Source of the DNA: Deltaproteobacteria bacterium
GTDB lineage: Bacteria; Myxococcota; Myxococcia; Myxococcales; Anaeromyxobacteraceae
Reading direction: 5' to 3'
Assembly (NCBI GenBank): GCA_016214955.1
Contig: JACRMN010000023.1
Location: forward strand, 124,001-188,000
Length of the DNA: 64,000 bases
Shown piece after piece: positions 1 through 64,000 of this stretch. Within the stretch, counting starts at the first letter, position 1. Every line of letters begins with the position of its first letter. Below the pieces are notes generated by a model. That model was not told the DNA's origin. It ran no database searches and saw only the letters and a list, made by a program, of their open reading frames with translations. The position numbers were made by a program, and so were the translations under genes.

Positions 1-147
1 GGCCTTCTTCTGCTTGTGCGCCTTGGCGGTCACCGCCGGCTTCTGCGCCGGGGTGGCCGTGGTGGCGGCGTCGGTGGTGGCGAGCGCCGGGAGCGAAAGG
101 CCCAGGGCGGCGACGCCGACGGCGATGCGGCGGAACATGCTCTTCAT
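1..147 (-). CDS. Small secreted Ala/Lys-rich protein (3' end outside window)
   Basis: The visible 49 codons begin with ATG at 147, preceded by a good AAAGGAGAAG ribosome-binding site. The N-terminus MKSMFRRIAVGVAALGLSLP followed by ALA-TTDA is a clear Sec signal peptide with likely cleavage after ALA. The mature part is rich in Ala, Thr and Lys (ending AKAHKQKKA at the window edge), like small acid-shock or lysine-rich periplasmic peptides. The frame is open to base 1, so the true C-terminus and length are unknown. No function can be assigned. Confidence 0.7.
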   Translation of the reverse strand, partial: MKSMFRRIAVGVAALGLSLPALATTDAATTATPAQKPAVTAKAHKQKKA

Positions 148-251
148 GTGCTTCTCCTTTGGCTGATCCGGCGTCGCCGGCAGCCGTCCGTTCACGTCGG
201 GAGGACGGGCCGGCGGCGCGGCTATTCAACCGGGGGAGATCCCGGAGGGGG

Positions 252-1256
252 TCAGGCGGGCTCGGCGGGGATGAAGGTGGCCTCGCGGGCCCAGCGGAAG
301 GTCTGCTCGATCTGCTCCTGCGCCAGCACCAGCCCGTCGTGCAGCATGGCCACCTCGCGCCGCATGCTGGTGTCGAGGAGGTAGGGGCCGTCGGTGTTGA
401 TGGTGAAGCGCACCCCGCGCTCCCAGAAGCGCTGCAGGATCTCCTTGAGCTCCTCCAGCGAGGCCACCGCCCGCGTGGCCAGGTTGGAGCTGGGGCAGAT
501 CTCCAGCACCACCCCGCGCTCCCGCAAGAGGTCCATCACCCGCTGGTCCTGCGCGGCGCGGATGCCGTGGCCGATGCGCTCCGGCTCGAGCTGCTCCACC
601 ACCGCGCGCACCCCCTCGGCGCCGGTGCCGTGGGTCTCGCCGGTGTGGACCGTGGTGCGGAGGCCGGCGGCCCGGGCGCGGCGGAAGAGCTCGCGGTAGC
701 GGGCCACCTCCTTCGGGTCCAGCTCCACCGCGTTCTTCTCGGTGCCCGCCAGATCGATGCCCACCACCCCGCGGCGCCTGTAGCGGGCCGCCTTGTCCAC
801 CAGGATCTCGTTGAGCTCCAGGGGGAACTCGCGGGCCAGGCAGAAGATGAGGCCGGCGCGGACGCCGTACTCCAGCACCGCCCGGTCCATGCCGCGCAGC
901 GCCGCGTGGATGATGTGGTCGAGGTCGCGCTGGCCGCCGACGTTGCGCTTCATGGGGTTGAAGCGCAGCTCGATGAGATCCACCCGCGAGGAGCGGTACT
1001 CCTTGCCGATGACCTCGTAGACACTGCGCTCGATGGCCTGGGGCGAGGACTGGATCTTCTCGGTCCAGGTGTGGAGAACGGCCAGGTACTCCTCCAGCGA
1101 CTTCACCTTGCCCGGGCGGGCCGAGACCAGCTCCTTGAACTCCCAGTAGCTGGCCACGGGCAGCTTGAAGCCCTGCTCGTGGGCGATGGACCAGAGGATG
1201 TGCGGGGCGACGGCTCCGCCCACGTGGATGTGGAGATCGGTGAGCTCGCGGGGCAT
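252..1256 (-). CDS. Adenosine deaminase-family amidohydrolase
   Basis: 334 residues, the usual size for the adenosine/AMP/adenine deaminase family of metal-dependent hydrolases, which remove the 6-amino group of purines (purine salvage). The metal and catalytic motifs are all visible: HIH at residues 9-11, HTGE at 204-207, the GH dyad at 230, CPSSNLAT around 254-261, and NTDGP at 287-291. The motif set is complete, so it should be active; whether the substrate is adenosine, adenine or a modified nucleoside cannot be told. No signal peptide, so cytoplasmic. A -10-like TAGACT (1267-1262) ends only 5 bases before the ATG and there is no Shine-Dalgarno, suggesting a leaderless message. Confidence 0.9.
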   Translation of the reverse strand: MPRELTDLHIHVGGAVAPHILWSIAHEQGFKLPVASYWEFKELVSARPGKVKSLEEYLAVLHTWTEKIQSSPQAIERSVYEVIGKEYRSSRVDLIELRFNPMKRNVGGQRDLDHIIHAALRGMDRAVLEYGVRAGLIFCLAREFPLELNEILVDKAARYRRRGVVGIDLAGTEKNAVELDPKEVARYRELFRRARAAGLRTTVHTGETHGTGAEGVRAVVEQLEPERIGHGIRAAQDQRVMDLLRERGVVLEICPSSNLATRAVASLEELKEILQRFWERGVRFTINTDGPYLLDTSMRREVAMLHDGLVLAQEQIEQTFRWAREATFIPAEPA

Positions 1257-1305
1257 GCTGGAGTCTAGTGGCCCGCCCCGACAGCTGCCCTGCCCTTACC
1301 GGTCG

Positions 1306-1782
1306 TCAGTGCTCGGCCTCGTCGGGCGCGGCCTCGGAGGGAGCCCCGAGCGAGAGGCCGCAGTCGGGGCACTCGGCCGAGCCGCCCGGGTGCGTGAAGC
1401 GGTGGCCGCAGGCCGGGCACTCGATCTCGCCGCCGGCGTCCAGGTCGACGCCCGCCAGGCCGCGGGCCGCCGCCTGGGCGGCGGCGCCGTCGCCCAGCAT
1501 GTCGGCCCAGTCCTTCTGCAGGAATCCGGTGGCCTGGGCGAGCTGATCGGCCGGGGCGTACAGGTTCCAGAGCGGGCGGTGCGCCTCCTCCGGCCGCCGC
1601 GGCGGGACCTGCTCCACCTCCGCGGCAACGCCCTGGGCCTCGAGCAGCTCCAGCATCTCCTTGATCGACGCGTAGCCGGAGCGGGAGAGCAGCTTCAGGC
1701 CGTCGGCCTCGGCGGCACAGGTGACGCACTCGTCCTCGATGTCGAGGGGGGTGTTGCACTTCTCGCAGACCCGGACGTCCAT
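1306..1782 (-). CDS. Double zinc-ribbon protein of unknown function
   Basis: 158 residues. The start ATG at 1782 follows a CAGGAGGC ribosome-binding site. The N-terminus has CEKC (6-9) and CVTC (19-22), a zinc-ribbon-like set of four cysteines; a second set, CPAC (122-125) and CPDC (138-141), lies near the acidic C-terminus. The middle segment (about 35-65) resembles the short alpha/beta domain of proteins that carry a DUF2007-type signal-transducing fold, but this is weak. The start lies 135 bases from divergent folD. Probably a cytoplasmic metal-binding accessory protein; no partner is evident. Confidence 0.75.
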   Translation of the reverse strand: MDVRVCEKCNTPLDIEDECVTCAAEADGLKLLSRSGYASIKEMLELLEAQGVAAEVEQVPPRRPEEAHRPLWNLYAPADQLAQATGFLQKDWADMLGDGAAAQAAARGLAGVDLDAGGEIECPACGHRFTHPGGSAECPDCGLSLGAPSEAAPDEAEH

Positions 1783-1902
1783 GGCGCCTCCTGGGGCCGT
1801 TGCCGCTCCCGCACCCAGTCTACCGCCCCCCGGGACCGGCGGCGGGCAAACCGGCGAGCTCCCCGGCGCCGCACCCGCCTGCCCGGCGTCACCGCGGTCG
1901 TG

Positions 1903-1908
1903 TAGACT
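1903..1908 (+). promoter_or_regulatory. Putative -10 box of folD
   Basis: TAGACT ends 9 bases before the folD ATG, with no purine-rich ribosome-binding site between. This would place the transcript start about 3 bases from the start codon. The -35 region is not convincing. Confidence 0.4.
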
Positions 1909-1917
1909 GCGCGCCCC

Positions 1918-2757
1918 ATGATCATCGACGGAAAGGCCATCGCCGCGCAGGTTCGCGCCGAGGTGGCGAGAGACGTGGCGGAGCTGAAGGCCAGGGGCCA
2001 GATGGTGGGCCTCACGGTGGTGCGCGTCGGCGAGGACCCGGCCTCGGCCGTGTACGTCCGCAACAAGATCAAGGCCTGCGCCGAGGTGGGAATCGTCTCC
2101 ACCGAGCACCACCCCGACGCCTCCATCTCCCAGGCCGAGTTGCTCTCGCTCGTCGCCCGCCTCAACGCCGATCCGGCGGTGCACGGCATCCTGGTGCAGC
2201 TGCCGCTGCCGAAGCAGATCTCGGAGCAGGTGGTCCTCGAGGCCATCTCGCCGCAGAAGGACGCCGACGGCTTCCACCCCTTCAACGTCGGCTGCCTCTG
2301 GACCGGCAAGCCCGCCCCGCGCGCCTGCACGCCCTTCGGCGTGATGCGGCTCCTCGACGAGGCCCGGGTGGAGCTGAAGGGGAAGCACGCCCTGGTCGTC
2401 GGCCGCTCCAACATCGTCGGCAAGCCGCAGGCCTGCATGCTGCTGGAGCGGCACGCCACCGTGACCATCGCCCACTCCCGCACCCCCGACCTGGCCGCCG
2501 AGGTGGCCCGGGCCGACGTGCTGGTGGCAGCGGTGGGCAAGGCCGAGATGGTGAAGGGCGCCTGGGTGAAGCCCGGCGCCGTGGTCATCGACGTGGGCAT
2601 GAACCGCAACGCCGAGGGCAAGCTGGTGGGCGACGTCGAGTTCGCGCCCGCGGCCGCCCGCGCCTCGGCCATCACCCCGGTGCCGGGCGGCGTGGGGCCC
2701 ATGACCATCGCCATGCTGCTGCGCAACACGGTGGACCTGGCGAAGGCGCGGCGGTGA
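1918..2757 (+). CDS. folD: Bifunctional methylenetetrahydrofolate dehydrogenase/cyclohydrolase FolD
   Basis: 279 residues, full length for FolD, which interconverts 5,10-methylene-, methenyl- and 10-formyl-tetrahydrofolate with NADP. Visible signatures are the catalytic Tyr46-x3-Lys50 in YVRNK, the folate-loop segment with [10 protein letters not shown], the Rossmann nucleotide site [11 protein letters not shown] (about 159-169) and the C-terminal [14 protein letters not shown]. Its stop codon overlaps the GTG of the next gene (GTGA). It lies about 1.4 kb upstream of the glycine cleavage operon, whose T-protein makes its substrate methylene-THF, so co-location is functionally sensible. Confidence 0.97.
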
Positions 2758-3896
2758 AGGCGGCGCTGGTGGTCGCGGCGCTGGCCCTCTCCTCCTGGGC
2801 GAGCCGCGCCGGCTGCTGTCCGCTGGCGGGCCACGTCCCGCACACGGTGGTGGCAGGCCCCCCGGCCCCGACCGCGCCGGCGCAGCCTGCACGCCTCCGG
2901 GTGCTGCTCTTCGGCGACTTCGGCGACGACACCTGCCAGCAGGAAGCGGTGGCGCGCGGCATGGCCGCCGCCCAGGCCCGGGCCCCCTTCGACCTGGCCT
3001 TCTCCATCGGCGACAACCTCTACGAGTGCGGCGCCGACCCCCGCCTCCCCGGCGCGGCCGAGTGCGCGTTCGGCGCCGACGGCAACACCGTGAAGGCCGG
3101 CTACCGCCCACCCGCCGACCCGGCCTTCGACCGGCTCTTCGAGCGGCCCCTGGCCTCGCTGGCGCGCGGCGGTGAGCCGGTGCCGCTCTACCTGGCCCTG
3201 GGCAACCACGACGTCTCCACCTGGGCCGCCTGCCGCCGGGGCGACCTGCCACTCCCGCGCATGGGCCGGGTGAAGGCCTGCCTGCAGGTCGCTCACCAGG
3301 GGCCGCTCTGGCGCATGCCCGGCCGCCACTACGTGCTGGAGCGGGGACCGGCCCGGTTCGTGGTCCTCGACACCAACCTGCTGGCGGGCGACTACGGCGA
3401 CCTCTCCTTCGACGCCGAGCTGGCCTTCTTCCGGGAGGCCACGCGCGGCTGCGACGCCCGCCCCTGCTTCGTGGTGGGCCACCACCCGCCCGCCTCGGCC
3501 GGCGACCACGCCCCCTCGATGACCGCCGGCAGCCCCTTCTCCGCGCGGGTGGAGCGGCTGCAGCAGGCCGCCAGCGGCCCCATCGCCGCCTGGTTCGCCG
3601 GCCACGACCACGACCTGCAGCACCTGCGGACGGCGGCGGGCCACGACGTGATCGTCTCCGGAAACGGCTCGCGCTGGCGCGACGAGAAGTTCTTGCGGGT
3701 GGAGCCGGCCGGCTCCCGGCTCCTCTTCGCGTCCACCGCCTGGGGCCACTCCGTCCTCGAGGTCTCGGAGCGAGGCTGGTCGGTGCGCTTCGAGAGCCAG
3801 GCGCTGGAGCCGCTGCACTGCTGCCAGGCCACCTTCCCCGGCGCCTGCCAGCCGGTGACCTGCGGCCCGGCGCCGGCCGGGCCCACAGCCCGGTAG
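2754..3896 (+). CDS. Exported calcineurin-like metallophosphoesterase
   Basis: 380 residues from a GTG that overlaps the folD stop. The N-terminus is hydrophobic with a Cys pair after about 20 residues, giving a signal peptide or possibly a lipoprotein signal (the -3 position is not a standard lipobox). The dinuclear-metal motifs of the family appear in order: GDFGDD, GDNLY, GNHD, GHHPPAS and GHDHDLQ. This resembles purple acid phosphatases/tartrate-resistant phosphatases, which hydrolyse phosphomonoesters in the periplasm. Several Cys pairs near the C-terminus (CCQ, CQPVTC) suggest disulphides. Co-transcription with folD is likely from the overlap, but a functional link is not obvious. Confidence 0.85.
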
Positions 3897-4082
3897 GAGG
3901 GGCCGGAGCGCTCGAGGGCGCGGTGCGAGGTCGCGCGGCAGGCGGGCCATCACCTCGCGGTCGCGATCGGTGAGCCCCTGGCAGGCGGCCGGCTCGGCAG
4001 CGGCGGCAGGCCCCGCTGTCAAGCGGAGAAGCACCGCGTGGAATTCCGGCTCGGCGCGCCGTCGCAGCCCCTCCGGCATGGC

Positions 4083-4110
4083 TTGACCGGGGGGGCGGCC
4101 CCGCTATCAT
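4083..4110 (+). promoter_or_regulatory. Sigma70-type promoter of the glycine cleavage operon
   Basis: TTGACC (4083-4088), 16-base spacer, TATCAT (4105-4110). The expected start of transcription (about 4117) is only some 7 bases from the gcvT ATG, and no Shine-Dalgarno is present, so the operon message may be essentially leaderless. No glycine-riboswitch-like structure is seen in the 227 bases upstream. Confidence 0.6.
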
Positions 4111-4123
4111 CCCCGCCACTCCC

Positions 4124-5209
4124 ATGGCCCAGCGCACTCCGCTCTACGACGTCCACGCCCGCTCGGGCGCCCGCATCGTCGACTTCGCCGGCTGGGACAT
4201 GCCGGTCCAGTACAGCGGCATCCTCGACGAGCACGAGGCGGTGCGAACCCGCGCCGGGCTCTTCGACGTCTCCCACATGGGCGAGGTGGTCTTCCGCGGC
4301 CCGAGGGCCCTGGCCTCGCTGCAGAAGCTCTTCACCAACGACCTGTCGAAGTGCGCCGACGGCCAGGCGATGTACGGCTGCCTGTGCCGCGAGTCGGGCG
4401 GCATCGTCGACGACGTGGTGGTCTACCGCCGCGGCGCCGAGGACCTGCTGGTCTGCGTCAACGCCGCCAACCGGAAGAAGGACTTCGACTGGCTCTCGGG
4501 CCACGCCGACGGCGCCGACGTGAAGAACGAGTCGGACGAGTGGGGACAGCTGGCGCTGCAGGGGCCGGCCGCGGCCGGGGTGGTGCAGAAGCTCACCTCG
4601 GTGCGGCTCTCCTCGGTGGGCACCTACCGCTTCACCACCGGTGACGTGGCCGGCATCCCCTGCATCATCGCCCGCACCGGCTACACCGGCGAGGACGGCT
4701 TCGAGCTCTTCTGCCCGCCGGGCAAGGCGGCCGCCCTCTGGGACGCCCTGCTCGAGGCCGGCAAGACCGAGAACGTGGTGCCGGCCGGGCTCGGTGCCCG
4801 CGACTCGCTGCGCCTGGAGATGGCCTACCGGCTCTACGGCAGCGACATGGACGACGACACCACGCCCCTCGAGGCCGGCCTGGGCTGGGTGGTGAAGCTC
4901 GACAAGGGCGAGTTCATCGGCCGCGACGCCATGCGCAAGCAGAAGGAGGCTGGCGTGCCGCGCAAGCTGGTGGGCTTCACCCTCACCGACCCCGGCATTC
5001 CGCGCCACGGCTACAAGGTGCTGCGCGATGGCCAGCCGGTGGGCGTGGTCACCAGCGGCACCAAGTCCCCCTCGCTGCAGACCTCGGTGGGCCTGGCCTA
5101 CGTGCCCAGCGCCCTGGCAGCCGAGGGCTCGACCTTCGCAGTGGAAATCCGCGGGCGGGCCGCTGCCGCACGCGTGGTGAAGACCCCGTTCTATACCCGT
5201 CCCCGATAG
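4124..5209 (+). CDS. gcvT: Glycine cleavage system T protein (aminomethyltransferase)
   Basis: 361 residues, normal for GcvT. It takes the aminomethyl group from lipoyl-H-protein, releases ammonia and forms 5,10-methylene-THF. Family signatures visible: LYDVHARSGARIVDFAGWDMPVQY at the N-terminus (split here as LYDVHARSGAR then VDFAGWDMPVQY), DVSHMGEV, the RTGYTGEDGFE segment, LGARDSLRLE, and the C-terminal beta-barrel ending with VVKTPFY. First gene of a four-gene operon; gcvH follows after 9 bases. The lipoamide dehydrogenase (L protein) is not in the window. Confidence 0.97.
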   Translation: MAQRTPLYDVHARSGARIVDFAGWDMPVQYSGILDEHEAVRTRAGLFDVSHMGEVVFRGPRALASLQKLFTNDLSKCADGQAMYGCLCRESGGIVDDVVVYRRGAEDLLVCVNAANRKKDFDWLSGHADGADVKNESDEWGQLALQGPAAAGVVQKLTSVRLSSVGTYRFTTGDVAGIPCIIARTGYTGEDGFELFCPPGKAAALWDALLEAGKTENVVPAGLGARDSLRLEMAYRLYGSDMDDDTTPLEAGLGWVVKLDKGEFIGRDAMRKQKEAGVPRKLVGFTLTDPGIPRHGYKVLRDGQPVGVVTSGTKSPSLQTSVGLAYVPSALAAEGSTFAVEIRGRAAAARVVKTPFYTRPR

Positions 5210-5218
5210 GATCCCGAC

Positions 5219-5608
5219 ATGGACTTCCCCGACGACCTCCAGTACACGCGCGACCATGAGTGGTGCCGCGTGCAGGGCAAGCGCGCCACCGTGGGCATCA
5301 CCGATCACGCCCAGGATGCGCTCGGCGACATCGTCTACCTGGAGCTGCCGGCGGTGGGCGACGAGGTCAAGAAGGGCGAGGCCTTCGGCGTGGTGGAGTC
5401 GACCAAGGCCGTCTCCGACCTCTTCGCCCCGGTCTCGGGCAAGGTGGTCGAGGTGAACTCGCCTCTGGCCGACGCCCCCGAGGCCATCAACGAGGATCCC
5501 TACGAGGAAGGCTGGATGATCCAGATCGAGATGAGCGACCCCAAGGAGCTCTCCGATCTGCTCGCCAAGGCCGCCTACCAGAAGTTCGTCGAGGAAGACG
5601 CCGAGTAG
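5219..5608 (+). CDS. gcvH: Glycine cleavage system H protein (lipoyl carrier)
   Basis: 129 residues, typical for GcvH. The lipoylated lysine is Lys63 in [11 protein letters not shown], preceded by the conserved [18 protein letters not shown] segment. It shuttles the methylamine intermediate between the P, T and L proteins. It sits between gcvT and the two P-protein subunit genes, in the order expected for a single operon. Confidence 0.97.
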
Positions 5609-5670
5609 AAGCCGGGCGCCGTCGGTCCCCGGCGGTGAGGATCCCGGACCCCTTTCCGCCGGAGGACCGC

Positions 5671-7008
5671 GTGCGCTACCACCCCCACACGCCGGAAGAC
5701 GTGCGCCAGATGCTCGAGGCCATCGGTGCCCCGAGCCTGGAGTCGTTGTTCCGGTCCATCCCCGAAGGGCTGCGGCTGCGCCGCCCGCTCGACGTGCCGG
5801 CCGCGGCCGACGAGATCGCGCTGCTCGCAGAGCTGTCGCGCCTCGCCGCCCGGAACCGCGTCGAGCACCCCCCCTTCGTGGGCGCCGGGGCCTACCCGCA
5901 CCACGTGCCCCCGGCGGTGGATCAGCTGCTGCTGCGCGGCGAGTTCTTCACCGCCTACACGCCCTACCAGCCCGAGGTGAGCCAGGGCACGCTGCAGGCG
6001 CTCTTCGAGTGGCAGACGTTCGTCACCCTGCTCACCGGCCTCGAGGTCTCCAACGCCTCGATGTACGACGGAGCCACCGCCATGGCCGAGGCGGCCCTGA
6101 TGGCCACCCGGCTCACCGACCGCAGCAAGGTGGTGGTCTCGGCGGCGGTCCACCCCTCCTACCGCGCGGTGCTGGCCACCTACCTGGTCTCCACCGGCGA
6201 CGAGATCGTCACCGTCCCGTACGGCGACGACGGGCGCACCGACCTCCAGGCGCTTGCCCAGGCGGTGGACGGGAAGACCGCCGCCGTCATCCTCGGCTAC
6301 CCCAACTTCTTCGGCGTCGTGGACGCGCTGCCCGAGGCCGCCGCCCTGGCCCGGAAGGCCGGCGCCGTCACCGTCTCGGTGACCAGCGAGGCGGTGGCGC
6401 TGGGCCTGCTGGAGGCGCCGGGCAAGCTCGGCGCCGACGTGGCGGTGGGCACCATGCAGAGCTTCGGCGCCGGGCTGCAGTTCGGCGGCCCGGCCGCCGG
6501 CTTCCTGGCGCTTCGCCAGGACGCCATCCGGCAGATGCCGGGCCGGGTGTGCGGGGCCACGGTGGACAAGCAGGGGCGGCGCGGCTTCGTGCTCACCCTC
6601 TCCACCCGCGAGCAGCACATCCGCCGCGAGAAGGCCACGTCCAACATCTGCACCAACGCCGGGCTCATGGCGCTGGCGGCCACCATCCACCTCTCGCTGC
6701 TGGGCAAGAAGGGGCTGCACCAGCTCGCCCGGGTGAACTTCGAGCGGGCCCGGCTGCTGCGCGACGCCATGCAGCGGCAGGGCTTCGGGCTGCGCTTCAC
6801 CGGCCCGACATTCAACGAGATGGCCTTCGAGGTGGGCGACGCCGCCGCGGTGGTGGCGCGCCTCGCCAAGCAGGGGGTCGCGGCCGGCGCGCCGCTTGCC
6901 CGCTGGTACCCGCAGGACGCCCGGATGAAGGGGGCGCTGCTCTGCGTGGCCACCGAGCTGCACACACCCGAGCTCATCGAGCTCTTCGCCCGGTCGGTGA
7001 AGGGGTAA
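5671..7008 (+). CDS. gcvPA: Glycine dehydrogenase (decarboxylating) subunit 1
   Basis: 445 residues from GTG 5671, chosen because GGAGG lies 5 bases upstream and the product then begins [15 protein letters not shown], the standard N-terminus of the family. An in-frame GTG at 5635 would add 12 residues. This is the N-terminal half of P-protein, encoded separately. It contains the [15 protein letters not shown] and [13 protein letters not shown] segments and carries no PLP lysine. It pairs with subunit 2 to decarboxylate glycine and load the aminomethyl group on GcvH. Confidence 0.95.
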
Positions 7009-7013
7009 TCGCC

Positions 7014-8582
7014 ATGGCCAATCCGACCGGCTGGAAGCCGAGCATGGAGAAGGAGTCGGGGAGCGGCGGCACCGCGGGCGACGTGGGAGCCGGAGGCGCC
7101 ACCCGCGGCCTCGCCTACGAGGAGCCGCTGGTGTTCGAGCACGCGGCCTCGGAGCGGGTGGGCGCCTCCCTGCCCGCCGTCACCGGCAAGGTCGATCCGG
7201 CCAAGGAGATCCCGGCCGCCCTGCTGCGCGGCGAGATCGAGGGGATGCCGTCGCTGGCGGAGCTGGACGTGGTGCGCCACTTCACCCGGCTCTCCACCTG
7301 GAACCACGGCATCGACACCGGCTTCTACCCGCTGGGCTCCTGCACCATGAAGTACAACCCCAAGTCGAGCGAGGCCGCGGCCCGCCTCCCCGGCTTCGCG
7401 GCCGCCCACCCCCTGCTCCCCGACGAGATGTGCCAGGGATCGCTGGAGCTCATGTTCAAGCTGGAGCGGGCCCTCTCCGAGATCTCGGGCTTCGCCGCCA
7501 CCACCATCAGCCCGGCGGCCGGCGCCCACGGCGAGCTCACCGGCGTGATGATGATCCGCGCCTACCACCTGGCCCGCGGCAACGCCCGCAAGAAGGTGCT
7601 CATCCCCGACACCGCCCACGGCACCAACCCGGCCACGGCGGCGCTCAACGGCTACAGGACGGTGGAGGTGAAGAGCGGCCCCGATGGCCGGCTCCACCCC
7701 GAGGCGGTCAAGGCGGCGATGGACGAGGAGGTCGCCGCCATCATGATCACCAACCCCAACACCCTGGGGGTCTTCGAGAGCGACATCGCCGCCATCGCCG
7801 AGATCGTCCACGCCAAGGGAGGCCTGGTCTACGGCGACGGCGCCAACCTCAACGCCCTCCTGGGCGTGGCCCGGCCCGGCGACATGGGCTTCGACGTCAT
7901 GCAGTTCAACCTTCACAAGACCTTCGCCACGCCCCACGGCGGCGGCGGCCCGGGCTCGGGCCCGGTGGCGGTGAAGGCCAGCCTGGTGCCCTTCCTCCCG
8001 CTGCCGCTGGTCGTCCAGGAGGGGCCGGCCTACCGCCTGGTCACCGACCCCAAGGAGCGGCCCCAGAGCATCGGCCGGCTGCGCGAGTTCCACGGCAACA
8101 TGGGGATGTTCGTCCGGGCCTGGGCGCTCATCCGCGAGCTGGGACCGGAGGGGCTGCGGCGCTGCGCCGAGCTGGCGGTGCTCAACGCCAACTACGTCCG
8201 GGCCCGGCTCCGGGACGTGTACCACCTGCCCTACGAGACCGACTCGCTCCACGAGGTGGTCTTCACCGACAAGCTGCAGAAGGGCGCCGACATCTCCACC
8301 ATGGACGTGGCCAAGCGGCTCATCGACCACGGCTTCCACCCGCCCACCGTCTACTTCCCGCTGGTGGTCTCGGGCGCGCTGATGATCGAGCCCACCGAGA
8401 CCGAGGCCAAGGAGACGCTCGACGCCTTCGTGGCCGGCATGCGGGCCATCGCCGAGCAGGCCAGGAGCGATCCGGACGGGCTCCACGCCGCGCCGCAGAA
8501 GCCGGTGCGGGCGCGCCTCGACGAGGTGCGCGCCGCGCGCAAGCCGGTGCTGCGCTGGACGCCAGGCATGAAGGTGGAGTGA
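7014..8582 (+). CDS. gcvPB: Glycine dehydrogenase (decarboxylating) subunit 2, PLP-binding
   Basis: 522 residues. The PLP-binding lysine is Lys302 in FNLHKTFATPHGGGGPGSG. Other family blocks are TGFYPLGSCTMKYNPK, ISPAAGAHGELTGVMMIRAY and HGTNPATAALNGY. The start ATG is 5 bases after the gcvPA stop. A Gly/Ser-rich N-terminal stretch (about residues 10-30, KESGSGGTAGDVGAGGA) precedes the conserved part and is longer than in many homologues; the true start could be internal. Together with subunit 1 this forms the complete split P-protein found in many non-proteobacterial and delta-type lineages. Confidence 0.95.
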   Translation: MANPTGWKPSMEKESGSGGTAGDVGAGGATRGLAYEEPLVFEHAASERVGASLPAVTGKVDPAKEIPAALLRGEIEGMPSLAELDVVRHFTRLSTWNHGIDTGFYPLGSCTMKYNPKSSEAAARLPGFAAAHPLLPDEMCQGSLELMFKLERALSEISGFAATTISPAAGAHGELTGVMMIRAYHLARGNARKKVLIPDTAHGTNPATAALNGYRTVEVKSGPDGRLHPEAVKAAMDEEVAAIMITNPNTLGVFESDIAAIAEIVHAKGGLVYGDGANLNALLGVARPGDMGFDVMQFNLHKTFATPHGGGGPGSGPVAVKASLVPFLPLPLVVQEGPAYRLVTDPKERPQSIGRLREFHGNMGMFVRAWALIRELGPEGLRRCAELAVLNANYVRARLRDVYHLPYETDSLHEVVFTDKLQKGADISTMDVAKRLIDHGFHPPTVYFPLVVSGALMIEPTETEAKETLDAFVAGMRAIAEQARSDPDGLHAAPQKPVRARLDEVRAARKPVLRWTPGMKVE

Positions 8583-8619
8583 CGGAGGCGCGGGCGGCGC
8601 CCCCGCGCACGGAGGGCTC

Positions 8620-9066
8620 ATGGCGGTCTCGCCGAGCTTCGTGGAGCACGCGCTCGACCTGGTGTCGCTGGCGGCTCCGACCGAGGCGCGCCGCATGTTC
8701 GGCGGCTACGGGCTCTTCTCGCGCGGCCTGATGTACGGGCTCCTCGACGACGAGGAGCTGTTCCTCAAGACGGACGTGGAGTGCCGGCAGGCCTTCGTCG
8801 ACGCCGGCTGCCGGCAGTGGGTCTACGAGAGCCCCAGCCGAGGGGCCGTGCCCACCGGCTATTTCCGCCCACCCGACGATGCTCACGAGAGCCCGGAGGT
8901 GATGCTGCCCTGGGCCCGGCTGGCGGTGGACGCGGCGGCGCGCAAGGCGGCGGCGAAGGCGGCGAAGGGAAGAAAGCGGGCGGCGAAGGCGGGGGGCAGG
9001 GCGAAGCCGGTAGCGAAGGCGAGCGTGAAGAAGGCGCCGCGGGGGAAGGCGAAGACGCGAAGGTGA
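8620..9066 (+). CDS. TfoX N-terminal-domain protein with basic histone-like tail
   Basis: 148 residues, with GGAGG before ATG 8620. Residues 1-95 match the TfoX N-terminal domain (SPSFVEHALDLVSLAAPTEA, RRMFGGYGLFSRGLMYGLL, then LFLKTD), a fold linked to competence regulation and found in many stand-alone proteins. From about residue 105 to the end the sequence is almost only Lys, Ala, Arg and Gly (KAAAKAAKGRKRAAKAGG and onward), like histone H1 tails, suggesting nucleic-acid binding. The role is unknown; the tail makes a DNA-associated role plausible. Confidence 0.8.
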   Translation: MAVSPSFVEHALDLVSLAAPTEARRMFGGYGLFSRGLMYGLLDDEELFLKTDVECRQAFVDAGCRQWVYESPSRGAVPTGYFRPPDDAHESPEVMLPWARLAVDAAARKAAAKAAKGRKRAAKAGGRAKPVAKASVKKAPRGKAKTRR

Positions 9067-9077
9067 GTCGCCCGGGC

Positions 9078-9119
9078 GATCCCGACCCCGAACCCGACCC
9101 CGACCTCGACCGCGACCTT
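9078..9119. repeat. Hexanucleotide tract (GACCCC-like, 7 units)
   Basis: Seven consecutive six-base units, GATCCC GACCCC GAACCC / GACCCC GACCTC GACCGC / GACCTT, just after the TfoX-domain gene. On the other strand the unit is GGGGTC, the same family as the longer tract at 38,532-38,609. Confidence 0.75.
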
Positions 9120-9163
9120 CGTCGGAGCGGGTCTCGGGCCCCATCCGGTGCCCTGAACATCCG

Positions 9164-9192
9164 TTGCGTTTCCCGGGAGTGCGGGCTAGCCT
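9164..9192 (+). promoter_or_regulatory. Promoter of the GFA-family gene, leaderless type
   Basis: TTGCGT (9164-9169), 17-base spacer, TAGCCT (9187-9192). The ATG at 9199 lies at the position where transcription should begin, and no ribosome-binding site exists. Confidence 0.5.
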
Positions 9193-9198
9193 CCGGGC

Positions 9199-9564
9199 AT
9201 GTCCACCAACCCCACCACCTACCAGGGAAGCTGTCACTGTGGCGACGTCCGGTACGAGGTCACCATGGCTCCGCCCGAGAAGGCCTACGCCTGCAACTGC
9301 TCCATCTGCTCGCGCGCCGGATGGCTTCTCGCCTTCGTCCCGGTGACCTCCTTCCGGCTCCTCGCCGGGCAGGAGGCGCTCTCCGACTACCAGTTCGGCA
9401 AGAAGCACACCCACCACCTCTTCTGCCGCACCTGCGGCGTGCGCTCCTTCTCCCGCGGCTCCGATGGCAAGGGGAACGAAAGCGTGGCGGTCAACCTGCG
9501 CTGCCTGCAGGGGCTCGACGCCGCCGGCCTGCCGGTGCAGACCTTCGACGGCGCCAAGCTGTAG
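9199..9564 (+). CDS. GFA/CENP-V-domain zinc protein
   Basis: 121 residues, matching the glutathione-dependent formaldehyde-activating (GFA, CENP-V) fold. Its zinc cysteines are visible: CHCGDVRYEV near the N-terminus, CNCSICSRAG about residue 32, and FCRTCGVRSFSRG about residue 75. Members include S-hydroxymethylglutathione synthase and many proteins of unknown substrate; this short form is of the latter type. Lack of a Shine-Dalgarno and closeness of the -10 box suggest a leaderless message. Confidence 0.85.
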   Translation: MSTNPTTYQGSCHCGDVRYEVTMAPPEKAYACNCSICSRAGWLLAFVPVTSFRLLAGQEALSDYQFGKKHTHHLFCRTCGVRSFSRGSDGKGNESVAVNLRCLQGLDAAGLPVQTFDGAKL

Positions 9565-9577
9565 CCCGGGCAGGGGC

Positions 9578-10267
9578 TCAGGCCCCGCCTCCGCCGCCCG
9601 CGCCCTCCCCCGGCCTCGCGCGGCGCGGCGGGCCGAAGAGCCGGCCGCCGCGGAGCAGGCCGTCGTCGTAGCCGACCACGAAAGCGGCCCCGTCGCCCGC
9701 GGCGCGGGCCCCATCGCGCCAGGTGAGCAGCGGCTCGCAGAAGAAAGCGTTGCACATGTCGCCGCGCAGGTCGCGGGGCAGCGTGCAGCCGCGGGCGCCG
9801 TGGAAGACGCAGGAGTCGCGCACCGCGCGAGCCGGCAGGTGGGCGAGGTAGAGGGAGACCACCCCGTCGTCGGACAGGTCCGGGCGCGCCTGCCGGACGC
9901 GCCGCAGCGAGTCCACCGTCTGGTAGGCGTGGGCGCCGCCTGTCTCGCAGCAGCGGCCCCGGCAGGCCCGGCAGCCGGCCTGGAGCACCTGGTCCACCTC
10001 CGGCGGCACCGTCACCTCGGGTGGGACCTCCGGCCCCGGAGGGCGCTCCCCGGCGGCCAGGGCGCGGAGAAGGCTCCGCAGGTGCCCCTCGTAGAGCCGC
10101 CGGCGCGCCGCTGGGAGCGGGCGGGTGGGCCTGTCGCAGGCCGGGGTCACGAGCGGTGGATAGGCAGCGGGGTCGAGGCCCCGCGCCGCGGCCCGCCTCG
10201 CCCGCAGCGCCAGGATGGCCGCCTCGCGGTCGTAGGGCTCCGATGGCTCCGGTGGGTCGCGCCTCAC
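9578..10267 (-). CDS. Cysteine-cluster protein, YkgJ-like
   Basis: 229 residues. The middle has the CxxCxxxCC cluster (CRACRGRCC, about residues 99-107) followed by CVFHGARGCTLP and GDMCNAFFC. This cysteine spacing is that of the YkgJ-type putative zinc/iron-chelating domain. The N-terminal 90 residues are Arg/Pro-rich and the C-terminus is a Gly/Ala tail. Its 3' end is 13 bases from the convergent GFA gene. It lies downstream of resB in the same direction, so it may belong to that minus-strand group. Confidence 0.65.
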   Translation of the reverse strand: MRRDPPEPSEPYDREAAILALRARRAAARGLDPAAYPPLVTPACDRPTRPLPAARRRLYEGHLRSLLRALAAGERPPGPEVPPEVTVPPEVDQVLQAGCRACRGRCCETGGAHAYQTVDSLRRVRQARPDLSDDGVVSLYLAHLPARAVRDSCVFHGARGCTLPRDLRGDMCNAFFCEPLLTWRDGARAAGDGAAFVVGYDDGLLRGGRLFGPPRRARPGEGAGGGGGA

Positions 10268-10378
10268 CAGCCGATGAGAGTGCCCGGCGCCGGGCGAGTC
10301 AACAGGGGAAGCACCGGGGGAACCGGCCCCGCCGCGGCGCTGCGCCCCGCCGCGCGGCCCCCCTGGCTCGGCGCGTTT

Positions 10379-11407
10379 CTAGCTGCCACCGGGGGCGCCG
10401 TCGTCGCCCTCCGGCGCGGGAGCGGGAGCCCGGGGCAGGAAGCGGCGCCAGAGCAGCGCCACCCCGCCGAGGATGACGAGCGCCGAGAAGAAGGCCCAGG
10501 GGTTGCCCGGCGCCGAGCGGGAGCGCACCAGGATGGCGGGGCGCACCACCACGCCCTCGAGGCGCACCGGGCGGCCGTCGGCCAGCGCCGCCTCGCGCCC
10601 CTCGATCAGCCAGAGGGGCTGCGCTGCCGCGCCGGCCCGCACCACCTGCACCTGGGCCATTGCCTGCTGTCCCATTCGGCCCGCCTCGACGGCGCTCGCG
10701 ATCCGCACCTCGGCGCCGCCCAGCGTGCAGGCCGCGCCCGGCACGGCGGCGCAGCGCTCGCCGCCCAAGGAGAGCTCTGCCACCGGAGCCTGGCCCATGT
10801 CGCCGAGCAGGTGCAGCTCGGCCCCCAGGCCGCTGGAGATGGGCTGGTTGTAGCCCACCAGCACCTCCTCGACCCTGCCGGCCCCGTCGCGAAGCTCCAC
10901 CGCCGCCCGCACCTCGCGTGGCATGCCGCCGGGGAGCCGGTCCACCGCCAGCGAGCGGAGCCGCGCCTCCGGCCCGCCGGGGAGCCGCTGCCAGCTTCCC
11001 TCGGGCAGCACCGCCTCGCCCCGCTCGGCGCCCCACAGGCCGCCGACCCCGTGGGCCAGCATCGCCAGCAGGAAGGAGACGTGGAGCAGCGCCGGCGCGT
11101 AGCGGGCCGGCGCCGTCACCCCGGCCCGGATCTTCCGGGACACCGAGTGCCAGGTGGCCAGCGTGGTGTTGAGGCCGTAGAGCCCCAGCACCGGGACCAG
11201 CAGGTAGAACCAGAGGTGGGTCCAGGAGGGCGGCGCGAAGAAGCCCCGCAGGTCGTCCATGCCGATGGCGCGCGAGGCGCCGTCGCGCGTCGCCGCCAGG
11301 ACGAAGGAGCCCACTGCCAGGAGCAGCACCGTTGCGAAGCCGCAGACGAGCCCCAGCCCCTGCGAGCGCAGGAGCGCTCCCCAGTCGCGCCGCTCAGGAG
11401 AAGGCAT
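10379..11407 (-). CDS. resB: ResB-like cytochrome c biogenesis membrane protein
   Basis: 342 residues. Three N-terminal membrane segments (about 18-35, 62-80 and 103-122), a long periplasmic part (about 125-305) and a final membrane helix (WAFFSALVILGGVALLW) match the ResB/Ccs1 topology. It would work with CcsA in System II haem delivery and attachment to c-type cytochromes. Its start overlaps the end of ccsA by 14 bases, confirming the pairing. Sequence is more divergent than CcsA, as usual for ResB. Confidence 0.8.
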   Translation of the reverse strand: MPSPERRDWGALLRSQGLGLVCGFATVLLLAVGSFVLAATRDGASRAIGMDDLRGFFAPPSWTHLWFYLLVPVLGLYGLNTTLATWHSVSRKIRAGVTAPARYAPALLHVSFLLAMLAHGVGGLWGAERGEAVLPEGSWQRLPGGPEARLRSLAVDRLPGGMPREVRAAVELRDGAGRVEEVLVGYNQPISSGLGAELHLLGDMGQAPVAELSLGGERCAAVPGAACTLGGAEVRIASAVEAGRMGQQAMAQVQVVRAGAAAQPLWLIEGREAALADGRPVRLEGVVVRPAILVRSRSAPGNPWAFFSALVILGGVALLWRRFLPRAPAPAPEGDDGAPGGS

Positions 11408-12179
11408 GCGACGAGCGCCCGAAGAGGAACGAGGTGCCCACGTAGGCCACCAGCACCAGGAGCAGGCCCAGCCCGGCCAGCGCCGGCCGCAGCCAAACCT
11501 TGCCCTGCACCGAGGGGGTGAGCCTGACGTGCAGGAGGGTGGCGTAGTGGAACCAGAGGATGGCCGACCAGATGATCTTCGGGTCCCACATGAAGTAGGC
11601 GCCCCAGGCCACGACGCCCCACATGCCGCCGGTGATCATCGACACCGACCAGAGGGCGAAGCCCCACAGCGCCAGCCGGTCGATGCGGCCGATCCAGGCG
11701 GGGTCGCGGTCGCGCCACCAGGCCAGCGCCGCGGCCGCGGCCGCGGCCCAGATGGCGTAGCACACGAAGGAGAGCGGCACGTGGAGCGGGTACCAGATGG
11801 TGCGCATCAGCGGCGGCGGCCAGGAGAGGTGGAGCGGGTAGCGCAGCGCCGCCCCCATGGCCGCGAGGAGCAGCACCTGCACCGGCAGCAGGTAGAGCCG
11901 CACCGGGACCCAGACCACCGCCAGCACCAGCGCCGTCGCCAGCGCCGCGCCGGAGAAGGACTCGAGCTTGTTGGTGAGCGGAAGGAAGTCGATGGCCAGC
12001 CCACGCCCCACCGTGCCGGCGAGGTGGACCGCGGCGCCGGCCCCCAGCACCCAGCGCCCGGCCGCGGGGCGCCAGGCCGTGACCAGGAACGCCAAGAGGT
12101 ACAGGCCGCCCGCGATCCAGAGGAGCGCAGACAGGACCGGGTGGCTCGAGGCCTGGAGCGCAGGAGGAACCGGGGGCAT
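11394..12179 (-). CDS. ccsA: CcsA-type cytochrome c assembly protein
   Basis: 261 residues with about eight hydrophobic helices. The tryptophan-rich haem-handling motif is present as GGMWGVVAWGAYFMWDPK (about 184-201), with candidate haem-ligand histidines at 133 and 211. This is the CcmC/CcsA family; with the overlapping ResB gene it forms a System II haem exporter/ligase. A TonB-like gene lies 21 bases upstream on the same strand, so the three genes are probably one transcript. Confidence 0.88.
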   Translation of the reverse strand: MPPVPPALQASSHPVLSALLWIAGGLYLLAFLVTAWRPAAGRWVLGAGAAVHLAGTVGRGLAIDFLPLTNKLESFSGAALATALVLAVVWVPVRLYLLPVQVLLLAAMGAALRYPLHLSWPPPLMRTIWYPLHVPLSFVCYAIWAAAAAAALAWWRDRDPAWIGRIDRLALWGFALWSVSMITGGMWGVVAWGAYFMWDPKIIWSAILWFHYATLLHVRLTPSVQGKVWLRPALAGLGLLLVLVAYVGTSFLFGRSSHAFS

Positions 12180-12200
12180 GCGGGCTACGGTGCTGCTCCG

Positions 12201-13379
12201 TCACTCCCGGAAGGAGGGCCGGCGCAGCAGGCCCATGCTCGGGCTGACGCCGACGAAGTTGATGCCGAAGGCGAAGTTGATCTGCCCGTTGGCGTCGATG
12301 ATGCCCCTGGGTGGGTTGGCGAAGGCCTCGGCCTTGCGGAACATGTCCACCGCCACGCGGTCGAGGAACTCCACCCCGGTGCTGCGAGACACCCGGACGT
12401 TGCGGACCGAGCCGCGGTCGTCGAGGGTCACGTCGAGCACCACCAGCCTGTCCTTGTAGAGAAAGCGCTGGCCGGAGGGATCGCGCTGCTCCACCTCCCT
12501 GCGCCCGGCCGTCACCCACTGCTCGTCCACCCGCTCGGTGATGAGGTTGAAGTAGCCGGCGTAGCGCCACTCGCGGGTGTTGAGGAAGGTGGCCTCTCCC
12601 TCCTCGACGTCGGGCAGGTGGTCGTTGGCCGGACCGCCGGCCAACGACTGGTAGGCCGCGGCGCTGGGCCGGAGCCCAGGCGGCAGCGTGGAGCCGTCGG
12701 CGCCCGGCAGCCCCTTCTCGCCGGGGCGGGCCGGCGCGGTGGGGAGGGCGGGAGTCTGCGCCGGCTCGGGGCGCCGCCGGGCCTCCTGGCGCACCGTGGC
12801 GCCCGGGCGCCAGTCGAAGGCCAGCCGCCGCGGCTCGGGCGGTGGCGCCTGCTCCTTCTTCTGCTCCTCCTGCCGGGCCTGGGCGTCGGCGTCGGGCTGG
12901 CCGCGCGGGCCGCGCAGCGGTTCGGGCCTGGCGGGCGAGGTGGGCACCGGCGCGGGCTTTCCCAGGCCGTTGGCGGCGAAGCGGGACCGCGTCTCCTTCT
13001 CCACCTTGCTGTCCTGCTCCGACAGGTACTTCGCGTCCCGCGGCGGCTCCTTGGGCGGCTCCCTGGGCGGCGCGACCCGCACCACCTGGCCCTCGGGCCT
13101 GTCGGGCGGGGGCGCTGGCGGCGGGGCCGGGAGCCGCTGGACCGGCTGGGGCCGCGGCTGCTGGCCGGCCACGGCGCGGTTCTTCTCCCAGTCGCGCGCG
13201 GTCAGCGGTGCCACGGCCACGGCGCGACGCGGCGCGGTGGCGGAGTCGAGCCAGGAGAGATCGAGCCGCAGGAGGAGGAGGAGGTTGGCAAGGAGCGAGA
13301 GCGCGGCCGCCAGCGCGATCCGGCGGGCGGCCGAGACGGGGCGGCGCCTCCGCCGCAGGGTGGGTCCCAGGTGGCTCAC
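12201..13379 (-). CDS. TonB-family energy-transducer-like protein
   Basis: 392 residues. A single N-terminal membrane anchor (RRIALAAALSLLANLLLLLR) is followed by a long Pro/Arg/Glu-rich periplasm-spanning region (about 50-230) and a C-terminal domain of about 110 residues with VTLDDRGSVRNVRVSRSTGV and FLDRVAVDMFRKAEAFANPP, the TonB C-terminal pattern. Such proteins link inner-membrane proton-driven motors to outer-membrane receptors; in myxobacteria similar proteins also occur in motility complexes. No ExbB/ExbD genes are adjacent. It precedes ccsA in the same orientation. Confidence 0.8.
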   Translation of the reverse strand: MSHLGPTLRRRRRPVSAARRIALAAALSLLANLLLLLRLDLSWLDSATAPRRAVAVAPLTARDWEKNRAVAGQQPRPQPVQRLPAPPPAPPPDRPEGQVVRVAPPREPPKEPPRDAKYLSEQDSKVEKETRSRFAANGLGKPAPVPTSPARPEPLRGPRGQPDADAQARQEEQKKEQAPPPEPRRLAFDWRPGATVRQEARRRPEPAQTPALPTAPARPGEKGLPGADGSTLPPGLRPSAAAYQSLAGGPANDHLPDVEEGEATFLNTREWRYAGYFNLITERVDEQWVTAGRREVEQRDPSGQRFLYKDRLVVLDVTLDDRGSVRNVRVSRSTGVEFLDRVAVDMFRKAEAFANPPRGIIDANGQINFAFGINFVGVSPSMGLLRRPSFRE

Positions 13380-13439
13380 GCAACTGGTGATTCTAACAGG
13401 GAAGAGGGGCCGACGCTTCCCGCTCCCGGACGCAGCCGG

Positions 13440-14474
13440 TCAGGCGCGCGCCCGCTCCTCTCGCCAGGCGTCCCAGCGGTCCATGGCCGCCGAGGCAGCC
13501 CAGGTGAGCGCGATCATGGCGAATACGGCCACCACCGCCTGGCCCGTCGAGAGCCGCTTGTGGAGCGAGGAGGAGAGCCCCCCGTACGGGATCTCGACCG
13601 AGAGGAAGTAGCCGAACAGGGAGTGGCGCCCCAGCGTGCGGAGCCAGGAGAGGGCCCCGTCGGCGCCCGGCGGGAGGAGCTGGAGCAGGCCGCTCGTCGC
13701 CACCACGATGCCGAGCCGCATGGCCAGCCAGTTGGGCGAGACCCGCCAGAAGTCCTGGTGGGCATAGAAGGGCGGGAGGGTGTCGAGGACCCAGCCGCCG
13801 AGGAAGAGCGCGCCGCCCGCCGCGATCCAGGTGGACGGGCGGACGCGCGCCAGCGCGGCCCGGCCGGCGGCGCTGCCGGCCAGCGCGAAGGCCATCCACG
13901 GGAAGAGGTGGAAGCCGGCGCGCGGCCAGTCGCCGTAGAGGTAGTCGAGGATCCGCGAGGGGGCGTGCTGCCACCCGGCCATGGGCGGCGAGAAGACGGC
14001 CACCGCCAGCGCACCTCCCGCCGCCAGGGTGGCCTGCACGCCTGGCGTGCGCCCCACCGCTGCGAAGGCGGTGACCAGGAGCGAGACGGCGATGACGTTG
14101 AGCACGTCCACCTTGAGGATGCCCTGCCAGCCGTCCGGCACCAGGTAAGCGCGCCCCAGCACGTACTCGGCGGCGCGGAAGAGGTAGGCCACGCCCAGCA
14201 GCCACAGGGCGCGGCCGGCCGCCTTGCGGCGCCGCTCGCCCGGGGAGATGCCCCGGCGCGCCAGGGCGGCGTCGGCGAGCAGCTGCGAGAGGCCAGCCAT
14301 GTAGAGGAAGCTCGGGGCCGCGAAGCCGCCCAGGATGGCCATGGCATCGTGGACCGGGCCCTGGGCGGCCGCGTCGGCGCGCCAGGAGTCCCAGGTGTGC
14401 CACTCCACCATGAAGAGCACGGCCAGGCCACGCTGCCAGTCGAGCCAGAGCTTGCGGGAGGGGGCCTCGGGCAT
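13440..14474 (-). CDS. DUF1624/HGSNAT-like multispan acyltransferase
   Basis: 344 residues from ATG 14474; an upstream in-frame start at 14549 would add 25 basic, low-complexity residues and is less likely. About ten membrane helices. The start RKLWLDWQRGLAVLFMVEWH matches the 'R-x-x-x-D-x-x-R-G' opening of heparan-alpha-glucosaminide N-acetyltransferase-like and DUF1624 proteins, with a conserved His in the first helix (VEWHTWDSW). Probably transfers acyl groups to envelope sugars; the substrate is unknown. Confidence 0.7.
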   Translation of the reverse strand: MPEAPSRKLWLDWQRGLAVLFMVEWHTWDSWRADAAAQGPVHDAMAILGGFAAPSFLYMAGLSQLLADAALARRGISPGERRRKAAGRALWLLGVAYLFRAAEYVLGRAYLVPDGWQGILKVDVLNVIAVSLLVTAFAAVGRTPGVQATLAAGGALAVAVFSPPMAGWQHAPSRILDYLYGDWPRAGFHLFPWMAFALAGSAAGRAALARVRPSTWIAAGGALFLGGWVLDTLPPFYAHQDFWRVSPNWLAMRLGIVVATSGLLQLLPPGADGALSWLRTLGRHSLFGYFLSVEIPYGGLSSSLHKRLSTGQAVVAVFAMIALTWAASAAMDRWDAWREERARA

Positions 14475-14600
14475 CCGCCAGCATTGCCACGCGCGCCGGC
14501 GCCGGCGCAAGGCGCCCCGCGGCGCGGCGCGAGGCCACTGCGCGCGCACCCGGGCCCGCGCGAAGGCGCGTGATGCAGGCGGAGGCCGGGGGGAGGGATG

Positions 14601-14822
14601 CTACTTGTCGCGGTAAGTGATGCGACCGCGGGTGAGATCGTACGGCGACAGCTCCAGCTTCACCCGGTCGCCCGGGATGATGCGGATGTGGAACTTCTTC
14701 ATCTTGCCCGAGGCATAGGCGAGCACGGTCGGGCCCTGGTCCACCTTGACGCGGTACATGCCGCCGGCGAGGGCCTCCTCGACCGTTCCCTGTACCTCGA
14801 TGCCTGCTTCCTTCTCGCTCAT
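14601..14822 (-). CDS. infA: Translation initiation factor IF-1
   Basis: 73 residues, complete. A single S1-type OB-fold: [20 protein letters not shown], then [20 protein letters not shown] and [14 protein letters not shown] are diagnostic for IF-1. It occupies the ribosomal A site during initiation. It lies next to the cold-shock gene rather than in a ribosomal-protein operon. Confidence 0.97.
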
Positions 14823-14872
14823 CGTCCCTTTTCCGGCCTGCCTCGGCCCGCCCCTGCCGTTCGACCATAAGG

Positions 14873-14905
14873 CGAGCGGCCTCGCGGGGTGTGCGAGGCC
14901 GCTCG
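14873..14905 (-). terminator. Hairpin terminator of the cold-shock gene
   Basis: A perfect 13-base-pair stem (14873-14885 with 14893-14905) and 7-base loop begins 22 bases after the cold-shock stop codon. The sequence after it on the minus strand is only moderately T-rich (CCTTAT). Confidence 0.7.
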
Positions 14906-14927
14906 GCCACCGGAGTCGCTGCCCGGG

Positions 14928-15128
14928 CTACGCCGCCCGGACGTTCGCGGCCTGGAGCCCCTTCGGCCCCTGGACCACGTCGAACTCCACGCGCTGGCCT
15001 TCCTTGAGGGTGCGGAACCCCTCCATCTGGATGGCGGTGTGGTGGACGAACACGTCCTCGCCGCCCTCCTGGCTGATGAAGCCGAACCCCTTGGCGTCGT
15101 TGAACCACTTCACAGTGCCTTGTGCCAT
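14928..15128 (-). CDS. Cold-shock domain protein (CspA family)
   Basis: 66 residues from ATG 15128 (an ATG three codons earlier is possible; GAGGAAGTGG upstream fits either). It is a single cold-shock OB domain with RNP1 KGFGFIS and RNP2 DVFVHH, starting [14 protein letters not shown]. It binds single-stranded RNA/DNA as an RNA chaperone. It has its own promoter with a roughly 70-base 5' leader and its own terminator, so it is monocistronic. Confidence 0.96.
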
Positions 15129-15204
15129 CGCTTCCACTTCCTCGTCGTGAAGCCGGTGGCTGCGATAGCCCCGGCCGGGCGGGTGACCCGGGATCTGGGC
15201 GCGA

Positions 15205-15234
15205 ACTATCGCCAGAACCGACGCTGACCGTCAA
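15205..15234 (-). promoter_or_regulatory. Sigma70-type promoter of the cold-shock gene
   Basis: On the minus strand: TTGACG (15234-15229), 18-base spacer, GATAGT (15210-15205). The expected start (about 15198) leaves a leader of about 70 bases, which could fold and hold temperature control as in other csp genes. Confidence 0.6.
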
Positions 15235-15307
15235 GAGCCGGAATGCGCTGCTGGCCGCGAACAGACGGGGCCTCCGGGCCTCGCCGGACCGGAAACGCGC
15301 TCCCCGA

Positions 15308-15685
15308 TCAAGCGGCCAGGCGAGCCGCCAGGATCCCCAGCACGCCGGCCGCAAAACAGCCGGCGACGGTGAGGACGAGGTAGAGGACGGCGCTGCCGTA
15401 GTGACCTCGGCCGAGGTGGGTGAGCAGCTCGTAGTTGAACGAGGAGTAGGTGGTGAACCCGCCCATCACCCCGGCGGTGAGGAAGATGCGGAGGTCGTCG
15501 GGGATGACCCCGTAGTGGATGCCGAGATCCATCACCAGCGAGATGAGGAAGCAGCCGGCGACGTTCACCGCCAGCGTTCCCCAGGGGAAGGCCGTGCCCA
15601 GGAGCCGCACGGCCCCCAGGCCCACCAGGTAGCGGGCGCCGCTGCCGGCGGCGCCGCCGAGGCAGACGAGGAGGAAGCGGCTCAT
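15308..15685 (-). CDS. crcB: Fluoride channel CrcB/Fluc
   Basis: 125 residues with four membrane helices, the normal size of a Fluc fluoride-export channel. The family motif GGFTTYSSFNYE (about 76-87) and the N-terminal GGAAGSGARYLVG and WGTLAVNVAGCF segments are present. Fluc acts as a dual-topology dimer; only one copy is seen here. No fluoride riboswitch is recognisable upstream. Confidence 0.95.
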   Translation of the reverse strand: MSRFLLVCLGGAAGSGARYLVGLGAVRLLGTAFPWGTLAVNVAGCFLISLVMDLGIHYGVIPDDLRIFLTAGVMGGFTTYSSFNYELLTHLGRGHYGSAVLYLVLTVAGCFAAGVLGILAARLAA

Positions 15686-15793
15686 GGGCGAGCAGCATCA
15701 CCCGCCCCTGCACCCCCGGCAAGCCCTCACCCTGGCCCGCGGACGCGACGCCGGGCCTCCCGGCGCCGGCGGGCCCGGCGGGCGGCCCCCGCC

Positions 15794-16228
15794 CTACCCC
15801 GCCGTCCCCGTCGGCCCGATGGCCGCCAGCAGCGCCCGGGCCCTCTCCCCCACCCCGCCCGGCTCGACCGCCAGCGCCCGGAGCCCCTCGCAGCCCGCGG
15901 CGCGCTCCGCCGGCCAGAGCAGCTGGGTCTCGGCGCGCGCCAGGCGCGCCTGCGGGTCGTCGGGGGCCAGCCGGACGGCGGCCTCGGCGCAGAGACGCGC
16001 CGCCTCGGCGTGGCCCTGGCGCCGGCAGACGGTGGAGAGCAGCGCCCAGGCCACCGGGTCGCGGGGGTTGGTGACCACCAGCCCCTCCAGCATGTCTCGC
16101 GCCGCCCGCAGGCGGTCCTCGGCCAGTGCCCCCTCGGCCATCCCGGCGATGGCCCGGCCCAGCTCGGCGGTCATGCCCTGGGCCTCGGCCAGGGTCCTGC
16201 CCCGGGCGATCTCCTCGATGGTGATCAC
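15794..16228 (-). CDS. TPR protein resembling type III secretion chaperones (SycD/LcrH-like)
   Basis: 144 residues, largely helical with about three tetratricopeptide repeats, e.g. LEGLVVTNPRDPVAWALLST and AEAAVRLAPDDPQARLARAE. Length and repeat layout match class II type III secretion chaperones, which hold translocator proteins before export. It begins 9 bases after the stop of the upstream Ala-rich gene, as cognate chaperone/substrate pairs do. No other secretion-apparatus gene is in the window, so the assignment is an inference. Confidence 0.6.
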   Translation of the reverse strand: MITIEEIARGRTLAEAQGMTAELGRAIAGMAEGALAEDRLRAARDMLEGLVVTNPRDPVAWALLSTVCRRQGHAEAARLCAEAAVRLAPDDPQARLARAETQLLWPAERAAGCEGLRALAVEPGGVGERARALLAAIGPTGTAG

Positions 16229-16237
16229 GGTCGCCTC

Positions 16238-17131
16238 CTAGCGGATGTTGCCGATCGCCGCCATCTGCGTGTCGTGCATGCAGCGGAGCGTGTTGCTCAC
16301 CGCGGTGAACATGGCCTTCTGCTTCTCCAGGAGGTGCTGCAGCCAGAGGGTCCGCTGCTCGTCGGTCATCTTGGAGTACTCGTTGGCGGCCGGCGCGGTG
16401 GAGGTCCCGGTGGCAGCCCGCGAGCCGACGTCCTGGAAGGCCATCTGCACCAGGCTGCTGCCGACCTGCAGCGCCGCCGGAGCCAGGGCGGGCAGGCCGG
16501 CCGCGGTGGCCGCTGCCGCGAGCACCGGCCCGGCGAGCTGCCCGGCCAGCTTCTTGAGCCCCGCCTCGCCGATGAGGCTCTCGGCCAGGCCCAGCGCAGG
16601 GATCACCGCCTTGGCCACGTCGAAGAGCGAGGTGCCCTTGGACGACGAGGTCCCGCCCTTGGCGCCGGGCCCGGTGGCCTCGAGGAACTGCTGGAGCTCG
16701 GTGTCGGCCTTCTTCTGCAGCAGCATCATGTAGCGGAACAGCTTCTCGTCGATGGAGAGGTTCTTGTCCTGCAGGAAGGCCCACTCGCCGGTCGCCGCCG
16801 TCGCGGCCGCGCTGGTGGAGTAGCCGGTGGCGCCGGTGGTGGCGCGGCCCTGCGCGCCGCCCGCCCGCCTGGCGGCGGCGGGCGCCTGCTGCTTCACCTT
16901 GCCGAGCGCCTTGTCCACCGACTTGCCCAGTTTCCCCCTGCCGCGCGCGGCCCCGGAGGGCGCCGGACCCGACCTGCGGGCCCCGGCCTTGGCGACCTCC
17001 TTCTTCCCGGCCTCGGCCATCCGGGTCGCGGCTGCGGCGCCAGCCGCGGTCGCGGTCGCGGCGGGGCCGGCGTCGTTCTCGATGGGGATGGCGGGCCCGG
17101 TCCGGCCCGCGGCGACTGGCTTGGCTGTCAT
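16238..17131 (-). CDS. Ala/Gly-rich protein, possible type III secreted substrate
   Basis: 297 residues, no Sec signal. The N-terminal 100 residues are Ala, Lys, Arg and Gly-rich and look disordered. The middle has an amphipathic helical stretch (SIDEKLFRYMMLLQKKADTE, about 126-145), then a hydrophobic Ala/Gly/Leu segment (about 175-215, AGPVLAAAATAAGLPALAPA) and a helical C-terminus. A disordered N-terminus with hydrophobic core helices is what translocator-type type III substrates look like, and a TPR chaperone-like gene follows immediately. Function not established. Confidence 0.5.
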   Translation of the reverse strand: MTAKPVAAGRTGPAIPIENDAGPAATATAAGAAAATRMAEAGKKEVAKAGARRSGPAPSGAARGRGKLGKSVDKALGKVKQQAPAAARRAGGAQGRATTGATGYSTSAAATAATGEWAFLQDKNLSIDEKLFRYMMLLQKKADTELQQFLEATGPGAKGGTSSSKGTSLFDVAKAVIPALGLAESLIGEAGLKKLAGQLAGPVLAAAATAAGLPALAPAALQVGSSLVQMAFQDVGSRAATGTSTAPAANEYSKMTDEQRTLWLQHLLEKQKAMFTAVSNTLRCMHDTQMAAIGNIR

Positions 17132-17259
17132 GCGCTCCTCGCGGTTGGGGTTCGGGCCGGCGCATTGCGCGCTGCGTGCCGCTGGCGGCCCCCTCGATCC
17201 GCGCCCTTGGCGGTGGGCAGCGCTCGCACACCGGCCCCCGCGTCCGCGAGACGGCCTGT

Positions 17260-17288
17260 TTGACCCCCGGCAGCGCCCCGCCTAGATT
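17260..17288 (+). promoter_or_regulatory. Promoter of ruvX-mltG, leaderless type
   Basis: TTGACC (17260-17265), 17-base spacer, TAGATT (17283-17288). The expected start of transcription coincides with the GTG at 17295; there is no room for a ribosome-binding site. Confidence 0.65.
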
Positions 17289-17294
17289 CTCGCG

Positions 17295-17723
17295 GTGCGC
17301 TACCTGGGACTCGACGTGGGGCGCGCCACCGTGGGCCTGGCGCTCGCCGACGACGTCCTGCGGACGGCTCGGGCGCTCCGGACCCTCCGGCGCGCGGGCG
17401 ACGGGCCCCTCTTCGAGGAGCTCCGCAGGGTGGCCGAGGAGTACGAGGTGACACAGGCGGTGGTGGGCCTGCCTCTCCACATGGACGGCACCGAGGGCGA
17501 CTCGGCGCGCCTGGCCCGCGGCTTCGCCCGCAAGCTCGAGGAGGCACTGCGCCTGCCGGTCGCCTTCCAGGACGAGCGGCTCTCCACGTTCGAGGCCGAG
17601 GGCCGGCTGCGCGCCCAGGGGCTGAGCGCCCGGGACCAGCGCGCCGTCATCGACGCCGAGGCGGCGGCGGTGATCCTCCAGGGCTGGCTCGACGCCGGCG
17701 CCGGCGAGGAGCGCCACACGTGA
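17295..17723 (+). CDS. ruvX: Holliday-junction resolvase-like / pre-16S rRNA nuclease RuvX (YqgF)
   Basis: 142 residues with the RNase H-like fold of YqgF. Metal-binding acidic residues are in the expected places: GLDVG near the N-terminus (Asp7), DERLST about residue 96 and the VIDAEAAAVIL helix about 120. It processes the 5' end of 16S rRNA and may act on junction DNA. The GTG start sits right at the predicted transcript start. Its stop overlaps the GTG of mltG (GTGA), a conserved neighbour pair. Confidence 0.93.
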   Translation: MRYLGLDVGRATVGLALADDVLRTARALRTLRRAGDGPLFEELRRVAEEYEVTQAVVGLPLHMDGTEGDSARLARGFARKLEEALRLPVAFQDERLSTFEAEGRLRAQGLSARDQRAVIDAEAAAVILQGWLDAGAGEERHT

Positions 17724-18790
17724 GGTGGCTCCGGGCGGCGGTGGGAGTCCTCTTCCTCGTGGTGGTGGCGGCGCTGATCGTCGGCGCCAAGCTCTACCTG
17801 GACGTGCTGCGCTTCCGCGAGACCGCCCATGGCTCCGAGGTGGAGAAGGTGGTGGAGGTGCCGCCCGGCACCAACGCCCGCGACGTGGTCCGGCTGCTGG
17901 CGCGCGGCGGCGCCCTCTCCGACGAGCGCATGGCCCTCCGCTACCTCCGCTACGTGAAGCGGGACAGGCGGCCGCTCAAGTCCGGCGAGTACGCCTTCGT
18001 GGGGCCGCTGCGCCCCGACGAAGTGCTGGAGCGGGTCTACCGCGGCGAGGTGAAGACCTACCAGGTGACCATCCCCGAGGGGCTGCGCATCGACGAGGTG
18101 GCGGAGCGCATCGAGGCGGCCGGGCTGGGGAACGCCGCCGAGCTCATGGCCCTGGCGCGCGACCCGGAGCTTGCCCGGGAGTTGGGTGTGCCGTTCCCGA
18201 CCCTGGAGGGCTACCTCTTCCCGGACACCTACACCTTCGGCCGGAACCCGAAGGCGCGCCTGGTGCTCGGCACCATGGTGGGGCGCTTCCGCGCCGCCTG
18301 GAAGCGGGCCGAGGCCGGCCGTGGGGCGGGCGTGACCCTCACCGAGCAGCAGGCGGTGACGCTGGCCTCCATCGTCGAGAAGGAGACCGGCCAGATCAGC
18401 GAGCGGCCCCGGATCTCCTGCGTCTTCCACAACCGGCTGAAGCGCCAGATGAAGCTCCAGACCGACCCCACCGTCCTCTACGCCAAGTGGCTGCGGCGCG
18501 GCGGCGCCTGGCCCACCAACCTCTCGCGGGCCGACCTGGAAACGCCCCACCCGTACAACACCTACGCGGTGGCCGGCCTGCCGCCGGGCCCCATCGCCAG
18601 CCCCGGCGCGGCCGCCCTGGCCGCGGCCCTGGCCCCCGCGCCCTGCCCCGACCTCTACTTCGTGTCCCGGAACGACGGCACCCACGTCTTCTGCCCCGAC
18701 CTGCGCTGCCACGCCGCCGCCGTGCAGAAGTGGCAGGTCGACTATTTCCGGGAGAAGCGGCGCGCCGCCCGGACCCGCGCCCGCACCTGA
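17720..18790 (+). CDS. mltG: Endolytic murein transglycosylase MltG
   Basis: 356 residues. One N-terminal membrane helix (AVGVLFLVVVAALIVGAKLY), a LysM-like subdomain, then the YceG catalytic domain. The catalytic glutamate is Glu220 in ASIVEKETG, with LEGYLFPDTYTFG before and LQTDPTVLYAKW and PYNTYAVAGLPPGPIASPG after. It cuts nascent glycan strands and is thought to terminate peptidoglycan polymerisation. Translationally coupled to ruvX. Confidence 0.95.
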   Translation: MRWLRAAVGVLFLVVVAALIVGAKLYLDVLRFRETAHGSEVEKVVEVPPGTNARDVVRLLARGGALSDERMALRYLRYVKRDRRPLKSGEYAFVGPLRPDEVLERVYRGEVKTYQVTIPEGLRIDEVAERIEAAGLGNAAELMALARDPELARELGVPFPTLEGYLFPDTYTFGRNPKARLVLGTMVGRFRAAWKRAEAGRGAGVTLTEQQAVTLASIVEKETGQISERPRISCVFHNRLKRQMKLQTDPTVLYAKWLRRGGAWPTNLSRADLETPHPYNTYAVAGLPPGPIASPGAAALAAALAPAPCPDLYFVSRNDGTHVFCPDLRCHAAAVQKWQVDYFREKRRAARTRART

Positions 18791-18868
18791 CCCCGCCCCC
18801 CGCGGCGCCCCGGGCCGTGCGACACCCTCGCGGAGCCGTTATGCTGCGATCCCCGAGGAGGATCGCCC

Positions 18869-20935
<2,067 letters not shown>

Positions 20936-20950
20936 GCCCGGGGGCCCGCC

Positions 20951-22059
20951 GTGTCGCTCAAGATCAAGCAGGATCAGGCGCGCTTCCGCGACATCGTCCG
21001 CGGGCGGATCAAGAGCAACCTGAAGAAGTACGTCCAGAAGGGCGAGCTCATCGGCAAGCAGGGGAAGGACGTGGTCACCATCCCCATCCCCTCCATCGAG
21101 GTGCCGCGCTTCCGCTTCGGCGAGAAGCAGCAGGGGGGCGTGGGCCAGGGCGAGGGCGAGCCCGGCGACCCGCTCTCGGGCAGCGACCCGCAGGAGGGCC
21201 AGGGTGGCGGCAAGGCCGGCGAGGGCGAGGGGCAGCACCTCCTGGAGGTGGACGTCTCCCTCGACGAGCTGGCCGACATCCTCGGCGAGGAGCTGGCCCT
21301 GCCCCGCATCCAGCCCAAGGGCAAGGACCGCATCGTCGCCACCCGCTTCAAGTACACCGGCGTGGCGCCGCAGGGGCCGGAGTCGCTGCGCCACTTCAAG
21401 CGCACCTACAAGCAGGCGCTGCGCCGCCAGATCGCCAGCGGCCAGTACAACTACCTGCGCCCGGTGATCGTCCCCACCCGCGAGGACCGGCGCTACCGCA
21501 CCTGGAAGGAGGTGGCGCAGCCCGAGACCAACGCGGTGGTCATCTACATGATGGACGTCTCCGGCTCCATGGGGGACGAGCAGAAGGAGATCGTGCGCAT
21601 CGAGTCCTTCTGGATCGACACCTGGCTGCGGCGCCACTACAAGGGGCTCGAGACCCGCTACGTGGTGCACGACGCCGTGGCCCGCGAGGTGGACCGGGAG
21701 ACCTTCTTCCACACCCGCGAGTCGGGCGGCACGATGATCTCGTCGGCCTACAAGCTGTGCCGCGAGCTGGTGCAGGAGAAGTACGGGTCGGGCTGGAACG
21801 TCTACCCCTTCCACTTCTCCGACGGCGACAACTGGAGCGCGGACGACACCCGGCTCTGCGTCGAGATCCTGAAGAACGACCTGTTGCCCGTGGTGAACCT
21901 CTTCGCCTACGGCCAGGTGGAGAGCCCCTACGGCTCGGGCCAGTTCGTGAAGGACCTGCGCGAGGCGGTGGGCAAGGAGGAGAACGTCGCCCTCTCGGAG
22001 ATCCCGGACAAGGACGGCATCTACGCCTCCATCCAGCAGTTCCTGGGCAAGGGGAAGTG

Positions 22060-22060
<1 letters not shown>
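20951..22060 (+). CDS. yeaH: YeaH/YhbH-family VWA-like protein (DUF444)
   Basis: 369 residues from GTG 20951. The N-terminal part has the DRxRFxxIVRGRIKxNL-type opening seen in the family ([19 protein letters not shown]), then a Gly/Glu-rich stretch (about 60-95) and a von Willebrand factor A-like domain with MIDAS motif DVSGSMGD starting at Asp202 and later [11 protein letters not shown]. Always found with PrkA and SpoVR; the three are thought to act together in stress adaptation. Its stop overlaps the spoVR start (ATGA). Confidence 0.93.
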
Positions 22061-23565
<1,505 letters not shown>

Positions 23566-23643
23566 CACCCGCCCCCGGGCTCGCACCTCCTCCCACATCC
23601 GGACGTCCCTGGCGGCCCGTTCCATGGGAATGGCCCGCCGATC

Positions 23644-24957
23644 TTGGTACATTGCTGGCGCTTGTCGTTCGACCGACCCACGCCCCCCCGCGGTCCCGTG
23701 CTGCTCGCCGGCCTGGCGCTGTCCGCCGTGCTGGTGGCCGCCGCGCTGGGCGCCAGCGGCCTCCTGCGCTTCGCTCCCCCGCCGCCCGCCGAGCCGCAGA
23801 TCGTCGCCGCCCCACCCCTGGCGGTGCCCAGCGCCCCGGCCCAGCCGGTGGCCGAGCCCCCTCCCATGCGGGTGACCTCGCGGGTGGTGCGCGTCGAGCA
23901 GAGCGGCACCTTCGGGCAGGCGCTCCAGCGCCTCGGCCTCGACGGCGCCCAGGCCGGCGCGGTGGTGGCGGCGCTCCAGGGCGAGGTGGACTTCACCAAG
24001 GTGCGGGCCGGCGACCAGGTGCGGCTCGAGCGGCTCGAGGGGGAGAAGGCGCTGCGGCGGCTCTCCTACCGCCAGGGCCCGGCCGACGAGTGGGTGGTGG
24101 ACGCCAGCGCCGACGGCGCCCTCGCGGCGCGCAAGCGGCCGGTGGACATCACCCGCCAGGTGGCCCGGGTCGAGGTGGAGATCCGCAGCTCGCTCTACGA
24201 GGCGCTGCAGCAGGCCGGCGAGGACCCGACGGTGGCGGTGCTGGCCAGCGACGCCCTGGCCTGGGACGTGGACTTCTACCAGGACGTCCGCAAGGGCGAC
24301 CGGCTGCGGATGCTGGTGGAGAAGGTGTACGCCGACGGCCGCTTCCTGCGCTTCGGCGAGGTGCGCGCCGTCGACTACGAGGGCGAGCTCTCCCGCCGGC
24401 GGCTCTACCTGTGGAAGGACCCCGAGGGGCACGAGACCTACTACGACGACGAGGGCGGCGCGGCGCGGCGCGGGTTCCTGAAGAGCCCGCTCAAGTACGC
24501 GCAGGTCACCTCGCGCTTCGGCGGCCGCAAGCACCCGGTGCTCGGCTACACCCGCGCCCACGAGGGCGTCGACTACGGGGCGCCGGTGGGCACTCCGGTC
24601 TGGGCGGTGGGCGACGGCACGGTGCTGGAAGCCGGCACCCGCGGCGCCTGCGGGAAGATGGTGATCCTGCGCCACCGCAACGGCTTCCAGAGCCAGTACT
24701 GCCACCTCTCGTCCATCGCCGTGAAGGCCGGCGAGCGCGTGGCCCAGAAGCAGGTCATCGGCGCCACCGGCCAGACCGGCCTGGCCACCGGCCCGCACCT
24801 CCACTACGCGGTGAAGAAGGGCGGGGGCTTCGTGAACCCGCTGGCGCTCAAGCTGCCGCGGGAGGCGCCGGTGCCCGAGAAGTGGATGCCCGACTTCGTG
24901 CGGGACATCTCGCCGCTCCGCGCCCAGCTCTTCCAGAGCGGCGTGGTGATGCAGTAG
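23644..24957 (+). CDS. M23-family peptidoglycan endopeptidase (LytM)
   Basis: 437 residues from TTG 23644; TTG 23662 or GTG 23698 are equally credible starts, none with a strong ribosome-binding site. A signal anchor (VLLAGLALSAVLVAAALGAS) is followed by a Pro-rich linker, an OapA/LysM-like region (VEQSGTFGQALQRLGLDGAQ) and the catalytic LytM domain. Zinc ligands: SRFGGRKHP, HEGVDYGAP and GPHLHYAV. Overall build is that of MepM/YebA-type DD-endopeptidases, which cleave cross-links during wall growth. Confidence 0.9.
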   Translation: MVHCWRLSFDRPTPPRGPVLLAGLALSAVLVAAALGASGLLRFAPPPPAEPQIVAAPPLAVPSAPAQPVAEPPPMRVTSRVVRVEQSGTFGQALQRLGLDGAQAGAVVAALQGEVDFTKVRAGDQVRLERLEGEKALRRLSYRQGPADEWVVDASADGALAARKRPVDITRQVARVEVEIRSSLYEALQQAGEDPTVAVLASDALAWDVDFYQDVRKGDRLRMLVEKVYADGRFLRFGEVRAVDYEGELSRRRLYLWKDPEGHETYYDDEGGAARRGFLKSPLKYAQVTSRFGGRKHPVLGYTRAHEGVDYGAPVGTPVWAVGDGTVLEAGTRGACGKMVILRHRNGFQSQYCHLSSIAVKAGERVAQKQVIGATGQTGLATGPHLHYAVKKGGGFVNPLALKLPREAPVPEKWMPDFVRDISPLRAQLFQSGVVMQ

Positions 24958-24964
24958 CGATGGC

Positions 24965-25002
24965 GCGGGGGCGGCCCCTCCCGGGCCCCCGCTCCCTCCT
25001 TT
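24965..25002 (+). terminator. Putative terminator after the M23 peptidase gene
   Basis: An 8-base-pair stem GCGGGGGC (24965-24972) with GCCCCCGC (24985-24992), 12-base loop, followed by TCCCTCCTTT. It starts 8 bases after the stop codon. Confidence 0.5.
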
Positions 25003-25102
25003 GCCTGGGCATCCGCCCGCCTTCGCGCTAGCTTTCCTCCCGCTCCAACCCATCGCACCCGGCCGGGACGTTCACGATCGGTCACCGGCCAACGGAGGAC
25101 GC

Positions 25103-26128
25103 ATGGCTTCCGCTCGCCTCACCTCGCTCGCGGCGCTCGCCGCCCTGCTGCTCACCCCCTCGGCCGCCCTGGCCGGCAAGACCCTCGACGCCGTCAAGGC
25201 GCGCGGCGAGGTGGTCTGCGGCGTCAACACCTCCGCCCCCGGCTTCTCGTCCGCCGACAGCCAGGGCAGGTGGCAGGGGCTCGACGTGGACACCTGCCGC
25301 GCCGTCGCCGCCGCCGTCCTCGGCGACGCCGCCAAGGTGAAGTTCGTCCCGCTCAACTCGCAGCAGCGCTTCGCCGCGCTCCAGGCCGGCGAGATCGACG
25401 TCCTCTCGCGCAACACCACCTGGTCGCTGACCCGCGACGCCTCGCTGGGCATCGTCTTCACCCACATCAACTACTTCGACGGCCAGGGCTTCATGGTCCC
25501 GAAGAAGCTCAAGGTGGACAGCGCCAGGAAGCTGGGCGGCGCCACGGTGTGCGTCCAGGCCGGCACCACCAGCGAGAAGAACGTGGCCGACTTCTTCGCC
25601 GCCAACGGACAGAAGTACAAGTCGGTGGTCTTCGACACCGCCGAGGCCATCCAGTCGGCCTTCTTCTCCGGCCGCTGCCAGGCCTACACCACCGACATGA
25701 GCGACCTGGCCGGCGCCCGCACCAAGGTGGCCAGGCCCGCCGACTGGGTCATCCTCCCCGAGGTCATCTCCAAGGAGCCGCTCGGCCCCTCGGTGCGCCG
25801 CGGCGACGACGAGTGGTTCGCCATCGTCAAGTGGGTCGGCTACGCCATGCTGGAGGCGGAGGAGGCCGGGCTCACCCAGGCCAGCGTGGACAGGCAGAAG
25901 GCCGAGAGCAAGGACCCGGTGGTGCAGCGGCTCCTCGGCGTCAGCGAGGACACCGGGAAGCTCCTGGGGCTCGACAAGGAGTGGGCCTACCGCGTCGTCA
26001 AGCAGGTGGGCACCTACGGCGAGAGCTTCGACCGCAACCTGGGCCCGGGCACGCCCTCCAACCTGCCCCGGGGCGCCAACCGGCTGTGGAGCAAGGGCGG
26101 CCTGATGTACGCGCCGCCGGTGCGGTGA
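25103..26128 (+). CDS. aapJ: General L-amino-acid ABC transporter, substrate-binding protein
   Basis: 341 residues; ATG 25103 follows AACGGAGGACGC. Signal peptide [20 protein letters not shown] then ALA. The mature protein starts [20 protein letters not shown] and keeps family-3 periplasmic binding protein blocks ([50 protein letters not shown]). This is the AapJ/BztA group, which binds many polar L-amino acids. First gene of a tight operon with two permeases and an ATPase; its stop overlaps the next start. Confidence 0.93.
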
Positions 26129-27114
26129 AGCGCGGACGCCTCTCCTGGTCCACGCGCTCGGGGAGGGCGCTCGCCTGGCAGGCGGCGCTCCTCCTCCTGC
26201 TCGTCCTCTGCGGCTGGGCGCTCGCCTCCCACGCCGCCGGGAGCCTGGCGGAGCGGCAGATCCGCACCGGCTTCGGCTTCCTCGGGCAGCGGGCCGGCTT
26301 CGACATCGGCGAGGGGCCGGTGCCCTACGGCCCCGCCGACAGCTACCTGCGGGCCTTCGCGGCCGGCCTGGCCAACACGCTGCGGGTCTCGCTCCTCGGC
26401 ATCCTGCTGGCCACGCCGCTCGGGGCCCTGGTGGGCCTGGGCCGGCTCTCCCGCAACCTGCTGCTGCGCGGCCTCTGCGGCGCCTGGGTGGAGGTGCTGC
26501 GCAACGTCCCCCTGGTGATCCAGCTCTTCGCCTGGTACCTGGCCATCACCGAGCTGCTGCCGGAGGCGGCCAGCCCGCTGCTGCTCGCGCCTCACGTCTT
26601 CCTCTCCAAGGGCGGCCTGCAGCTCCCCCTCCCCGCCCTGGCCGGCGGCCTCTCGCTGGAGCTCCCCGAGGTCACCGCCTTCGGCGTCCAGGGCGGCCTC
26701 TCGCTGACCCCCGAGTTCCTGGCGCTGCTGGCCGGCCTCACCACCGCCACCAGCGCCTCCATCGCCGAGGTGGTGCGGGCCGGCGTGCTGGCGGTGCCGC
26801 GCGGCCAGGCCGAGGCGGCGCTGGCGCTGGGCCTCTCGCGGCGGCAGCTCGTCCGCAAGGTGCTGCTCCCCCAGGCGCTGCGGGTCATCGTGCCCCCGCT
26901 CACCTCGCAGTACCTCAACCTCACCAAGAACTCCTCGCTGGCGGTGGCCATCGGCTACCCCGACGTGGTCTCCATCGCCAACACCGCCATCAACCAGAGC
27001 GGCCAGGCGCTGGAGTGCATCCTCCTCATCATGGCGGTGTACCTGACGGTGAACCTCTGCACCGCCCTGCTCATGAACCTCTACAACCGGCGCGTGGCCC
27101 TGGTGGAGCGCTAG
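26125..27114 (+). CDS. aapQ: Amino-acid ABC transporter permease (AapQ-like)
   Basis: 329 residues from GTG 26125, overlapping the aapJ stop (GTGA). An N-terminal helix, a periplasmic segment with [20 protein letters not shown] typical of AapQ/BztB, then the HisMQ-type transport domain: [34 protein letters not shown], and the EAA loop [20 protein letters not shown] that contacts the ATPase. Forms a heterodimeric channel with the next gene product. Confidence 0.93.
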
Positions 27115-28233
27115 GTGGCAGCGCCCTCCGCCGCTGGCCCCTCCGCGCCGGCCGGGGTGGCGCGCCCGCCGCCGCCCCGGCCCGGCGGCGCCCGCGCCTG
27201 GCTCCGCGCCAGCCTCTTCGGCAGCCCGTCCAGCGCGGCGGCAACCCTGCTCCTCCTCGCCGGCCTTGCCTGGCTCCTGCCGCGGGCCCTCGACTGGCTG
27301 CTCTTCCGGGCGGTCTTCCGCGCCGACTACGAGGCCTGCCGTGCCCTCGAGTACACCGGGGCCTGCTGGGGCTTCGTGGCCGAGAAGCACCGGCTGGTGC
27401 TCTTCGGCCGCTACCCGTGGGGCGAGCACTGGCGGCCGCTCCTGGCCACGCTGATCCTGGTGGCCACGCTGGCCCTCTCCGGCCACCCGCGGGCCTGGCG
27501 CCGCGGCCTGCTCGCGGTCTGGGCCGTGGCGCTGGCCGCCTTCGTGCTGCTGATGCGCGGCGGGGTGCTGGGCCTCTCGCGGGTGGAGTCGGGCTCCTGG
27601 GGCGGCCTGCCGCTCACCATCATCCTCACGGTGGTGGCCATGGCCGCCTCCCTGCCGCTCGGCATCGGCCTGGCGCTGGGGCGCCGCTCGCGCCTGCCGC
27701 TCTTGCGGGCCGTCTCCACCCTCTACATCGAGCTGGTGCGGGGCGTGCCCCTCATCACCGTGCTCTTCGTGGCCTCCTTCCTCTTCCCGCTCCTGCTCCC
27801 CGCCGGGCTGCGGCTCGACGCCCTGGGCCGGGTGGCGCTGGGGATGACCCTCTTCCAGGCGGCCTACATGGCCGAGGTGGTCCGGGCCGGCCTGCAGGCC
27901 CTGCCCCGCGGCCAGGGCGAGGCGGCGGCGGCGCTCGGGCTCTCGACCTGGCAGGCGCAGCGTCGGGTGATCCTGCCGCAGGCCCTGCTGCTGGTGATCC
28001 CCAACTTCGTCAACAGCCTGCTCTCCACCTTCCTCGACACCTCGCTGGTGACGGTGGTGAGCATCTACGACCTCACCGGCGCGCTGCGCCTGGCGCTCGG
28101 CGACCCCCTCTGGCGGAACTTCTTCCTGGAGGGCTACCTCTTCGTGGCCGCCATCTACTTCACCTGCTGCCTGGCGATGTCGCGCTACAGCCGCTGGCTC
28201 GAGGGCCGGCTGTCGAGCGGCAGGCGCCGCTGA
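27115..28233 (+). CDS. aapM: Amino-acid ABC transporter permease (AapM-like)
   Basis: 372 residues, GTG directly after the aapQ TAG with no intervening base. Several N-terminal helices and the [20 protein letters not shown] segment typical of AapM/BztC precede the HisMQ domain ([38 protein letters not shown]) and EAA loop [20 protein letters not shown]. The first 35 residues are Ala/Pro-rich and lack homology, so a later start is possible. Confidence 0.92.
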
Positions 28234-28244
28234 CCGGAGCCCGC

Positions 28245-28985
28245 ATGGCCGAGCCCATCATCCAGCTCACCGGCGTCAACAAGTGGTTCGGCAGCTTCCA
28301 CGTGCTCCGCGACGTGGACCTGTCGGTGGCCGCCGGCGAGCGCATCGTGGTCTGCGGTCCCTCCGGCTCGGGCAAGTCCACCCTCATCCGCTGCATCAAC
28401 GGGCTGGAGGAGCACCAGGAGGGGCGCATCGTGGTGGACGGCGTCGAGCTCACCGACGAGCTCGGGTCCGTGGACCGCGTCCGCCGCGAGGTGGGCATGG
28501 TGTTCCAGCAGTGGAACCTCTTCCCGCACCTCACCGCGCTCGAGAACCTGACCCTGGCGCCCACCCAGGTGCTGAAGCTGCCGCGGGCCGAGGCCGAGGA
28601 GCGGGCCCGCGAGCAGCTCCGGCGGGTGCACATCGAGCGGCACGCCGACAAGTACCCGGGCCAGCTCTCCGGCGGCGAGCAGCAGCGGGTGGCCATCGCC
28701 CGGGCGCTGTGCATGCAGCCGCGCATCATGCTCTTCGACGAGCCCACCTCGGCGCTCGACCCGGAGATGGTGAAGGAGGTGCTCGACGCCATGCTGGAGC
28801 TGGCCCAGGGCGGCATGACGATGCTGGTGGTGACCCACGAGATGGGCTTCGCCCGCTCGGTGGCCGACCGGGTGGTCTTCATGGATCAGGGTCGCATCGT
28901 CGAGCAGAAGGCGCCCCGGGAGTTCTTCGGCAACCCGGAGCACGAGCGCACCCGCGACTTCCTCGCCAAGGTGCTGCCGCGCTGA
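28245..28985 (+). CDS. aapP: Amino-acid ABC transporter ATP-binding protein (AapP-like)
   Basis: 246 residues. Complete ABC ATPase: Walker [11 protein letters not shown]-loop [16 protein letters not shown], signature [15 protein letters not shown], Walker [15 protein letters not shown], switch His in [15 protein letters not shown]. The PAA-uptake subgroup is shown by [11 protein letters not shown] at the start. Last gene of the aapJQMP operon; energises amino-acid import. Confidence 0.95.
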
Positions 28986-28990
28986 GGGCG

Positions 28991-30898
28991 CTACGGCACC
29001 GCCACCAGGTCGGCGGAGAGGAACTGGTAGCGCCCCAGGCGCGAGAGCTGCGGCGACCCGAGTCGCACCGCCAGCCCGGCGAAGGCCGGGTCGAGCGACG
29101 CCAGGTCGAGCGCCGGCAGGGGGAACGGGCCCAGGGAAGTGCCCAGGAGCCGGGGCAGCAGCGCCTGCCCGCCCCGCTGCAGCAGCTCGGCCAGCAGCGG
29201 CCCCGAGACCACGGGGTCGCCCCAGTTCACCTCGTCCACCTGCACCCGCACCACCGCGCCGCCGCCGAAGAGGATGCGCAGGCCGTCGGGGCCGGCCTCG
29301 AGCCGCTCCACCGGCAGCACGGCCGAGAGGAAGCCGCGGGCCTCGGCGGTGCCCCGCGGCGCGGGAAGCCTGAGCACGAAGGCCACGTCGCCGAGCCCCA
29401 GGTCCATCCAGGGCGCGCCGCCGGGGCTGGGCATGAGCACCGGCGGGAGGAGCGGCGAGAGCGCCAGCGTCCCCCCGGGGAAGTCGCCGTCGGCGGGCAG
29501 CGCCAGCTCGGCCCGGTCGAAGGCGCCGGCCTGCCAGGCGGCGTGGAGCAGCTGCTGCAGCGCATCGTCCTTCACGCCCACGGCCAGCGCCGAGGCGGCC
29601 AGGCCGCTGGCGTCGGGGAGGTCGCCGCCGAGGAGCATCGCCCCCCGTTCGCCGCCGTGCGCGGGCAGCGGCGTGGCGGCCTCCAGGGCGAGGCTGGTCG
29701 CCAGGATCCCGCGGGCGGGCGTGAAGTCGACGGTGTCGAGCCGGGATCCGAGCCGGAGCTCGCCGCCGCCGACCTCGGGCGGCAGGCGCAGCGCGTCCGA
29801 ACGGGTGGTGATGGCGGCCAGCGCCGCCGCCAGCCGCTCCTCCAGGAGGGCGGTGACGGCCGCGGCCATCGCCTCCTGGGCCGGACCCTGGGCCTGCGCG
29901 GCCACGGCGTCGCCGATGGCGCTGCCCAGCCCCACGAAGTCGAGCGGGCCGAGGTCGACGAGGAGCCGCAGGCCCGCCAGCGTCGCGGTCACCGAGCCGG
30001 CGACCACCTCGGGCCGGCCCGAGGCGCCGAGCCGCACCTGGGCCTCGGCCTCGAGCGTGAGCGCATCGGCCCAGGCGTCGCCCGACACCGTGTCCTGCGC
30101 TGCGCCGAGGCAGCCCGAGTCGAGGTTGCCCGTCACCGAGAAGGGCACCCGGAGTTCGCGCACCGAGAGGCGCGCCGCGATGCCACCCTGCGCCAGCGCC
30201 AGGCGCTCCACGGTCACGGCGCCGCGGGTCACCGGGCCGCTCTTCCAAGCCTCGAAGCCGGTGACCTTGTTGGTGGTGGTGTAGAGCAGGCAGTCGTAGC
30301 GGTGGGTGTCGAGGCGGAGGTCGCCGTCCTCGTCGGGATCGGCGAAGCGCAGCGGGCCGGCGGAAGCGTCGAGGTCGAGCGCCGAGAGCGCCCGCTCGAG
30401 CAGCGTGGCCAGGTCGTCGGCGGTGGCGCGATCGCCGTCGTCGAGGAGGCTCGGCCCCACCTGGACCACCAGCGCCGCCGGCGCCTCGGCCCCGGGCGAG
30501 AACCAAGCGGGGCTGCGCAGGAAGGCCTGCGCCAGCGTCCCGCGCTGGCCCGCCTCGTTGACGACCTCCCCGTCGAGGACGGTGAGCCCCCAGCGCGCCG
30601 GAACCGCGATCTCGAAGGCGTGGCAGGGGCCGGGGCCCGAGACCGGCACGGCCTGATCGGCAACGCGCACCGAGGTGAGGGCGTGAGCCTCGTCGCAGGC
30701 CCGCCCGCGGACGGCGACCGACGAGGGATCGGCTCCGCCCTCGGCGAGGCGCGCGCCGCGCCCCGGGCTCAGGATCTCGAGGCGCGGCCCCCGGTAACCG
30801 GGCGGCTCGGCGGCGGCGGCCGGCGCCGCGTCCCTGCGGGCGCAGCCCGCGGCGAGGAGGAGCGCCACCGCGCCCAGGAGCAGCCGTGGCGTGCTCAT
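28991..30898 (-). CDS. Large exported lipoprotein of unknown function
   Basis: 635 residues. The N-terminus MSTPRLLLGAVALLLAAGCA is a classic lipoprotein signal with lipobox LAAGC. The rest is Ala/Leu-rich with repeated beta-like stretches and no catalytic motif I recognise; an acidic SDSNP-like calcium motif resembles DPDEDGDLRLDTH about residue 190. The ATG overlaps the stop of the upstream esterase-like gene by four bases, so both are one transcript and probably both reach the outer membrane or periplasm. Confidence 0.7.
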   Translation of the reverse strand: MSTPRLLLGAVALLLAAGCARRDAAPAAAAEPPGYRGPRLEILSPGRGARLAEGGADPSSVAVRGRACDEAHALTSVRVADQAVPVSGPGPCHAFEIAVPARWGLTVLDGEVVNEAGQRGTLAQAFLRSPAWFSPGAEAPAALVVQVGPSLLDDGDRATADDLATLLERALSALDLDASAGPLRFADPDEDGDLRLDTHRYDCLLYTTTNKVTGFEAWKSGPVTRGAVTVERLALAQGGIAARLSVRELRVPFSVTGNLDSGCLGAAQDTVSGDAWADALTLEAEAQVRLGASGRPEVVAGSVTATLAGLRLLVDLGPLDFVGLGSAIGDAVAAQAQGPAQEAMAAAVTALLEERLAAALAAITTRSDALRLPPEVGGGELRLGSRLDTVDFTPARGILATSLALEAATPLPAHGGERGAMLLGGDLPDASGLAASALAVGVKDDALQQLLHAAWQAGAFDRAELALPADGDFPGGTLALSPLLPPVLMPSPGGAPWMDLGLGDVAFVLRLPAPRGTAEARGFLSAVLPVERLEAGPDGLRILFGGGAVVRVQVDEVNWGDPVVSGPLLAELLQRGGQALLPRLLGTSLGPFPLPALDLASLDPAFAGLAVRLGSPQLSRLGRYQFLSADLVAVP

Positions 30899-31998
30899 GG
30901 CTGGCGGGTGCTCCAGGCGGCATCGCCGCTCGTTTCCTGCTCGAGCCAGCCGAGGAGCGAGATGCCCTGGGAGAAGGCTGCGGGATCGCCGAGCATGGTG
31001 TGGCTGCTTCCGGCCACCAGGAAGGCGCGGAAGTTGGCGGTGGGACCGATGACGTCCGCGGTCACGCGCAGCAGTGCCGCCTCCAGCTCGGCCCCGGAGA
31101 GCTGGTAGTAGGCGGAGATGACCTGGTCCTGGAGCGAGGAGAGGAGGGCCAGCCTGTCGTGCGGGTAGCGGCGGGAGAGGCCGGTGATCTGGGCCGAGAG
31201 GTCGGTGCGGCAGGCGCTGCCGCAGACGGGGTCGAGGGTCCTGTCGAGGCGCCAGCTCGCGTACCAGGCCGAGAGGAGCTGCGGCGACACCGCGCCCGGC
31301 CCGAGCGGCGGGCCCGAGTCGTCCACGAGGAAGGCGCTGGCCGCCGGCCAGTAGTGGCGGAAGGCGTCGTAGTTCAGGAGCGCGCCGAATCCGCCGGCCG
31401 ACGCGCCCGCGACCACCAGCCGCTGCGGCGAGGGCCAGGTGGCCGCCAGCCGGCGCAGGAAGGCGAGCACGTTGGCGTGGCCGACGTGGTGGTGGACGCG
31501 GCTGTCGGAGGGGCCGGTGTAGGTGACGACGCTGTCGCCGCCGTGGATGTCGCCGGTGCAGTAGGGGACGAAGACCAGCGTGGCGTCGGCGAAGGGGTTG
31601 CCGGCGAGGCCTCGGTCGAGGATGGAGCCGGGCAGCGCCGTGGTGCGGAGCCGCTCGAACTGCGCGGCGCCGAAGGGACCGTGCGAGGCGGTGTTGAGCA
31701 CGTAGCAGGTGAGGTAGTCCCAGCAGGCGCCCCCGCCGTTCAGGAAGACGACGAGGTCGGTGCCGGTGCCTGGGCTGACGGCGACACCGGTTGCCGATCC
31801 GTCGTCGCAGCTCGAGTCGGGGAACTCGACCCAGCTCCAGGCGCCGACGGCGAGGCCGGCCAGGGGCTGTCCGGGCGGCGGGTAGCTCGGACCCGCCGCT
31901 TCAGGCGGGCGGGAGCCGCCGCAGGCGGCCAGCGCCAGACACGAGAGGAACGCGGTGAGCCGCAACGGCCACCTCCCCACCCTCCCCGCGGAGAGCAT
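30895..31998 (-). CDS. Pectin-acetylesterase-like lipoprotein
   Basis: 367 residues from ATG 31998, chosen because the product then starts with a lipoprotein signal (RWPLRLTAFLSCLALAACGG, lipobox LAAC). The body matches the pectinacetylesterase/Notum family: VVFLNGGGACWDYLTCY, the nucleophile motif GASAGGFGAL, and a C-terminal SSHTML with the likely catalytic His; an Asp in LVDDSGPP can complete the triad. It should deacetylate polysaccharide or other esters outside the cytoplasm. Upstream member of a two-gene operon with the large lipoprotein. Confidence 0.82.
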   Translation of the reverse strand: MLSAGRVGRWPLRLTAFLSCLALAACGGSRPPEAAGPSYPPPGQPLAGLAVGAWSWVEFPDSSCDDGSATGVAVSPGTGTDLVVFLNGGGACWDYLTCYVLNTASHGPFGAAQFERLRTTALPGSILDRGLAGNPFADATLVFVPYCTGDIHGGDSVVTYTGPSDSRVHHHVGHANVLAFLRRLAATWPSPQRLVVAGASAGGFGALLNYDAFRHYWPAASAFLVDDSGPPLGPGAVSPQLLSAWYASWRLDRTLDPVCGSACRTDLSAQITGLSRRYPHDRLALLSSLQDQVISAYYQLSGAELEAALLRVTADVIGPTANFRAFLVAGSSHTMLGDPAAFSQGISLLGWLEQETSGDAAWSTRQP

Positions 31999-32047
31999 AG
32001 GCCCCGGCACGGGCCGGCGCTCGCCCCCGGGAAGGGCCCACCCGCCC

Positions 32048-33274
32048 CTACACGGCGGGCGTGTGCGCCTCCCGCGCCGCGCGGGCCTCGCGCTCGGCGC
32101 GCAGGACCCGCGCCTGGATGAGCGGAAGCAGCAGGGGAAGCGCAAGGGCCAGCGCCATGGTGAAGAGCGCCACGCGCTCCACGCCCACCAGCCTGCCGCC
32201 CGGTCCCTCGGAGAGGAGGCGGGTGGAGAGCACCGCGCCGGCCGCCGAGGCCAGGTGCTGGGCCGCCGACTGCACCGAGAGGAAGCGGGCCCGTTCGTCG
32301 GGCAGCGGCACCCGGGTGGCGAGGGAGGAGAGCGAGACGTTGCGGGTGGAGTTGCCGAGCATGAAGCCCACGAAGACCAGCACCACCGGCAGCGCCGGCC
32401 TGGCCGGCAGGAAGGCGGCCGCGAGCACGGCCACGAAGAGCACCGTGGCCCCGGCCCCCACCCGCGGCGAGCCGAAGCGGTCCACCAGCCGGCCGGCGAT
32501 GCGCATGGAGAAGAAGGTGACGGCGCCGCCGGCCATGTAGAGCAGCCCCAGCCGCTCGCGCGGCCAGCCGGCGTTGAACTGGAGCCAGGCGGCCAGGTTG
32601 GGCACCAGCGCGAAGCTGGCCATCATCGCCGAGGCGGTGCAGGCCAGCGAGAGGAGCACCACCGGCCGCATCCGCGGCAGCACCGAGGGAGCCACTCCCC
32701 TGGCCAGGTGGGCCCGCAGCGGCGGGAGCAGCGCCCGGGCCCCGGCGGCCACCGCCAGGCCGAGCACCGCCACCGCGAAGAAGGGGGTCCGCCAGCCGCC
32801 CAGGTGGGCGAGCTCGAGCCCCAGCGGCACGCCCAGCACGGCGGCGATGGAGAAGGCGCCCATCACCGTGCCCAGCGCCCGGCCGCGCCGCTCCGGCGGG
32901 ACGAGGTCGGCGACGATGGAGAGGGACAGCGAGGTGGCCGGCCCGCCGAAGGCGCCGGCCAGCAGCCGGGCCGCCATCATGCTGGGCAGATCCCAGGCCA
33001 GGCCGCCGGCGGCTGTCCCCAGGAAGAGGCCGCCCAAGGCGAAGATCAGGGCCGAGCGGCGGTCGAAGCGGTCGAGGAACAGGGCGCCGGCCACGCCGGC
33101 CACGGCGGCGGCGGCGGTGTAGGAGCCGCCCACCAGCCCGAGCTGCGAAGTGGGGATGCCGAGGGCCCGCGCGAAGTCGGGCCCCAGCGGCATCACCATC
33201 ATGAAGTCGAGGACGTTGACGAGCTGGACCGAGGCCAGCAGCGTCAGGACCGTCCGCTCGGAGGCGGTGCGCAC
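32048..33274 (-). CDS. MFS transporter, drug-efflux type
   Basis: 408 residues, twelve predicted helices. Starts with the DHA-like LLASVQLVNVLDFMMVMPLG segment and has the loop motif LFLDRFDRRSALIFALGGL between helices 2 and 3. GTG start lies one base after the TAA of the DEAD-box helicase gene, so translation is probably coupled. Substrate cannot be predicted. Confidence 0.88.
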   Translation of the reverse strand: MRTASERTVLTLLASVQLVNVLDFMMVMPLGPDFARALGIPTSQLGLVGGSYTAAAAVAGVAGALFLDRFDRRSALIFALGGLFLGTAAGGLAWDLPSMMAARLLAGAFGGPATSLSLSIVADLVPPERRGRALGTVMGAFSIAAVLGVPLGLELAHLGGWRTPFFAVAVLGLAVAAGARALLPPLRAHLARGVAPSVLPRMRPVVLLSLACTASAMMASFALVPNLAAWLQFNAGWPRERLGLLYMAGGAVTFFSMRIAGRLVDRFGSPRVGAGATVLFVAVLAAAFLPARPALPVVLVFVGFMLGNSTRNVSLSSLATRVPLPDERARFLSVQSAAQHLASAAGAVLSTRLLSEGPGGRLVGVERVALFTMALALALPLLLPLIQARVLRAEREARAAREAHTPAV

Positions 33275-33275
33275 C

Positions 33276-35501
33276 TTAGCGGCGGCGGCGCTTGGCCTTC
33301 TCGGCGGTGAGGGCCCGGCCCTTCCACTCCTTGCCGTGGAGGCCGGCCACCAGCGCCTCGAGCGCCTCCGGCTCCACCAGCAGGTAGCTGTGGCTCCGGT
33401 AGAGCTCCACGCCCGCCAGCGCCGCTCCCGGCACCAGCGCGGCGACCGCCTCGCGCACCTGCGCCTCGTCGGCGCCGTCGCGCTCGCCCAGGTTGAGGTA
33501 CACCTTGGTGCTGCGCGGCCCGGCGCTGCCGCCCTCCTCGGCCCCCTCCAGCGTGGCCGGGACCTCGATCACCCGGGGAGCGCCGCGCTCGCCACCGCGC
33601 TCCGCCCGCTCCGGCCTCTCCGGCCGCTCGGCCCGCTCGGCCCGCTCGGCGACCCGCTCCGGCCTCTCCGTCCGCTCCGCAACCCGCTCCACGGGCGCCA
33701 CGACCTGCACCGCGGGCTCCGCGACCTTCACCGCGGACTCCTCCGGCCGGATCTCGGCAACCGGTGCGGCCGCAGCGCTCTCGGCGGCGGCCGGCGCCGC
33801 GGCGGCGCCAGCCTGCATCTGCTCGAAGAGCTCGCGGTCGCTCCGCCGGGGACGCCGCTCGCCGCGCTCGCCCCTGTCCTCGCGCTCGCCGCGACCCTCG
33901 CGCCCGCCGCGCTCCTCGCGCGGAGGCCGCTCGCTGCGGGCGGCCCGCTCCTCGCCGTTGGCCCGCTCCGGGCGCTCGCCGCGCTCGCCGCGCCCGTCGC
34001 GCCTCTCGCCCCGGTCCTCCCGCTTGCGGTCCCTGTCGCGCCCGCGCTCGCGGCCCCGGCGCACGCCGCCGCCCCGCTCCTCGGCCAGGTGCTCCTTGCG
34101 CTCGTGCTCCTCGCGCTTGTGCTCGGCCTTGGTGAGGTCCTGCACCTTCTCGATCCGGTGGTGCGTGAAGAAGTACTTGAGGGCGAAGGACATCAGGTAG
34201 TCGCCGTCGGGCCGGGTCTTCAGCTCCTGCGCCAGGGGCAGGAAGGCCTCGAAGATGGAGGCGCTGGTGGCCTCCTTGAGCTCGGCGATGTGGCGGTCGG
34301 CCCAGAGCCGGCGCGCCTCCTCGGGCGAGGGCAGCGTCCGCTCCTCGAACTGGATGGCGTACTTCCCCTTGAGGGCCTTGAGGGTCATCATCTCCGACCC
34401 GCCCACCAGGGAGATGGCGACGCCCTTCTTGCCGATGCGGCCGGTGCGCCCCACCCGGTGCAGGTAGACGGCCGGATCCTCGGGCAGCGAGTAGTTGATG
34501 ACGTGGGAGAGGTCGCTGATGTCGATGCCGCGGGCGGCGATGTCGGTGGCCACCATGAAGCGCACCTCGCCGCGCTTCACCTTGGCCATGACCCGCTCGC
34601 GCTCCTTCTGCGGCAGGTCGCCGTTGAGCAGCTCGGCGTCGTAGCCGTTGCGGTTGAGCACCGCGGTGACCAGCTGGCTGTCGGCGCGGGTGTTGGCGAA
34701 GACGATGGCCGAGGTGGGGTTCTCGATCTCCACCATGTAGAGCAGGTTGCGCGGCTTGGGGTAGGCGTCGACGGTGGCGTAGGTGACGTTCTGGATGTTG
34801 TCGACGCGGTACTCGTCGCCCGAGAGCAGGATGGTCTCCGGCTCGGTGAGGTACTCGCGGATGATCTGCTCGATGTCGGCCGGCACCGTGGCCGAGAAGA
34901 GCAGCTGCTGGCAGTCGTCGGGCAGGCCGTCGAGGATGCGGGTCACCTCCTCGAAGAAGCCCATGTTGAGCATCTCGTCGGCCTCGTCGAGGCACGACAT
35001 CATCATCCCGTCGAGCTTGAGGCTGCCGCGGCGGATGTGGTCCCAGATGCGGCCGGGCGTGCCGACCACGATCTCGGCGCCGGCCTTGAGCTTGTCGAGC
35101 TGCTCGTTCATCGAGGCGCCACCGTAGATGGTCACCACCGACAGATCCTTGCGCTTGCCCAGCGCCGCGATCTCCTCGGCCACCTGGATGGCGAGCTCGC
35201 GGGTCGGGCACATCACCAGCGCCGAGGGACGCCGGCGGCCGGCCGGGATGCGCTCCAGGATGGGGATGCCGAAGGCGGCGGTCTTGCCGGTGCCGGTCTT
35301 GGAGCGGACGATGAGGTCGCGTCCCTCCATCGCCGGGCGGAAGGCCGAGGCCTGCACGGGGGTGGGCTTCTGGTACCCCTTCTCGGCGATGCCGAGCCGG
35401 ACGGGCTCGGAGAGATCGAAGCTGTCGAAGGTGACCTCGGACACGTAGTCCGAGACCGGCGGGGCGGCCTCGAGGCCGCTCCCGGGCTGCTGCGTTTCCA
35501 T
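33276..35501 (-). CDS. DEAD-box RNA helicase with long charged linker and DbpA-type RNA-binding domain
   Basis: 741 residues from ATG 35501 (GGGAG six bases upstream). Helicase core: Q-motif PTPVQASAF, Walker A SKTGTGKT, PTRELAIQ, DEADEM, SAT, and HRVGRTGRIGKKG. Residues of about 430-650 are a very charged Arg/Glu/Gly linker with RG and ER repeats. The last 75 residues (VYLNLGERDGADEAQVREAV, then LYRSHSYLLVEPEA) are a DbpA/CsdA-like RNA-binding domain. Likely role: ribosome assembly or cold/stress RNA remodelling. Divergent from rpoH across 218 bases. Confidence 0.92.
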   Translation of the reverse strand: METQQPGSGLEAAPPVSDYVSEVTFDSFDLSEPVRLGIAEKGYQKPTPVQASAFRPAMEGRDLIVRSKTGTGKTAAFGIPILERIPAGRRRPSALVMCPTRELAIQVAEEIAALGKRKDLSVVTIYGGASMNEQLDKLKAGAEIVVGTPGRIWDHIRRGSLKLDGMMMSCLDEADEMLNMGFFEEVTRILDGLPDDCQQLLFSATVPADIEQIIREYLTEPETILLSGDEYRVDNIQNVTYATVDAYPKPRNLLYMVEIENPTSAIVFANTRADSQLVTAVLNRNGYDAELLNGDLPQKERERVMAKVKRGEVRFMVATDIAARGIDISDLSHVINYSLPEDPAVYLHRVGRTGRIGKKGVAISLVGGSEMMTLKALKGKYAIQFEERTLPSPEEARRLWADRHIAELKEATSASIFEAFLPLAQELKTRPDGDYLMSFALKYFFTHHRIEKVQDLTKAEHKREEHERKEHLAEERGGGVRRGRERGRDRDRKREDRGERRDGRGERGERPERANGEERAARSERPPREERGGREGRGEREDRGERGERRPRRSDRELFEQMQAGAAAAPAAAESAAAAPVAEIRPEESAVKVAEPAVQVVAPVERVAERTERPERVAERAERAERPERPERAERGGERGAPRVIEVPATLEGAEEGGSAGPRSTKVYLNLGERDGADEAQVREAVAALVPGAALAGVELYRSHSYLLVEPEALEALVAGLHGKEWKGRALTAEKAKRRRR

Positions 35502-35634
35502 GCGCGCTCCCGATGTGAAAGGGCGCATGGCGAGTGCTCGATGGATGGCGTGGAGCCCCTTCGAAGCCGTCTCGAACCGACTGCCGTGCGAGGGAGCCCT
35601 GCGTCGTCCCGCGAGCCCGCCATGCGCCGCACAC

Positions 35635-35650
35635 GCCTTGCATGCAAGGC
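35635..35650. repeat. 16-bp perfect palindrome over the rpoH promoter
   Basis: GCCTTGCATGCAAGGC is an exact 16-base palindrome. It covers the -35 box of the proposed rpoH promoter and lies 134 bases upstream of the divergent helicase start, so it looks like an operator for a dimeric regulator. Confidence 0.6.
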
Positions 35651-35665
35651 GGAAGGGTATATATC
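35638..35665 (+). promoter_or_regulatory. Putative promoter of rpoH
   Basis: TTGCAT (35638-35643), 16-base spacer, TATATC (35660-35665), in an otherwise very GC-rich setting. Transcription would start near 35672, about 50 bases before GTG 35720. Confidence 0.5.
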
Positions 35666-35719
35666 ACGGAACGGCCGCTGCGCCCGGAAAAGGCGCCCCA
35701 TCCCGATGAGCGACTCCCG

Positions 35720-36670
35720 GTGAGCGAGGAAGAGATCGAGAGACGCCCCCGAGACGCGGACGCCGCGCCGGCCCAGCCCGGCGACGGCGGCCTGGTCCGC
35801 TACGATCCCCTCCGGGCCTACATGGCCGAGGTGGCCCGCCATCCCCTGCTCACCCGCGAGGAGGAGCACGACCTGGCGGTGCGCTACGCCACCACCGGCG
35901 ACGTCGACGCCGCCTACAAGCTGGTGGCCTCCAACCTGCGACTGGTGGTGAAGATCGCCCACGAGTACCACCGCTCCGCCTTCCACCTCCTCGACCTGAT
36001 CCAGGAGGGGAACATGGGGCTCATGCAGGCGGTGAAGAAGTACGACCCGATGAAGGGGGTGAAGCTCTCCTCCTACGCCGCCTGGTGGATCCGCGCCTAC
36101 ATCATCCGCTTCATCATGGACAACTGGCGCCTGGTGAAGCTCGGCACCACCCAGGCGCAGCGGAAGCTCTTCTTCAACCTGGCCAAGGAGCGGGAGAAGC
36201 TCCTGGCCCACGGCATCGAGCCCACGCCGCGCCTGCTGGCCAAGAACCTCGACGTGGAGGAGCACGAGGTGGAGGAGATGTCGGCGCGCATGGCGGCCGA
36301 CGACCTCTCCCTCGACGCCCCGGCCGGCGCCCGCGGCGACGAGGACTCCCGCCAGTCGCGCGGCGAGCGCTTCGCCTCCAGCGCCCCGGCCACCGACGAG
36401 ACCCTGGGCGACGAGCAGCTCCGCAGCCTGTTCCGCGAGAAGCTGCTGGCCTTCGCCGCCGGCATCACCGACGAGAAGGAGCGGTTCATCTTCGAGCAGC
36501 GGCTCCACCCCCCCGAGGGGAAGGAGCCGCTGACGCTGCAGGAGGTGGGCGACCGCTTCAAGCTCACCCGCGAGCGGGCTCGCCAGATCGAGGCCAGGCT
36601 CACCGGCCGCCTGCGCGAGTACCTGAAGGCCGAGATCCCGGACTTCGAGCTGCTGGCACCGCCGGAGTAG
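35720..36670 (+). CDS. rpoH: RNA polymerase sigma factor, RpoH (sigma32) type
   Basis: 316 residues from GTG 35720; in-frame ATG 35642 lies upstream of the proposed transcript start. Region 1.2/2: DPLRAYMAEVARHPLLTREE; region 2: DLIQEGNMGLMQAVKKYDP and LSSYAAWWIRAYI; the RpoH-box-like segment TTQAQRKLFFNLAKEREKL; region 4: TLQEVGDRFKLTRERARQIE. This is a group 3 heat-shock-type sigma factor. A five-codon frame ATG-AGC-GAC-TCC-CGG-TGA (35706-35723) ends overlapping the GTG, so translation may be coupled to it. Confidence 0.9.
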   Translation: MSEEEIERRPRDADAAPAQPGDGGLVRYDPLRAYMAEVARHPLLTREEEHDLAVRYATTGDVDAAYKLVASNLRLVVKIAHEYHRSAFHLLDLIQEGNMGLMQAVKKYDPMKGVKLSSYAAWWIRAYIIRFIMDNWRLVKLGTTQAQRKLFFNLAKEREKLLAHGIEPTPRLLAKNLDVEEHEVEEMSARMAADDLSLDAPAGARGDEDSRQSRGERFASSAPATDETLGDEQLRSLFREKLLAFAAGITDEKERFIFEQRLHPPEGKEPLTLQEVGDRFKLTRERARQIEARLTGRLREYLKAEIPDFELLAPPE

Positions 36671-36714
36671 GCGCCGGCGGCCCGCCGCGGGGACCGCTTC
36701 GCTCGACGCGGCTC

Positions 36715-37404
36715 CTAGGCGTGCTGCGGTTCGGCGGCGCCGGCGTCGTCGCTCCGGCCGTTCCCGCCCCGCTTCTTCCGCGGGGCGGCGCCCCAGGCGC
36801 TGCCCACCTGGGCGGCGGCGCCGGCCACCGCCAGCACCAGCAGCACCGCGGCCAGCGCCACCGGTCGCCCGGTCACCTCGGCGAGCGGCGGCCAGGCCCG
36901 ATCGAGCCCCACCAGCCCGGCCCCCACCAGCGCCGCGCCCGCCAGGCCAGCGAAGGCAGCCGCCAGCGGCCGCACCACCAGGATGGCCAGCCCGCCCAGC
37001 AGCGCCGCGCCCAGCGCCGCCCCGGCCGCCGGGTGGCCGACGAGGTCGAAGCGGGCGCCGAGGAAGGCGCCGGGGATGGCGCCCAGGGCGAAGGGGAAGA
37101 GCAGCGGGGCCAGGAGCGCGCCGCCGGCCAGGAGCGCGCCGCCGATGGCGGCACAGGCCAGGAGCGGGAGCCCGAGGTGCCCGGCAGCGGCCACGCCGGC
37201 CAGCGCCCCCGCCGCCCCGGCGCCGGCCGCCGACACCGGCAGCTTGCGGCGGGCTCCGGCCAGGAGCACCACCAGGCCGGCGGCGACGGTCAGGCCCGCC
37301 ACCCAGGCCGGCAGCGCCCGCAGCGCGCCGGCCCGGCCGTAGCCGAGGCCGAGGAGGTCGAGGAGGAAGGGGCCGGGGGCGGAGAGGAAGCTGGAGGCGT
37401 TCAT
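36715..37404 (-). CDS. Polytopic Ala/Leu/Gly-rich membrane protein, unknown
   Basis: 229 residues with about seven hydrophobic helices and a short basic cytoplasmic tail (RKKRGGNGRSDD). No charged or catalytic residues are conserved within the helices, so neither enzyme nor transporter can be named. The start overlaps the stop of the next upstream small gene by four bases, so both probably form one transcript. Confidence 0.6.
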   Translation of the reverse strand: MNASSFLSAPGPFLLDLLGLGYGRAGALRALPAWVAGLTVAAGLVVLLAGARRKLPVSAAGAGAAGALAGVAAAGHLGLPLLACAAIGGALLAGGALLAPLLFPFALGAIPGAFLGARFDLVGHPAAGAALGAALLGGLAILVVRPLAAAFAGLAGAALVGAGLVGLDRAWPPLAEVTGRPVALAAVLLVLAVAGAAAQVGSAWGAAPRKKRGGNGRSDDAGAAEPQHA

Positions 37405-37631
37405 GGGTGTCGCAGTCCCAGGAAGGCGATGGCGAGGAAGAGGAGGACGCCCAGGATCGCGGCGGCCCTGGCCCCCTTCTCGGGGCCGAAGCGCGGGGCG
37501 GCGGCGCGGGCCGCCTCCTGCCCGCCGGGCTCCGCCGCCAGCCGGGCGGCCTCGCCCCGGGCGGCGCGGTAGTCGCCTGCCGCGAGGAGCGCGTCGAGCG
37601 CGGAGCTGGAATCGGCCTTCTTCTTCGCCAT
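37401..37631 (-). CDS. Small tail-anchored membrane protein, unknown
   Basis: 76 residues. A hydrophilic N-terminus (MAKKKADSSSALDALLAAGD, resembling one TPR-like helix pair) is followed by one C-terminal helix AAAILGVLLFLAIAFLGL. Overlaps the downstream membrane-protein gene by four bases. Function unknown. Confidence 0.55.
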   Translation of the reverse strand: MAKKKADSSSALDALLAAGDYRAARGEAARLAAEPGGQEAARAAAPRFGPEKGARAAAILGVLLFLAIAFLGLRHP

Positions 37632-37707
37632 GCTGGCGCGGAATCTAGCACGCGCCCCGGCCCCGTCGAGTTCGGGCCCGGCGCGGGCCTGTAGTAATGT
37701 CGCCGGA

Positions 37708-38493
37708 ATGGCGCGGCCCATCCCCGCGTTTTCCCGTCCTCGCATGCGCCGCCGCGACTTCCTCGAGCTCACCAGCGCCGCCCTCGCCGCGCTGGCCCTG
37801 CCCCGCACCGCCGCCGCGCTCCCCGAGACCTCGCTCCTCACCGTCGGCCAGCTCCAGCACGGCGGCCGCTGGAACCCGCGCCCCACCGCGCTGCGCCGGC
37901 TGCTCTGGGAGCTCTCCCAGCGCACCAGCATCGAGACCGCGCCCGACGCGGTGGCCGTTCGCGCCGGCCGCCCCGGGCTGCACCGCTTCCCCTTCCTCTA
38001 CCTGGCCGGCGACGGCCCCCTCCCCGCCTTCGGCGAGGCGGAGCGCTCGGCCCTGCGGCGCCACCTCCAGTACGGCGGCTTCCTGCTGGTGGACTCGGCC
38101 GACGCCTCCGACGGGAGCGGCTTCGACCAGAGCGTCCGGCGCGAGCTCTCCGTGCTGCTGCCGGGGTCGCCGCTCCTGCGCATCGCCCGCGAGCACGTGC
38201 TCTACAAGAGCTTCTACCTGGTGGACCACCAGGGCGGGCGCACGCTCACCAAGCCCTGGCTGGAGGGGCAGGTGCTGGGCGGCCGCCTGGCGGTGGTCTA
38301 CTCGCAGAACGACCTGGGCGGCGCCTGGGCCCGCGGGCCGCTCGGCGACTGGGAGTACGAGTGCTCCCCCGGCGGCGAGGCGCAGCGCGAGACCGCCATG
38401 CGCATCGGCGTCAACGCCGCCATGTACGCCCTCTGCACCGACTACAAGGACGACTCCGTCCACCTGCCCTTCATCATGAAGAGGAGGGCGTAG
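37708..38493 (+). CDS. DUF4159-family exported protein (Tat signal)
   Basis: 261 residues from ATG 37708; a -10-like TAGTAA (37692-37697) would start the message right there. ATG 37744 is the alternative and begins at the Tat motif RRRDFLELTSAALAALALP. The mature part matches DUF4159: LLTVGQLQHGGRWNPRP, a glutamine-amidotransferase-like flavodoxin fold with LRRHLQYGGFLLVDSADAS and VYSQNDLGGAW. DUF4159 genes are usually next to MoxR/VWA/membrane amidotransferase-like genes, as here. Role in the envelope is undefined. Confidence 0.82.
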   Translation: MARPIPAFSRPRMRRRDFLELTSAALAALALPRTAAALPETSLLTVGQLQHGGRWNPRPTALRRLLWELSQRTSIETAPDAVAVRAGRPGLHRFPFLYLAGDGPLPAFGEAERSALRRHLQYGGFLLVDSADASDGSGFDQSVRRELSVLLPGSPLLRIAREHVLYKSFYLVDHQGGRTLTKPWLEGQVLGGRLAVVYSQNDLGGAWARGPLGDWEYECSPGGEAQRETAMRIGVNAAMYALCTDYKDDSVHLPFIMKRRA

Positions 38494-38531
38494 GTGCATC
38501 CCCCTGGCTCGCCGCCCGCCCGGGCCGCTCC

Positions 38532-38609
38532 GGTCGAGGTCGTAGTCGAGGTCGTGGTCGGGGTCGGGGTCGAGGTTGGATTCGGGGCCGGGGTCGCAGC
38601 CGGGGTCGC
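38532..38609. repeat. Hexanucleotide tract (GGTCGN, 13 units)
   Basis: Thirteen consecutive six-base units based on GGTCGA/GGTCGG (for example GGTCGA GGTCGT AGTCGA, later GGTCGG GGTCGG) fill almost the whole gap between the DUF4159 gene and the next gene. Divergence increases toward the right end. The same family occurs inverted at 9078-9119. Confidence 0.8.
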
Positions 38610-38612
38610 CCC

Positions 38613-40901
38613 GTGACCGAGGCCTACAACGCCTGGAAGCTCGCCTCCCTCTCCCCCTGGCCCCTCTGGGCCCTCCTCCTCCTCGGCGCTGCCCTCCTCG
38701 CCTCCGTCCTGCTGGCCCTCCGCGGCCTGCGCGAGGAGCCGCGCCTGGGGCGGCGCGCGGCGCTGGTCTCGCTGCGGGCGCTGGCGGCGCTGGCCGCCCT
38801 CTTCCTGGTCCTGGAGCCGGCGGTCCAGCTCCTCCAGACCGCCCGGGTGAAGAACCGCCTGGCGGTGCTGGTCGACGCCTCCCGCTCCATGCGCTTCCCG
38901 CTCGAACCGGGCGGCCCCACCCGCGCGGAGGCGGCGGCCGCCTTCCTCCGCGACCACCGCGCCGACCTGGAGCGGCTCGGCGACCGGGCCGCGCTGGAGT
39001 GGCACACCTTCGACCGCGACCTCTCCCCCTCCGACCCGGGCGCGCTCGGCAGGGGAGCGGAGCCGCGCGGCGGGCGCACCGACCTCCTCTCCGCGCTGCA
39101 GGGGCTCTCCGGCACCGGCTCCGGCCGGAGGCTGGCCGGCGTTGTGGTGATCTCCGACGGCACCGACAACGGCGCCCTGGCAGAGGGGATCACGCCGGCG
39201 GCGCGGCAGCGGCTCCGGGAGCTCCGGGCCCCGGTCACCACCGTGGCCGCCGGCCGGGACGCCCCGCGGGACCTGGCCATCGAGCGGGTGGCGGTGGACG
39301 ACTTCGCGTTCGTGCGCAACACGCTCACCGTGGAGGCCACGCTCCATGCCCGCGGCTTCGAGGGCGAGCCGGTGCAGGTGACGCTGCGGCGCGAGGGCCA
39401 GGTGGTGGCCTCGGCCACGGTGCGGCTGGAGCGGGGCAAGGAGCGCTACACCGTCCCCCTCTCCTTCGCCCCCGACACCACCGGCACCTTCGTCTTCACG
39501 GTGCAGGCCCCGGTCTTCCCCGGCGAGGCGGTGGTGGAGAACAACGCCCGCTCCTTCGTGCTGCGCGTCATCCGCGACCGGGTGCGGGTGCTGCTGGTGG
39601 CGGGCCGGCCGACATGGGACGAGCGCTTCCTCCGCGGCCTGCTCAAGCAGGACCCCAACGTCGACCTCATCAGCTTCTACATCCTCCGCACCGCCTCCGA
39701 CCGCTCCGGCCCGCAGGAGGAGCTCTCGCTCATCCCCTTCCCGGTGAACGAGATCTTCGGGGAGCAGCTCCGCACCTTCGACGCCGTGCTCTTCGTCAAC
39801 TTCGCCTACGAGCCCTACCGGTCCTTCGGCATCGAGGGCTACCTGCCGCGCATCCGCGACTACGTGCGCTCCGGCGGCGGCTTCGCCATGCTGGGCGGCG
39901 AGCAGAGCTTCGGCGACGCGCGCTACGGCCAGACGCCGCTCGCCGAGGTGCTCCCGGTGGATTCCACAGACGGCCTGGGCCTGGCCGAGGAGGAGGTGCG
40001 GGTCCGGCTCACGCCCGAGGGGCGCCGCCACCCCGTCACCGGCCTCTCCGGCGACGGCCCGGGCGACGCCGCCTGGGCCGCCCTGCCGCCGCTGCCGCTC
40101 CTCAACCGCACCCGGCCGCTGCCGCCGGAGTCGGGCGCGCGGGTGCTGCTCGAGGCCCCGTCGGTGCTGGTGCTGGGACGCCCGGCGCCGGTGGTGGCGG
40201 TGCGCGAGGTGGGGGCCGGCCGGACGCTGGCGGTGACCACCGACTCCTCCTGGTTCTGGGGCTTCCTGGCCGCCGAGGAGGGCGGGAGCCCCCGCGCCTA
40301 CCAGCGCTTCTGGAATGCCGCCCTGCGCTGGCTGGTGCGCGACCCGTCGCTGACGCCGCTGCAGGTCGCGCCCGACAGGCCGGCGGTGGAGCCGGGCGAG
40401 CCGGTGGGCCTCTCGGTGCAGGTGCGGGGGCCGGACTGGGGACCGGCGCCGGGCGCGCAGGTGACAGGCGAGCTGGTGGGCGAGGACGGCAAGGTGGCGG
40501 CGCGGGGCCAGGCCGCCGCCGGGCCCGACGGCGTCGCCCGCCTCGAGCTCACGCCCCCGGCCCCAGGCGCCTACCGAATCGTGGCCACCGGCCCGCCGGC
40601 CGCGCCCGGCGCGCCGCCCGAGCGGGCCTCGAGCGCCGTGGCGGTGCGGGCCAGCGGCCCCGAGGACGCCGACGCCGCGCCGCGGCCGGAGCTGCTGCGG
40701 GCCATCGCCGAGGCCACCGGCGGCGCCTTCGTCTCGCTCCCCTCCCGCTCGCTGCCGGAGATCCCGCTGGCCGAGCCGGACGTGGTGGAGGTGGGGCGCC
40801 GCAAGGACGTGCCGATCTGGGACCGGCTCCACTTCCTGCTGCTGCTGGCCGCCGCGCTGGGCGCCGAGTGGATCCTGCGCCGGCGCTGGGGGTACTGGTA
40901 G
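38613..40901 (+). CDS. Membrane protein with VWA-like and glutamine-amidotransferase-like domains
   Basis: 762 residues from GTG 38613, just after the hexamer tract. Two N-terminal helices (LLLLGAALLASVLLALRGL and LRALAALAALFLVLEPAVQL), a VWA-like domain with DASRSMRFPL and VVISDGTDNG, a beta-rich part, and an amidotransferase-like domain (VRVLLVAGRPTWDERFLRGL, then DYVRSGGGFAMLGGEQSF). It ends with another helix near the C-terminus. Commonly found with DUF4159, MoxR and DUF58 genes; these operons are thought to act in envelope stress or assembly. Only the DUF4159 partner is here. Confidence 0.85.
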   Translation: MTEAYNAWKLASLSPWPLWALLLLGAALLASVLLALRGLREEPRLGRRAALVSLRALAALAALFLVLEPAVQLLQTARVKNRLAVLVDASRSMRFPLEPGGPTRAEAAAAFLRDHRADLERLGDRAALEWHTFDRDLSPSDPGALGRGAEPRGGRTDLLSALQGLSGTGSGRRLAGVVVISDGTDNGALAEGITPAARQRLRELRAPVTTVAAGRDAPRDLAIERVAVDDFAFVRNTLTVEATLHARGFEGEPVQVTLRREGQVVASATVRLERGKERYTVPLSFAPDTTGTFVFTVQAPVFPGEAVVENNARSFVLRVIRDRVRVLLVAGRPTWDERFLRGLLKQDPNVDLISFYILRTASDRSGPQEELSLIPFPVNEIFGEQLRTFDAVLFVNFAYEPYRSFGIEGYLPRIRDYVRSGGGFAMLGGEQSFGDARYGQTPLAEVLPVDSTDGLGLAEEEVRVRLTPEGRRHPVTGLSGDGPGDAAWAALPPLPLLNRTRPLPPESGARVLLEAPSVLVLGRPAPVVAVREVGAGRTLAVTTDSSWFWGFLAAEEGGSPRAYQRFWNAALRWLVRDPSLTPLQVAPDRPAVEPGEPVGLSVQVRGPDWGPAPGAQVTGELVGEDGKVAARGQAAAGPDGVARLELTPPAPGAYRIVATGPPAAPGAPPERASSAVAVRASGPEDADAAPRPELLRAIAEATGGAFVSLPSRSLPEIPLAEPDVVEVGRRKDVPIWDRLHFLLLLAAALGAEWILRRRWGYW

Positions 40902-40984
40902 CCGCCGCCCTCGCGCGGTATGACGGACCACCCTGCCATCCGCTCCCCGCGGCGGGCCGGACAACCCGTCGCGCGGAGGCGAGC

Positions 40985-41488
40985 ATGAAGGTGGGCAAGG
41001 GAAGCGTGGTCTCCATCGATTACCGGCTGCACCTCGGCGACGGCAACGTGATCGACGCATCCCACCCGGGCCAGCCGCTCACCTACCTCCACGGCGAGGG
41101 ACAGATCGTCCCCGGCCTGGAGGTCGCGCTCGAGGGGCTCGGCGCCGGCGACGCCCGGCAGGTGGTGGTGCAGCCCGACGACGGCTACGGCCCGGCCGAT
41201 CCCGGCGCGGTCCACGAGGTGCCCCGCACTGCCTTCCCGGCCGGCCTGGAGATCAAGGAAGGCGCCGAGATGATGGCCCAGGGCGAGCACGGCGAGCCGG
41301 TGCCCTTCGTGGTGCGCAGCGTGGGCCTGGAGACGGTGACGGTGGACCTGAACCACCCGCTGGCCGGCAAGACCCTCCACTTCGACGTCATGGTCCGCGA
41401 GGTCCGCGCGGCCACCGACGAGGAGCGGGAGCACGGCCACGCCCACGGCCCCGAGGGGCACGGGCACGACGGCCACGGCCACGGCTGA
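40985..41488 (+). CDS. slyD: FKBP-type peptidyl-prolyl isomerase, SlyD-like
   Basis: 167 residues, ATG after GGAGGCGAGC. FKBP fold with inserted chaperone flap: VSIDYRLHLGDGNVIDAS, the GQIVPGLEVALEGLGAGD block, then the insert and VDLNHPLAGKTLHFDVMVRE. The C-terminus is rich in His (HGHAHGPEGHGHDGHGHG), the metal-binding tail of SlyD used in nickel handling. Cytoplasmic folding catalyst and possible metallochaperone. Confidence 0.93.
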   Translation: MKVGKGSVVSIDYRLHLGDGNVIDASHPGQPLTYLHGEGQIVPGLEVALEGLGAGDARQVVVQPDDGYGPADPGAVHEVPRTAFPAGLEIKEGAEMMAQGEHGEPVPFVVRSVGLETVTVDLNHPLAGKTLHFDVMVREVRAATDEEREHGHAHGPEGHGHDGHGHG

Positions 41489-41545
41489 TGCTAGCCAGGC
41501 GCCCGGGCCCGGGCGCCGCGGCGGCACGGGGAGCGACGGGCGCGG

Positions 41546-43399
41546 CTACTTCTTCTGCCGCGCCAGGATGGTCTCCATCTCGTCCATGATGCGGTTCATG
41601 CGCGCCGCCAGCGCCCGGTAGGGCGCGGGCGTCGCCAGGTCCACGCCCGCCTTCTTCACCAGCTCGTACGGGTAGTCGGAGTTGCCGGCGCGCAGCAGCG
41701 CCAGGTACCTGTCGCGCGCGCCAGGCTCTCCCCGCATCACCCCGTCGGCGAGCATGGCGCTGGCGGCGATGGAGGTGGCGTACTGGAAGACGTAGAAGGC
41801 CCGGTAGAAGTGGGGGATGTAGGCCCACTCCACGGTGTAGAGGTCGTCGATCTTCACCAGGCCCTCCCTGTCGCCGTGGTAGCGGCGCAGGATGTCGCCG
41901 TAGATCCGGGTGAGCGCCTCGCCGGTGAGCGACTCGCCCCGGTCCACCCGGGCGTGCACCTCGCTCTCGAACTCGGCGAACATCGCCTGCCGGAAGAAGG
42001 TGCCGCGTAGCGTCTCCAGCGCCGAGCCCAGGAAGAAGAGCCGCTCCTCGTCGGTGCGGGCCGCCTTCAGCATGTGCTCGAGCAGCAGCGCCTCGTTGAA
42101 GGTGGAGGCGATCTCGGCCACGAAGGTGGCGTAGCCGGCGGTGGGGTACGGCTGGGCCCTGTTGGAGAGGTGGCTGTGGATGGCGTGGCCCCACTCGTGG
42201 ACCAGGGTGGAGAGCGACTCGTAGTCGTCGTTGTGGTTGAGGAGCAGGTAGGGGTGGACGTCGTAGGCGGCCCCGGCCATGTGGGCGCCCGAGAGCTTGC
42301 GGGGGCGCGGGTGGACGTCCATCCAGCGCTCGCGGAGCCCCTTCTCCACGGCGGCCAGCACCTCGTCGCCCAGGGGGGCCAGCGAGGCAAGCATGATCTT
42401 CCTGCTCTCGTCGATGGGGTAGCGGAGGTCGGCGGCGACGAGCGGCGGGTAGACGTCGGAGTAGCGGAGGTCCTTCACGCCCAGCATCCGCCCGCGCAGC
42501 CTGAAGTACCGGTGCAGCGTGGGCAGGTTGGCGTTGGTCTCCCGTACGAGCGTGTCGTAGACCTCGGGCGGGAGGCGGAAGCGATCGAGGGCCCGGGCGC
42601 GGGTGTCGGGATAGCGGCGCACCTTGGTGTAGACGGCGTCGGACTTGAGGGCGCCGTAGAAGGTGACGCCGAAGGTGCGCTCGTACTCCTTCCACTTTCC
42701 CCAGAAGGTGTCGAAGACCAGCTTGCGGTCGGCGCGGTTCCGGGAGGCGCGGTGGAGCGTGTAGGCCGCCTGGTCGAGCCGGACGCTCTTGCCGTCGGAG
42801 AGCGTCACCGTCGGCCAGGGGAGGTCGGCGTTGGAGAGCGTGGTGTAGGCCGCCTGCGGCGCGCCGGTGGCCAGGCCGAAGGAGGCCACCAGCGCCTCGC
42901 CGGCGGTGTCGAGGGTGTGCGGCGCCGCCCGCAGGATGTCGTCGAGAGGCTGGCGGTGGACCACGAGCCCCGGCTCCTCGGACAGGAAGCGCCCCACCCG
43001 CTCGGCCCCGAGCGCCAGCACCTCCGGGCGCACGAAGGAGGCGGCCTCGCCGAACCGGTTGGCCAGCACCTCGCCGCGCTGGGAGAGCTCCAGGCTGGAG
43101 GCCACCCCGGTGTCCTCGGCGCGCAGCGCCGAGGCGTAGACCAGCAGGCGCATCAGCCTGCGGCGCAGCTCGGCCGACAGGTCGAGGCAGGCGCGCAGCC
43201 GCGCGGCCGAGTCGCCCAGGTGGCCGCGGCAGGCCGCCAGCTCCGGCAGGCGGCCCTCCAGCGCCGCCGCGTCGGCCGACCAGGCCGCCGTCGAGGGGTA
43301 GAGGTCGGCCAGGTTCCAGCGGTCCTCGGGACGCTCGGCCGGAGGCGCCGCGGGAGCGGCGAGCCAGAGAGAGAGGGCGAGGGCCGGTGCGAGGGGCAT
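41546..43399 (-). CDS. pepF: Oligoendopeptidase F (M3 metallopeptidase), exported
   Basis: 617 residues. The start has a short signal peptide (LAPALALSLWLAAPAAPP), unusual for PepF, which is normally cytoplasmic. Then RWNLADLYPS typical of the family opening and, at residues 401-405, the zinc motif HEWGH in LVHEWGHAIHS; the third ligand Glu lies in FVAEIASTFNE. Cuts short peptides of about 5-20 residues. Its 5' end is 113 bases from a divergent lipoprotein gene. Confidence 0.93.
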   Translation of the reverse strand: MPLAPALALSLWLAAPAAPPAERPEDRWNLADLYPSTAAWSADAAALEGRLPELAACRGHLGDSAARLRACLDLSAELRRRLMRLLVYASALRAEDTGVASSLELSQRGEVLANRFGEAASFVRPEVLALGAERVGRFLSEEPGLVVHRQPLDDILRAAPHTLDTAGEALVASFGLATGAPQAAYTTLSNADLPWPTVTLSDGKSVRLDQAAYTLHRASRNRADRKLVFDTFWGKWKEYERTFGVTFYGALKSDAVYTKVRRYPDTRARALDRFRLPPEVYDTLVRETNANLPTLHRYFRLRGRMLGVKDLRYSDVYPPLVAADLRYPIDESRKIMLASLAPLGDEVLAAVEKGLRERWMDVHPRPRKLSGAHMAGAAYDVHPYLLLNHNDDYESLSTLVHEWGHAIHSHLSNRAQPYPTAGYATFVAEIASTFNEALLLEHMLKAARTDEERLFFLGSALETLRGTFFRQAMFAEFESEVHARVDRGESLTGEALTRIYGDILRRYHGDREGLVKIDDLYTVEWAYIPHFYRAFYVFQYATSIAASAMLADGVMRGEPGARDRYLALLRAGNSDYPYELVKKAGVDLATPAPYRALAARMNRIMDEMETILARQKK

Positions 43400-43512
43400 G
43401 GCGGTCTCCGGGGATGGCGGGGGAATGGCGCCATGATGCGGCCGGGCCGGGCGGCCCGCAAGCGGCCGGCCCGGCCTTGCGCGGGCGCCAACCGTCTGCT
43501 CTCTTGCCGCCC

Positions 43513-44379
43513 ATGCGCCGACCCGCCCTCCTCCTCGCCGCCGCCCTCCTCGCCCCCGCCTGCAAGCGCGAGGCGCCTCCCCCGCCGCCCGCGCCCGCCG
43601 CCGCGCCCGCCGGCCCGCGCGCCTTCACCGCCCGGGACCTGGCCGCGGCCACTGCCCTCGACGCGCACCTGGCGGCCCTGACGCTGGCCTCGAGCCGCTA
43701 CCTCGACAGGCTCACGCGCGAGGGGCCGGCCGCGGCCCGCGAGCTGACGCCCGCCGTCGAGGCGGCCCTGGTGGCCTCGGCCGCCGCCGCCGCCGACGTG
43801 GTCCACCCCGCCGACAGGCCCGCCGCCGCCGCCGCGGTGGAGGCCGGCAGCAAGCTGGCCCGGACCCTGGCCGCCTTCGGCGCCACCGTGGCCACCGATC
43901 CCAGGGCCTCGCCGGCCGCGCTGCTCACCGCCCGCGACGAGCTGGGCCGGGCCGTCAACGCCTACCGGCAGCTCCGCAGCACGTGGCGCATGGAGGAGCC
44001 GCTGGAGGTGGGCGCCGCCCAGGACTTCGCCGCCGCCAAGGCCGAGATGGAGAAGGCCGAGATGGGCGCGCTGCAGGTGGTGGCCGTGGCCCCGCGCGAC
44101 GAGGGGCACAAGATGGAGTACACCTCGGTGCGCCTCACCACCCAGGCCGCCGCCGGCCGGGCGCGCGACGCCGCCGCCAGGCTCGACCCGGCGCTGCGCG
44201 AGGCCGCCGCCCGCTGGGTGAACGCCCAGGAGCGCTCGGTCCAGGCGCTGGTGGACCTCAGCTCCGCTTCCGCCGCCGAGCAGCCGCGGGCCTCGCTGGC
44301 CTACCAGGCGGCGCGGGCCGAGGCGCTCGCCGCCCTGGCCGCATACGCGAAGCAGAAGGCCGATCTTCCCGCGAAGTAG
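43513..44379 (+). CDS. Ala-rich lipoprotein of unknown function
   Basis: 288 residues. Lipoprotein signal MRRPALLLAAALLAPACKRE with lipobox LAPAC. The mature part is a helical, Ala-rich protein (regular Ala-rich heptad-like stretches) with one more distinct part, KMEYTSVRLTTQAAAGRARD. No family recognised. The last 122 bases are also coding on the other strand for the C-terminus of a HAD-type hydrolase. Confidence 0.7.
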   Translation: MRRPALLLAAALLAPACKREAPPPPPAPAAAPAGPRAFTARDLAAATALDAHLAALTLASSRYLDRLTREGPAAARELTPAVEAALVASAAAAADVVHPADRPAAAAAVEAGSKLARTLAAFGATVATDPRASPAALLTARDELGRAVNAYRQLRSTWRMEEPLEVGAAQDFAAAKAEMEKAEMGALQVVAVAPRDEGHKMEYTSVRLTTQAAAGRARDAAARLDPALREAAARWVNAQERSVQALVDLSSASAAEQPRASLAYQAARAEALAALAAYAKQKADLPAK

Positions 44380-45247
44380 CCTCCCAGCGCCAGCCGTCCA
44401 GCACCTGCAGCACCTGGCCGAAGGAGGAGATGGCCAGGGAGTGGCGCGCCGGCCGGCGGCCCGGCTCGTCGGAGACGTGGCGCCGGGTGACCTCGCGCGC
44501 CGAGAGGATGGCGAGCCGCTCCCGGTACTCGCTGGAAACGTAGGTGCCGTACTCGGCCCATGCGCCGGTGGCGCCGCAGGCCTCGGCCACGCCCATGTCC
44601 TTGCGCAGGTTGTCGCCCACCACCAGCACCTCGGCGGGGGCGAGCCGGTGGTCTTCGAGGATGCGGCGCAGCCCCTCGGGGCTGGGCTTCTCCGCCTCCC
44701 GCGGCAGCTCCACCACCCGGGTGCGGGCCCGGTAGTGGCCCTCGGCCTCGCGGCGCCGGATGCCCTGGTCCACGTGCTCGGGCAGCGGGTAGCCGGGCAG
44801 CGTGTAGAGGGCGTCGAAGTGGCCGTCGAGCCCCAGCCACTTGAGCCGCAGCTCGGCGGCGTTGCGCGGGGCGTCGGTGAGCCCCACCACCAGCAGGCCG
44901 CGGTCGCGCAGCGCCTGGAGCGTCTCCGGCACGCCCGGGTACGGCCGCAGGTAGCGCTCGCGGGCCGCCTTGAAGGCCCGGGCCGCCGGCCAGATGACCA
45001 GCTCGTTGAAGGAGTCGAAGTCGGAGCGGTAGGGGGCGAAGAGCTCCGACTCCTGGATGGCGAAGGGGTACTCGTTGGAGCCGTACTTGGTGTAGACGGC
45101 CTTCAGCGCCTGCACGATGCGGATGCGGGGCAGGCCGGTGGTGGCGCAGAGCGAGTCCACCATGGCGGTGAGGCTCGGGACCACGTAGTCCACCCACGGG
45201 TAGAGGGTGTTGTCGAGGTCGGTGACCACTGCTCGGAACCGGGGCAC
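44258..45247 (-). CDS. HAD-superfamily hydrolase
   Basis: 329 residues from GTG 45247. HAD motif I is VVTDLDNTLYPW (nucleophile Asp plus DxD-type pattern), motif II LVVGLTDAPRN, motif III lysine in EAEKPSPEGLRRIL, motif IV VLVVGDNLRKDMGVAEACG. All four are present, so it is probably an active phosphatase; substrate unknown. The last 60 residues are basic and low-complexity and overlap the convergent lipoprotein gene by 122 bases. A -10-like TACCAT (45261-45256) lies 8 bases before the GTG. Confidence 0.85.
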   Translation of the reverse strand: MPRFRAVVTDLDNTLYPWVDYVVPSLTAMVDSLCATTGLPRIRIVQALKAVYTKYGSNEYPFAIQESELFAPYRSDFDSFNELVIWPAARAFKAARERYLRPYPGVPETLQALRDRGLLVVGLTDAPRNAAELRLKWLGLDGHFDALYTLPGYPLPEHVDQGIRRREAEGHYRARTRVVELPREAEKPSPEGLRRILEDHRLAPAEVLVVGDNLRKDMGVAEACGATGAWAEYGTYVSSEYRERLAILSAREVTRRHVSDEPGRRPARHSLAISSFGQVLQVLDGWRWEATSREDRPSASRMRPGRRAPRPAPPGRPARPAAARRRKRS

Positions 45248-45299
45248 GGAGATGCATGGTAGTCGGTCGCGGCCCGCGCCGCGACGCCCGCCGCCGGCC

Positions 45300-45328
45300 T
45301 CGACCGGCGGGGCTCCCGGCGCTAGAAC
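45300..45328 (+). promoter_or_regulatory. Promoter of the ferredoxin gene, leaderless type
   Basis: TCGACC (45300-45305), 17-base spacer, TAGAAC (45323-45328), then six bases to ATG 45335. No ribosome-binding site. Confidence 0.45.
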
Positions 45329-45334
45329 CCTCCC

Positions 45335-45643
45335 ATGCGCTTCCGCCACCACCTCTTCGTCTGCGAGAACCAGCGCGACGCCTCCGACCCCCGCGGCTGC
45401 TGCGCCGCCCGCGGCGGCGAGGCGGTGCGGGCCGCGCTCAAGGCCGAGCTCAAGAAGCGCGGCCTCGCCGGCACGGCCCGCGCCAACGCCGCCGGCTGCC
45501 TCGACGCCTGCGCCGACGGACCGGTGATCGTGGTGTATCCCGAGGGTGTGTGGTACGGGCGTGTGCGGCCCGAGGACGTGCCGGAGATCGTGGAGAGCCA
45601 CCTGGTCCGCGGCCAGGTGGTGGAGCGGCTGCGGCTGCGGTGA
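45335..45643 (+). CDS. Thioredoxin-like [2Fe-2S] ferredoxin
   Basis: 102 residues. Begins HHLFVCENQRDASDPRGCCA and has the second cysteine pair in AAGCLDACADGPVIVVYPEG, followed by VWYGRVRPEDVPEIVESHLV. This is the (2Fe-2S) ferredoxin-domain family related to NuoE and Azotobacter Shethna protein I. Probably a small electron carrier. Head-to-head with the HAD-hydrolase gene, 87 bases apart. Confidence 0.92.
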   Translation: MRFRHHLFVCENQRDASDPRGCCAARGGEAVRAALKAELKKRGLAGTARANAAGCLDACADGPVIVVYPEGVWYGRVRPEDVPEIVESHLVRGQVVERLRLR

Positions 45644-45734
45644 CGGGCCGCCGCAGCGCCTCCCCCATTGGTCGCCTGCCCGGGGGGTAGGTCGCGCTAG
45701 GATGCCGGCGGGCCCGCCGAGGCCGGGGAGAACC

Positions 45735-47564
45735 ATGGCAGACGTCTCGAAGGTCAGGAAGGTGCTGGGCCTGGCGCGCGCCGAGGTGCTCTCGGCTGCC
45801 GCGCTGGCGAAGCGCACGCGCGCCAAGCTGCTCGAGGCGGCGGAGGCCCTGGGCCTCGCCGGTCTCGGCGAGCTCCAGAAGGCGCCGCTGGCGCAGCGGC
45901 TCCTCGCCGCGCTGGAGAAGGAGGCCGAGCCAGCGGCGAAGGCGCCGGCCCGGGCGGCGAAGCCCGCCGCGCCGGCCCGCAAGACAGCGCCAGCCTCGGC
46001 GGCCAAGGCTCCTCCCCGCCCGGCGGCCAAGAAGGCCGCCAAGGCCGGGCCGCCCGCAGCCGAGGCCCCGGGCAAGGCGGAGGCGCGAACCTCCGCCAAG
46101 GTCGCCGACAAGGCGCCCAGGAACCCGGCCCGGGCCTTCGCCCGAACCAGGCCGGCCGCCGGCACCCGGAAGAAGGCCCCCGCGGCCGCCGCCCAGGCGC
46201 CCGAGCAGGAGCCGGCGGGCGTCGCCAAGCTCGACCTCGGCCCGGCGGCCCACGCCGGCCAGCGGCCGGTGGCCCACATCCCCTGGGGCTACGGGCAGGA
46301 CCGCATCACCGCCGCCGCCATCGACCCCGACCGGCTCTTCGTCTGGTGGGAGTTGACCGACCCGGCCATCGAGAAGGCGCGCGCGCGCCTCGGGGCCGGC
46401 GGCCCCGGCGCCTGGCCCAACCTGCGCCTCTACGACACCTCGGGCCGCATCTTCGACGGTACCAACGCCCTCGGCTACACCGACCAGCGGGTCGAGCGCT
46501 CCGACAGGCGCTGGTTCCTCGAGGTCGGCAAGCCCGGCTCCACCGCGGTGGTGGAGATCGGCCTGAAGTCGCACGAGGGCTTCTTCGTTCGCGTGGCCCG
46601 CTCCGGGCGCGTGGACTTCCCGCGCAAGACAGGCGCCCCCTGGACCGAGCCGGAGTGGATGACCGTCCTGCCGGACGGCGCCGTCCGTCGAGGCGGCGGC
46701 TCGCACCGCGCCATCCCGGCCGGCCCCGGGCCGGTGGCAGGTCCGGGCCCACTGCCGCCCGCGACCGCCGTGGCCGCGCCCGGCGAGCCGGCGACGCTGC
46801 CGCTGTGGGTGCTGCGCGAGGCGCCGGCGCCCGAGGAGATCGTCAAGGTGCTGCTCGAGGGGAGCGCCGAGCGGGTGGAGTGGCGGCAGGAGGGAGGCCA
46901 GGGCTGGGTGGAGCTGCAGGGCAGCGTCGAGTGGGTGGGGCCGCACGCGGTCACCACCTGGCAGGCGGGCCCCTTCCCCGAGCCCATCGAGATCGAGCCA
47001 CCGAGCGCCGAGTCCTGGCAGGGCCGGGCATTCGCCTACAAGGTCGGCAACGTCACCCACGTGGTCCACGGCCCGTGGCAGGTGGTGATCCGCAACCTGG
47101 GCGCGCGCACCGAGCGGGCCGAGCTGGGCCGCTGGCAGGTGTTCCGCTCCTGGGTGGCCACGGCCGGCCGCGAGGTGCGGGCGGTCGAGGTCCGGCCCCC
47201 GGTGGCGCTGGGCGCCTCCGAGGGCATGGCCGGCGCCAGCGAACGGCGCTGGCTCGAGGGCAGCGAGCTGCGGCTGGGCGGCGCCAGCGAGGTCTGGCGC
47301 GCCTCGGCCAGCGAGCTGCGGCTCGGCGGGGCGAGCGAGCAGCGCTTCGTCGGCGCCAGCGAGTGGATGGTGCGCGGCGCCAGCGAGCGCCGGCTCCAGG
47401 GCGGCAGCGAGCTGCGGCTGGGCGGCGCCAGCGAGCGCCGGCTCCAGGGTGGCAGCGAGCTGCGGCTGGGCGGCGCCAGCGAGCAGGTGGGCGGGAGCGA
47501 GGGCCGGCTGGCCCCTCCGGGCGATCCGGGCGCGGCCGGCGCCTATCCCAAGGTGGGGGGCTGA
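45735..47564 (+). CDS. DUF4912-domain protein with Lys/Ala-rich N-terminus and GASE-repeat C-terminus
   Basis: 609 residues, ATG after GGGGAGAACC. Residues 1-60 look like a Rho-N/SAP-like helical domain (KLLEAAEALGLAGLGELQKA), 65-165 are Lys/Ala/Pro-rich, 180-310 hold the DUF4912 core (DRLFVWWELTDPAIEKARAR, LRLYDTSGRIFDGTNA, FLEVGKPGSTAVVEIGLKSH), a second related beta domain follows (about 385-480), and about 490-588 are tandem eight-residue units of the form GASERRLQ / GGSELRLG. Followed after three bases by the GH57 branching enzyme and glgA, so it likely serves glycogen metabolism, perhaps as a binding or scaffold protein. Confidence 0.85.
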   Translation: MADVSKVRKVLGLARAEVLSAAALAKRTRAKLLEAAEALGLAGLGELQKAPLAQRLLAALEKEAEPAAKAPARAAKPAAPARKTAPASAAKAPPRPAAKKAAKAGPPAAEAPGKAEARTSAKVADKAPRNPARAFARTRPAAGTRKKAPAAAAQAPEQEPAGVAKLDLGPAAHAGQRPVAHIPWGYGQDRITAAAIDPDRLFVWWELTDPAIEKARARLGAGGPGAWPNLRLYDTSGRIFDGTNALGYTDQRVERSDRRWFLEVGKPGSTAVVEIGLKSHEGFFVRVARSGRVDFPRKTGAPWTEPEWMTVLPDGAVRRGGGSHRAIPAGPGPVAGPGPLPPATAVAAPGEPATLPLWVLREAPAPEEIVKVLLEGSAERVEWRQEGGQGWVELQGSVEWVGPHAVTTWQAGPFPEPIEIEPPSAESWQGRAFAYKVGNVTHVVHGPWQVVIRNLGARTERAELGRWQVFRSWVATAGREVRAVEVRPPVALGASEGMAGASERRWLEGSELRLGGASEVWRASASELRLGGASEQRFVGASEWMVRGASERRLQGGSELRLGGASERRLQGGSELRLGGASEQVGGSEGRLAPPGDPGAAGAYPKVGG

Positions 47565-47567
47565 GCC

Positions 47568-49151
47568 ATGGCCAGGGGTTACTTCTCGCTGGTGCTGCAC
47601 GCCCACCTGCCCTTCGTCCGTCACCCGGAGGATCCGACGGTGATGGAGGAGCGCTGGCTCTACGAGGCCATCACCGGCACCTACCTGCCGCTGCTCCAGG
47701 TCTTCGAGGGGCTGGCCCACGACGGCGTTCGCTACCGGGCCACCGTCTCCCTGTCGGCGCCGCTCCTGGCCATGCTGACCGACGACCTGCTCAAGGAGCG
47801 GTACGCGGCCCACCTCGACGACCTCATCCTCCTCGCCGAGAAGGAGATGACCCGGACCAGGCCGGAGCCGGCCTACTTCCGGCTGGCGGAGATGTACTTC
47901 CACCGGTTCCAGGCGCTGCGTCACACCTGGCGCTGCCACGACGGCAACCTGGTGGAGGCCTTCCGGAAGCTCCAGGACGGCGGGCGGCTCGAGGTCATCA
48001 CCTCCACCGCCACCCACGGCTTCTTCCCCCTGATGGACCGCAACTGGGCCGCCCTCCGGGCCCAGGTGCACACCGCCGCCGACCAGTACGAGCGCCACTT
48101 CGGCCGGCGCTCCCCCGGCATGTGGCTGGGCGAGTGCGGCTACGTGCCGGGCTGCGACGAGATCCTGCGCGAGGCGGCCGTCCGCTACTTCCTGGTGGAC
48201 ACCCACGCCATCGTGCTCGGCGACCGGCAGCCGCAGTACGGCGTCTACGCCCCGGTGTACTGCCCCAGCGGCGTGGCCGCCTTCGCCCGCGACACCGAGT
48301 CGTCGCAGCAGGTGTGGAGCGCCAAGGAGGGCTACCCCGGCGACCCGCTCTACCGCGACTTCTACCGGGACATCGGCTTCGACCTGCCGCTCGACTACGT
48401 GGGGCCCCACGTGCACCCGGAGGGCATCCGGATGTACACGGGCGTGAAGTACCACGCCATCACCCACGACAAGCTGCACGACAAGTGGATCTACGACCCG
48501 GCCGCGGCCCGCTCCCGCGCCGGCCTCCACGCCTCGCACTTCCGCGGCAACCGCGAGAAGCAGGTGGAGGCGCTGGCGGCCCACATGGACCGGCCGCCGG
48601 TGGTGGTCAGCCCCTACGACGCCGAGCTGTACGGCCACTGGTGGTTCGAGGGGCCGCAGTTCCTCGACGACCTCTTCCGGCAGCTGCACCACGACCAGAC
48701 GGCGGTGGAGTGCCTGACCCCGGGCGACTACCTGGCTCGCCACCCCACCAACCAGGTGGTCACCCCCAGCCTCTCCTCCTGGGGGCGCAAGGGGTACGCC
48801 GACTACTGGTGCAACGAGAGCAACGCCTGGACCTGGCAGCACGCCCACGTGGCCGCCGAGCGCATGGTGGAGCTGGCCCGGCGCAGCCCCTCGGCGAGCG
48901 GCCTGGAGCTGCGGGCCCTCAACCAGGCGGCCCGGGAGCTCCTGCTGGCGCAGTCGAGCGACTGGGCCTTCATCATGTCCACCGGGACCACCGTGCCCTA
49001 CGCCACCCGGCGCTTCAACGAGCACATCGTGCGGTTCACCCGGCTCTACGACGACCTCAAGGGCGGCAAGCTCTCCGAGGCGGCCGTGGCCGAGATGGAG
49101 GCGCAGGACAACATCTTCCCGCAGGTGGACTACCGCATCTACGCCACCTGA
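47568..49151 (+). CDS. GH57 1,4-alpha-glucan branching enzyme (DUF1957)
   Basis: 527 residues. GH57 motif 1 HLPFVRHPED at the start, then EERWLYEAITGTYLPLLQVF; catalytic nucleophile Glu189 in WLGECGY and acid Asp351 in VVSPYDAELYGHWWFEG; C-terminal DUF1957-type domain (NAWTWQHAHVAAERMVELAR). It makes alpha-1,6 branches in glycogen. Lies between the DUF4912 gene (3 bases) and glgA (23 bases) in one operon. Confidence 0.92.
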   Translation: MARGYFSLVLHAHLPFVRHPEDPTVMEERWLYEAITGTYLPLLQVFEGLAHDGVRYRATVSLSAPLLAMLTDDLLKERYAAHLDDLILLAEKEMTRTRPEPAYFRLAEMYFHRFQALRHTWRCHDGNLVEAFRKLQDGGRLEVITSTATHGFFPLMDRNWAALRAQVHTAADQYERHFGRRSPGMWLGECGYVPGCDEILREAAVRYFLVDTHAIVLGDRQPQYGVYAPVYCPSGVAAFARDTESSQQVWSAKEGYPGDPLYRDFYRDIGFDLPLDYVGPHVHPEGIRMYTGVKYHAITHDKLHDKWIYDPAAARSRAGLHASHFRGNREKQVEALAAHMDRPPVVVSPYDAELYGHWWFEGPQFLDDLFRQLHHDQTAVECLTPGDYLARHPTNQVVTPSLSSWGRKGYADYWCNESNAWTWQHAHVAAERMVELARRSPSASGLELRALNQAARELLLAQSSDWAFIMSTGTTVPYATRRFNEHIVRFTRLYDDLKGGKLSEAAVAEMEAQDNIFPQVDYRIYAT

Positions 49152-49174
49152 CGCCGGCTCCTCCCGCCCCGCGC

Positions 49175-50704
49175 ATGCCCGATCCGCAGCCGCTTCGAGT
49201 CCTCCACGTCGCCTCCGAGGTCGCCCCCTTCGCCAAGACCGGCGGGCTGGGCGACGTCTGCGGCGCGCTCCCCAAGGCGCTGCGCCGGCGCGGCATCGAC
49301 GTGCGGGTGGTGGTGCCGCTCTACGCCGGCATGGACTGGGAGTCGCTGGAGCGGCTCGACGGCACCATCGAGGTGCCCATGTGGTGGGGCCCGGCGCGGG
49401 CGGCGGTGCGACTCGGCCACCTGCCGGGCAGCGACGTCCCCGTCTACTTCCTCGAGTTCCACCGCTACTACGACAGGCCCTACATCTACGGGCGGCCCGG
49501 CGACGGCTACGAGGACAACCTGGAGCGCTTCACCTTCCTCTCCCGCGGGGCCCTCGAGCTCGCCAAGGCGCTGCACCTCGCCCCCGACGTCATCCACGCC
49601 CACGACTGGCAGACCGCCCTGGTGCCCGTCTACGTGAACACCGTGGAGTGGGCCCGGCCGCTGCACGGCGCCGCCACCGTCTTCACCATCCACAACCTGG
49701 CGCACCAGGGGGTCACCGACGGCGGCGCCATGTTCGTCACCGGCCTGGGCCAGCACCACTACAACCCCGGCGAGTTCGAGCACTTCGGCTCCCTCAACGT
49801 GATGAAGGCGGCGCTGCACCACTCCACCCTGCTCTCCACCGTCAGCCCCACCTACGCCCGCGAGATCCAGAGCGCGGCCCACGGGTGCGGCCTCGACGGC
49901 ATCCTCCGCTCCCGCCATCGCGATCTCCACGGCATCCTCAACGGCATCGACGTGGAGGAGTGGAACCCGGCCACCGACCGGCACCTCCCCGCCCACTTCA
50001 GCGCCGCGAGCCTGGAGGGCAAGGCGGCCTGCAAGGCGGCGCTCCAGGCCGAGGCCGGGCTGCCGGTGAACCCCAAGGTGCCGCTCTTCGGCGTGGTGGG
50101 CCGGCTCACCCCGCAGAAGGGGCTCGACATCCTGGCCCACTGCATGGAGCGGGTGCTCTCCTGGGACGTGCAGGTGGTGCTGCTGGGCGCCGGCGACCGG
50201 GAGGCCGAGCACTTCTTCGGCAGCCTCTCCGACAGGCGGCGCGACCGCTTCCGCGCCTGGATCGGGTTCAGCGAGCCGCGGGCCCACCGCATCGAGGCCG
50301 GCGCCGACTTCTTCATCATGCCGTCGCGCTTCGAGCCCTGCGGCCTCAACCAGCTCTACAGCCTGCGCTACGGCACCCTGCCCATCGTCCGCGCCACCGG
50401 GGGGCTGGTGGACACGGTGGAGGGCTACCGCGAGGCCAGCGGCGAGGGCACCGGCTTCCTCTTCTCCGACCTCACCCCCGACGCGCTGGCCAACACCCTC
50501 GGCTGGGCGGCCTCCACCTGGTACGACAGGCCGGGCCACGTCGACGCCATGCGGCGCCGCGCCATGGCCCAGGACTTCTCCTGGGCCCGGGCCGCCGAGG
50601 CCTACGAGCGGCTCTACCTCGAGGCCTACCGGCGGCGCCGCGGCCACGCCTTCGCCGGACCGCCCGGCGGCGCCACCCCGGCCCCCGGCGCGCGCGCCGG
50701 GTAG
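49175..50704 (+). CDS. glgA: Glycogen synthase
   Basis: 509 residues, GT5 fold. The ADP-glucose-binding KTGGLGDV is at 21-28 (Lys21), with HVASEVAPFAKTGG at the start, NGIDVEEWNPATD in the middle, LFGVVGRLTPQKGLDIL and the C-terminal MPSRFEPCGLNQLYSLRYG with catalytic Glu. Adds glucose from ADP-glucose (some GT5 members use UDP-glucose) to the growing glucan chain. Third gene of the DUF4912-GH57-glgA operon. The C-terminus is a short Pro/Ala tail. Confidence 0.95.
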   Translation: MPDPQPLRVLHVASEVAPFAKTGGLGDVCGALPKALRRRGIDVRVVVPLYAGMDWESLERLDGTIEVPMWWGPARAAVRLGHLPGSDVPVYFLEFHRYYDRPYIYGRPGDGYEDNLERFTFLSRGALELAKALHLAPDVIHAHDWQTALVPVYVNTVEWARPLHGAATVFTIHNLAHQGVTDGGAMFVTGLGQHHYNPGEFEHFGSLNVMKAALHHSTLLSTVSPTYAREIQSAAHGCGLDGILRSRHRDLHGILNGIDVEEWNPATDRHLPAHFSAASLEGKAACKAALQAEAGLPVNPKVPLFGVVGRLTPQKGLDILAHCMERVLSWDVQVVLLGAGDREAEHFFGSLSDRRRDRFRAWIGFSEPRAHRIEAGADFFIMPSRFEPCGLNQLYSLRYGTLPIVRATGGLVDTVEGYREASGEGTGFLFSDLTPDALANTLGWAASTWYDRPGHVDAMRRRAMAQDFSWARAAEAYERLYLEAYRRRRGHAFAGPPGGATPAPGARAG

Positions 50705-50752
50705 CGGCCGGCGCGGGGCGAAGGAGTCCGTCGCCTGCGGGCAGGAGCTCGT

Positions 50753-51589
50753 CTAGTTGAGGAAGGTGTGGCTCTGGCGCAAGGTCCGCGCCAGCTCCCG
50801 CACCTCGACGGCGTCGGCGGCGTCCGGCGAGGCGTCGAGGTAGGCCTGCAGGTCGCAGAGGGCGGCGTCGCGCCCGCCCAGGCGCGCCGAGACCAGGCCG
50901 CGGTCGCGCCGCTCGGCCAGGTTGCCGGGGAAGAGCAGCAGCAGCCGGTCGATGGTCCAGAGGGTGCGCAGGTCGTCGCCCCGCTCGGCGTAGATCTTCT
51001 TCAGGTTGTGGAGCATGCGCCCCAGGATCTGCGCGGTGGAGGCGGCCTCCAGGAAGCGCGGGTCGAAGACCCCCTTGCCGTGGGTCAGGGCCTCGTAGCG
51101 CTCGGCGCAGTCGGCGGCGGTGAGCAGCTCGCCGCCGCGGTAGGGGTCGATGAAGAGCTCGCGGCCGGCGGCCCGGTGCTTCACCAGGAAGTGGCCTGGG
51201 AAGGGGACCCCGGCCACGTCGAGCCCCACCCGGCGGGCCACCGCCAGGAACACCACCGAGAGGCTGATGGGGATGCCCAGCCTCCGGTCCAGCACCTCGT
51301 TGAGGTAGGAGTTGCGCGGGTCGTAGTAGTCGGCCTCGTTGCCCCGGAAGCCGGCCTCCTCGAAGAGCACCTCGCGCACCGCCCGCAGGGCGTCGGCGGC
51401 GGTGCGCTTCTCGGGGAGCTTCCGGCGGGCCGCGGCGGCCAGCTCGTCGAGGCGGGCCAGGTAGGCGGGCTCGGTGAGGTCGGGGTACTCCTCCTCGGCG
51501 ATGGCGAGCGCCGCCTCGACGAGGGGGACCTCGTCGCGCGCGATCAGGGCGGCGAAGCGTCGCCGCGCGGGTGTCTCGGGAAGCTCCAT
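50753..51589 (-). CDS. SirB1/transglutaminase-like protein with TPR tail
   Basis: 278 residues from ATG 51589. N-terminal SirB1 (UPF0162) domain: NSYLNEVLDRRLGIPISLSV, VAGVPFPGHFLVKH and FIDPYRGG contain the transglutaminase-like His and Asp, while the usual Cys position reads Ser (ISLSVVF), as in the non-catalytic SirB1 group. The last 90 residues form TPR-like helices (LGRMLHNLKKIYAERGD, then LLLFPGNLAERRDRGLVSAR). Function unclear. Divergent from tRNA-Asn. Confidence 0.88.
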   Translation of the reverse strand: MELPETPARRRFAALIARDEVPLVEAALAIAEEEYPDLTEPAYLARLDELAAAARRKLPEKRTAADALRAVREVLFEEAGFRGNEADYYDPRNSYLNEVLDRRLGIPISLSVVFLAVARRVGLDVAGVPFPGHFLVKHRAAGRELFIDPYRGGELLTAADCAERYEALTHGKGVFDPRFLEAASTAQILGRMLHNLKKIYAERGDDLRTLWTIDRLLLLFPGNLAERRDRGLVSARLGGRDAALCDLQAYLDASPDAADAVEVRELARTLRQSHTFLN

Positions 51590-51666
51590 CCGGACCTCGG
51601 TGGCCCGATGATGGCGAGGTCCGAGGGGCAGATGCAACTTGCCGGCGCGTCCCTCGTCCGCCGGCG

Positions 51667-51695
51667 TTGACAAGGGGGGGGCCCCTTCGTAGGAT
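51667..51695 (+). promoter_or_regulatory. Promoter of tRNA-Asn
   Basis: TTGACA (51667-51672), 17-base spacer, TAGGAT (51690-51695): a near-consensus sigma70 promoter. The transcript would start about 20 bases before the mature tRNA. Confidence 0.75.
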
Positions 51696-51721
51696 GCGCG
51701 CCCCGGAATTCGGGAAAGCAT

Positions 51722-51797
51722 TCCCCAGTAGCTCAGTTGGCAGAGCAGGTGACTGTTAATCACCGGGTCGCATGTTCGAGTCATGCCTGGGGAGCCA
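51722..51797 (+). tRNA. tRNA-Asn (anticodon GTT)
   Basis: A 76-base cloverleaf including the encoded CCA. Acceptor stem TCCCCAG/CTGGGGA, anticodon stem GGTGA/TCACC with loop CTGTTAA (anticodon GTT), T-arm GCATG-TTCGAGT-CATGC, discriminator G at 51794. Bases 51752-51797 are repeated at 62,645, so the 3' part is now supplied by the integrated element or the crossover point. Confidence 0.96.
51752..51797 (+). repeat. attL: left 46-bp attachment repeat
   Basis: From the anticodon loop to the terminal CCA of tRNA-Asn; identical in all 46 bases to 62,645-62,690. Sequences diverge immediately on both sides, marking the limits of the crossover region. Confidence 0.93.
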
Positions 51798-51803
51798 GTA
51801 GGG

Positions 51804-51843
51804 ACGGGGGGTTACGGGAGACCGTAGCCCCCCGTTCTCTTTT
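51804..51843 (+). terminator. Strong terminator after tRNA-Asn, inside the element
   Basis: A 14-base-pair stem (51804-51817 with 51822-51835, one G-T pair), loop GAGA, then TCTCTTTT. It lies just inside the left end and mirrors the chromosomal terminator at 62,697, so the element restores termination for the tRNA it interrupts. Confidence 0.88.
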
Positions 51844-51886
51844 GGGGGGAACTGTGGGGGAACGAGTGGGGTGCCCCAAGTCCCCG

Positions 51887-52294
51887 TCAGACCTCAAGCT
51901 TGAACGTCCTGCACTCTCCTGGCGAGTTGCTGGTGTCCATCTTCGTGATCACCGAGTGGAACTGACCGCGGGCCTGAAGCATCGTCAGGATCTTGATCGC
52001 CTTCGAGCGCGTGATCCCCCTCTGCTCAAGGTCATGCTCGATGTCGTAGTACCCCTTGAACGCATCGAGCTTCGCCTTGTCCTTCCAGATCGGGTTCAAG
52101 ACCTCGATCACCCGACTGACCTCGTCCGCGGTGACGCCCTCGTGCCCGGTTAGTTCACTATCGAGAACCTCCTCGAAGCCCCTGGTCAGGCCGTAGATGG
52201 TCTCGTCACTCGGATACGACAGCCCCAACTTCTTCTCCAGCCGGTACAATTCGCCGAGCACCTTCCCGAGTGCCTTCTTGGTGTCTCCGTCCAT
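51887..52294 (-). CDS. Unknown 135-residue element protein
   Basis: 135 residues, predicted mainly helical. The C-terminal half (YYDIEHDLEQRGITRSKAIK, then ILTMLQARGQFHSVITKM) looks like a helix-turn-helix or winged-helix unit with a basic recognition helix. The N-terminus (KKALGKVLGELYRLEKKLGL) could form a coiled coil. No family recognised. It is the last of four minus-strand genes, 51 bases after the HEPN-like gene, and may share its transcript. Confidence 0.6.
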   Translation of the reverse strand: MDGDTKKALGKVLGELYRLEKKLGLSYPSDETIYGLTRGFEEVLDSELTGHEGVTADEVSRVIEVLNPIWKDKAKLDAFKGYYDIEHDLEQRGITRSKAIKILTMLQARGQFHSVITKMDTSNSPGECRTFKLEV

Positions 52295-52345
52295 GCCGTG
52301 CTCCTCCGTGAACTGGTGTCGACAGCAAACCTGCAGTCGATGGAA

Positions 52346-53155
52346 TCACTTCCGACGCGTCTTAGCTGCGGGTCGGACCGGGTCTATGGGTGACTCCCCG
52401 TTCTCCCGCAGTTGGTCGGCACGCAGTATTCCGCGGGCAGTGATCACGACACGGTCACCCCTTGCGTCGTATTCGATGAGAAGTTCGTCCGCGAGCTTCT
52501 GCAGCACCTGGGGCCTGAAGTTCATCTTGTACTTGACCCACTCACTCAGTGTCTTGGCGTCCGTCCAGCCAGAGAGCCCGTCCAGGAGAAGAAGTGTGCG
52601 ATCGGCTGCCGACAAGCGTGGGTCAAGAACCCGACGAATTCCATCGAACTCCCAAATGAGAGGGTGCTTCCGCTCGATTAAGGCGTCCACCGCCGCTTGA
52701 GCCTCTTGCGTGTTGACGGCATGGAACACACGCACGAGTTCGCACAGCACCCAAGTTGCAGTGCTGCGAACGAATTCCGAGTCCATCTTGTTAGCGACTA
52801 CGTCGCCTCCGACGTGACCCACGTTTCTGTTGTTGCGAATCTCGTACAGTGCCGGCAACACCCGCGGGAGGAGGATGCGAAGGGAGTAGTCACCTACCTT
52901 CTCCGTCTTCGGGCGTCTCGTGAGGTCCTGACACGCCTCCACGAACTTCTTGGGCTTGGACGGCGAAGGCGCGAACGTACCCGACAAGGCGCCGTCTAGA
53001 ATCGTATAGACGACCTCGCAAAAGCGTCCACCGTCAAGCGACGCCATCTTCCATGCACCCTTGGCGTATGCCGCCACGATGCTCCGAAACTCCTCAAGAA
53101 GTGGTAGTCGAAGACCTGCGGGGACTCCGGAAAGCAGCGTGTTCGGATCGACCAT
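52346..53155 (-). CDS. Putative abortive-infection-type protein with RNx6H (HEPN-like) motif
   Basis: 269 residues from ATG 53155 (a TTG just before is possible). The segment LLPRVLPALYEIRNNRNVGH, then VGGDV, has Arg107-Asn108 and His114: the R-x4-6-H spacing of HEPN RNases, in the 'RNxxxxGHxG' style of Abi C-terminal domains. The C-terminal third (TDAKTLSEWVKYKMNFRPQV, then VVITARG) reads as a winged helix. I infer a toxin-like or RNase effector; this rests on motif shape only. Upstream neighbours are 25 bases away and have winged-helix-like ends. Confidence 0.6.
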   Translation of the reverse strand: MVDPNTLLSGVPAGLRLPLLEEFRSIVAAYAKGAWKMASLDGGRFCEVVYTILDGALSGTFAPSPSKPKKFVEACQDLTRRPKTEKVGDYSLRILLPRVLPALYEIRNNRNVGHVGGDVVANKMDSEFVRSTATWVLCELVRVFHAVNTQEAQAAVDALIERKHPLIWEFDGIRRVLDPRLSAADRTLLLLDGLSGWTDAKTLSEWVKYKMNFRPQVLQKLADELLIEYDARGDRVVITARGILRADQLRENGESPIDPVRPAAKTRRK

Positions 53156-53180
53156 CAACTCTGCCTGCCCCTTTCTCGAT

Positions 53181-53594
53181 TCACCAATTGGAGTACTCCC
53201 ACGACCCGTCGACCTTGCGCCTGCGCAGCTTCTTGTCCCGACATAGGGTCACAAGGGTCGGACTGAGAGTCGTGCGTGGCATGTGGTGCCCCGCCGCCTC
53301 AAGGGCCTCCATGACTGCCTTGAACTGCTTCGGCTTCTTGAAGAAGTCAGACGAGATGAGCTCTTCGACGTACGACTTCGGTCCAACTCGCCGCCGAGTG
53401 GTAGTCGTCTTCCGTCGTTCCGAGGCTCCCTTGCGGTGCCCCCTCGGGCCCTGAGGCGCCACGCCCCCCGAGCCTAGCAGGCTCTCCAATACCTTCTCGA
53501 ACCCTGCCTTTCGCAACTCGGGGTCCTTCAGGGAGGAGACAGCCGCCTCAGCCTGCGCCACCGCTTGCTTGAGATACTCGCTGCTAGTGGTCAC
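53181..53594 (-). CDS. Small winged-helix-like element protein
   Basis: 137 residues. The N-terminus is a short helix (SSEYLKQAVAQAEAAVSSLK), then a basic Arg/Lys/Thr linker (KGASERRKTTTTRRRV), and a C-terminal compact domain (SYVEELISSDFFKKPKQFKA, VMEALEAAGHHMPRTTLSPT, ending RRKVDGSWEYSNW) with the helix-helix-wing pattern of DNA-binding proteins. The gene overlaps the previous one by four bases (53591-53594), so the products are made together. Function unknown. Confidence 0.62.
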   Translation of the reverse strand: MTTSSEYLKQAVAQAEAAVSSLKDPELRKAGFEKVLESLLGSGGVAPQGPRGHRKGASERRKTTTTRRRVGPKSYVEELISSDFFKKPKQFKAVMEALEAAGHHMPRTTLSPTLVTLCRDKKLRRRKVDGSWEYSNW

Positions 53595-54079
53595 CCGTCT
53601 TCTCCTACTCCGGCCATCTGGCCCTTTACCCAGGCTTCACCGGACTGCGTCACCACCATCGTGCCCGCCTCCTTGGCGTCCATTAGGAAGCCTTGCTGCT
53701 TTGCCGATCTCACTGCCTCAGCGGGATTCGCATGCTTGTATTTCACCTTCCGAAAGGCGTCGATAACATCACGGGTCCGAAATCCGTTCGCCATTCCTCC
53801 ATGCCGTTCAAGGAAGTCGCCGACTGCGACGACGTACTGGGTCCCACTCTTTGGAGCGAGTGAGCGGACATACTCCACAATAGACTTCTGCTTTCCGCCA
53901 GCCTTGAGGGGGTTCGCAGGCTCCGGGGCCACAACGCGACGTGGTTCGGGCACCACTCTTGCCGGGCCGAACGACGCGATCAGAGCCTTGAACTTCGCCT
54001 CCGTGTACTCCTTGTCCGAAGAGTCGACCTCAACCTCGACACCGGCGAACTGCACTCGAATGCGGTAGTGGCTCATCAT
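53591..54079 (-). CDS. Element protein with N-terminal beta strand unit and winged-helix-like end
   Basis: 162 residues; first ATG at 54079, a second at 54076 fits GAGGG spacing equally well. The start SHYRIRVQFAGVEVEVDSSD suggests a small beta-sheet module, followed by a Pro-rich linker, then SIVEYVRSLAPKSGTQYVVA and TRDVIDAFRKVKYKHANPAE with VVTQSGEAWV, a winged-helix pattern. First gene of the cassette. Unknown family; the fused beta-module plus winged helix, coupled to two similar-ended proteins, suggests a multiprotein DNA- or RNA-sensing complex. Confidence 0.62.
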   Translation of the reverse strand: MMSHYRIRVQFAGVEVEVDSSDKEYTEAKFKALIASFGPARVVPEPRRVVAPEPANPLKAGGKQKSIVEYVRSLAPKSGTQYVVAVGDFLERHGGMANGFRTRDVIDAFRKVKYKHANPAEAVRSAKQQGFLMDAKEAGTMVVTQSGEAWVKGQMAGVGEDG

Positions 54080-54164
54080 GCCCTCACGTGATCACGGTCT
54101 CCAGCGTGATAGCAGGCGAGGCTGACATCGTCCAGCGTCAGCGCGACTCACCCCGGTCGACCGG

Positions 54165-54626
54165 CTACGTCGCAGGCGTCACCAGCGACTTCCTCCACAG
54201 CTGGTACTGCGTCCTGGCGGTGTAGAACGCCACCCCCCGACGGACGCACTCGTTCACGATTTCCTTGCGGGTGACGGCCGTGTTCGCCGCCTTCATTTCG
54301 TCGGCGATGGCCCAGACCGCCTTGGTGGGCTTCTCGATGGTTGACTCCCGGACCCGGTCAGCCGTGGGCTCCGTGACCACAGGGGGCACCTCGATAGCGG
54401 CCGGAGGCTCGGCCAAAGCAGGCGCCTGGGCTTCGGGAGTCGACCCCTGCTCGTCCGCCGGCCCCGAACTCTCCTCGGTGGCCACAGGGGACTCGCCCTT
54501 CGCCACGTACCTCCAACTGCTCTTGCCGCCCTTCTGCCAGACCTTGATGACGTCAAACGCGTCGTCAGCCAGACCAGCGTTCCGTGCAGCGCGAATCGCC
54601 GAGGACCGCAACTCATAGGTCTTCAT
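54165..54626 (-). CDS. Element protein, unknown (KTYELRSSAIRAARNAG type)
   Basis: 153 residues from ATG 54626, chosen because CCGGAGGGAGCAC precedes it; an open frame extends upstream to 54725 without support. N-terminal 45 residues (MKTYELRSSAIRAARNAGLA, then WRYVAKGE) form a small alpha/beta unit seen in plasmid and integrative-element proteins; the middle is Glu/Pro/Ala-rich; the C-terminus (TRKEIVNECVRRGVAFYTAR) looks like a helical DNA-binding unit. Function unknown. Confidence 0.6.
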   Translation of the reverse strand: MKTYELRSSAIRAARNAGLADDAFDVIKVWQKGGKSSWRYVAKGESPVATEESSGPADEQGSTPEAQAPALAEPPAAIEVPPVVTEPTADRVRESTIEKPTKAVWAIADEMKAANTAVTRKEIVNECVRRGVAFYTARTQYQLWRKSLVTPAT

Positions 54627-54747
54627 GTGCTCCCTCCGGTTCGGTTCGGAGGTCCGTTCCCCCGAAACCATGACCGGAGTGTCACGCCTCACGCGTCCTC
54701 TGGCTCCTCCTCTCGTAGTGAACAAGAGGGGCTGACGAGGTGGGCGT

Positions 54748-55018
54748 CAGGTAGGCGTTGGGTGGGCACCGGTGATTTCGGTGATTCCACCTATGACCAC
54801 ACCACGTTGGCAAGTGATTGGGTTGGCAGGTAGGTGGAAGGTACCTGGTAGGTAGAGACACCAGGAGAAGAGAGTAGCTGTGACAACGCCGCCCCCTCCC
54901 CCCACCTACCCAACCTACCTAACCTACTCTATTAGTAACACCACGTCTTCCTTGGGGGACTGTCTCTTCTGGCTGGGTGGGCACTCTCGGTGGTTGGTCA
55001 TCCTCTCTCCCTACCTAG
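54748..55018. repeat. GGTAGGT iteron-like repeat cluster
   Basis: Forward copies: CAGGTAGG (54748), CAGGTAGGT (54827), TGGTAGGTAG (54846). Reverse copies: three tandem nine-base units ACCTACCCA ACCTACCTA / ACCTACTCT starting 54904, 54913 and 54922, and CCTACCTAG (55010). The exact nine-base phasing of the tandem set is typical of protein-binding iterons. Confidence 0.65.
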
Positions 55019-55397
55019 TCACTTTTGCTGGCGCCGGAGTCGAGGCAGTCACGGAAGGTGGAGGGATGTCGGGCTCACAGGCTCGCAACATCTCCCGTCC
55101 TAGCGCCCTCACCCCCAGCCCGAAGATCGGCCCCACTGTGGCCATCGAGACCAGCCTGAGTCGCGCGTGGTCGCCGAGTCTCCCCCGGTGTCACCCCTGG
55201 CCTGAGGTCCGACGTCCAAGTCACCGTAGGCCGTGTGCTTTCTCAAGCTGACCCGGTGACTCAACGTCACCGAGTCGCCGCGACGACCGGGGTGGGGGGT
55301 GCACCCCTCTTTCAGCGGGGGGCCCCGCCGCGTGCGTCACCGCGCTCATTCTTTGGTGTCGCCTGGCCTTCGTGCCCGTGATCCCTGCTGCCCCGGC

Positions 55398-55428
55398 TTC
55401 ACAAAGCTTCAAGCCGGGCTCGTATTTT
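55398..55428 (+). promoter_or_regulatory. Possible promoter of the DUF5681 operon
   Basis: TTCACA (55398-55403), 19-base spacer, TATTTT (55423-55428). It overlaps the CCCGGCTT/AAGCCGGG dyad, which with the following TATTTT could alternatively act as an attenuator or terminator hairpin. Confidence 0.35.
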
Positions 55429-55460
55429 CGGTGTGAGGGTGTTGGGTAGGAGCCGTACTT

Positions 55461-56075
55461 ATGGCCGACCTTCCTCGCCCGTGGGAGCCCACACCGAAGA
55501 CCCCGCCGCCAGCGGAGCCGTCGGAGACTGTGGAGAAGGTCGGCTCGGATGGCCGGAAGGTCATCCTGGACGCCAAGACTGGTCGGTTCGTCAAAGGCAA
55601 CCCCGGGAGACCGAAGGGCTCCAAGAACAAGGCCACCATCGCCGTCGAGAACATGATGGAAGGCGAGGCCGAGACCATCACCCGGAAGTGCATCGACCTG
55701 GCACTGGGCGGGGACACGGTCGCCATCAAGTTGGTCCTCGACCGTGTGGCCCCCGTTCGAAAGGGTCGAGCGCTCCAGGGATTGGCACGGCGAGAGGGCG
55801 AGCACTCGGTCGAGACGCTGCTGCGCGCCGTCCTCGAGGGCGACATCACGCCTGAGGAGGGCAAGGACGTCATCACCATCATCGAGGGCGCCGCCCAAGC
55901 GGCGGCAGCCAGGGCTCTAGCCACAATGCGCCAACAGCAACTGGATGCGTTCAACCGAATGAGTGAGTCCGGTCTCGGCCGGAACGTGATGTTGGTGCCC
56001 GTCACCACCCAAGACGATTGGGCAGACCTGGCCGCAACTCAGCAGCGTCAACTCAAGGCGAAAGTGAAGGAGTGA
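55461..56075 (+). CDS. DUF5681-domain protein (small-terminase-like)
   Basis: 204 residues, ATG after GTAGGAGCCG. The N-terminal third is Pro-rich, then the DUF5681 signature GRFVKGNPGRPKGSKNKATI followed by a helical stretch (MEGEAETITRKCIDLALGGD, then RVAPVRKGR). The C-terminal part is helical. DUF5681 proteins are found in phages and mobile elements, often just before the large terminase, and may be DNA-recognition (small terminase-like) subunits. No large terminase follows here. First gene of a three-gene operon. Confidence 0.75.
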   Translation: MADLPRPWEPTPKTPPPAEPSETVEKVGSDGRKVILDAKTGRFVKGNPGRPKGSKNKATIAVENMMEGEAETITRKCIDLALGGDTVAIKLVLDRVAPVRKGRALQGLARREGEHSVETLLRAVLEGDITPEEGKDVITIIEGAAQAAAARALATMRQQQLDAFNRMSESGLGRNVMLVPVTTQDDWADLAATQQRQLKAKVKE

Positions 56076-56077
56076 TC

Positions 56078-56767
56078 ATGAAGTACCTCGTTGGCAGCCC
56101 ACAGGCGACCGACTTCCTCGATCAGACCCACATCCCGAGCGGCCTCAACGTCATGCTCGGAGACCCCGACAACTGCGACCCAATGGTCGCCCCTGAGATG
56201 CGGTTGGCGCACATCGCCCTTCGTGACGGGGCTACCAAGATCGCCGCCCTGGTCGCAGACCCCACGCGCCCAACCGATGTGGAGAAGCACGTCGCCGCAC
56301 GCAAGGTGGCCAACGCAGTCATCGACCGTCTGGAGAAGACGAAGAAGGTCATCCTGGAGAGGGCCGACTACGTCCTCGACGAGGCGACGCGGCAGGCCGA
56401 CCTTGCGCTCGGCCCCAAGAGTGACCGCGGGAGCCTGCATTCAGAGATCCGCCAGTGGTTGCGCGAGACGAGTCGCCTGCCGGATGGTCTTGAGAAGATC
56501 CGGAGTGCTCTGGAAGCCGGCGGTGACGACCTGGCCGCCGTCCTATGGCACTCGCCCACGTTCCTGACGGGCCTGCCACCCGACCTTCACGAGACCCTTC
56601 GGTTCGAAGCGCTGCAGCGGGCCAAACCCGACACCTGTGCCGCCTTCTCCAGCTCAGTGGGGCTGAGAAGGCTGGCTGACCGCTACGACGGAGCCATTCG
56701 TCGCACCACGATCTACTTCTACAACCCGACGGTCGCCGAGAAGGCCGCGAAGCGAGTCGAGGTATGA
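56078..56767 (+). CDS. Unknown element protein in the DUF5681 operon
   Basis: 229 residues; AAGGAG six bases before ATG 56078, two bases after the DUF5681 stop. Mainly helical; long helix 55-100 with VEKHVAARKVANAVIDRLEK; C-terminal half has HETLRFEALQRAKPDTCAAF and IYFYNPTVAEKAAKRVEV. No motif recognised. Its stop overlaps the next start (ATGA). Tight coupling suggests it acts with the DUF5681 protein, perhaps as a packaging or DNA-handling partner; this is inference. Confidence 0.68.
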   Translation: MKYLVGSPQATDFLDQTHIPSGLNVMLGDPDNCDPMVAPEMRLAHIALRDGATKIAALVADPTRPTDVEKHVAARKVANAVIDRLEKTKKVILERADYVLDEATRQADLALGPKSDRGSLHSEIRQWLRETSRLPDGLEKIRSALEAGGDDLAAVLWHSPTFLTGLPPDLHETLRFEALQRAKPDTCAAFSSSVGLRRLADRYDGAIRRTTIYFYNPTVAEKAAKRVEV

Positions 56768-57237
56768 GCCGTGCCCAGGACCGACTCGCGCCACTCGTGG
56801 AGTGGGTCACAGCTTCCTCTGCGAGCGAGATGGCTCCTCTGGGCAAGGACGTCATCCATCGTGGCCCTTACGCGGTGTTCGTACCGCAGAATCTGAACCT
56901 TGCCCCGACGCCCAACTTCGCCGCCGGCCACCTGCCCCTGTGGCTACCGGCTGAGCAGGCGGTTCCGAGTACTCCCACGTTCACCCAGCCAGCCCCCGAG
57001 AACCAGGACCACGTCGCGATGCGGCTTCGGCACATCCACTGGATGTTCACCGAGGGCCGATTCGAAGGTGCTCTCCTCGCCCTGACCGACCCCGATGAGA
57101 GCCTAGGTTCTGCCCTCGACCGACAGTTGCCTGGTCTCGACCTTTCCGAGTTCCCCGCCCTGTTCCTCCCGGTCTGGCGCCTGGACGCAGAGCACCGCAC
57201 CTGGCTCGAGGGCCACCTACCTCTCCTTCGCCAGTAG
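56764..57237 (+). CDS. Unknown element protein, third gene of the DUF5681 operon
   Basis: 157 residues, start overlapping the previous stop. Contains a Pro/Leu-rich middle (NLAPTPNFAAGHLPLWLPAE) and a C-terminal acidic/Leu-rich segment. No known domain. Its last 14 bases, including the stop codon, form one arm of a perfect inverted repeat with 57,287-57,300. Confidence 0.62.
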   Translation: MSRAQDRLAPLVEWVTASSASEMAPLGKDVIHRGPYAVFVPQNLNLAPTPNFAAGHLPLWLPAEQAVPSTPTFTQPAPENQDHVAMRLRHIHWMFTEGRFEGALLALTDPDESLGSALDRQLPGLDLSEFPALFLPVWRLDAEHRTWLEGHLPLLRQ

Positions 57238-57300
57238 GGCGCCCACCGGTACCCCTTCCCAGTACCCTACCCCCGTCCTAGACGCGCTACTGGCGAAGGA
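57224..57300. repeat. 14-bp perfect inverted repeat between convergent genes
   Basis: TCCTTCGCCAGTAG (57224-57237) and its exact complement CTACTGGCGAAGGA (57287-57300) with a 49-base loop. The left arm ends on the stop codon of the third DUF5681-operon gene; the right arm lies before the 3' end of the convergent gene. Confidence 0.75.
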
Positions 57301-57322
57301 TTTCGCGGTGTGGGGTGGTGAA

Positions 57323-58018
57323 TCAACAGGTGGGCCCGGTACCACCCGCTCGAAGTTGCCGCTCAGCCTCGGCCAGAACTCTCTTCGATTCGCCATGCTG
57401 CACGATGGCGATCTCGTGAGCCAGGACGAGCAGGTCGGCGGTGATGACAGGATGCTCGTGGTCCAGACTCATGGCTAGGTAGACCGCTGTGTTCGAGAGC
57501 CTGCGGGCTCTTCTGCCCGCAGTGTGGGGCGTGTTCTCCCGGAACCACTGGCGGACGAGATCCCTCAAATAGGTGTAGCCGGTCTCGCACATCCTGACGA
57601 CTCGGCACCCGCGGATGTGCCTGATGTCGCGGAGTCGTGACACGAGGTCCTGTGGCGGTGCGGTCGGGGCAACGCGTTCTGATGCGCGCAACCCATTGGG
57701 GAGGCAGAGCACGGGGTTGCTGTCGCTCCGCCGTATCGCCTCGAACCCCGGCTCGACTGCAAGCACGAGTCGAGCGACCGCCGCGTCTACCGGCAGGACG
57801 AGCTCCCGTGTGGCTACCGCTCGGTATGCCTGGTCTACAGGCGGCCAGAGCTCGTCCGCTTGGTTGTACCAGATTGGACGAGGCGCCCGTATCAGGGCCT
57901 TCCCGTCCACGGCCCAGCCCACCACCGTCAGTGCCCCCCAGGTCGCCAGCCCAGAATCCGCGCCCGGCTGGCGCTGAAGGTGGTCGTGCAGTCCGCCGAC
58001 CAGTCCAGGGAGTTCCAT
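57323..58018 (-). CDS. Unknown element protein downstream of the DUF3987-like gene
   Basis: 231 residues, four bases after the stop of the replication-ATPase gene, same direction, so co-transcribed. Has TWGALTVVGWAVDGKALIRA near the start and a helical C-terminal half with MCETGYTYLRDLVRQWFREN and AVYLAMSLDHEHPVITADLL. No recognised domain. Position suggests an accessory to replication. Confidence 0.6.
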   Translation of the reverse strand: MELPGLVGGLHDHLQRQPGADSGLATWGALTVVGWAVDGKALIRAPRPIWYNQADELWPPVDQAYRAVATRELVLPVDAAVARLVLAVEPGFEAIRRSDSNPVLCLPNGLRASERVAPTAPPQDLVSRLRDIRHIRGCRVVRMCETGYTYLRDLVRQWFRENTPHTAGRRARRLSNTAVYLAMSLDHEHPVITADLLVLAHEIAIVQHGESKRVLAEAERQLRAGGTGPTC

Positions 58019-58022
58019 TGCC

Positions 58023-59447
58023 TCACCTCCAGTTCTGACCGAGTGAATAGACTTCGGCCCGCGTCCTGAACTCTTGCCATGCCTGTTGCTTCGGGAGCAG
58101 CACCAGCACCTCGCTCTTCGTGAGGTTGCTCAGTGTCACCGCGAGCAGGTGTTGCTTGGCCTTGAAGGGCTGAACGTCGGCCGCAACGAGGCGCCGGTAG
58201 AAGTAGGCGAAGGGGACGGCAGGTGCGGCCCACATGGACCGCGGCACGCCGTACTTCTTGCGCTCCTCGGGCCCCATCCTGAGGAACTCAAGCACCTTCT
58301 TCCTCACCTGCGCCTCGGCCTTCGTCGCGTCACTTCCGCCCGTCTCGCCGTCCTCAAACTTCCGAAGGATGGTGCCTACGCTCCGCCTCACGAAGGCGAC
58401 GGCCCACGTAGCATCGGCCACGGTCACCATCGGACTGCGGTGGTTTGTTCCGACGGCGAGCAGGGTCGCAAGCTTAAGGGCGTGCAGGTGGGCCCGGTTC
58501 CAGACCATGCGCAACGCCTCGTTGCTCTTCGCCGCGTTGATGGTCGCGTCGACCTCAACGTCGAATGCATCAAGCAGAGCCTCCGCGTCGGGATTGAGTG
58601 GCACCTGAACGAACTCGCCCTTGCTCTGCATGGCTAGCGCTGCCGCCGACAACTCGGCCAGACGGGCGACAAGGGGCTCCGGCGGTGGCACCCCCGCCTG
58701 CTTGTTCCGTGGCCTTCGCTCCCCCACGTATTCGCAGACAAGGAGGCGCGGGACCAGTCCGGTGGCGATGTGCGTGAGGTCGAGACACTCGAAGAAGACC
58801 GCCGGCGTCGACTCCCCAATGATGGTGACACACGGAGATTGAACCGCAGCGGTTGACCGCTGTTCGTCGGAGTAGGCGTAGACCCCCTTTACCCCGTTCT
58901 TGCCGCTCAAGGAGTAGAGCTCGTGGAGTGCTTGGTTGAGGGCCATATCTGCAGGACTGGCGTTTGGCTGCAGTATCCTCTGGAGCCGCAACCCGAACTC
59001 ACCCTGGATCGAGTAGAAGCACGGCTGCCGGGCAACCGCCTTCATGAGGGCCTGCCCCGAGGCGAATGCGGTTGGACCAACGAACATGTCCACGAGCGGG
59101 ACGGTTTTTCTAACCGCGCTGGTCAGCTTGCCGATACCGCGAGTCCCGTCCTCCTTACCGACGCCAGTCGGCGCCAGTAGGACGAGGTAGAGGTTCAGAC
59201 CAGAGGCCTCGCCGGCTGTGTTCCATTGCCGCCCCGCTATGCCTGCCACCAGGCCCAGCGCAGCGACCAAGGACACCTCCGCTACCGGCCGGATGGAACT
59301 CGCGTGGATGTAGTCTGCGAGGTCGCCGACGAGACCTGGCGGCCGTGAGGCTGGCAGGATGGGTTGTGTGGCCACGCCTTCCCGGGGCACGCCGTTGTTG
59401 CCGTCTGGGCGCGGGTCGGATCGCCAGAGCGCAGGGAAGTTGGACAT
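58023..59447 (-). CDS. DUF3987-like replication ATPase/helicase
   Basis: 474 residues. A P-loop is present as APTGVGKED (Lys98), with Glu replacing the usual Ser/Thr, as in DUF3987-type proteins of plasmids and islands. Then FYSIQGEFGLRLQRIL, CVTIIGESTPAVFFECLDLT (Walker B-like region with sensor), TGLVPRLLVCEYVGERR and a helical C-terminal domain. Probable role: primase-associated or DnaB-like helicase starting replication of the element. It sits 11 bases after the AlpA-type regulator, the arrangement known from satellite islands. Confidence 0.75.
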   Translation of the reverse strand: MSNFPALWRSDPRPDGNNGVPREGVATQPILPASRPPGLVGDLADYIHASSIRPVAEVSLVAALGLVAGIAGRQWNTAGEASGLNLYLVLLAPTGVGKEDGTRGIGKLTSAVRKTVPLVDMFVGPTAFASGQALMKAVARQPCFYSIQGEFGLRLQRILQPNASPADMALNQALHELYSLSGKNGVKGVYAYSDEQRSTAAVQSPCVTIIGESTPAVFFECLDLTHIATGLVPRLLVCEYVGERRPRNKQAGVPPPEPLVARLAELSAAALAMQSKGEFVQVPLNPDAEALLDAFDVEVDATINAAKSNEALRMVWNRAHLHALKLATLLAVGTNHRSPMVTVADATWAVAFVRRSVGTILRKFEDGETGGSDATKAEAQVRKKVLEFLRMGPEERKKYGVPRSMWAAPAVPFAYFYRRLVAADVQPFKAKQHLLAVTLSNLTKSEVLVLLPKQQAWQEFRTRAEVYSLGQNWR

Positions 59448-59458
59448 TCCCAGCCCGC

Positions 59459-59653
59459 CTACTCAGACGCCGACGTCCGTCTTCGCTCCGCCACCCACTT
59501 CTCCACTTCCTCACGCGACCAACAGACGACGTGCGAGCTGTATGCGGTGCCTCTTGGGAAGTGACCCTGGCGGATCCATCGGTAGAGAGTCGCTGGGGCG
59601 ATCCTGAGGATTGAGCAGAGGTCTGCAGCGCGCAGTGATGTCGCTTCGGGCAT
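59459..59653 (-). CDS. AlpA-type helix-turn-helix regulator / excisionase
   Basis: 64 residues, start after CGGAGCC. The MerR-like HTH is clear: LRAADLCSILRIAPATLYRW, then IRQGHFPRG and VCWSREEVEKWVAERR, the pattern of AlpA and phage excisionases. In P4-like elements and satellites AlpA switches on integrase-linked or replication genes. It heads the operon with the DUF3987-like ATPase; two TACGTT direct repeats overlap its promoter. Confidence 0.88.
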   Translation of the reverse strand: MPEATSLRAADLCSILRIAPATLYRWIRQGHFPRGTAYSSHVVCWSREEVEKWVAERRRTSASE

Positions 59654-59734
59654 GGCGAAGGCTCCGTGTGGGAGGCGCGCTACGGTGTCCGGCCAGGAGC
59701 CTTCGATGGTACGGCGCGCGCTGTCCTACGTTTT

Positions 59735-59764
59735 ACAGTACGTTCACTACAGGTTGATTCTCAA
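59735..59764 (-). promoter_or_regulatory. Putative AlpA-operon promoter with direct-repeat operator
   Basis: Minus strand TTGAGA (59764-59759), 18-base spacer, TACTGT (59740-59735). TACGTT occurs at 59727-59732 and 59739-59744, twelve bases apart, flanking the -10, and TCTCAATGAGT overlaps the -35. The latter also occurs next to attR (62,620-62,630). Confidence 0.5.
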
Positions 59765-59927
59765 TGAGTCTCATGAAGCTGGCTTCTCCTTGGCATCGCC
59801 CATTGGACGCACTCGCGGCTCCTTGGGCCATGCGCCTCCCTCGCTTCTAGCGCGCACGATTGCGCTGCCGGGAGCACTCTGCTCCCAGCGGCCTAGAAGG
59901 TCAGCGTGGCAGACTGAGGGGGCTGCG

Positions 59928-60518
59928 CTATTTCATGACAGGATCGCTCTTCAGCTTCCTGTCACGATCGCCGCAAAGCATGCGCCGCGAGGCCTTGATC
60001 TCCTTGTTGATCGCCTCGAATACGGTGCTGCCTTTCGGGGCGGCCTCTACTTCGGCACCACACAGGATGCTGCCCCAGGCGAGTTCGTGAGCGGTCGGCT
60101 CCCGATCCAGGTGGTGGCGGAGCAGTCTCAGTACCCTCCGCCGGAACGCGAGGTGCTCCTTAGTCGGGATGGATTCCACAATGTCGACGATGTCCTGCAA
60201 GGGGCGACCGGCGGGACCCTCGACAGCCTCAATCACTTCCCGAGCCTTGGGTAGCCAGGTCTTCAGGCAATGGGGAAGCTTGGCGAGATGGTCGTAGACC
60301 ACCCTGTACTCGACCTCGTCCTTGTCTTCGTCCTGGCTCCGGAGAATGGACAGCCAGGGCGGACGACCATCACCGGGGTCATCCCATTCCTTCAAGGCAG
60401 CATCCCGAGCCGCCCGCGTCAGTTCTGCTCCCTTCAGCCGCTGGCCTCTCATGCTCGCGAGGCTACGCAGACCACTCCGCGCGGGGAAGAGGTTTGAAGA
60501 TGCTGCCCATGCGTTCAC
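59928..60518 (-). CDS. Unknown element protein
   Basis: 196 residues from GTG 60518; ATG 60452 would remove 22 residues and is a good alternative. Charged, helical sequence (YRVVYDHLAKLPHCLKTWLP, EHLAFRRRVLRLLRHHLDRE), with AHELAWGSILCGAEVEA near the end. No family recognised. Separated from the exported-protein gene by 25 bases in the same direction. Confidence 0.5.
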   Translation of the reverse strand: MNAWAASSNLFPARSGLRSLASMRGQRLKGAELTRAARDAALKEWDDPGDGRPPWLSILRSQDEDKDEVEYRVVYDHLAKLPHCLKTWLPKAREVIEAVEGPAGRPLQDIVDIVESIPTKEHLAFRRRVLRLLRHHLDREPTAHELAWGSILCGAEVEAAPKGSTVFEAINKEIKASRRMLCGDRDRKLKSDPVMK

Positions 60519-60543
60519 CTCGGCCAGGCAGCCCGGCTAGCCT

Positions 60544-61158
60544 CTAGTAGTTGGTGACCTCAGCCGTGTGCATGCCTTGGTCGTCAGCGACACAGCGCGC
60601 ACGGTACGGTAACTCGGCGCCCAGCTTGTTCTTGGCATCGAAGACGAAGTCGACTGATACGTTGCCCCCCGGGGCACGGTAGACGCTGGTCGCCGTCAAG
60701 CGACGCCGGAAGGTCAGCGGGTACGTCATCTTCGTCTTGACGCCCTCCTCGCACGCTCGCAGAAGTGCATCATCGGAGTAGCGGCTTGTCTTGCCCTGCT
60801 TGGACTCTGGTGTCGCCCGGCCGTGGATGTCGGTCTCGGACAGGAAGAATCGCTTCCCGTTCGTGCAGTCGACGTAGAGGACTATCGTCTTCCTGGGTGT
60901 GCTGCGGCCCGAGTAGCCGACGTACTCCACCCGATCGCATTCAGAGGAGGCCGACGCCTTCTTCGCCGCCTTGGGCATGAGAGCGTTGATGCGCTTGACC
61001 CAGCCGTCTCCCCAGGCAGCGTAGACGTCCGGGTAGCCATCCCTTGTGATCCTGTCGATGGCATTGGGGTCGACTCCGTCATTGGACGGCTGCGCGGCGC
61101 GTGCGGCACCCGCGGCCAGGGTCCACAACAGGATTGACCAGGCTATGCCCCTACTCAT
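60544..61158 (-). CDS. Exported element protein next to the integrase
   Basis: 204 residues from ATG 61158 (GGAGGGG 5 bases upstream). Signal peptide SRGIAWSILLWTLAAGAARA then AQPS. The mature protein has two conserved-looking Cys (SECDRVEYVGYSG, VDCTNGKRFFL) plus RACEEGVK and ARCVADDQG: probably disulphides in a periplasmic or surface fold. As a lone exported protein of a mobile element it could be a cargo (moron) or superinfection-exclusion factor, but nothing specific supports this. Confidence 0.65.
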   Translation of the reverse strand: MSRGIAWSILLWTLAAGAARAAQPSNDGVDPNAIDRITRDGYPDVYAAWGDGWVKRINALMPKAAKKASASSECDRVEYVGYSGRSTPRKTIVLYVDCTNGKRFFLSETDIHGRATPESKQGKTSRYSDDALLRACEEGVKTKMTYPLTFRRRLTATSVYRAPGGNVSVDFVFDAKNKLGAELPYRARCVADDQGMHTAEVTNY

Positions 61159-61246
61159 TGAACCCCTCCAGCCTCCCAGACTCCCGCCCGGCACTGAGGG
61201 TACGTCAGGAAAGCGCCTAGCGCAGTGCCGCTGCGGCTGAGTGACA

Positions 61247-62452
61247 TCACACCGCAGCTGCCTCTTGGACGACCTGGATGCCCGTGGTCAACTTCGCCAC
61301 GTGAGCAGCCCACCTCTGAACGGCATCCATCGCTTCGTCGTCGTACGAGTGCCAGTTGTAGACGACCGAGGTGACGTCGGTAGCTCTGGCCACATGGCCG
61401 AGCACCCGCTTAATGACCTCGGTCCGATAGCCGAGGCGAGCAAGACCGCTGGCTACAGTCCGGCGAAGGTCGTGGACTCGCCACGGCGCGACCGGCTCCT
61501 CAAGTGCCTCGGACATCAGCCGGTCCGCCTTCTCCTTGGCCTTGTTCCACCCTGAGATTGGGGATTTCCCGTTCGTGGAGAAGACGAACTGACAGAGCTT
61601 CGGCTGGGCATCGACGATGGCCTTGGCCGTAGCCGAGAGCGGGGCGCGGAAGTCCCGCCCGTTCTTCATCCTGGACGCGGGCATGGCCGCCCAATCGCCG
61701 TCGATCTCCTCCCACTTGAGGAAGGACGCCTCGTCGCGACGAACGCCCGTCAGCAGCAAGAAGCGAATGCAGGCACCAAACGCACCCCCCATGGTTCCGG
61801 TCGCCTTCCACAGGGCTGCGACCTCGCGGTCTGCCAAGATCCGGTCTCGGGGCTGGAACTTGATACGAGGCACCGTACCCACAACAGGGTTGACCTCAAC
61901 GACCTCCCGCTCGATGAGCCAGTTGAACATCTTGGAGAGGTGTGCTCGTAGCAGGTTCGCCAGGTACGGCGTGTTCTTGGACACCTCGTCCAGAAGGTCG
62001 ACCACATCCCGGCGGCGGATCTCCTTCACTGGTCGGGTTCCCCAGGCCTTGACCACCAATCGCCTCAAGATTCGCTCGGTCGCCTGCCAGGTTTTCTGAT
62101 TCTGCTTGGCGTACTTCTCGATGAAGTCCTCGACGCAGGACGACACCCCGTTCAGACGTTGCTCCCGCTCTTCGGACTTCTTCTCCTCCACTGGGTCCTC
62201 GCCCCTCTGGATGACTGCCCTTGCCTCCCTGGCACGGTCACGCGCCAGCTTGAGGGAGACTCCGGGGTACTGGCCAAGGGTCAACCTTCGGAGCGCTCCC
62301 TTGAACCGGTAGGTCAGAGACCAGCTCTTGACCCCACTCGCCGAGATACGCAGCACAAGACCAGGTACCTCGCGGTCATGGACCTCGGTTCGCCCGGACT
62401 GAGGGGGCGGTAGCTTTTCAACCGCAATTGCGGTCAGTCGCTCGGAAGACAT
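61247..62452 (-). CDS. int: Tyrosine-type site-specific integrase (P4-like)
   Basis: 401 residues. N-terminal DUF4102 arm-binding domain (PGLVLRISASGVKSWSLTYR, LTLGQYPGVSLKLARDRARE), SAM-like core-binding domain (about 105-190), and catalytic domain with all key residues: Arg238 in TGVRRDE, His327 and Arg330 in HDLRR, His353 in LGHVA, nucleophile Tyr365 in VVYNWHS. Integrates the element into tRNA-Asn. It ends 193 bases from attR and reads away from it. Catalytic set intact, so it should be active. Confidence 0.95.
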   Translation of the reverse strand: MSSERLTAIAVEKLPPPQSGRTEVHDREVPGLVLRISASGVKSWSLTYRFKGALRRLTLGQYPGVSLKLARDRAREARAVIQRGEDPVEEKKSEEREQRLNGVSSCVEDFIEKYAKQNQKTWQATERILRRLVVKAWGTRPVKEIRRRDVVDLLDEVSKNTPYLANLLRAHLSKMFNWLIEREVVEVNPVVGTVPRIKFQPRDRILADREVAALWKATGTMGGAFGACIRFLLLTGVRRDEASFLKWEEIDGDWAAMPASRMKNGRDFRAPLSATAKAIVDAQPKLCQFVFSTNGKSPISGWNKAKEKADRLMSEALEEPVAPWRVHDLRRTVASGLARLGYRTEVIKRVLGHVARATDVTSVVYNWHSYDDEAMDAVQRWAAHVAKLTTGIQVVQEAAAV

Positions 62453-62554
62453 ACGACCCTCGGGCGCCGCCCTGATGGCGGTGGGGGTGTAGCTGGGGGA
62501 GACATCTCGGTCGACATTCGGTGACCTTCAGCGACAACCAACTGTAAGTTCGTC

Positions 62555-62630
62555 GGTCAATATTGGCAATAACTATTGGTCCCGAAACGAGAATTGTCGG
62601 GTCTATGAGACTTATTGAGTCTCAATGAGT
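62555..62630. promoter_or_regulatory. AT-rich dyads and inverted repeat between integrase and attR
   Basis: CAATATTG (62558-62565) and CAATA-AC-TATTG (62567-62578) are symmetric AT-rich sites; TGAGAC (62606-62611) and GTCTCA (62619-62624) form an inverted repeat followed by TCTCAATGAGT. Such small dyads next to an attachment core are typical positions for integrase arm and excisionase sites and also upstream of the integrase gene. Confidence 0.5.
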
Positions 62631-62644
62631 ATGACCGTTAGTGA

Positions 62645-62690
62645 ACTGTTAATCACCGGGTCGCATGTTCGAGTCATGCCTGGGGAGCCA
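62645..62690 (+). repeat. attR: right 46-bp attachment repeat
   Basis: Exact copy of 51,752-51,797 (anticodon loop to CCA of tRNA-Asn). It lacks the 5' half of the tRNA, so it is not a functional tRNA gene. Confidence 0.93.
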
Positions 62691-62696
62691 CACGGG

Positions 62697-62733
62697 ACGG
62701 GCGCTTCGGAGACGGAGCGCCCGTTCACTTTTT
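62697..62733 (+). terminator. Original chromosomal terminator of tRNA-Asn
   Basis: A 12-base-pair stem (62697-62708 with 62713-62724), loop GAGA, then TCACTTTTT, six bases after attR. It matches in layout the terminator at the left end of the element. Confidence 0.85.
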
Positions 62734-62791
62734 CGGGCCCAGTGCTCGCCCGGGGGCCGCGCCAGGTGCCGCTTGGCACTAGGAGTGCGGC

Positions 62792-63649
62792 ATGACAGAC
62801 AAGCGACCCCCGGCGGCGGACAGGACGGCGATCCGCGTGGCCCTCTGGCGGGCCCTGCACCTCCAGGTCGACCCGCCGCCGCACGTGCTCGAGGACGAGC
62901 TCGGCCTGCGGCTCGCCGCCCCCGGCGAAGGCTGGCAGCGCCGCCCGGACATGGACCCTGCGGGCACGGCCCGCGCCCGCGCCTCCATCGTGGCCCGCGC
63001 CCGCCTCGTCGAGGACCTGGTGGCGGAGCAGGAGGCGCGCGGGGTCCTGCAGTACGTCCTGCTCGGCGCCGGCCTCGACACCTTCGCCCAGCGCCGGCCG
63101 GAGCTCGCCTCGCGGCTGCGGGTGTTCGAGGTGGACCAGCCCGCCACCCAGGCCTGGAAGCGGCAGCGGCTCGCGGAGCTCGGCCTCGCCGCGCCGGAGG
63201 GGCTGCGCTTCGTGCCGGTGGACTTCGAGCGGGGCGACTCCTGGTGGGAGCGGCTGGCGGCGGCCGGCTTCGACGCCGCGAAGCCCGCGGTGGTGGCCTC
63301 CACCGGCGTCGCCATGTACCTGACCCGCGAGGCCAACGCCGCCGCGCTGCGCCAGCTCGCGGCGCTGGCCGCTGGCTCCACCCTGGCCATGACCTTCATG
63401 GTGCCGCTGGAGCTGGTGGAGGAGGCGGAGCGGCCCGGGCGCCAGGCGACGGAGCGGTTCGCGGCCCTGGCCGGGACGCCCTTCCGCAGCCTCTACGCGC
63501 CACCGGAGCTCCTGGCCCTGGCCCTCGAGGTGGGCTTCCGGGAGGCCCGGCACGTGTCCGCGGCACAGCTCGCCGCGCGCTACTTCGCCGGGCGCACGGA
63601 CGGCCTCCGCCCCTCCAGCTCGGAGGGGCTCCTCCTGGCGAGCCCGTGA
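62792..63649 (+). CDS. SAM-dependent methyltransferase, leucine-carboxyl-methyltransferase (PPM1/LCM) type
   Basis: 285 residues. Family opening with TARARASIVARARLVEDLV, then the SAM-binding QYVLLGAGLDTFAQRRP, the acidic VFEVDQPATQAWKRQRL and VVASTGVAMYLTREANAAAL. This matches the TIGR00027/LCM family, which in bacteria methylates carboxyl or hydroxyl groups of unknown small molecules. Base composition is that of the host chromosome. Stop overlaps a tiny downstream frame (GTGA). Confidence 0.88.
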   Translation: MTDKRPPAADRTAIRVALWRALHLQVDPPPHVLEDELGLRLAAPGEGWQRRPDMDPAGTARARASIVARARLVEDLVAEQEARGVLQYVLLGAGLDTFAQRRPELASRLRVFEVDQPATQAWKRQRLAELGLAAPEGLRFVPVDFERGDSWWERLAAAGFDAAKPAVVASTGVAMYLTREANAAALRQLAALAAGSTLAMTFMVPLELVEEAERPGRQATERFAALAGTPFRSLYAPPELLALALEVGFREARHVSAAQLAARYFAGRTDGLRPSSSEGLLLASP

Positions 63650-63720
63650 CGCCGGTTGCAGCCGCGTTCAGCTACTGGACCAAAGGCGACGTCGCCAGGA
63701 TCAAGAAGGCGCTGGCCTAG
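63646..63720 (+). pseudogene. Possible 24-residue gene remnant
   Basis: GTG at 63646 overlaps the methyltransferase stop and encodes VTPVAAAFSYWTKGDVARIK then KALA. It reads like a C-terminal tail of a longer enzyme rather than a random frame, but is far too short to judge. It could be a gene remnant, a small peptide or chance. Confidence 0.2.
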
Positions 63721-64000
63721 CCCGTCCCGGCCTGCCGGCCGGCGTAGGCCCGCTCCAGCGCCGCGACGTCGAGCTTCTTCATGGTCAGCATCGCCGCGAA
63801 GGCGCGGTCGCGGGCGGCGGCGTCACCTCCCGCCAGCCAGTCGGCCATCCGGGACGGCACCACCTGCCAGGAGAGGCCGAACCGATCCTCGAGCCAGCCG
63901 CAGGGGCCGTGCTCGCCGCCGCGCGCCAGCGCCTCCCAGTACCGGTCCACCTCCGCCTGGTCCTCGCACATCACCTGGAGCGAGAGCCCCTCGTCGAAGG
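63717..64000 (-). CDS. VOC/PhnB-like protein, 5' part outside window
   Basis: The frame is open to the right edge; about 94 codons are visible. [20 protein letters not shown], then [22 protein letters not shown] split across WEALARGG and [16 protein letters not shown], and [20 protein letters not shown] are typical of the PhnB-like '3-demethylubiquinone 3-methyltransferase' subgroup of the vicinal oxygen chelate fold. These dimeric proteins are mostly of unknown function. C-terminus is complete (stop at 63717-63719). Confidence 0.85.

Follow-up and report, generated by a model that had tools for sequence, protein, structure and literature searches.

Most of what is understood about phage satellites comes from Firmicutes, Enterobacterales and Vibrionaceae, and few of them, such as PLE and PICMI, depend on virulent phages. 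No myxobacterial satellite is described in the open full-text literature that we searched. The core of PICMI, which are satellites of virulent phages, consists of an integrase, AlpA and DUF3987 (PMC10803314), and some PICIs use their own small terminase, TerS (PMC6092414). We analyzed a 64,000-nucleotide stretch of DNA (the window) from a bacterium of the Anaeromyxobacter family, and read from it the core and borders of a 10.9-kb element inserted at tRNA-Asn. It is likely that this element is an integrated phage satellite that is packaged in helper particles via a chimeric TerS. An earlier note had recognized AlpA directly before DUF3987, facing a DUF5681 operon with two coupled ORFs, in a myxobacteria-like host; all of these parts were found in place, and the host family agrees.

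The element probably works like PICI/PICMI satellites; it is neither a PICMI nor P4. As in PICMI of Vibrionaceae, genes for an integrase (PF00589), AlpA (PF05930/PF12728) and DUF3987 (PF13148), the model set of PMC10803314, are co-located, capsid genes are lacking, a virulent helper is suspected and the cargo is probably of a defence type. However, the element is not a PICMI because it occupies a tRNA site and not fis, the hallmark integration site of PICMI (tRNA-Asn in the window and tRNA-Thr in a second copy from Anaeromyxobacter sp. PSR-1), and because a putative TerS is present. Its size also differs from the PICMI average (10.9 kb versus 6.7 kb), and it adds a TerS-like gene, ORF2 and ORF3, whereas the main text on PICMI names no terminase (PMC10803314). 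With PICI/SaPI-type islands that have their own TerS, the element shares a site-specific island, an excision regulator, a replication module with a candidate origin, a TerS homologue and the lack of structural genes. It differs from them in that the replication protein is DUF3987 and not the Pri-Rep of Gram-negative PICIs, the TerS is an apparent DUF5681/phrog_5334 chimera, the operons converge and no capsid-resizing gene was found. P4-like satellites are also integrated at tRNA genes and have an AlpA/Vis-type regulator, a helicase for replication and defence cargo, but the element has a putative TerS and lacks P4 alpha; because psu, delta and sid are absent (no Pfam or PHROG match in any element ORF), it is not P4.

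Borders, gene content and the second copy

The element and its surroundings contain the following features (window coordinates, strand where assigned).

51722–51797, +, tRNA-Asn (GTT), predicted by ARAGORN
51752–51797, +, attL, the last 46 nt of tRNA-Asn (direct repeat)
51887–54079, −, cargo region of four ORFs (51887–52294, 52346–53158, 53181–53594, 53591–54079) with no family match
54165–54626, −, 'KTYEL' protein, 153 aa, whose 50-aa C-terminal domain also occurs in Queuovirinae-type phages; 55% in PSR-1
54634–54717, conserved non-coding block shared with PSR-1 (78% over 85 nt)
54750–55015, GGTAGG/CCTACC repeat cluster adjoining the AT-rich CTCTATTAGTAA, with a region of the same kind in PSR-1
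55294–55309, 16-mer GGGGGGTGCACCCCTC upstream of DUF5681, identical and in the same place in PSR-1
55461–56075, +, TerS-like protein, an apparent chimera of a DUF5681 domain (residues 40–97; Pfam DUF5681 2.7e-8) and a C-terminal TerS tail (residues ~173–203)
56078–56767, +, ORF2, 229 aa, no known family; 55% in PSR-1
56764–57237, +, ORF3, 157 aa; 54% in PSR-1
57323–58018, −, ORF231, 231 aa, third in the AlpA operon; 27% identity in PSR-1
58023–59447, −, DUF3987 helicase-like protein, 474 aa (PF13148 4.8e-12; phrog_3022 6e-115)
59459–59653, −, AlpA-type HTH regulator/excisionase (Pfam HTH_17 1.3e-9; Phage_AlpA 3.6e-8)
59928–60431, −, ORF, 167 aa
60544–61194, −, probable secreted protein (phrog_29597) with relatives in Pasteurella and Helicobacter prophages
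61247–62452, −, tyrosine integrase (Arm-DNA-bind_3 and Phage_integrase); 68% identical to the PSR-1 element integrase
62645–62690, +, attR, identical to the final 46 nt of tRNA-Asn (direct repeat)

The 46-nt tRNA repeat, which together with the integrase provides the specific attachment site known from PICIs, sits within a 62-nt direct repeat (51752–51813 and 62645–62706, 92% identity), and the excised circle is predicted to be 10,893 bp. The G+C content of the element is 0.60–0.65, against 0.70–0.78 across most of the window. Two operons converge, DUF5681-ORF2-ORF3 on the plus strand and AlpA-DUF3987-ORF231 on the minus strand. The interval 55461–59653 covers the core alone, and the full element spans from the 3' end of tRNA-Asn to the repeat at 62645–62690. 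PHROGs and Pfam searches (E ≤ 0.001) revealed no capsid, portal, tail or large terminase (TerL) among the element ORFs, in agreement with the earlier note.

A diverged second copy, which brings the known copies to two, occupies tRNA-Thr of Anaeromyxobacter sp. PSR-1 and has a tRNA repeat of its own. The core is the same and the cargo is different: the PSR-1 slot holds other genes, including the PADLOC candidate defence gene PDC-S32. Core proteins of the two copies are 27–68% identical overall (54–68% for the integrase, DUF5681 protein, ORF2, ORF3 and KTYEL protein; 47% for DUF3987). Because PSR-1 carries the same core at another tRNA, the element is no chance assembly. The ORFs are intact in both copies, and DUF3987 is truncated alike; the element protein matches only the C-terminal part of a 740-aa phage primase/helicase, and the N-terminal primase part is missing. 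The nearest phage relatives of the DUF3987 protein are in Queuovirinae-type phages, and the best phage relatives of the KTYEL protein belong to the same group. BLAST detected no similarity between AlpA and small proteins upstream of phage primases, and a first scan of genome contigs with DUF3987, which relies on short patterns, returned nothing.

In PICIs, a replication gene has an adjacent conserved origin. Both the DUF3987 gene and the GGTAGG-repeat region are kept in PSR-1, and this repeat cluster is, judging from its sequence, a candidate replication origin. The repeats do not cluster in the Queuovirinae-type segments read. The KTYEL protein may perhaps function in origin or DNA binding. 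Taken alone, the 16-mer GGGGGGTGCACCCCTC is a weak candidate for an operator or pac; no pac or cos site was identified in the element.

The DUF5681 protein as a putative small terminase

DUF5681 (PF18932) is a GRPKGSKNK-containing domain whose function is listed in Pfam as unknown, and the element protein scores 34.7 bits against a gathering cut-off of 27.5. The suggestion that this protein is TerS-like gained support from its context and its C-terminal end. In IMG/VR phage contigs, DUF5681 genes precede TerL and portal genes; at least 18 of the 21 large ORFs next downstream of DUF5681 match a TerL family, and a portal or head-tail adaptor then follows. The C-terminal end of the element protein matches phrog_5334, the TerS family of Baskent_P4_1, Bhz54 and AQKL99 (8e-26, 1.3e-26 and 2.9e-32, respectively), at profile positions 98–158 of 162 (1.3e-4). 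The N-terminal and central region of phrog_5334 is unmatched, and DUF5681 stands there instead. The tail match is confined to about 31 residues at the very end of the protein and is thus short; the tail HMM gave 30 bits, and none of 5,000 shuffles scored above 14.2 bits. In tblastn against 50,697 phages (E ≤ 10), the tail had three matches, each in the TerS slot of a Queuovirinae-type genome. Phage homologues of DUF5681 are without the phrog_5334-type tail. Furthermore, the nearest phage relatives of other element proteins fall in the phrog_5334-type phage group. Because of the TerS-slot position of DUF5681, the phrog_5334 tail and these shared relatives, the element appears to encode a chimeric TerS with a DUF5681 head and a helper-type tail. 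In lambda and in P22, the C-terminal end of TerS is known to dock TerL (PMC9611059). The structure comparison lent the earlier suggestion no support: the DUF5681 model, which is poor (pTM 0.32), matched no TerS fold in the PDB. Scans of viral sequences with one DUF5681 sequence as query, which rely on short patterns, gave nothing. DUF5681 genes were also found on small plasmids alongside ParA and primase genes, and therefore the domain is not exclusive to virions.

Queuovirinae and related virulent siphophages (AQKL99, VpKK5, Bhz54, Baskent_P4_1 and Me-ZS1) thus share with the element the TerS C-terminal tail, the DUF3987 helicase domain and the KTYEL C-terminal domain. They differ from it in that they are full phages, their TerS head is not DUF5681 and their primase/helicase of 740 aa has the N-terminal part.

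ORF2 starts 2 nt after DUF5681 and overlaps ORF3 by 4 nt. A relative of ORF2 in Chelatococcus caeni (35%) adjoins an ORF with the TerS tail; a Zavarzinia relative was set aside, with two stops in the stretch tried. The ORF2 model is all-helical (pLDDT 89, pTM 0.81) and had no match in a viral structure library at E ≤ 0.001. The PDB re-alignment gave middling hits to long-helix proteins (best Z 9.9), which is below the informative level for helical bundles, so no function was drawn. ORF2 had no tblastn match in phages and plasmids, and viral scans with the ORF2 alignment, which rely on short patterns, gave nothing.

Helper phage, proposed life cycle and rival explanations

A helper prophage in the same genome, as the earlier note envisaged, was not found: four models (phrog_2, PF04466, PF03354 and PF05876) detected no resident TerL, and a phrog_2 match at C22:112472 is a UvrD-type helicase. 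The TerL of Bhz54 had no match in 23 genomes of the family, in a run without a positive control, and our searches found no helper phage of the window host. The absence of any TerL hit from the host genome points to an external virulent phage as the probable helper. From its sequence relationships, the element probably hitch-hikes in particles of Queuovirinae-type phages; no integrase is annotated in the segments of these phages that were read.

Infection by a suitable phage would induce excision of the element by AlpA and the integrase, and the DUF3987 helicase would replicate it, perhaps aided by the KTYEL protein acting on the putative origin at the GGTAGG repeats. The chimeric small terminase, with its DUF5681 head and Queuovirinae-type tail, would recruit the helper TerL/portal, and satellite concatemers would be packaged in helper particles at about four units per ~42-kb head. 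Counting against this model are the shortness of the tail match, the tail-less phage homologues of DUF5681, the structure comparison, the dissimilarity of AlpA to the proteins before phage primases, the negative searches for a helper and for a pac or cos site, and the small number of copies. ORF2 and ORF3 may be packaging partners or interference factors, and the cargo region may hold exchangeable genes, which are probably defensive. We lean slightly toward a broader proposal, that the element represents an undescribed Myxococcota lineage, perhaps also present in Alphaproteobacteria (the Chelatococcus ORF2/tail pair), which parasitizes virulent Queuovirinae-type phages through a domain-swapped TerS that keeps the TerL-docking tail of the helper and has its own DNA-recognition head. 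If true, the combination of a helper-type tail with a head of other origin directly shows how a satellite redirects packaging yet fits the helper motor, DUF5681 gains a role as a TerS head, and the tail predicts the helper of an orphan satellite, which would allow sequence-based satellite-helper matching.

The tail evidence would also fit a packaging-interference island. In that case, the chimeric TerS would act as a decoy, engaging the TerL or portal of the infecting phage and blocking it, and the element itself would transfer little, if at all. ORF2 and ORF3 could be inhibitors, the PSR-1 copy has a candidate defence gene and no helper was seen. We regard this as unlikely, as excision and replication are what one would expect of an element with an integrase, AlpA, a DUF3987 replication protein and a conserved repeat cluster, and its presence at different tRNA genes in two genera speaks for transfer. 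Moreover, PICIs can be packaged and interfering at once (PMC6092414).

It is very unlikely that the element is a decayed Queuovirinae-like or DUF5681-type prophage that retained replication genes and terS. DUF3987, KTYEL and the TerS tail are all phage-derived and DUF3987 lacks the primase part, but two copies that have diverged yet keep their ORFs intact, with one gene set and one truncation in common, indicate selection rather than decay. The AlpA, integrase and tRNA architecture is also satellite-like, and the Queuovirinae-type segments read have no annotated integrase. We give least credence to a satellite packaged via a cos/pac site copied from its helper, as in EcCICFT073, with a DUF5681 protein that is only regulatory or replicative. 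The plasmid-borne DUF5681 genes and the identical palindrome upstream of DUF5681 in both copies are consistent with such a role; however, a regulator has no obvious need for a TerS tail, and DUF5681 occupies the TerS slot in phages.

An integrated unit at tRNA-Asn and its second copy

The genes for AlpA, a DUF3987 protein, a DUF5681 protein and two further ORFs (ORF2 and ORF3) described in the earlier note were all found, at the positions listed here. Together they make up the core of a longer unit, the element, integrated between a tRNA-Asn gene and its repeat.

Features of the element (window coordinates)
51722-51797, tRNA-Asn gene, of which the last 46 nt (51752-51797) are attL
55461-56075, + strand, DUF5681 protein
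56078-56767, + strand, ORF2
56764-57237, + strand, ORF3
58023-59447, - strand, DUF3987 protein
59459-59653, - strand, AlpA, 11 nt ahead of the DUF3987 gene
61247-62452, - strand, tyrosine integrase
62645-62690, exact repeat of the last 46 nt of tRNA-Asn (attR), within a 62-nt direct repeat

The AlpA and DUF3987 genes converge on the DUF5681, ORF2 and ORF3 genes, and the tyrosine integrase gene and cargo ORFs also lie between tRNA-Asn and its repeat. G+C of the element is 0.60-0.65 versus 0.70-0.78 across most of the window, and its predicted circle size is 10,893 bp. As claimed before, no capsid, portal, tail or large terminase (TerL) was found among the element ORFs by PHROGs or Pfam. Relatives in the same family have the tRNA-Asn gene without the element. 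A methyltransferase gene flanks the element in the window, and its homologue lies ~0.7 kb after tRNA-Asn in Anaeromyxobacter sp. PSR-1. Beside the integrase gene, 60544-61194 encodes a probable secreted protein (phrog_29597) with kin in Pasteurella and Helicobacter prophages. Elsewhere, a lower-G+C stretch at ~18-24 kb of the window, encoding PrkA and DUF444 proteins (18869-22060), was rejected as a second island, as it resembles ordinary chromosome.

Searches across the order and phylum turned up the element's unusual genes in a single further family member, PSR-1, where the element is divided over two contigs and readable from either end. One contig end reads tRNA-Thr, AlpA, DUF3987, ORF231 (third gene of the AlpA operon, window 57323-58018, - strand), contig end; the other contig carries ORF3, ORF2, DUF5681, KTYEL (a 153-aa protein, window 54165-54626, - strand), a pair of cargo genes, the integrase and, last, a repeat of the 3' end of tRNA-Thr. 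Identity between the copies is 68% for integrase, 57% for DUF5681, 55% for ORF2 and KTYEL, 54% for ORF3, 47% for DUF3987, 32% for AlpA and 27% for ORF231. The core block from KTYEL to AlpA (window 54165-59653) has opposite orientations with respect to the integrase in the two copies, and the cargo is not the same; a PSR-1 cargo gene is a PDC-S32 candidate (PADLOC, 1.5e-60). A kept core with swapped cargo, in two genera and at two tRNA sites, is as expected of a mobile element. Exchangeable defence cargo is known in P4-like satellites (PMC9122126).

The DUF5681 protein as a probable small terminase

Two independent lines, viral gene context and tail sequence, let us say that the DUF5681 protein is small terminase (TerS)-like, which supports the earlier suggestion. 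IMG/VR was searched with a DUF5681 alignment, and the contigs were retrieved via the PKGSKNK motif. The next large ORF after DUF5681 matched a TerL family in at least 18 of the 21 loci scanned, some of which are near-duplicates, and the ORF following TerL matched portal or head-tail adaptor families. The tail (GRNVMLVPVTTQDDWADLAATQQRQLKAKVK), which makes up the final ~31 residues of both the window and the PSR-1 protein, aligns to the ends of annotated TerS of the Queuovirinae phages AQKL99 and VpKK5 and of the related queuosine-gene phages Baskent_P4_1, Bhz54 and Me-ZS1. Both proteins also match the end of phrog_5334, the best full-length family for TerS of Queuovirinae-type phages. When the final 65 residues were run by blind tblastn against 50,697 phage records (E<=10), three matches came back, each at the TerS position of a Queuovirinae-type genome; the strongest is in a record whose label names a giant Vibrio phage. 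An HMM of the phage tails gave 30 bits for both element proteins versus 14.2 for the best of 5,000 shuffles. On 837 kb of fetched DNA it matched only TerS, the elements and one small Chelatococcus caeni ORF directly ahead of an ORF2 homologue. Phage DUF5681 proteins lack the tail. Because the tail matches Queuovirinae-type TerS and is absent from phage DUF5681 proteins, the element protein is best read as a chimera of a DUF5681 head and a Queuovirinae-type tail. The C-terminal part of TerS binds TerL in lambda and P22 (PMC9611059), and by analogy the element tail may have this role.

The 349-kb record MT135025.1, whose label gives a Straboviridae Vibrio phage, has a TerS/endolysin stretch (248207-253302) in Queuovirinae gene order and may be a mixed assembly. 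The Chelatococcus caeni locus (3792-11627 of the sequence examined) is a different integrative element with an integrase, an AlpA-like ORF, an AAA_25 protein, the ORF2 homologue and tRNA-Ser, in which the TerS tail stands on its own small ORF just 5' of ORF2. DUF5681 genes are also present on small non-mobilisable plasmids with ParA and a tyrosine recombinase: Waddlia chondrophila pWc, a Shigella flexneri 13.3-kb plasmid and Methylorubrum pCMU02. The first two carry a primase/helicase gene as well, and the S. flexneri plasmid also has tape-measure-like and tail-fibre/baseplate-like genes. These could be satellite-plasmids or phage-plasmid relics.

Phage relatives and the probable helper

The closest phage DUF3987 proteins (46-48% identity) are from Me-ZS1, VPv64, ply2008005c (two records), Bhz54, PSASB_03 and Baskent_P4_1. 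These phages are also among the best KTYEL matches, the 50-aa C-terminal domain of KTYEL being 63-72% identical in several of them. Where annotated, their genomes encode queuosine synthesis and a complete structural module. Of the 740 aa of the phage primase/helicase, only the C-terminal part has its equivalent in the element DUF3987 protein (46% across residues 27-473). Relatives of DUF3987, KTYEL and the TerS tail thus point to one phage group for both replication and packaging parts, which suggests that the helper belongs to the Queuovirinae-type group, virulent siphophages. The earlier note advised looking for a helper prophage in the same genome, which is 95.6% complete; no TerL was found there by a search with four families, so a resident helper prophage is unlikely. 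An external virulent phage as helper fits the Queuovirinae link.

Class, rival readings and candidate cis elements

Judged by analogy, the closest model for how the element would work is a PICI that encodes its own TerS; the int/AlpA/DUF3987 core resembles that of PICMIs. PICMIs are satellites of virulent phages, in which AlpA triggers excision, and are packaged as concatemers (PMC10803314); the element shares their core but lacks the hallmark fis integration. The general description of PICIs (PMC6092414) applies to it on the points that could be checked; the P4 gene set is lacking. We file it as a PICI/PICMI-like satellite type without an existing name.

This reading has less likely rivals: the unit may instead be a packaging-interference island, a decayed prophage, or a hitch-hiker on a cos or pac site whose DUF5681 protein does something else. 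The weakest links of the satellite reading are the short tail match (~31 residues) and its dependence on two copies plus the distant Chelatococcus ORF2/tail pair.

Between KTYEL and DUF5681 lies a non-coding stretch of 0.83 kb, part of which PSR-1 shares (78% over 85 nt). It holds a GGTAGG/CCTACC cluster, with 6 copies within 400 nt in the window and 11 in PSR-1, which is the densest in either sequence and adjoins an AT-rich segment; these repeats are a probable candidate for the replication origin. The palindrome GGGGTGCACCCC, expected alone with one mismatch ~0.6 times per window, is a candidate operator or packaging site, and the 16-mer around it is identical in the window and PSR-1.
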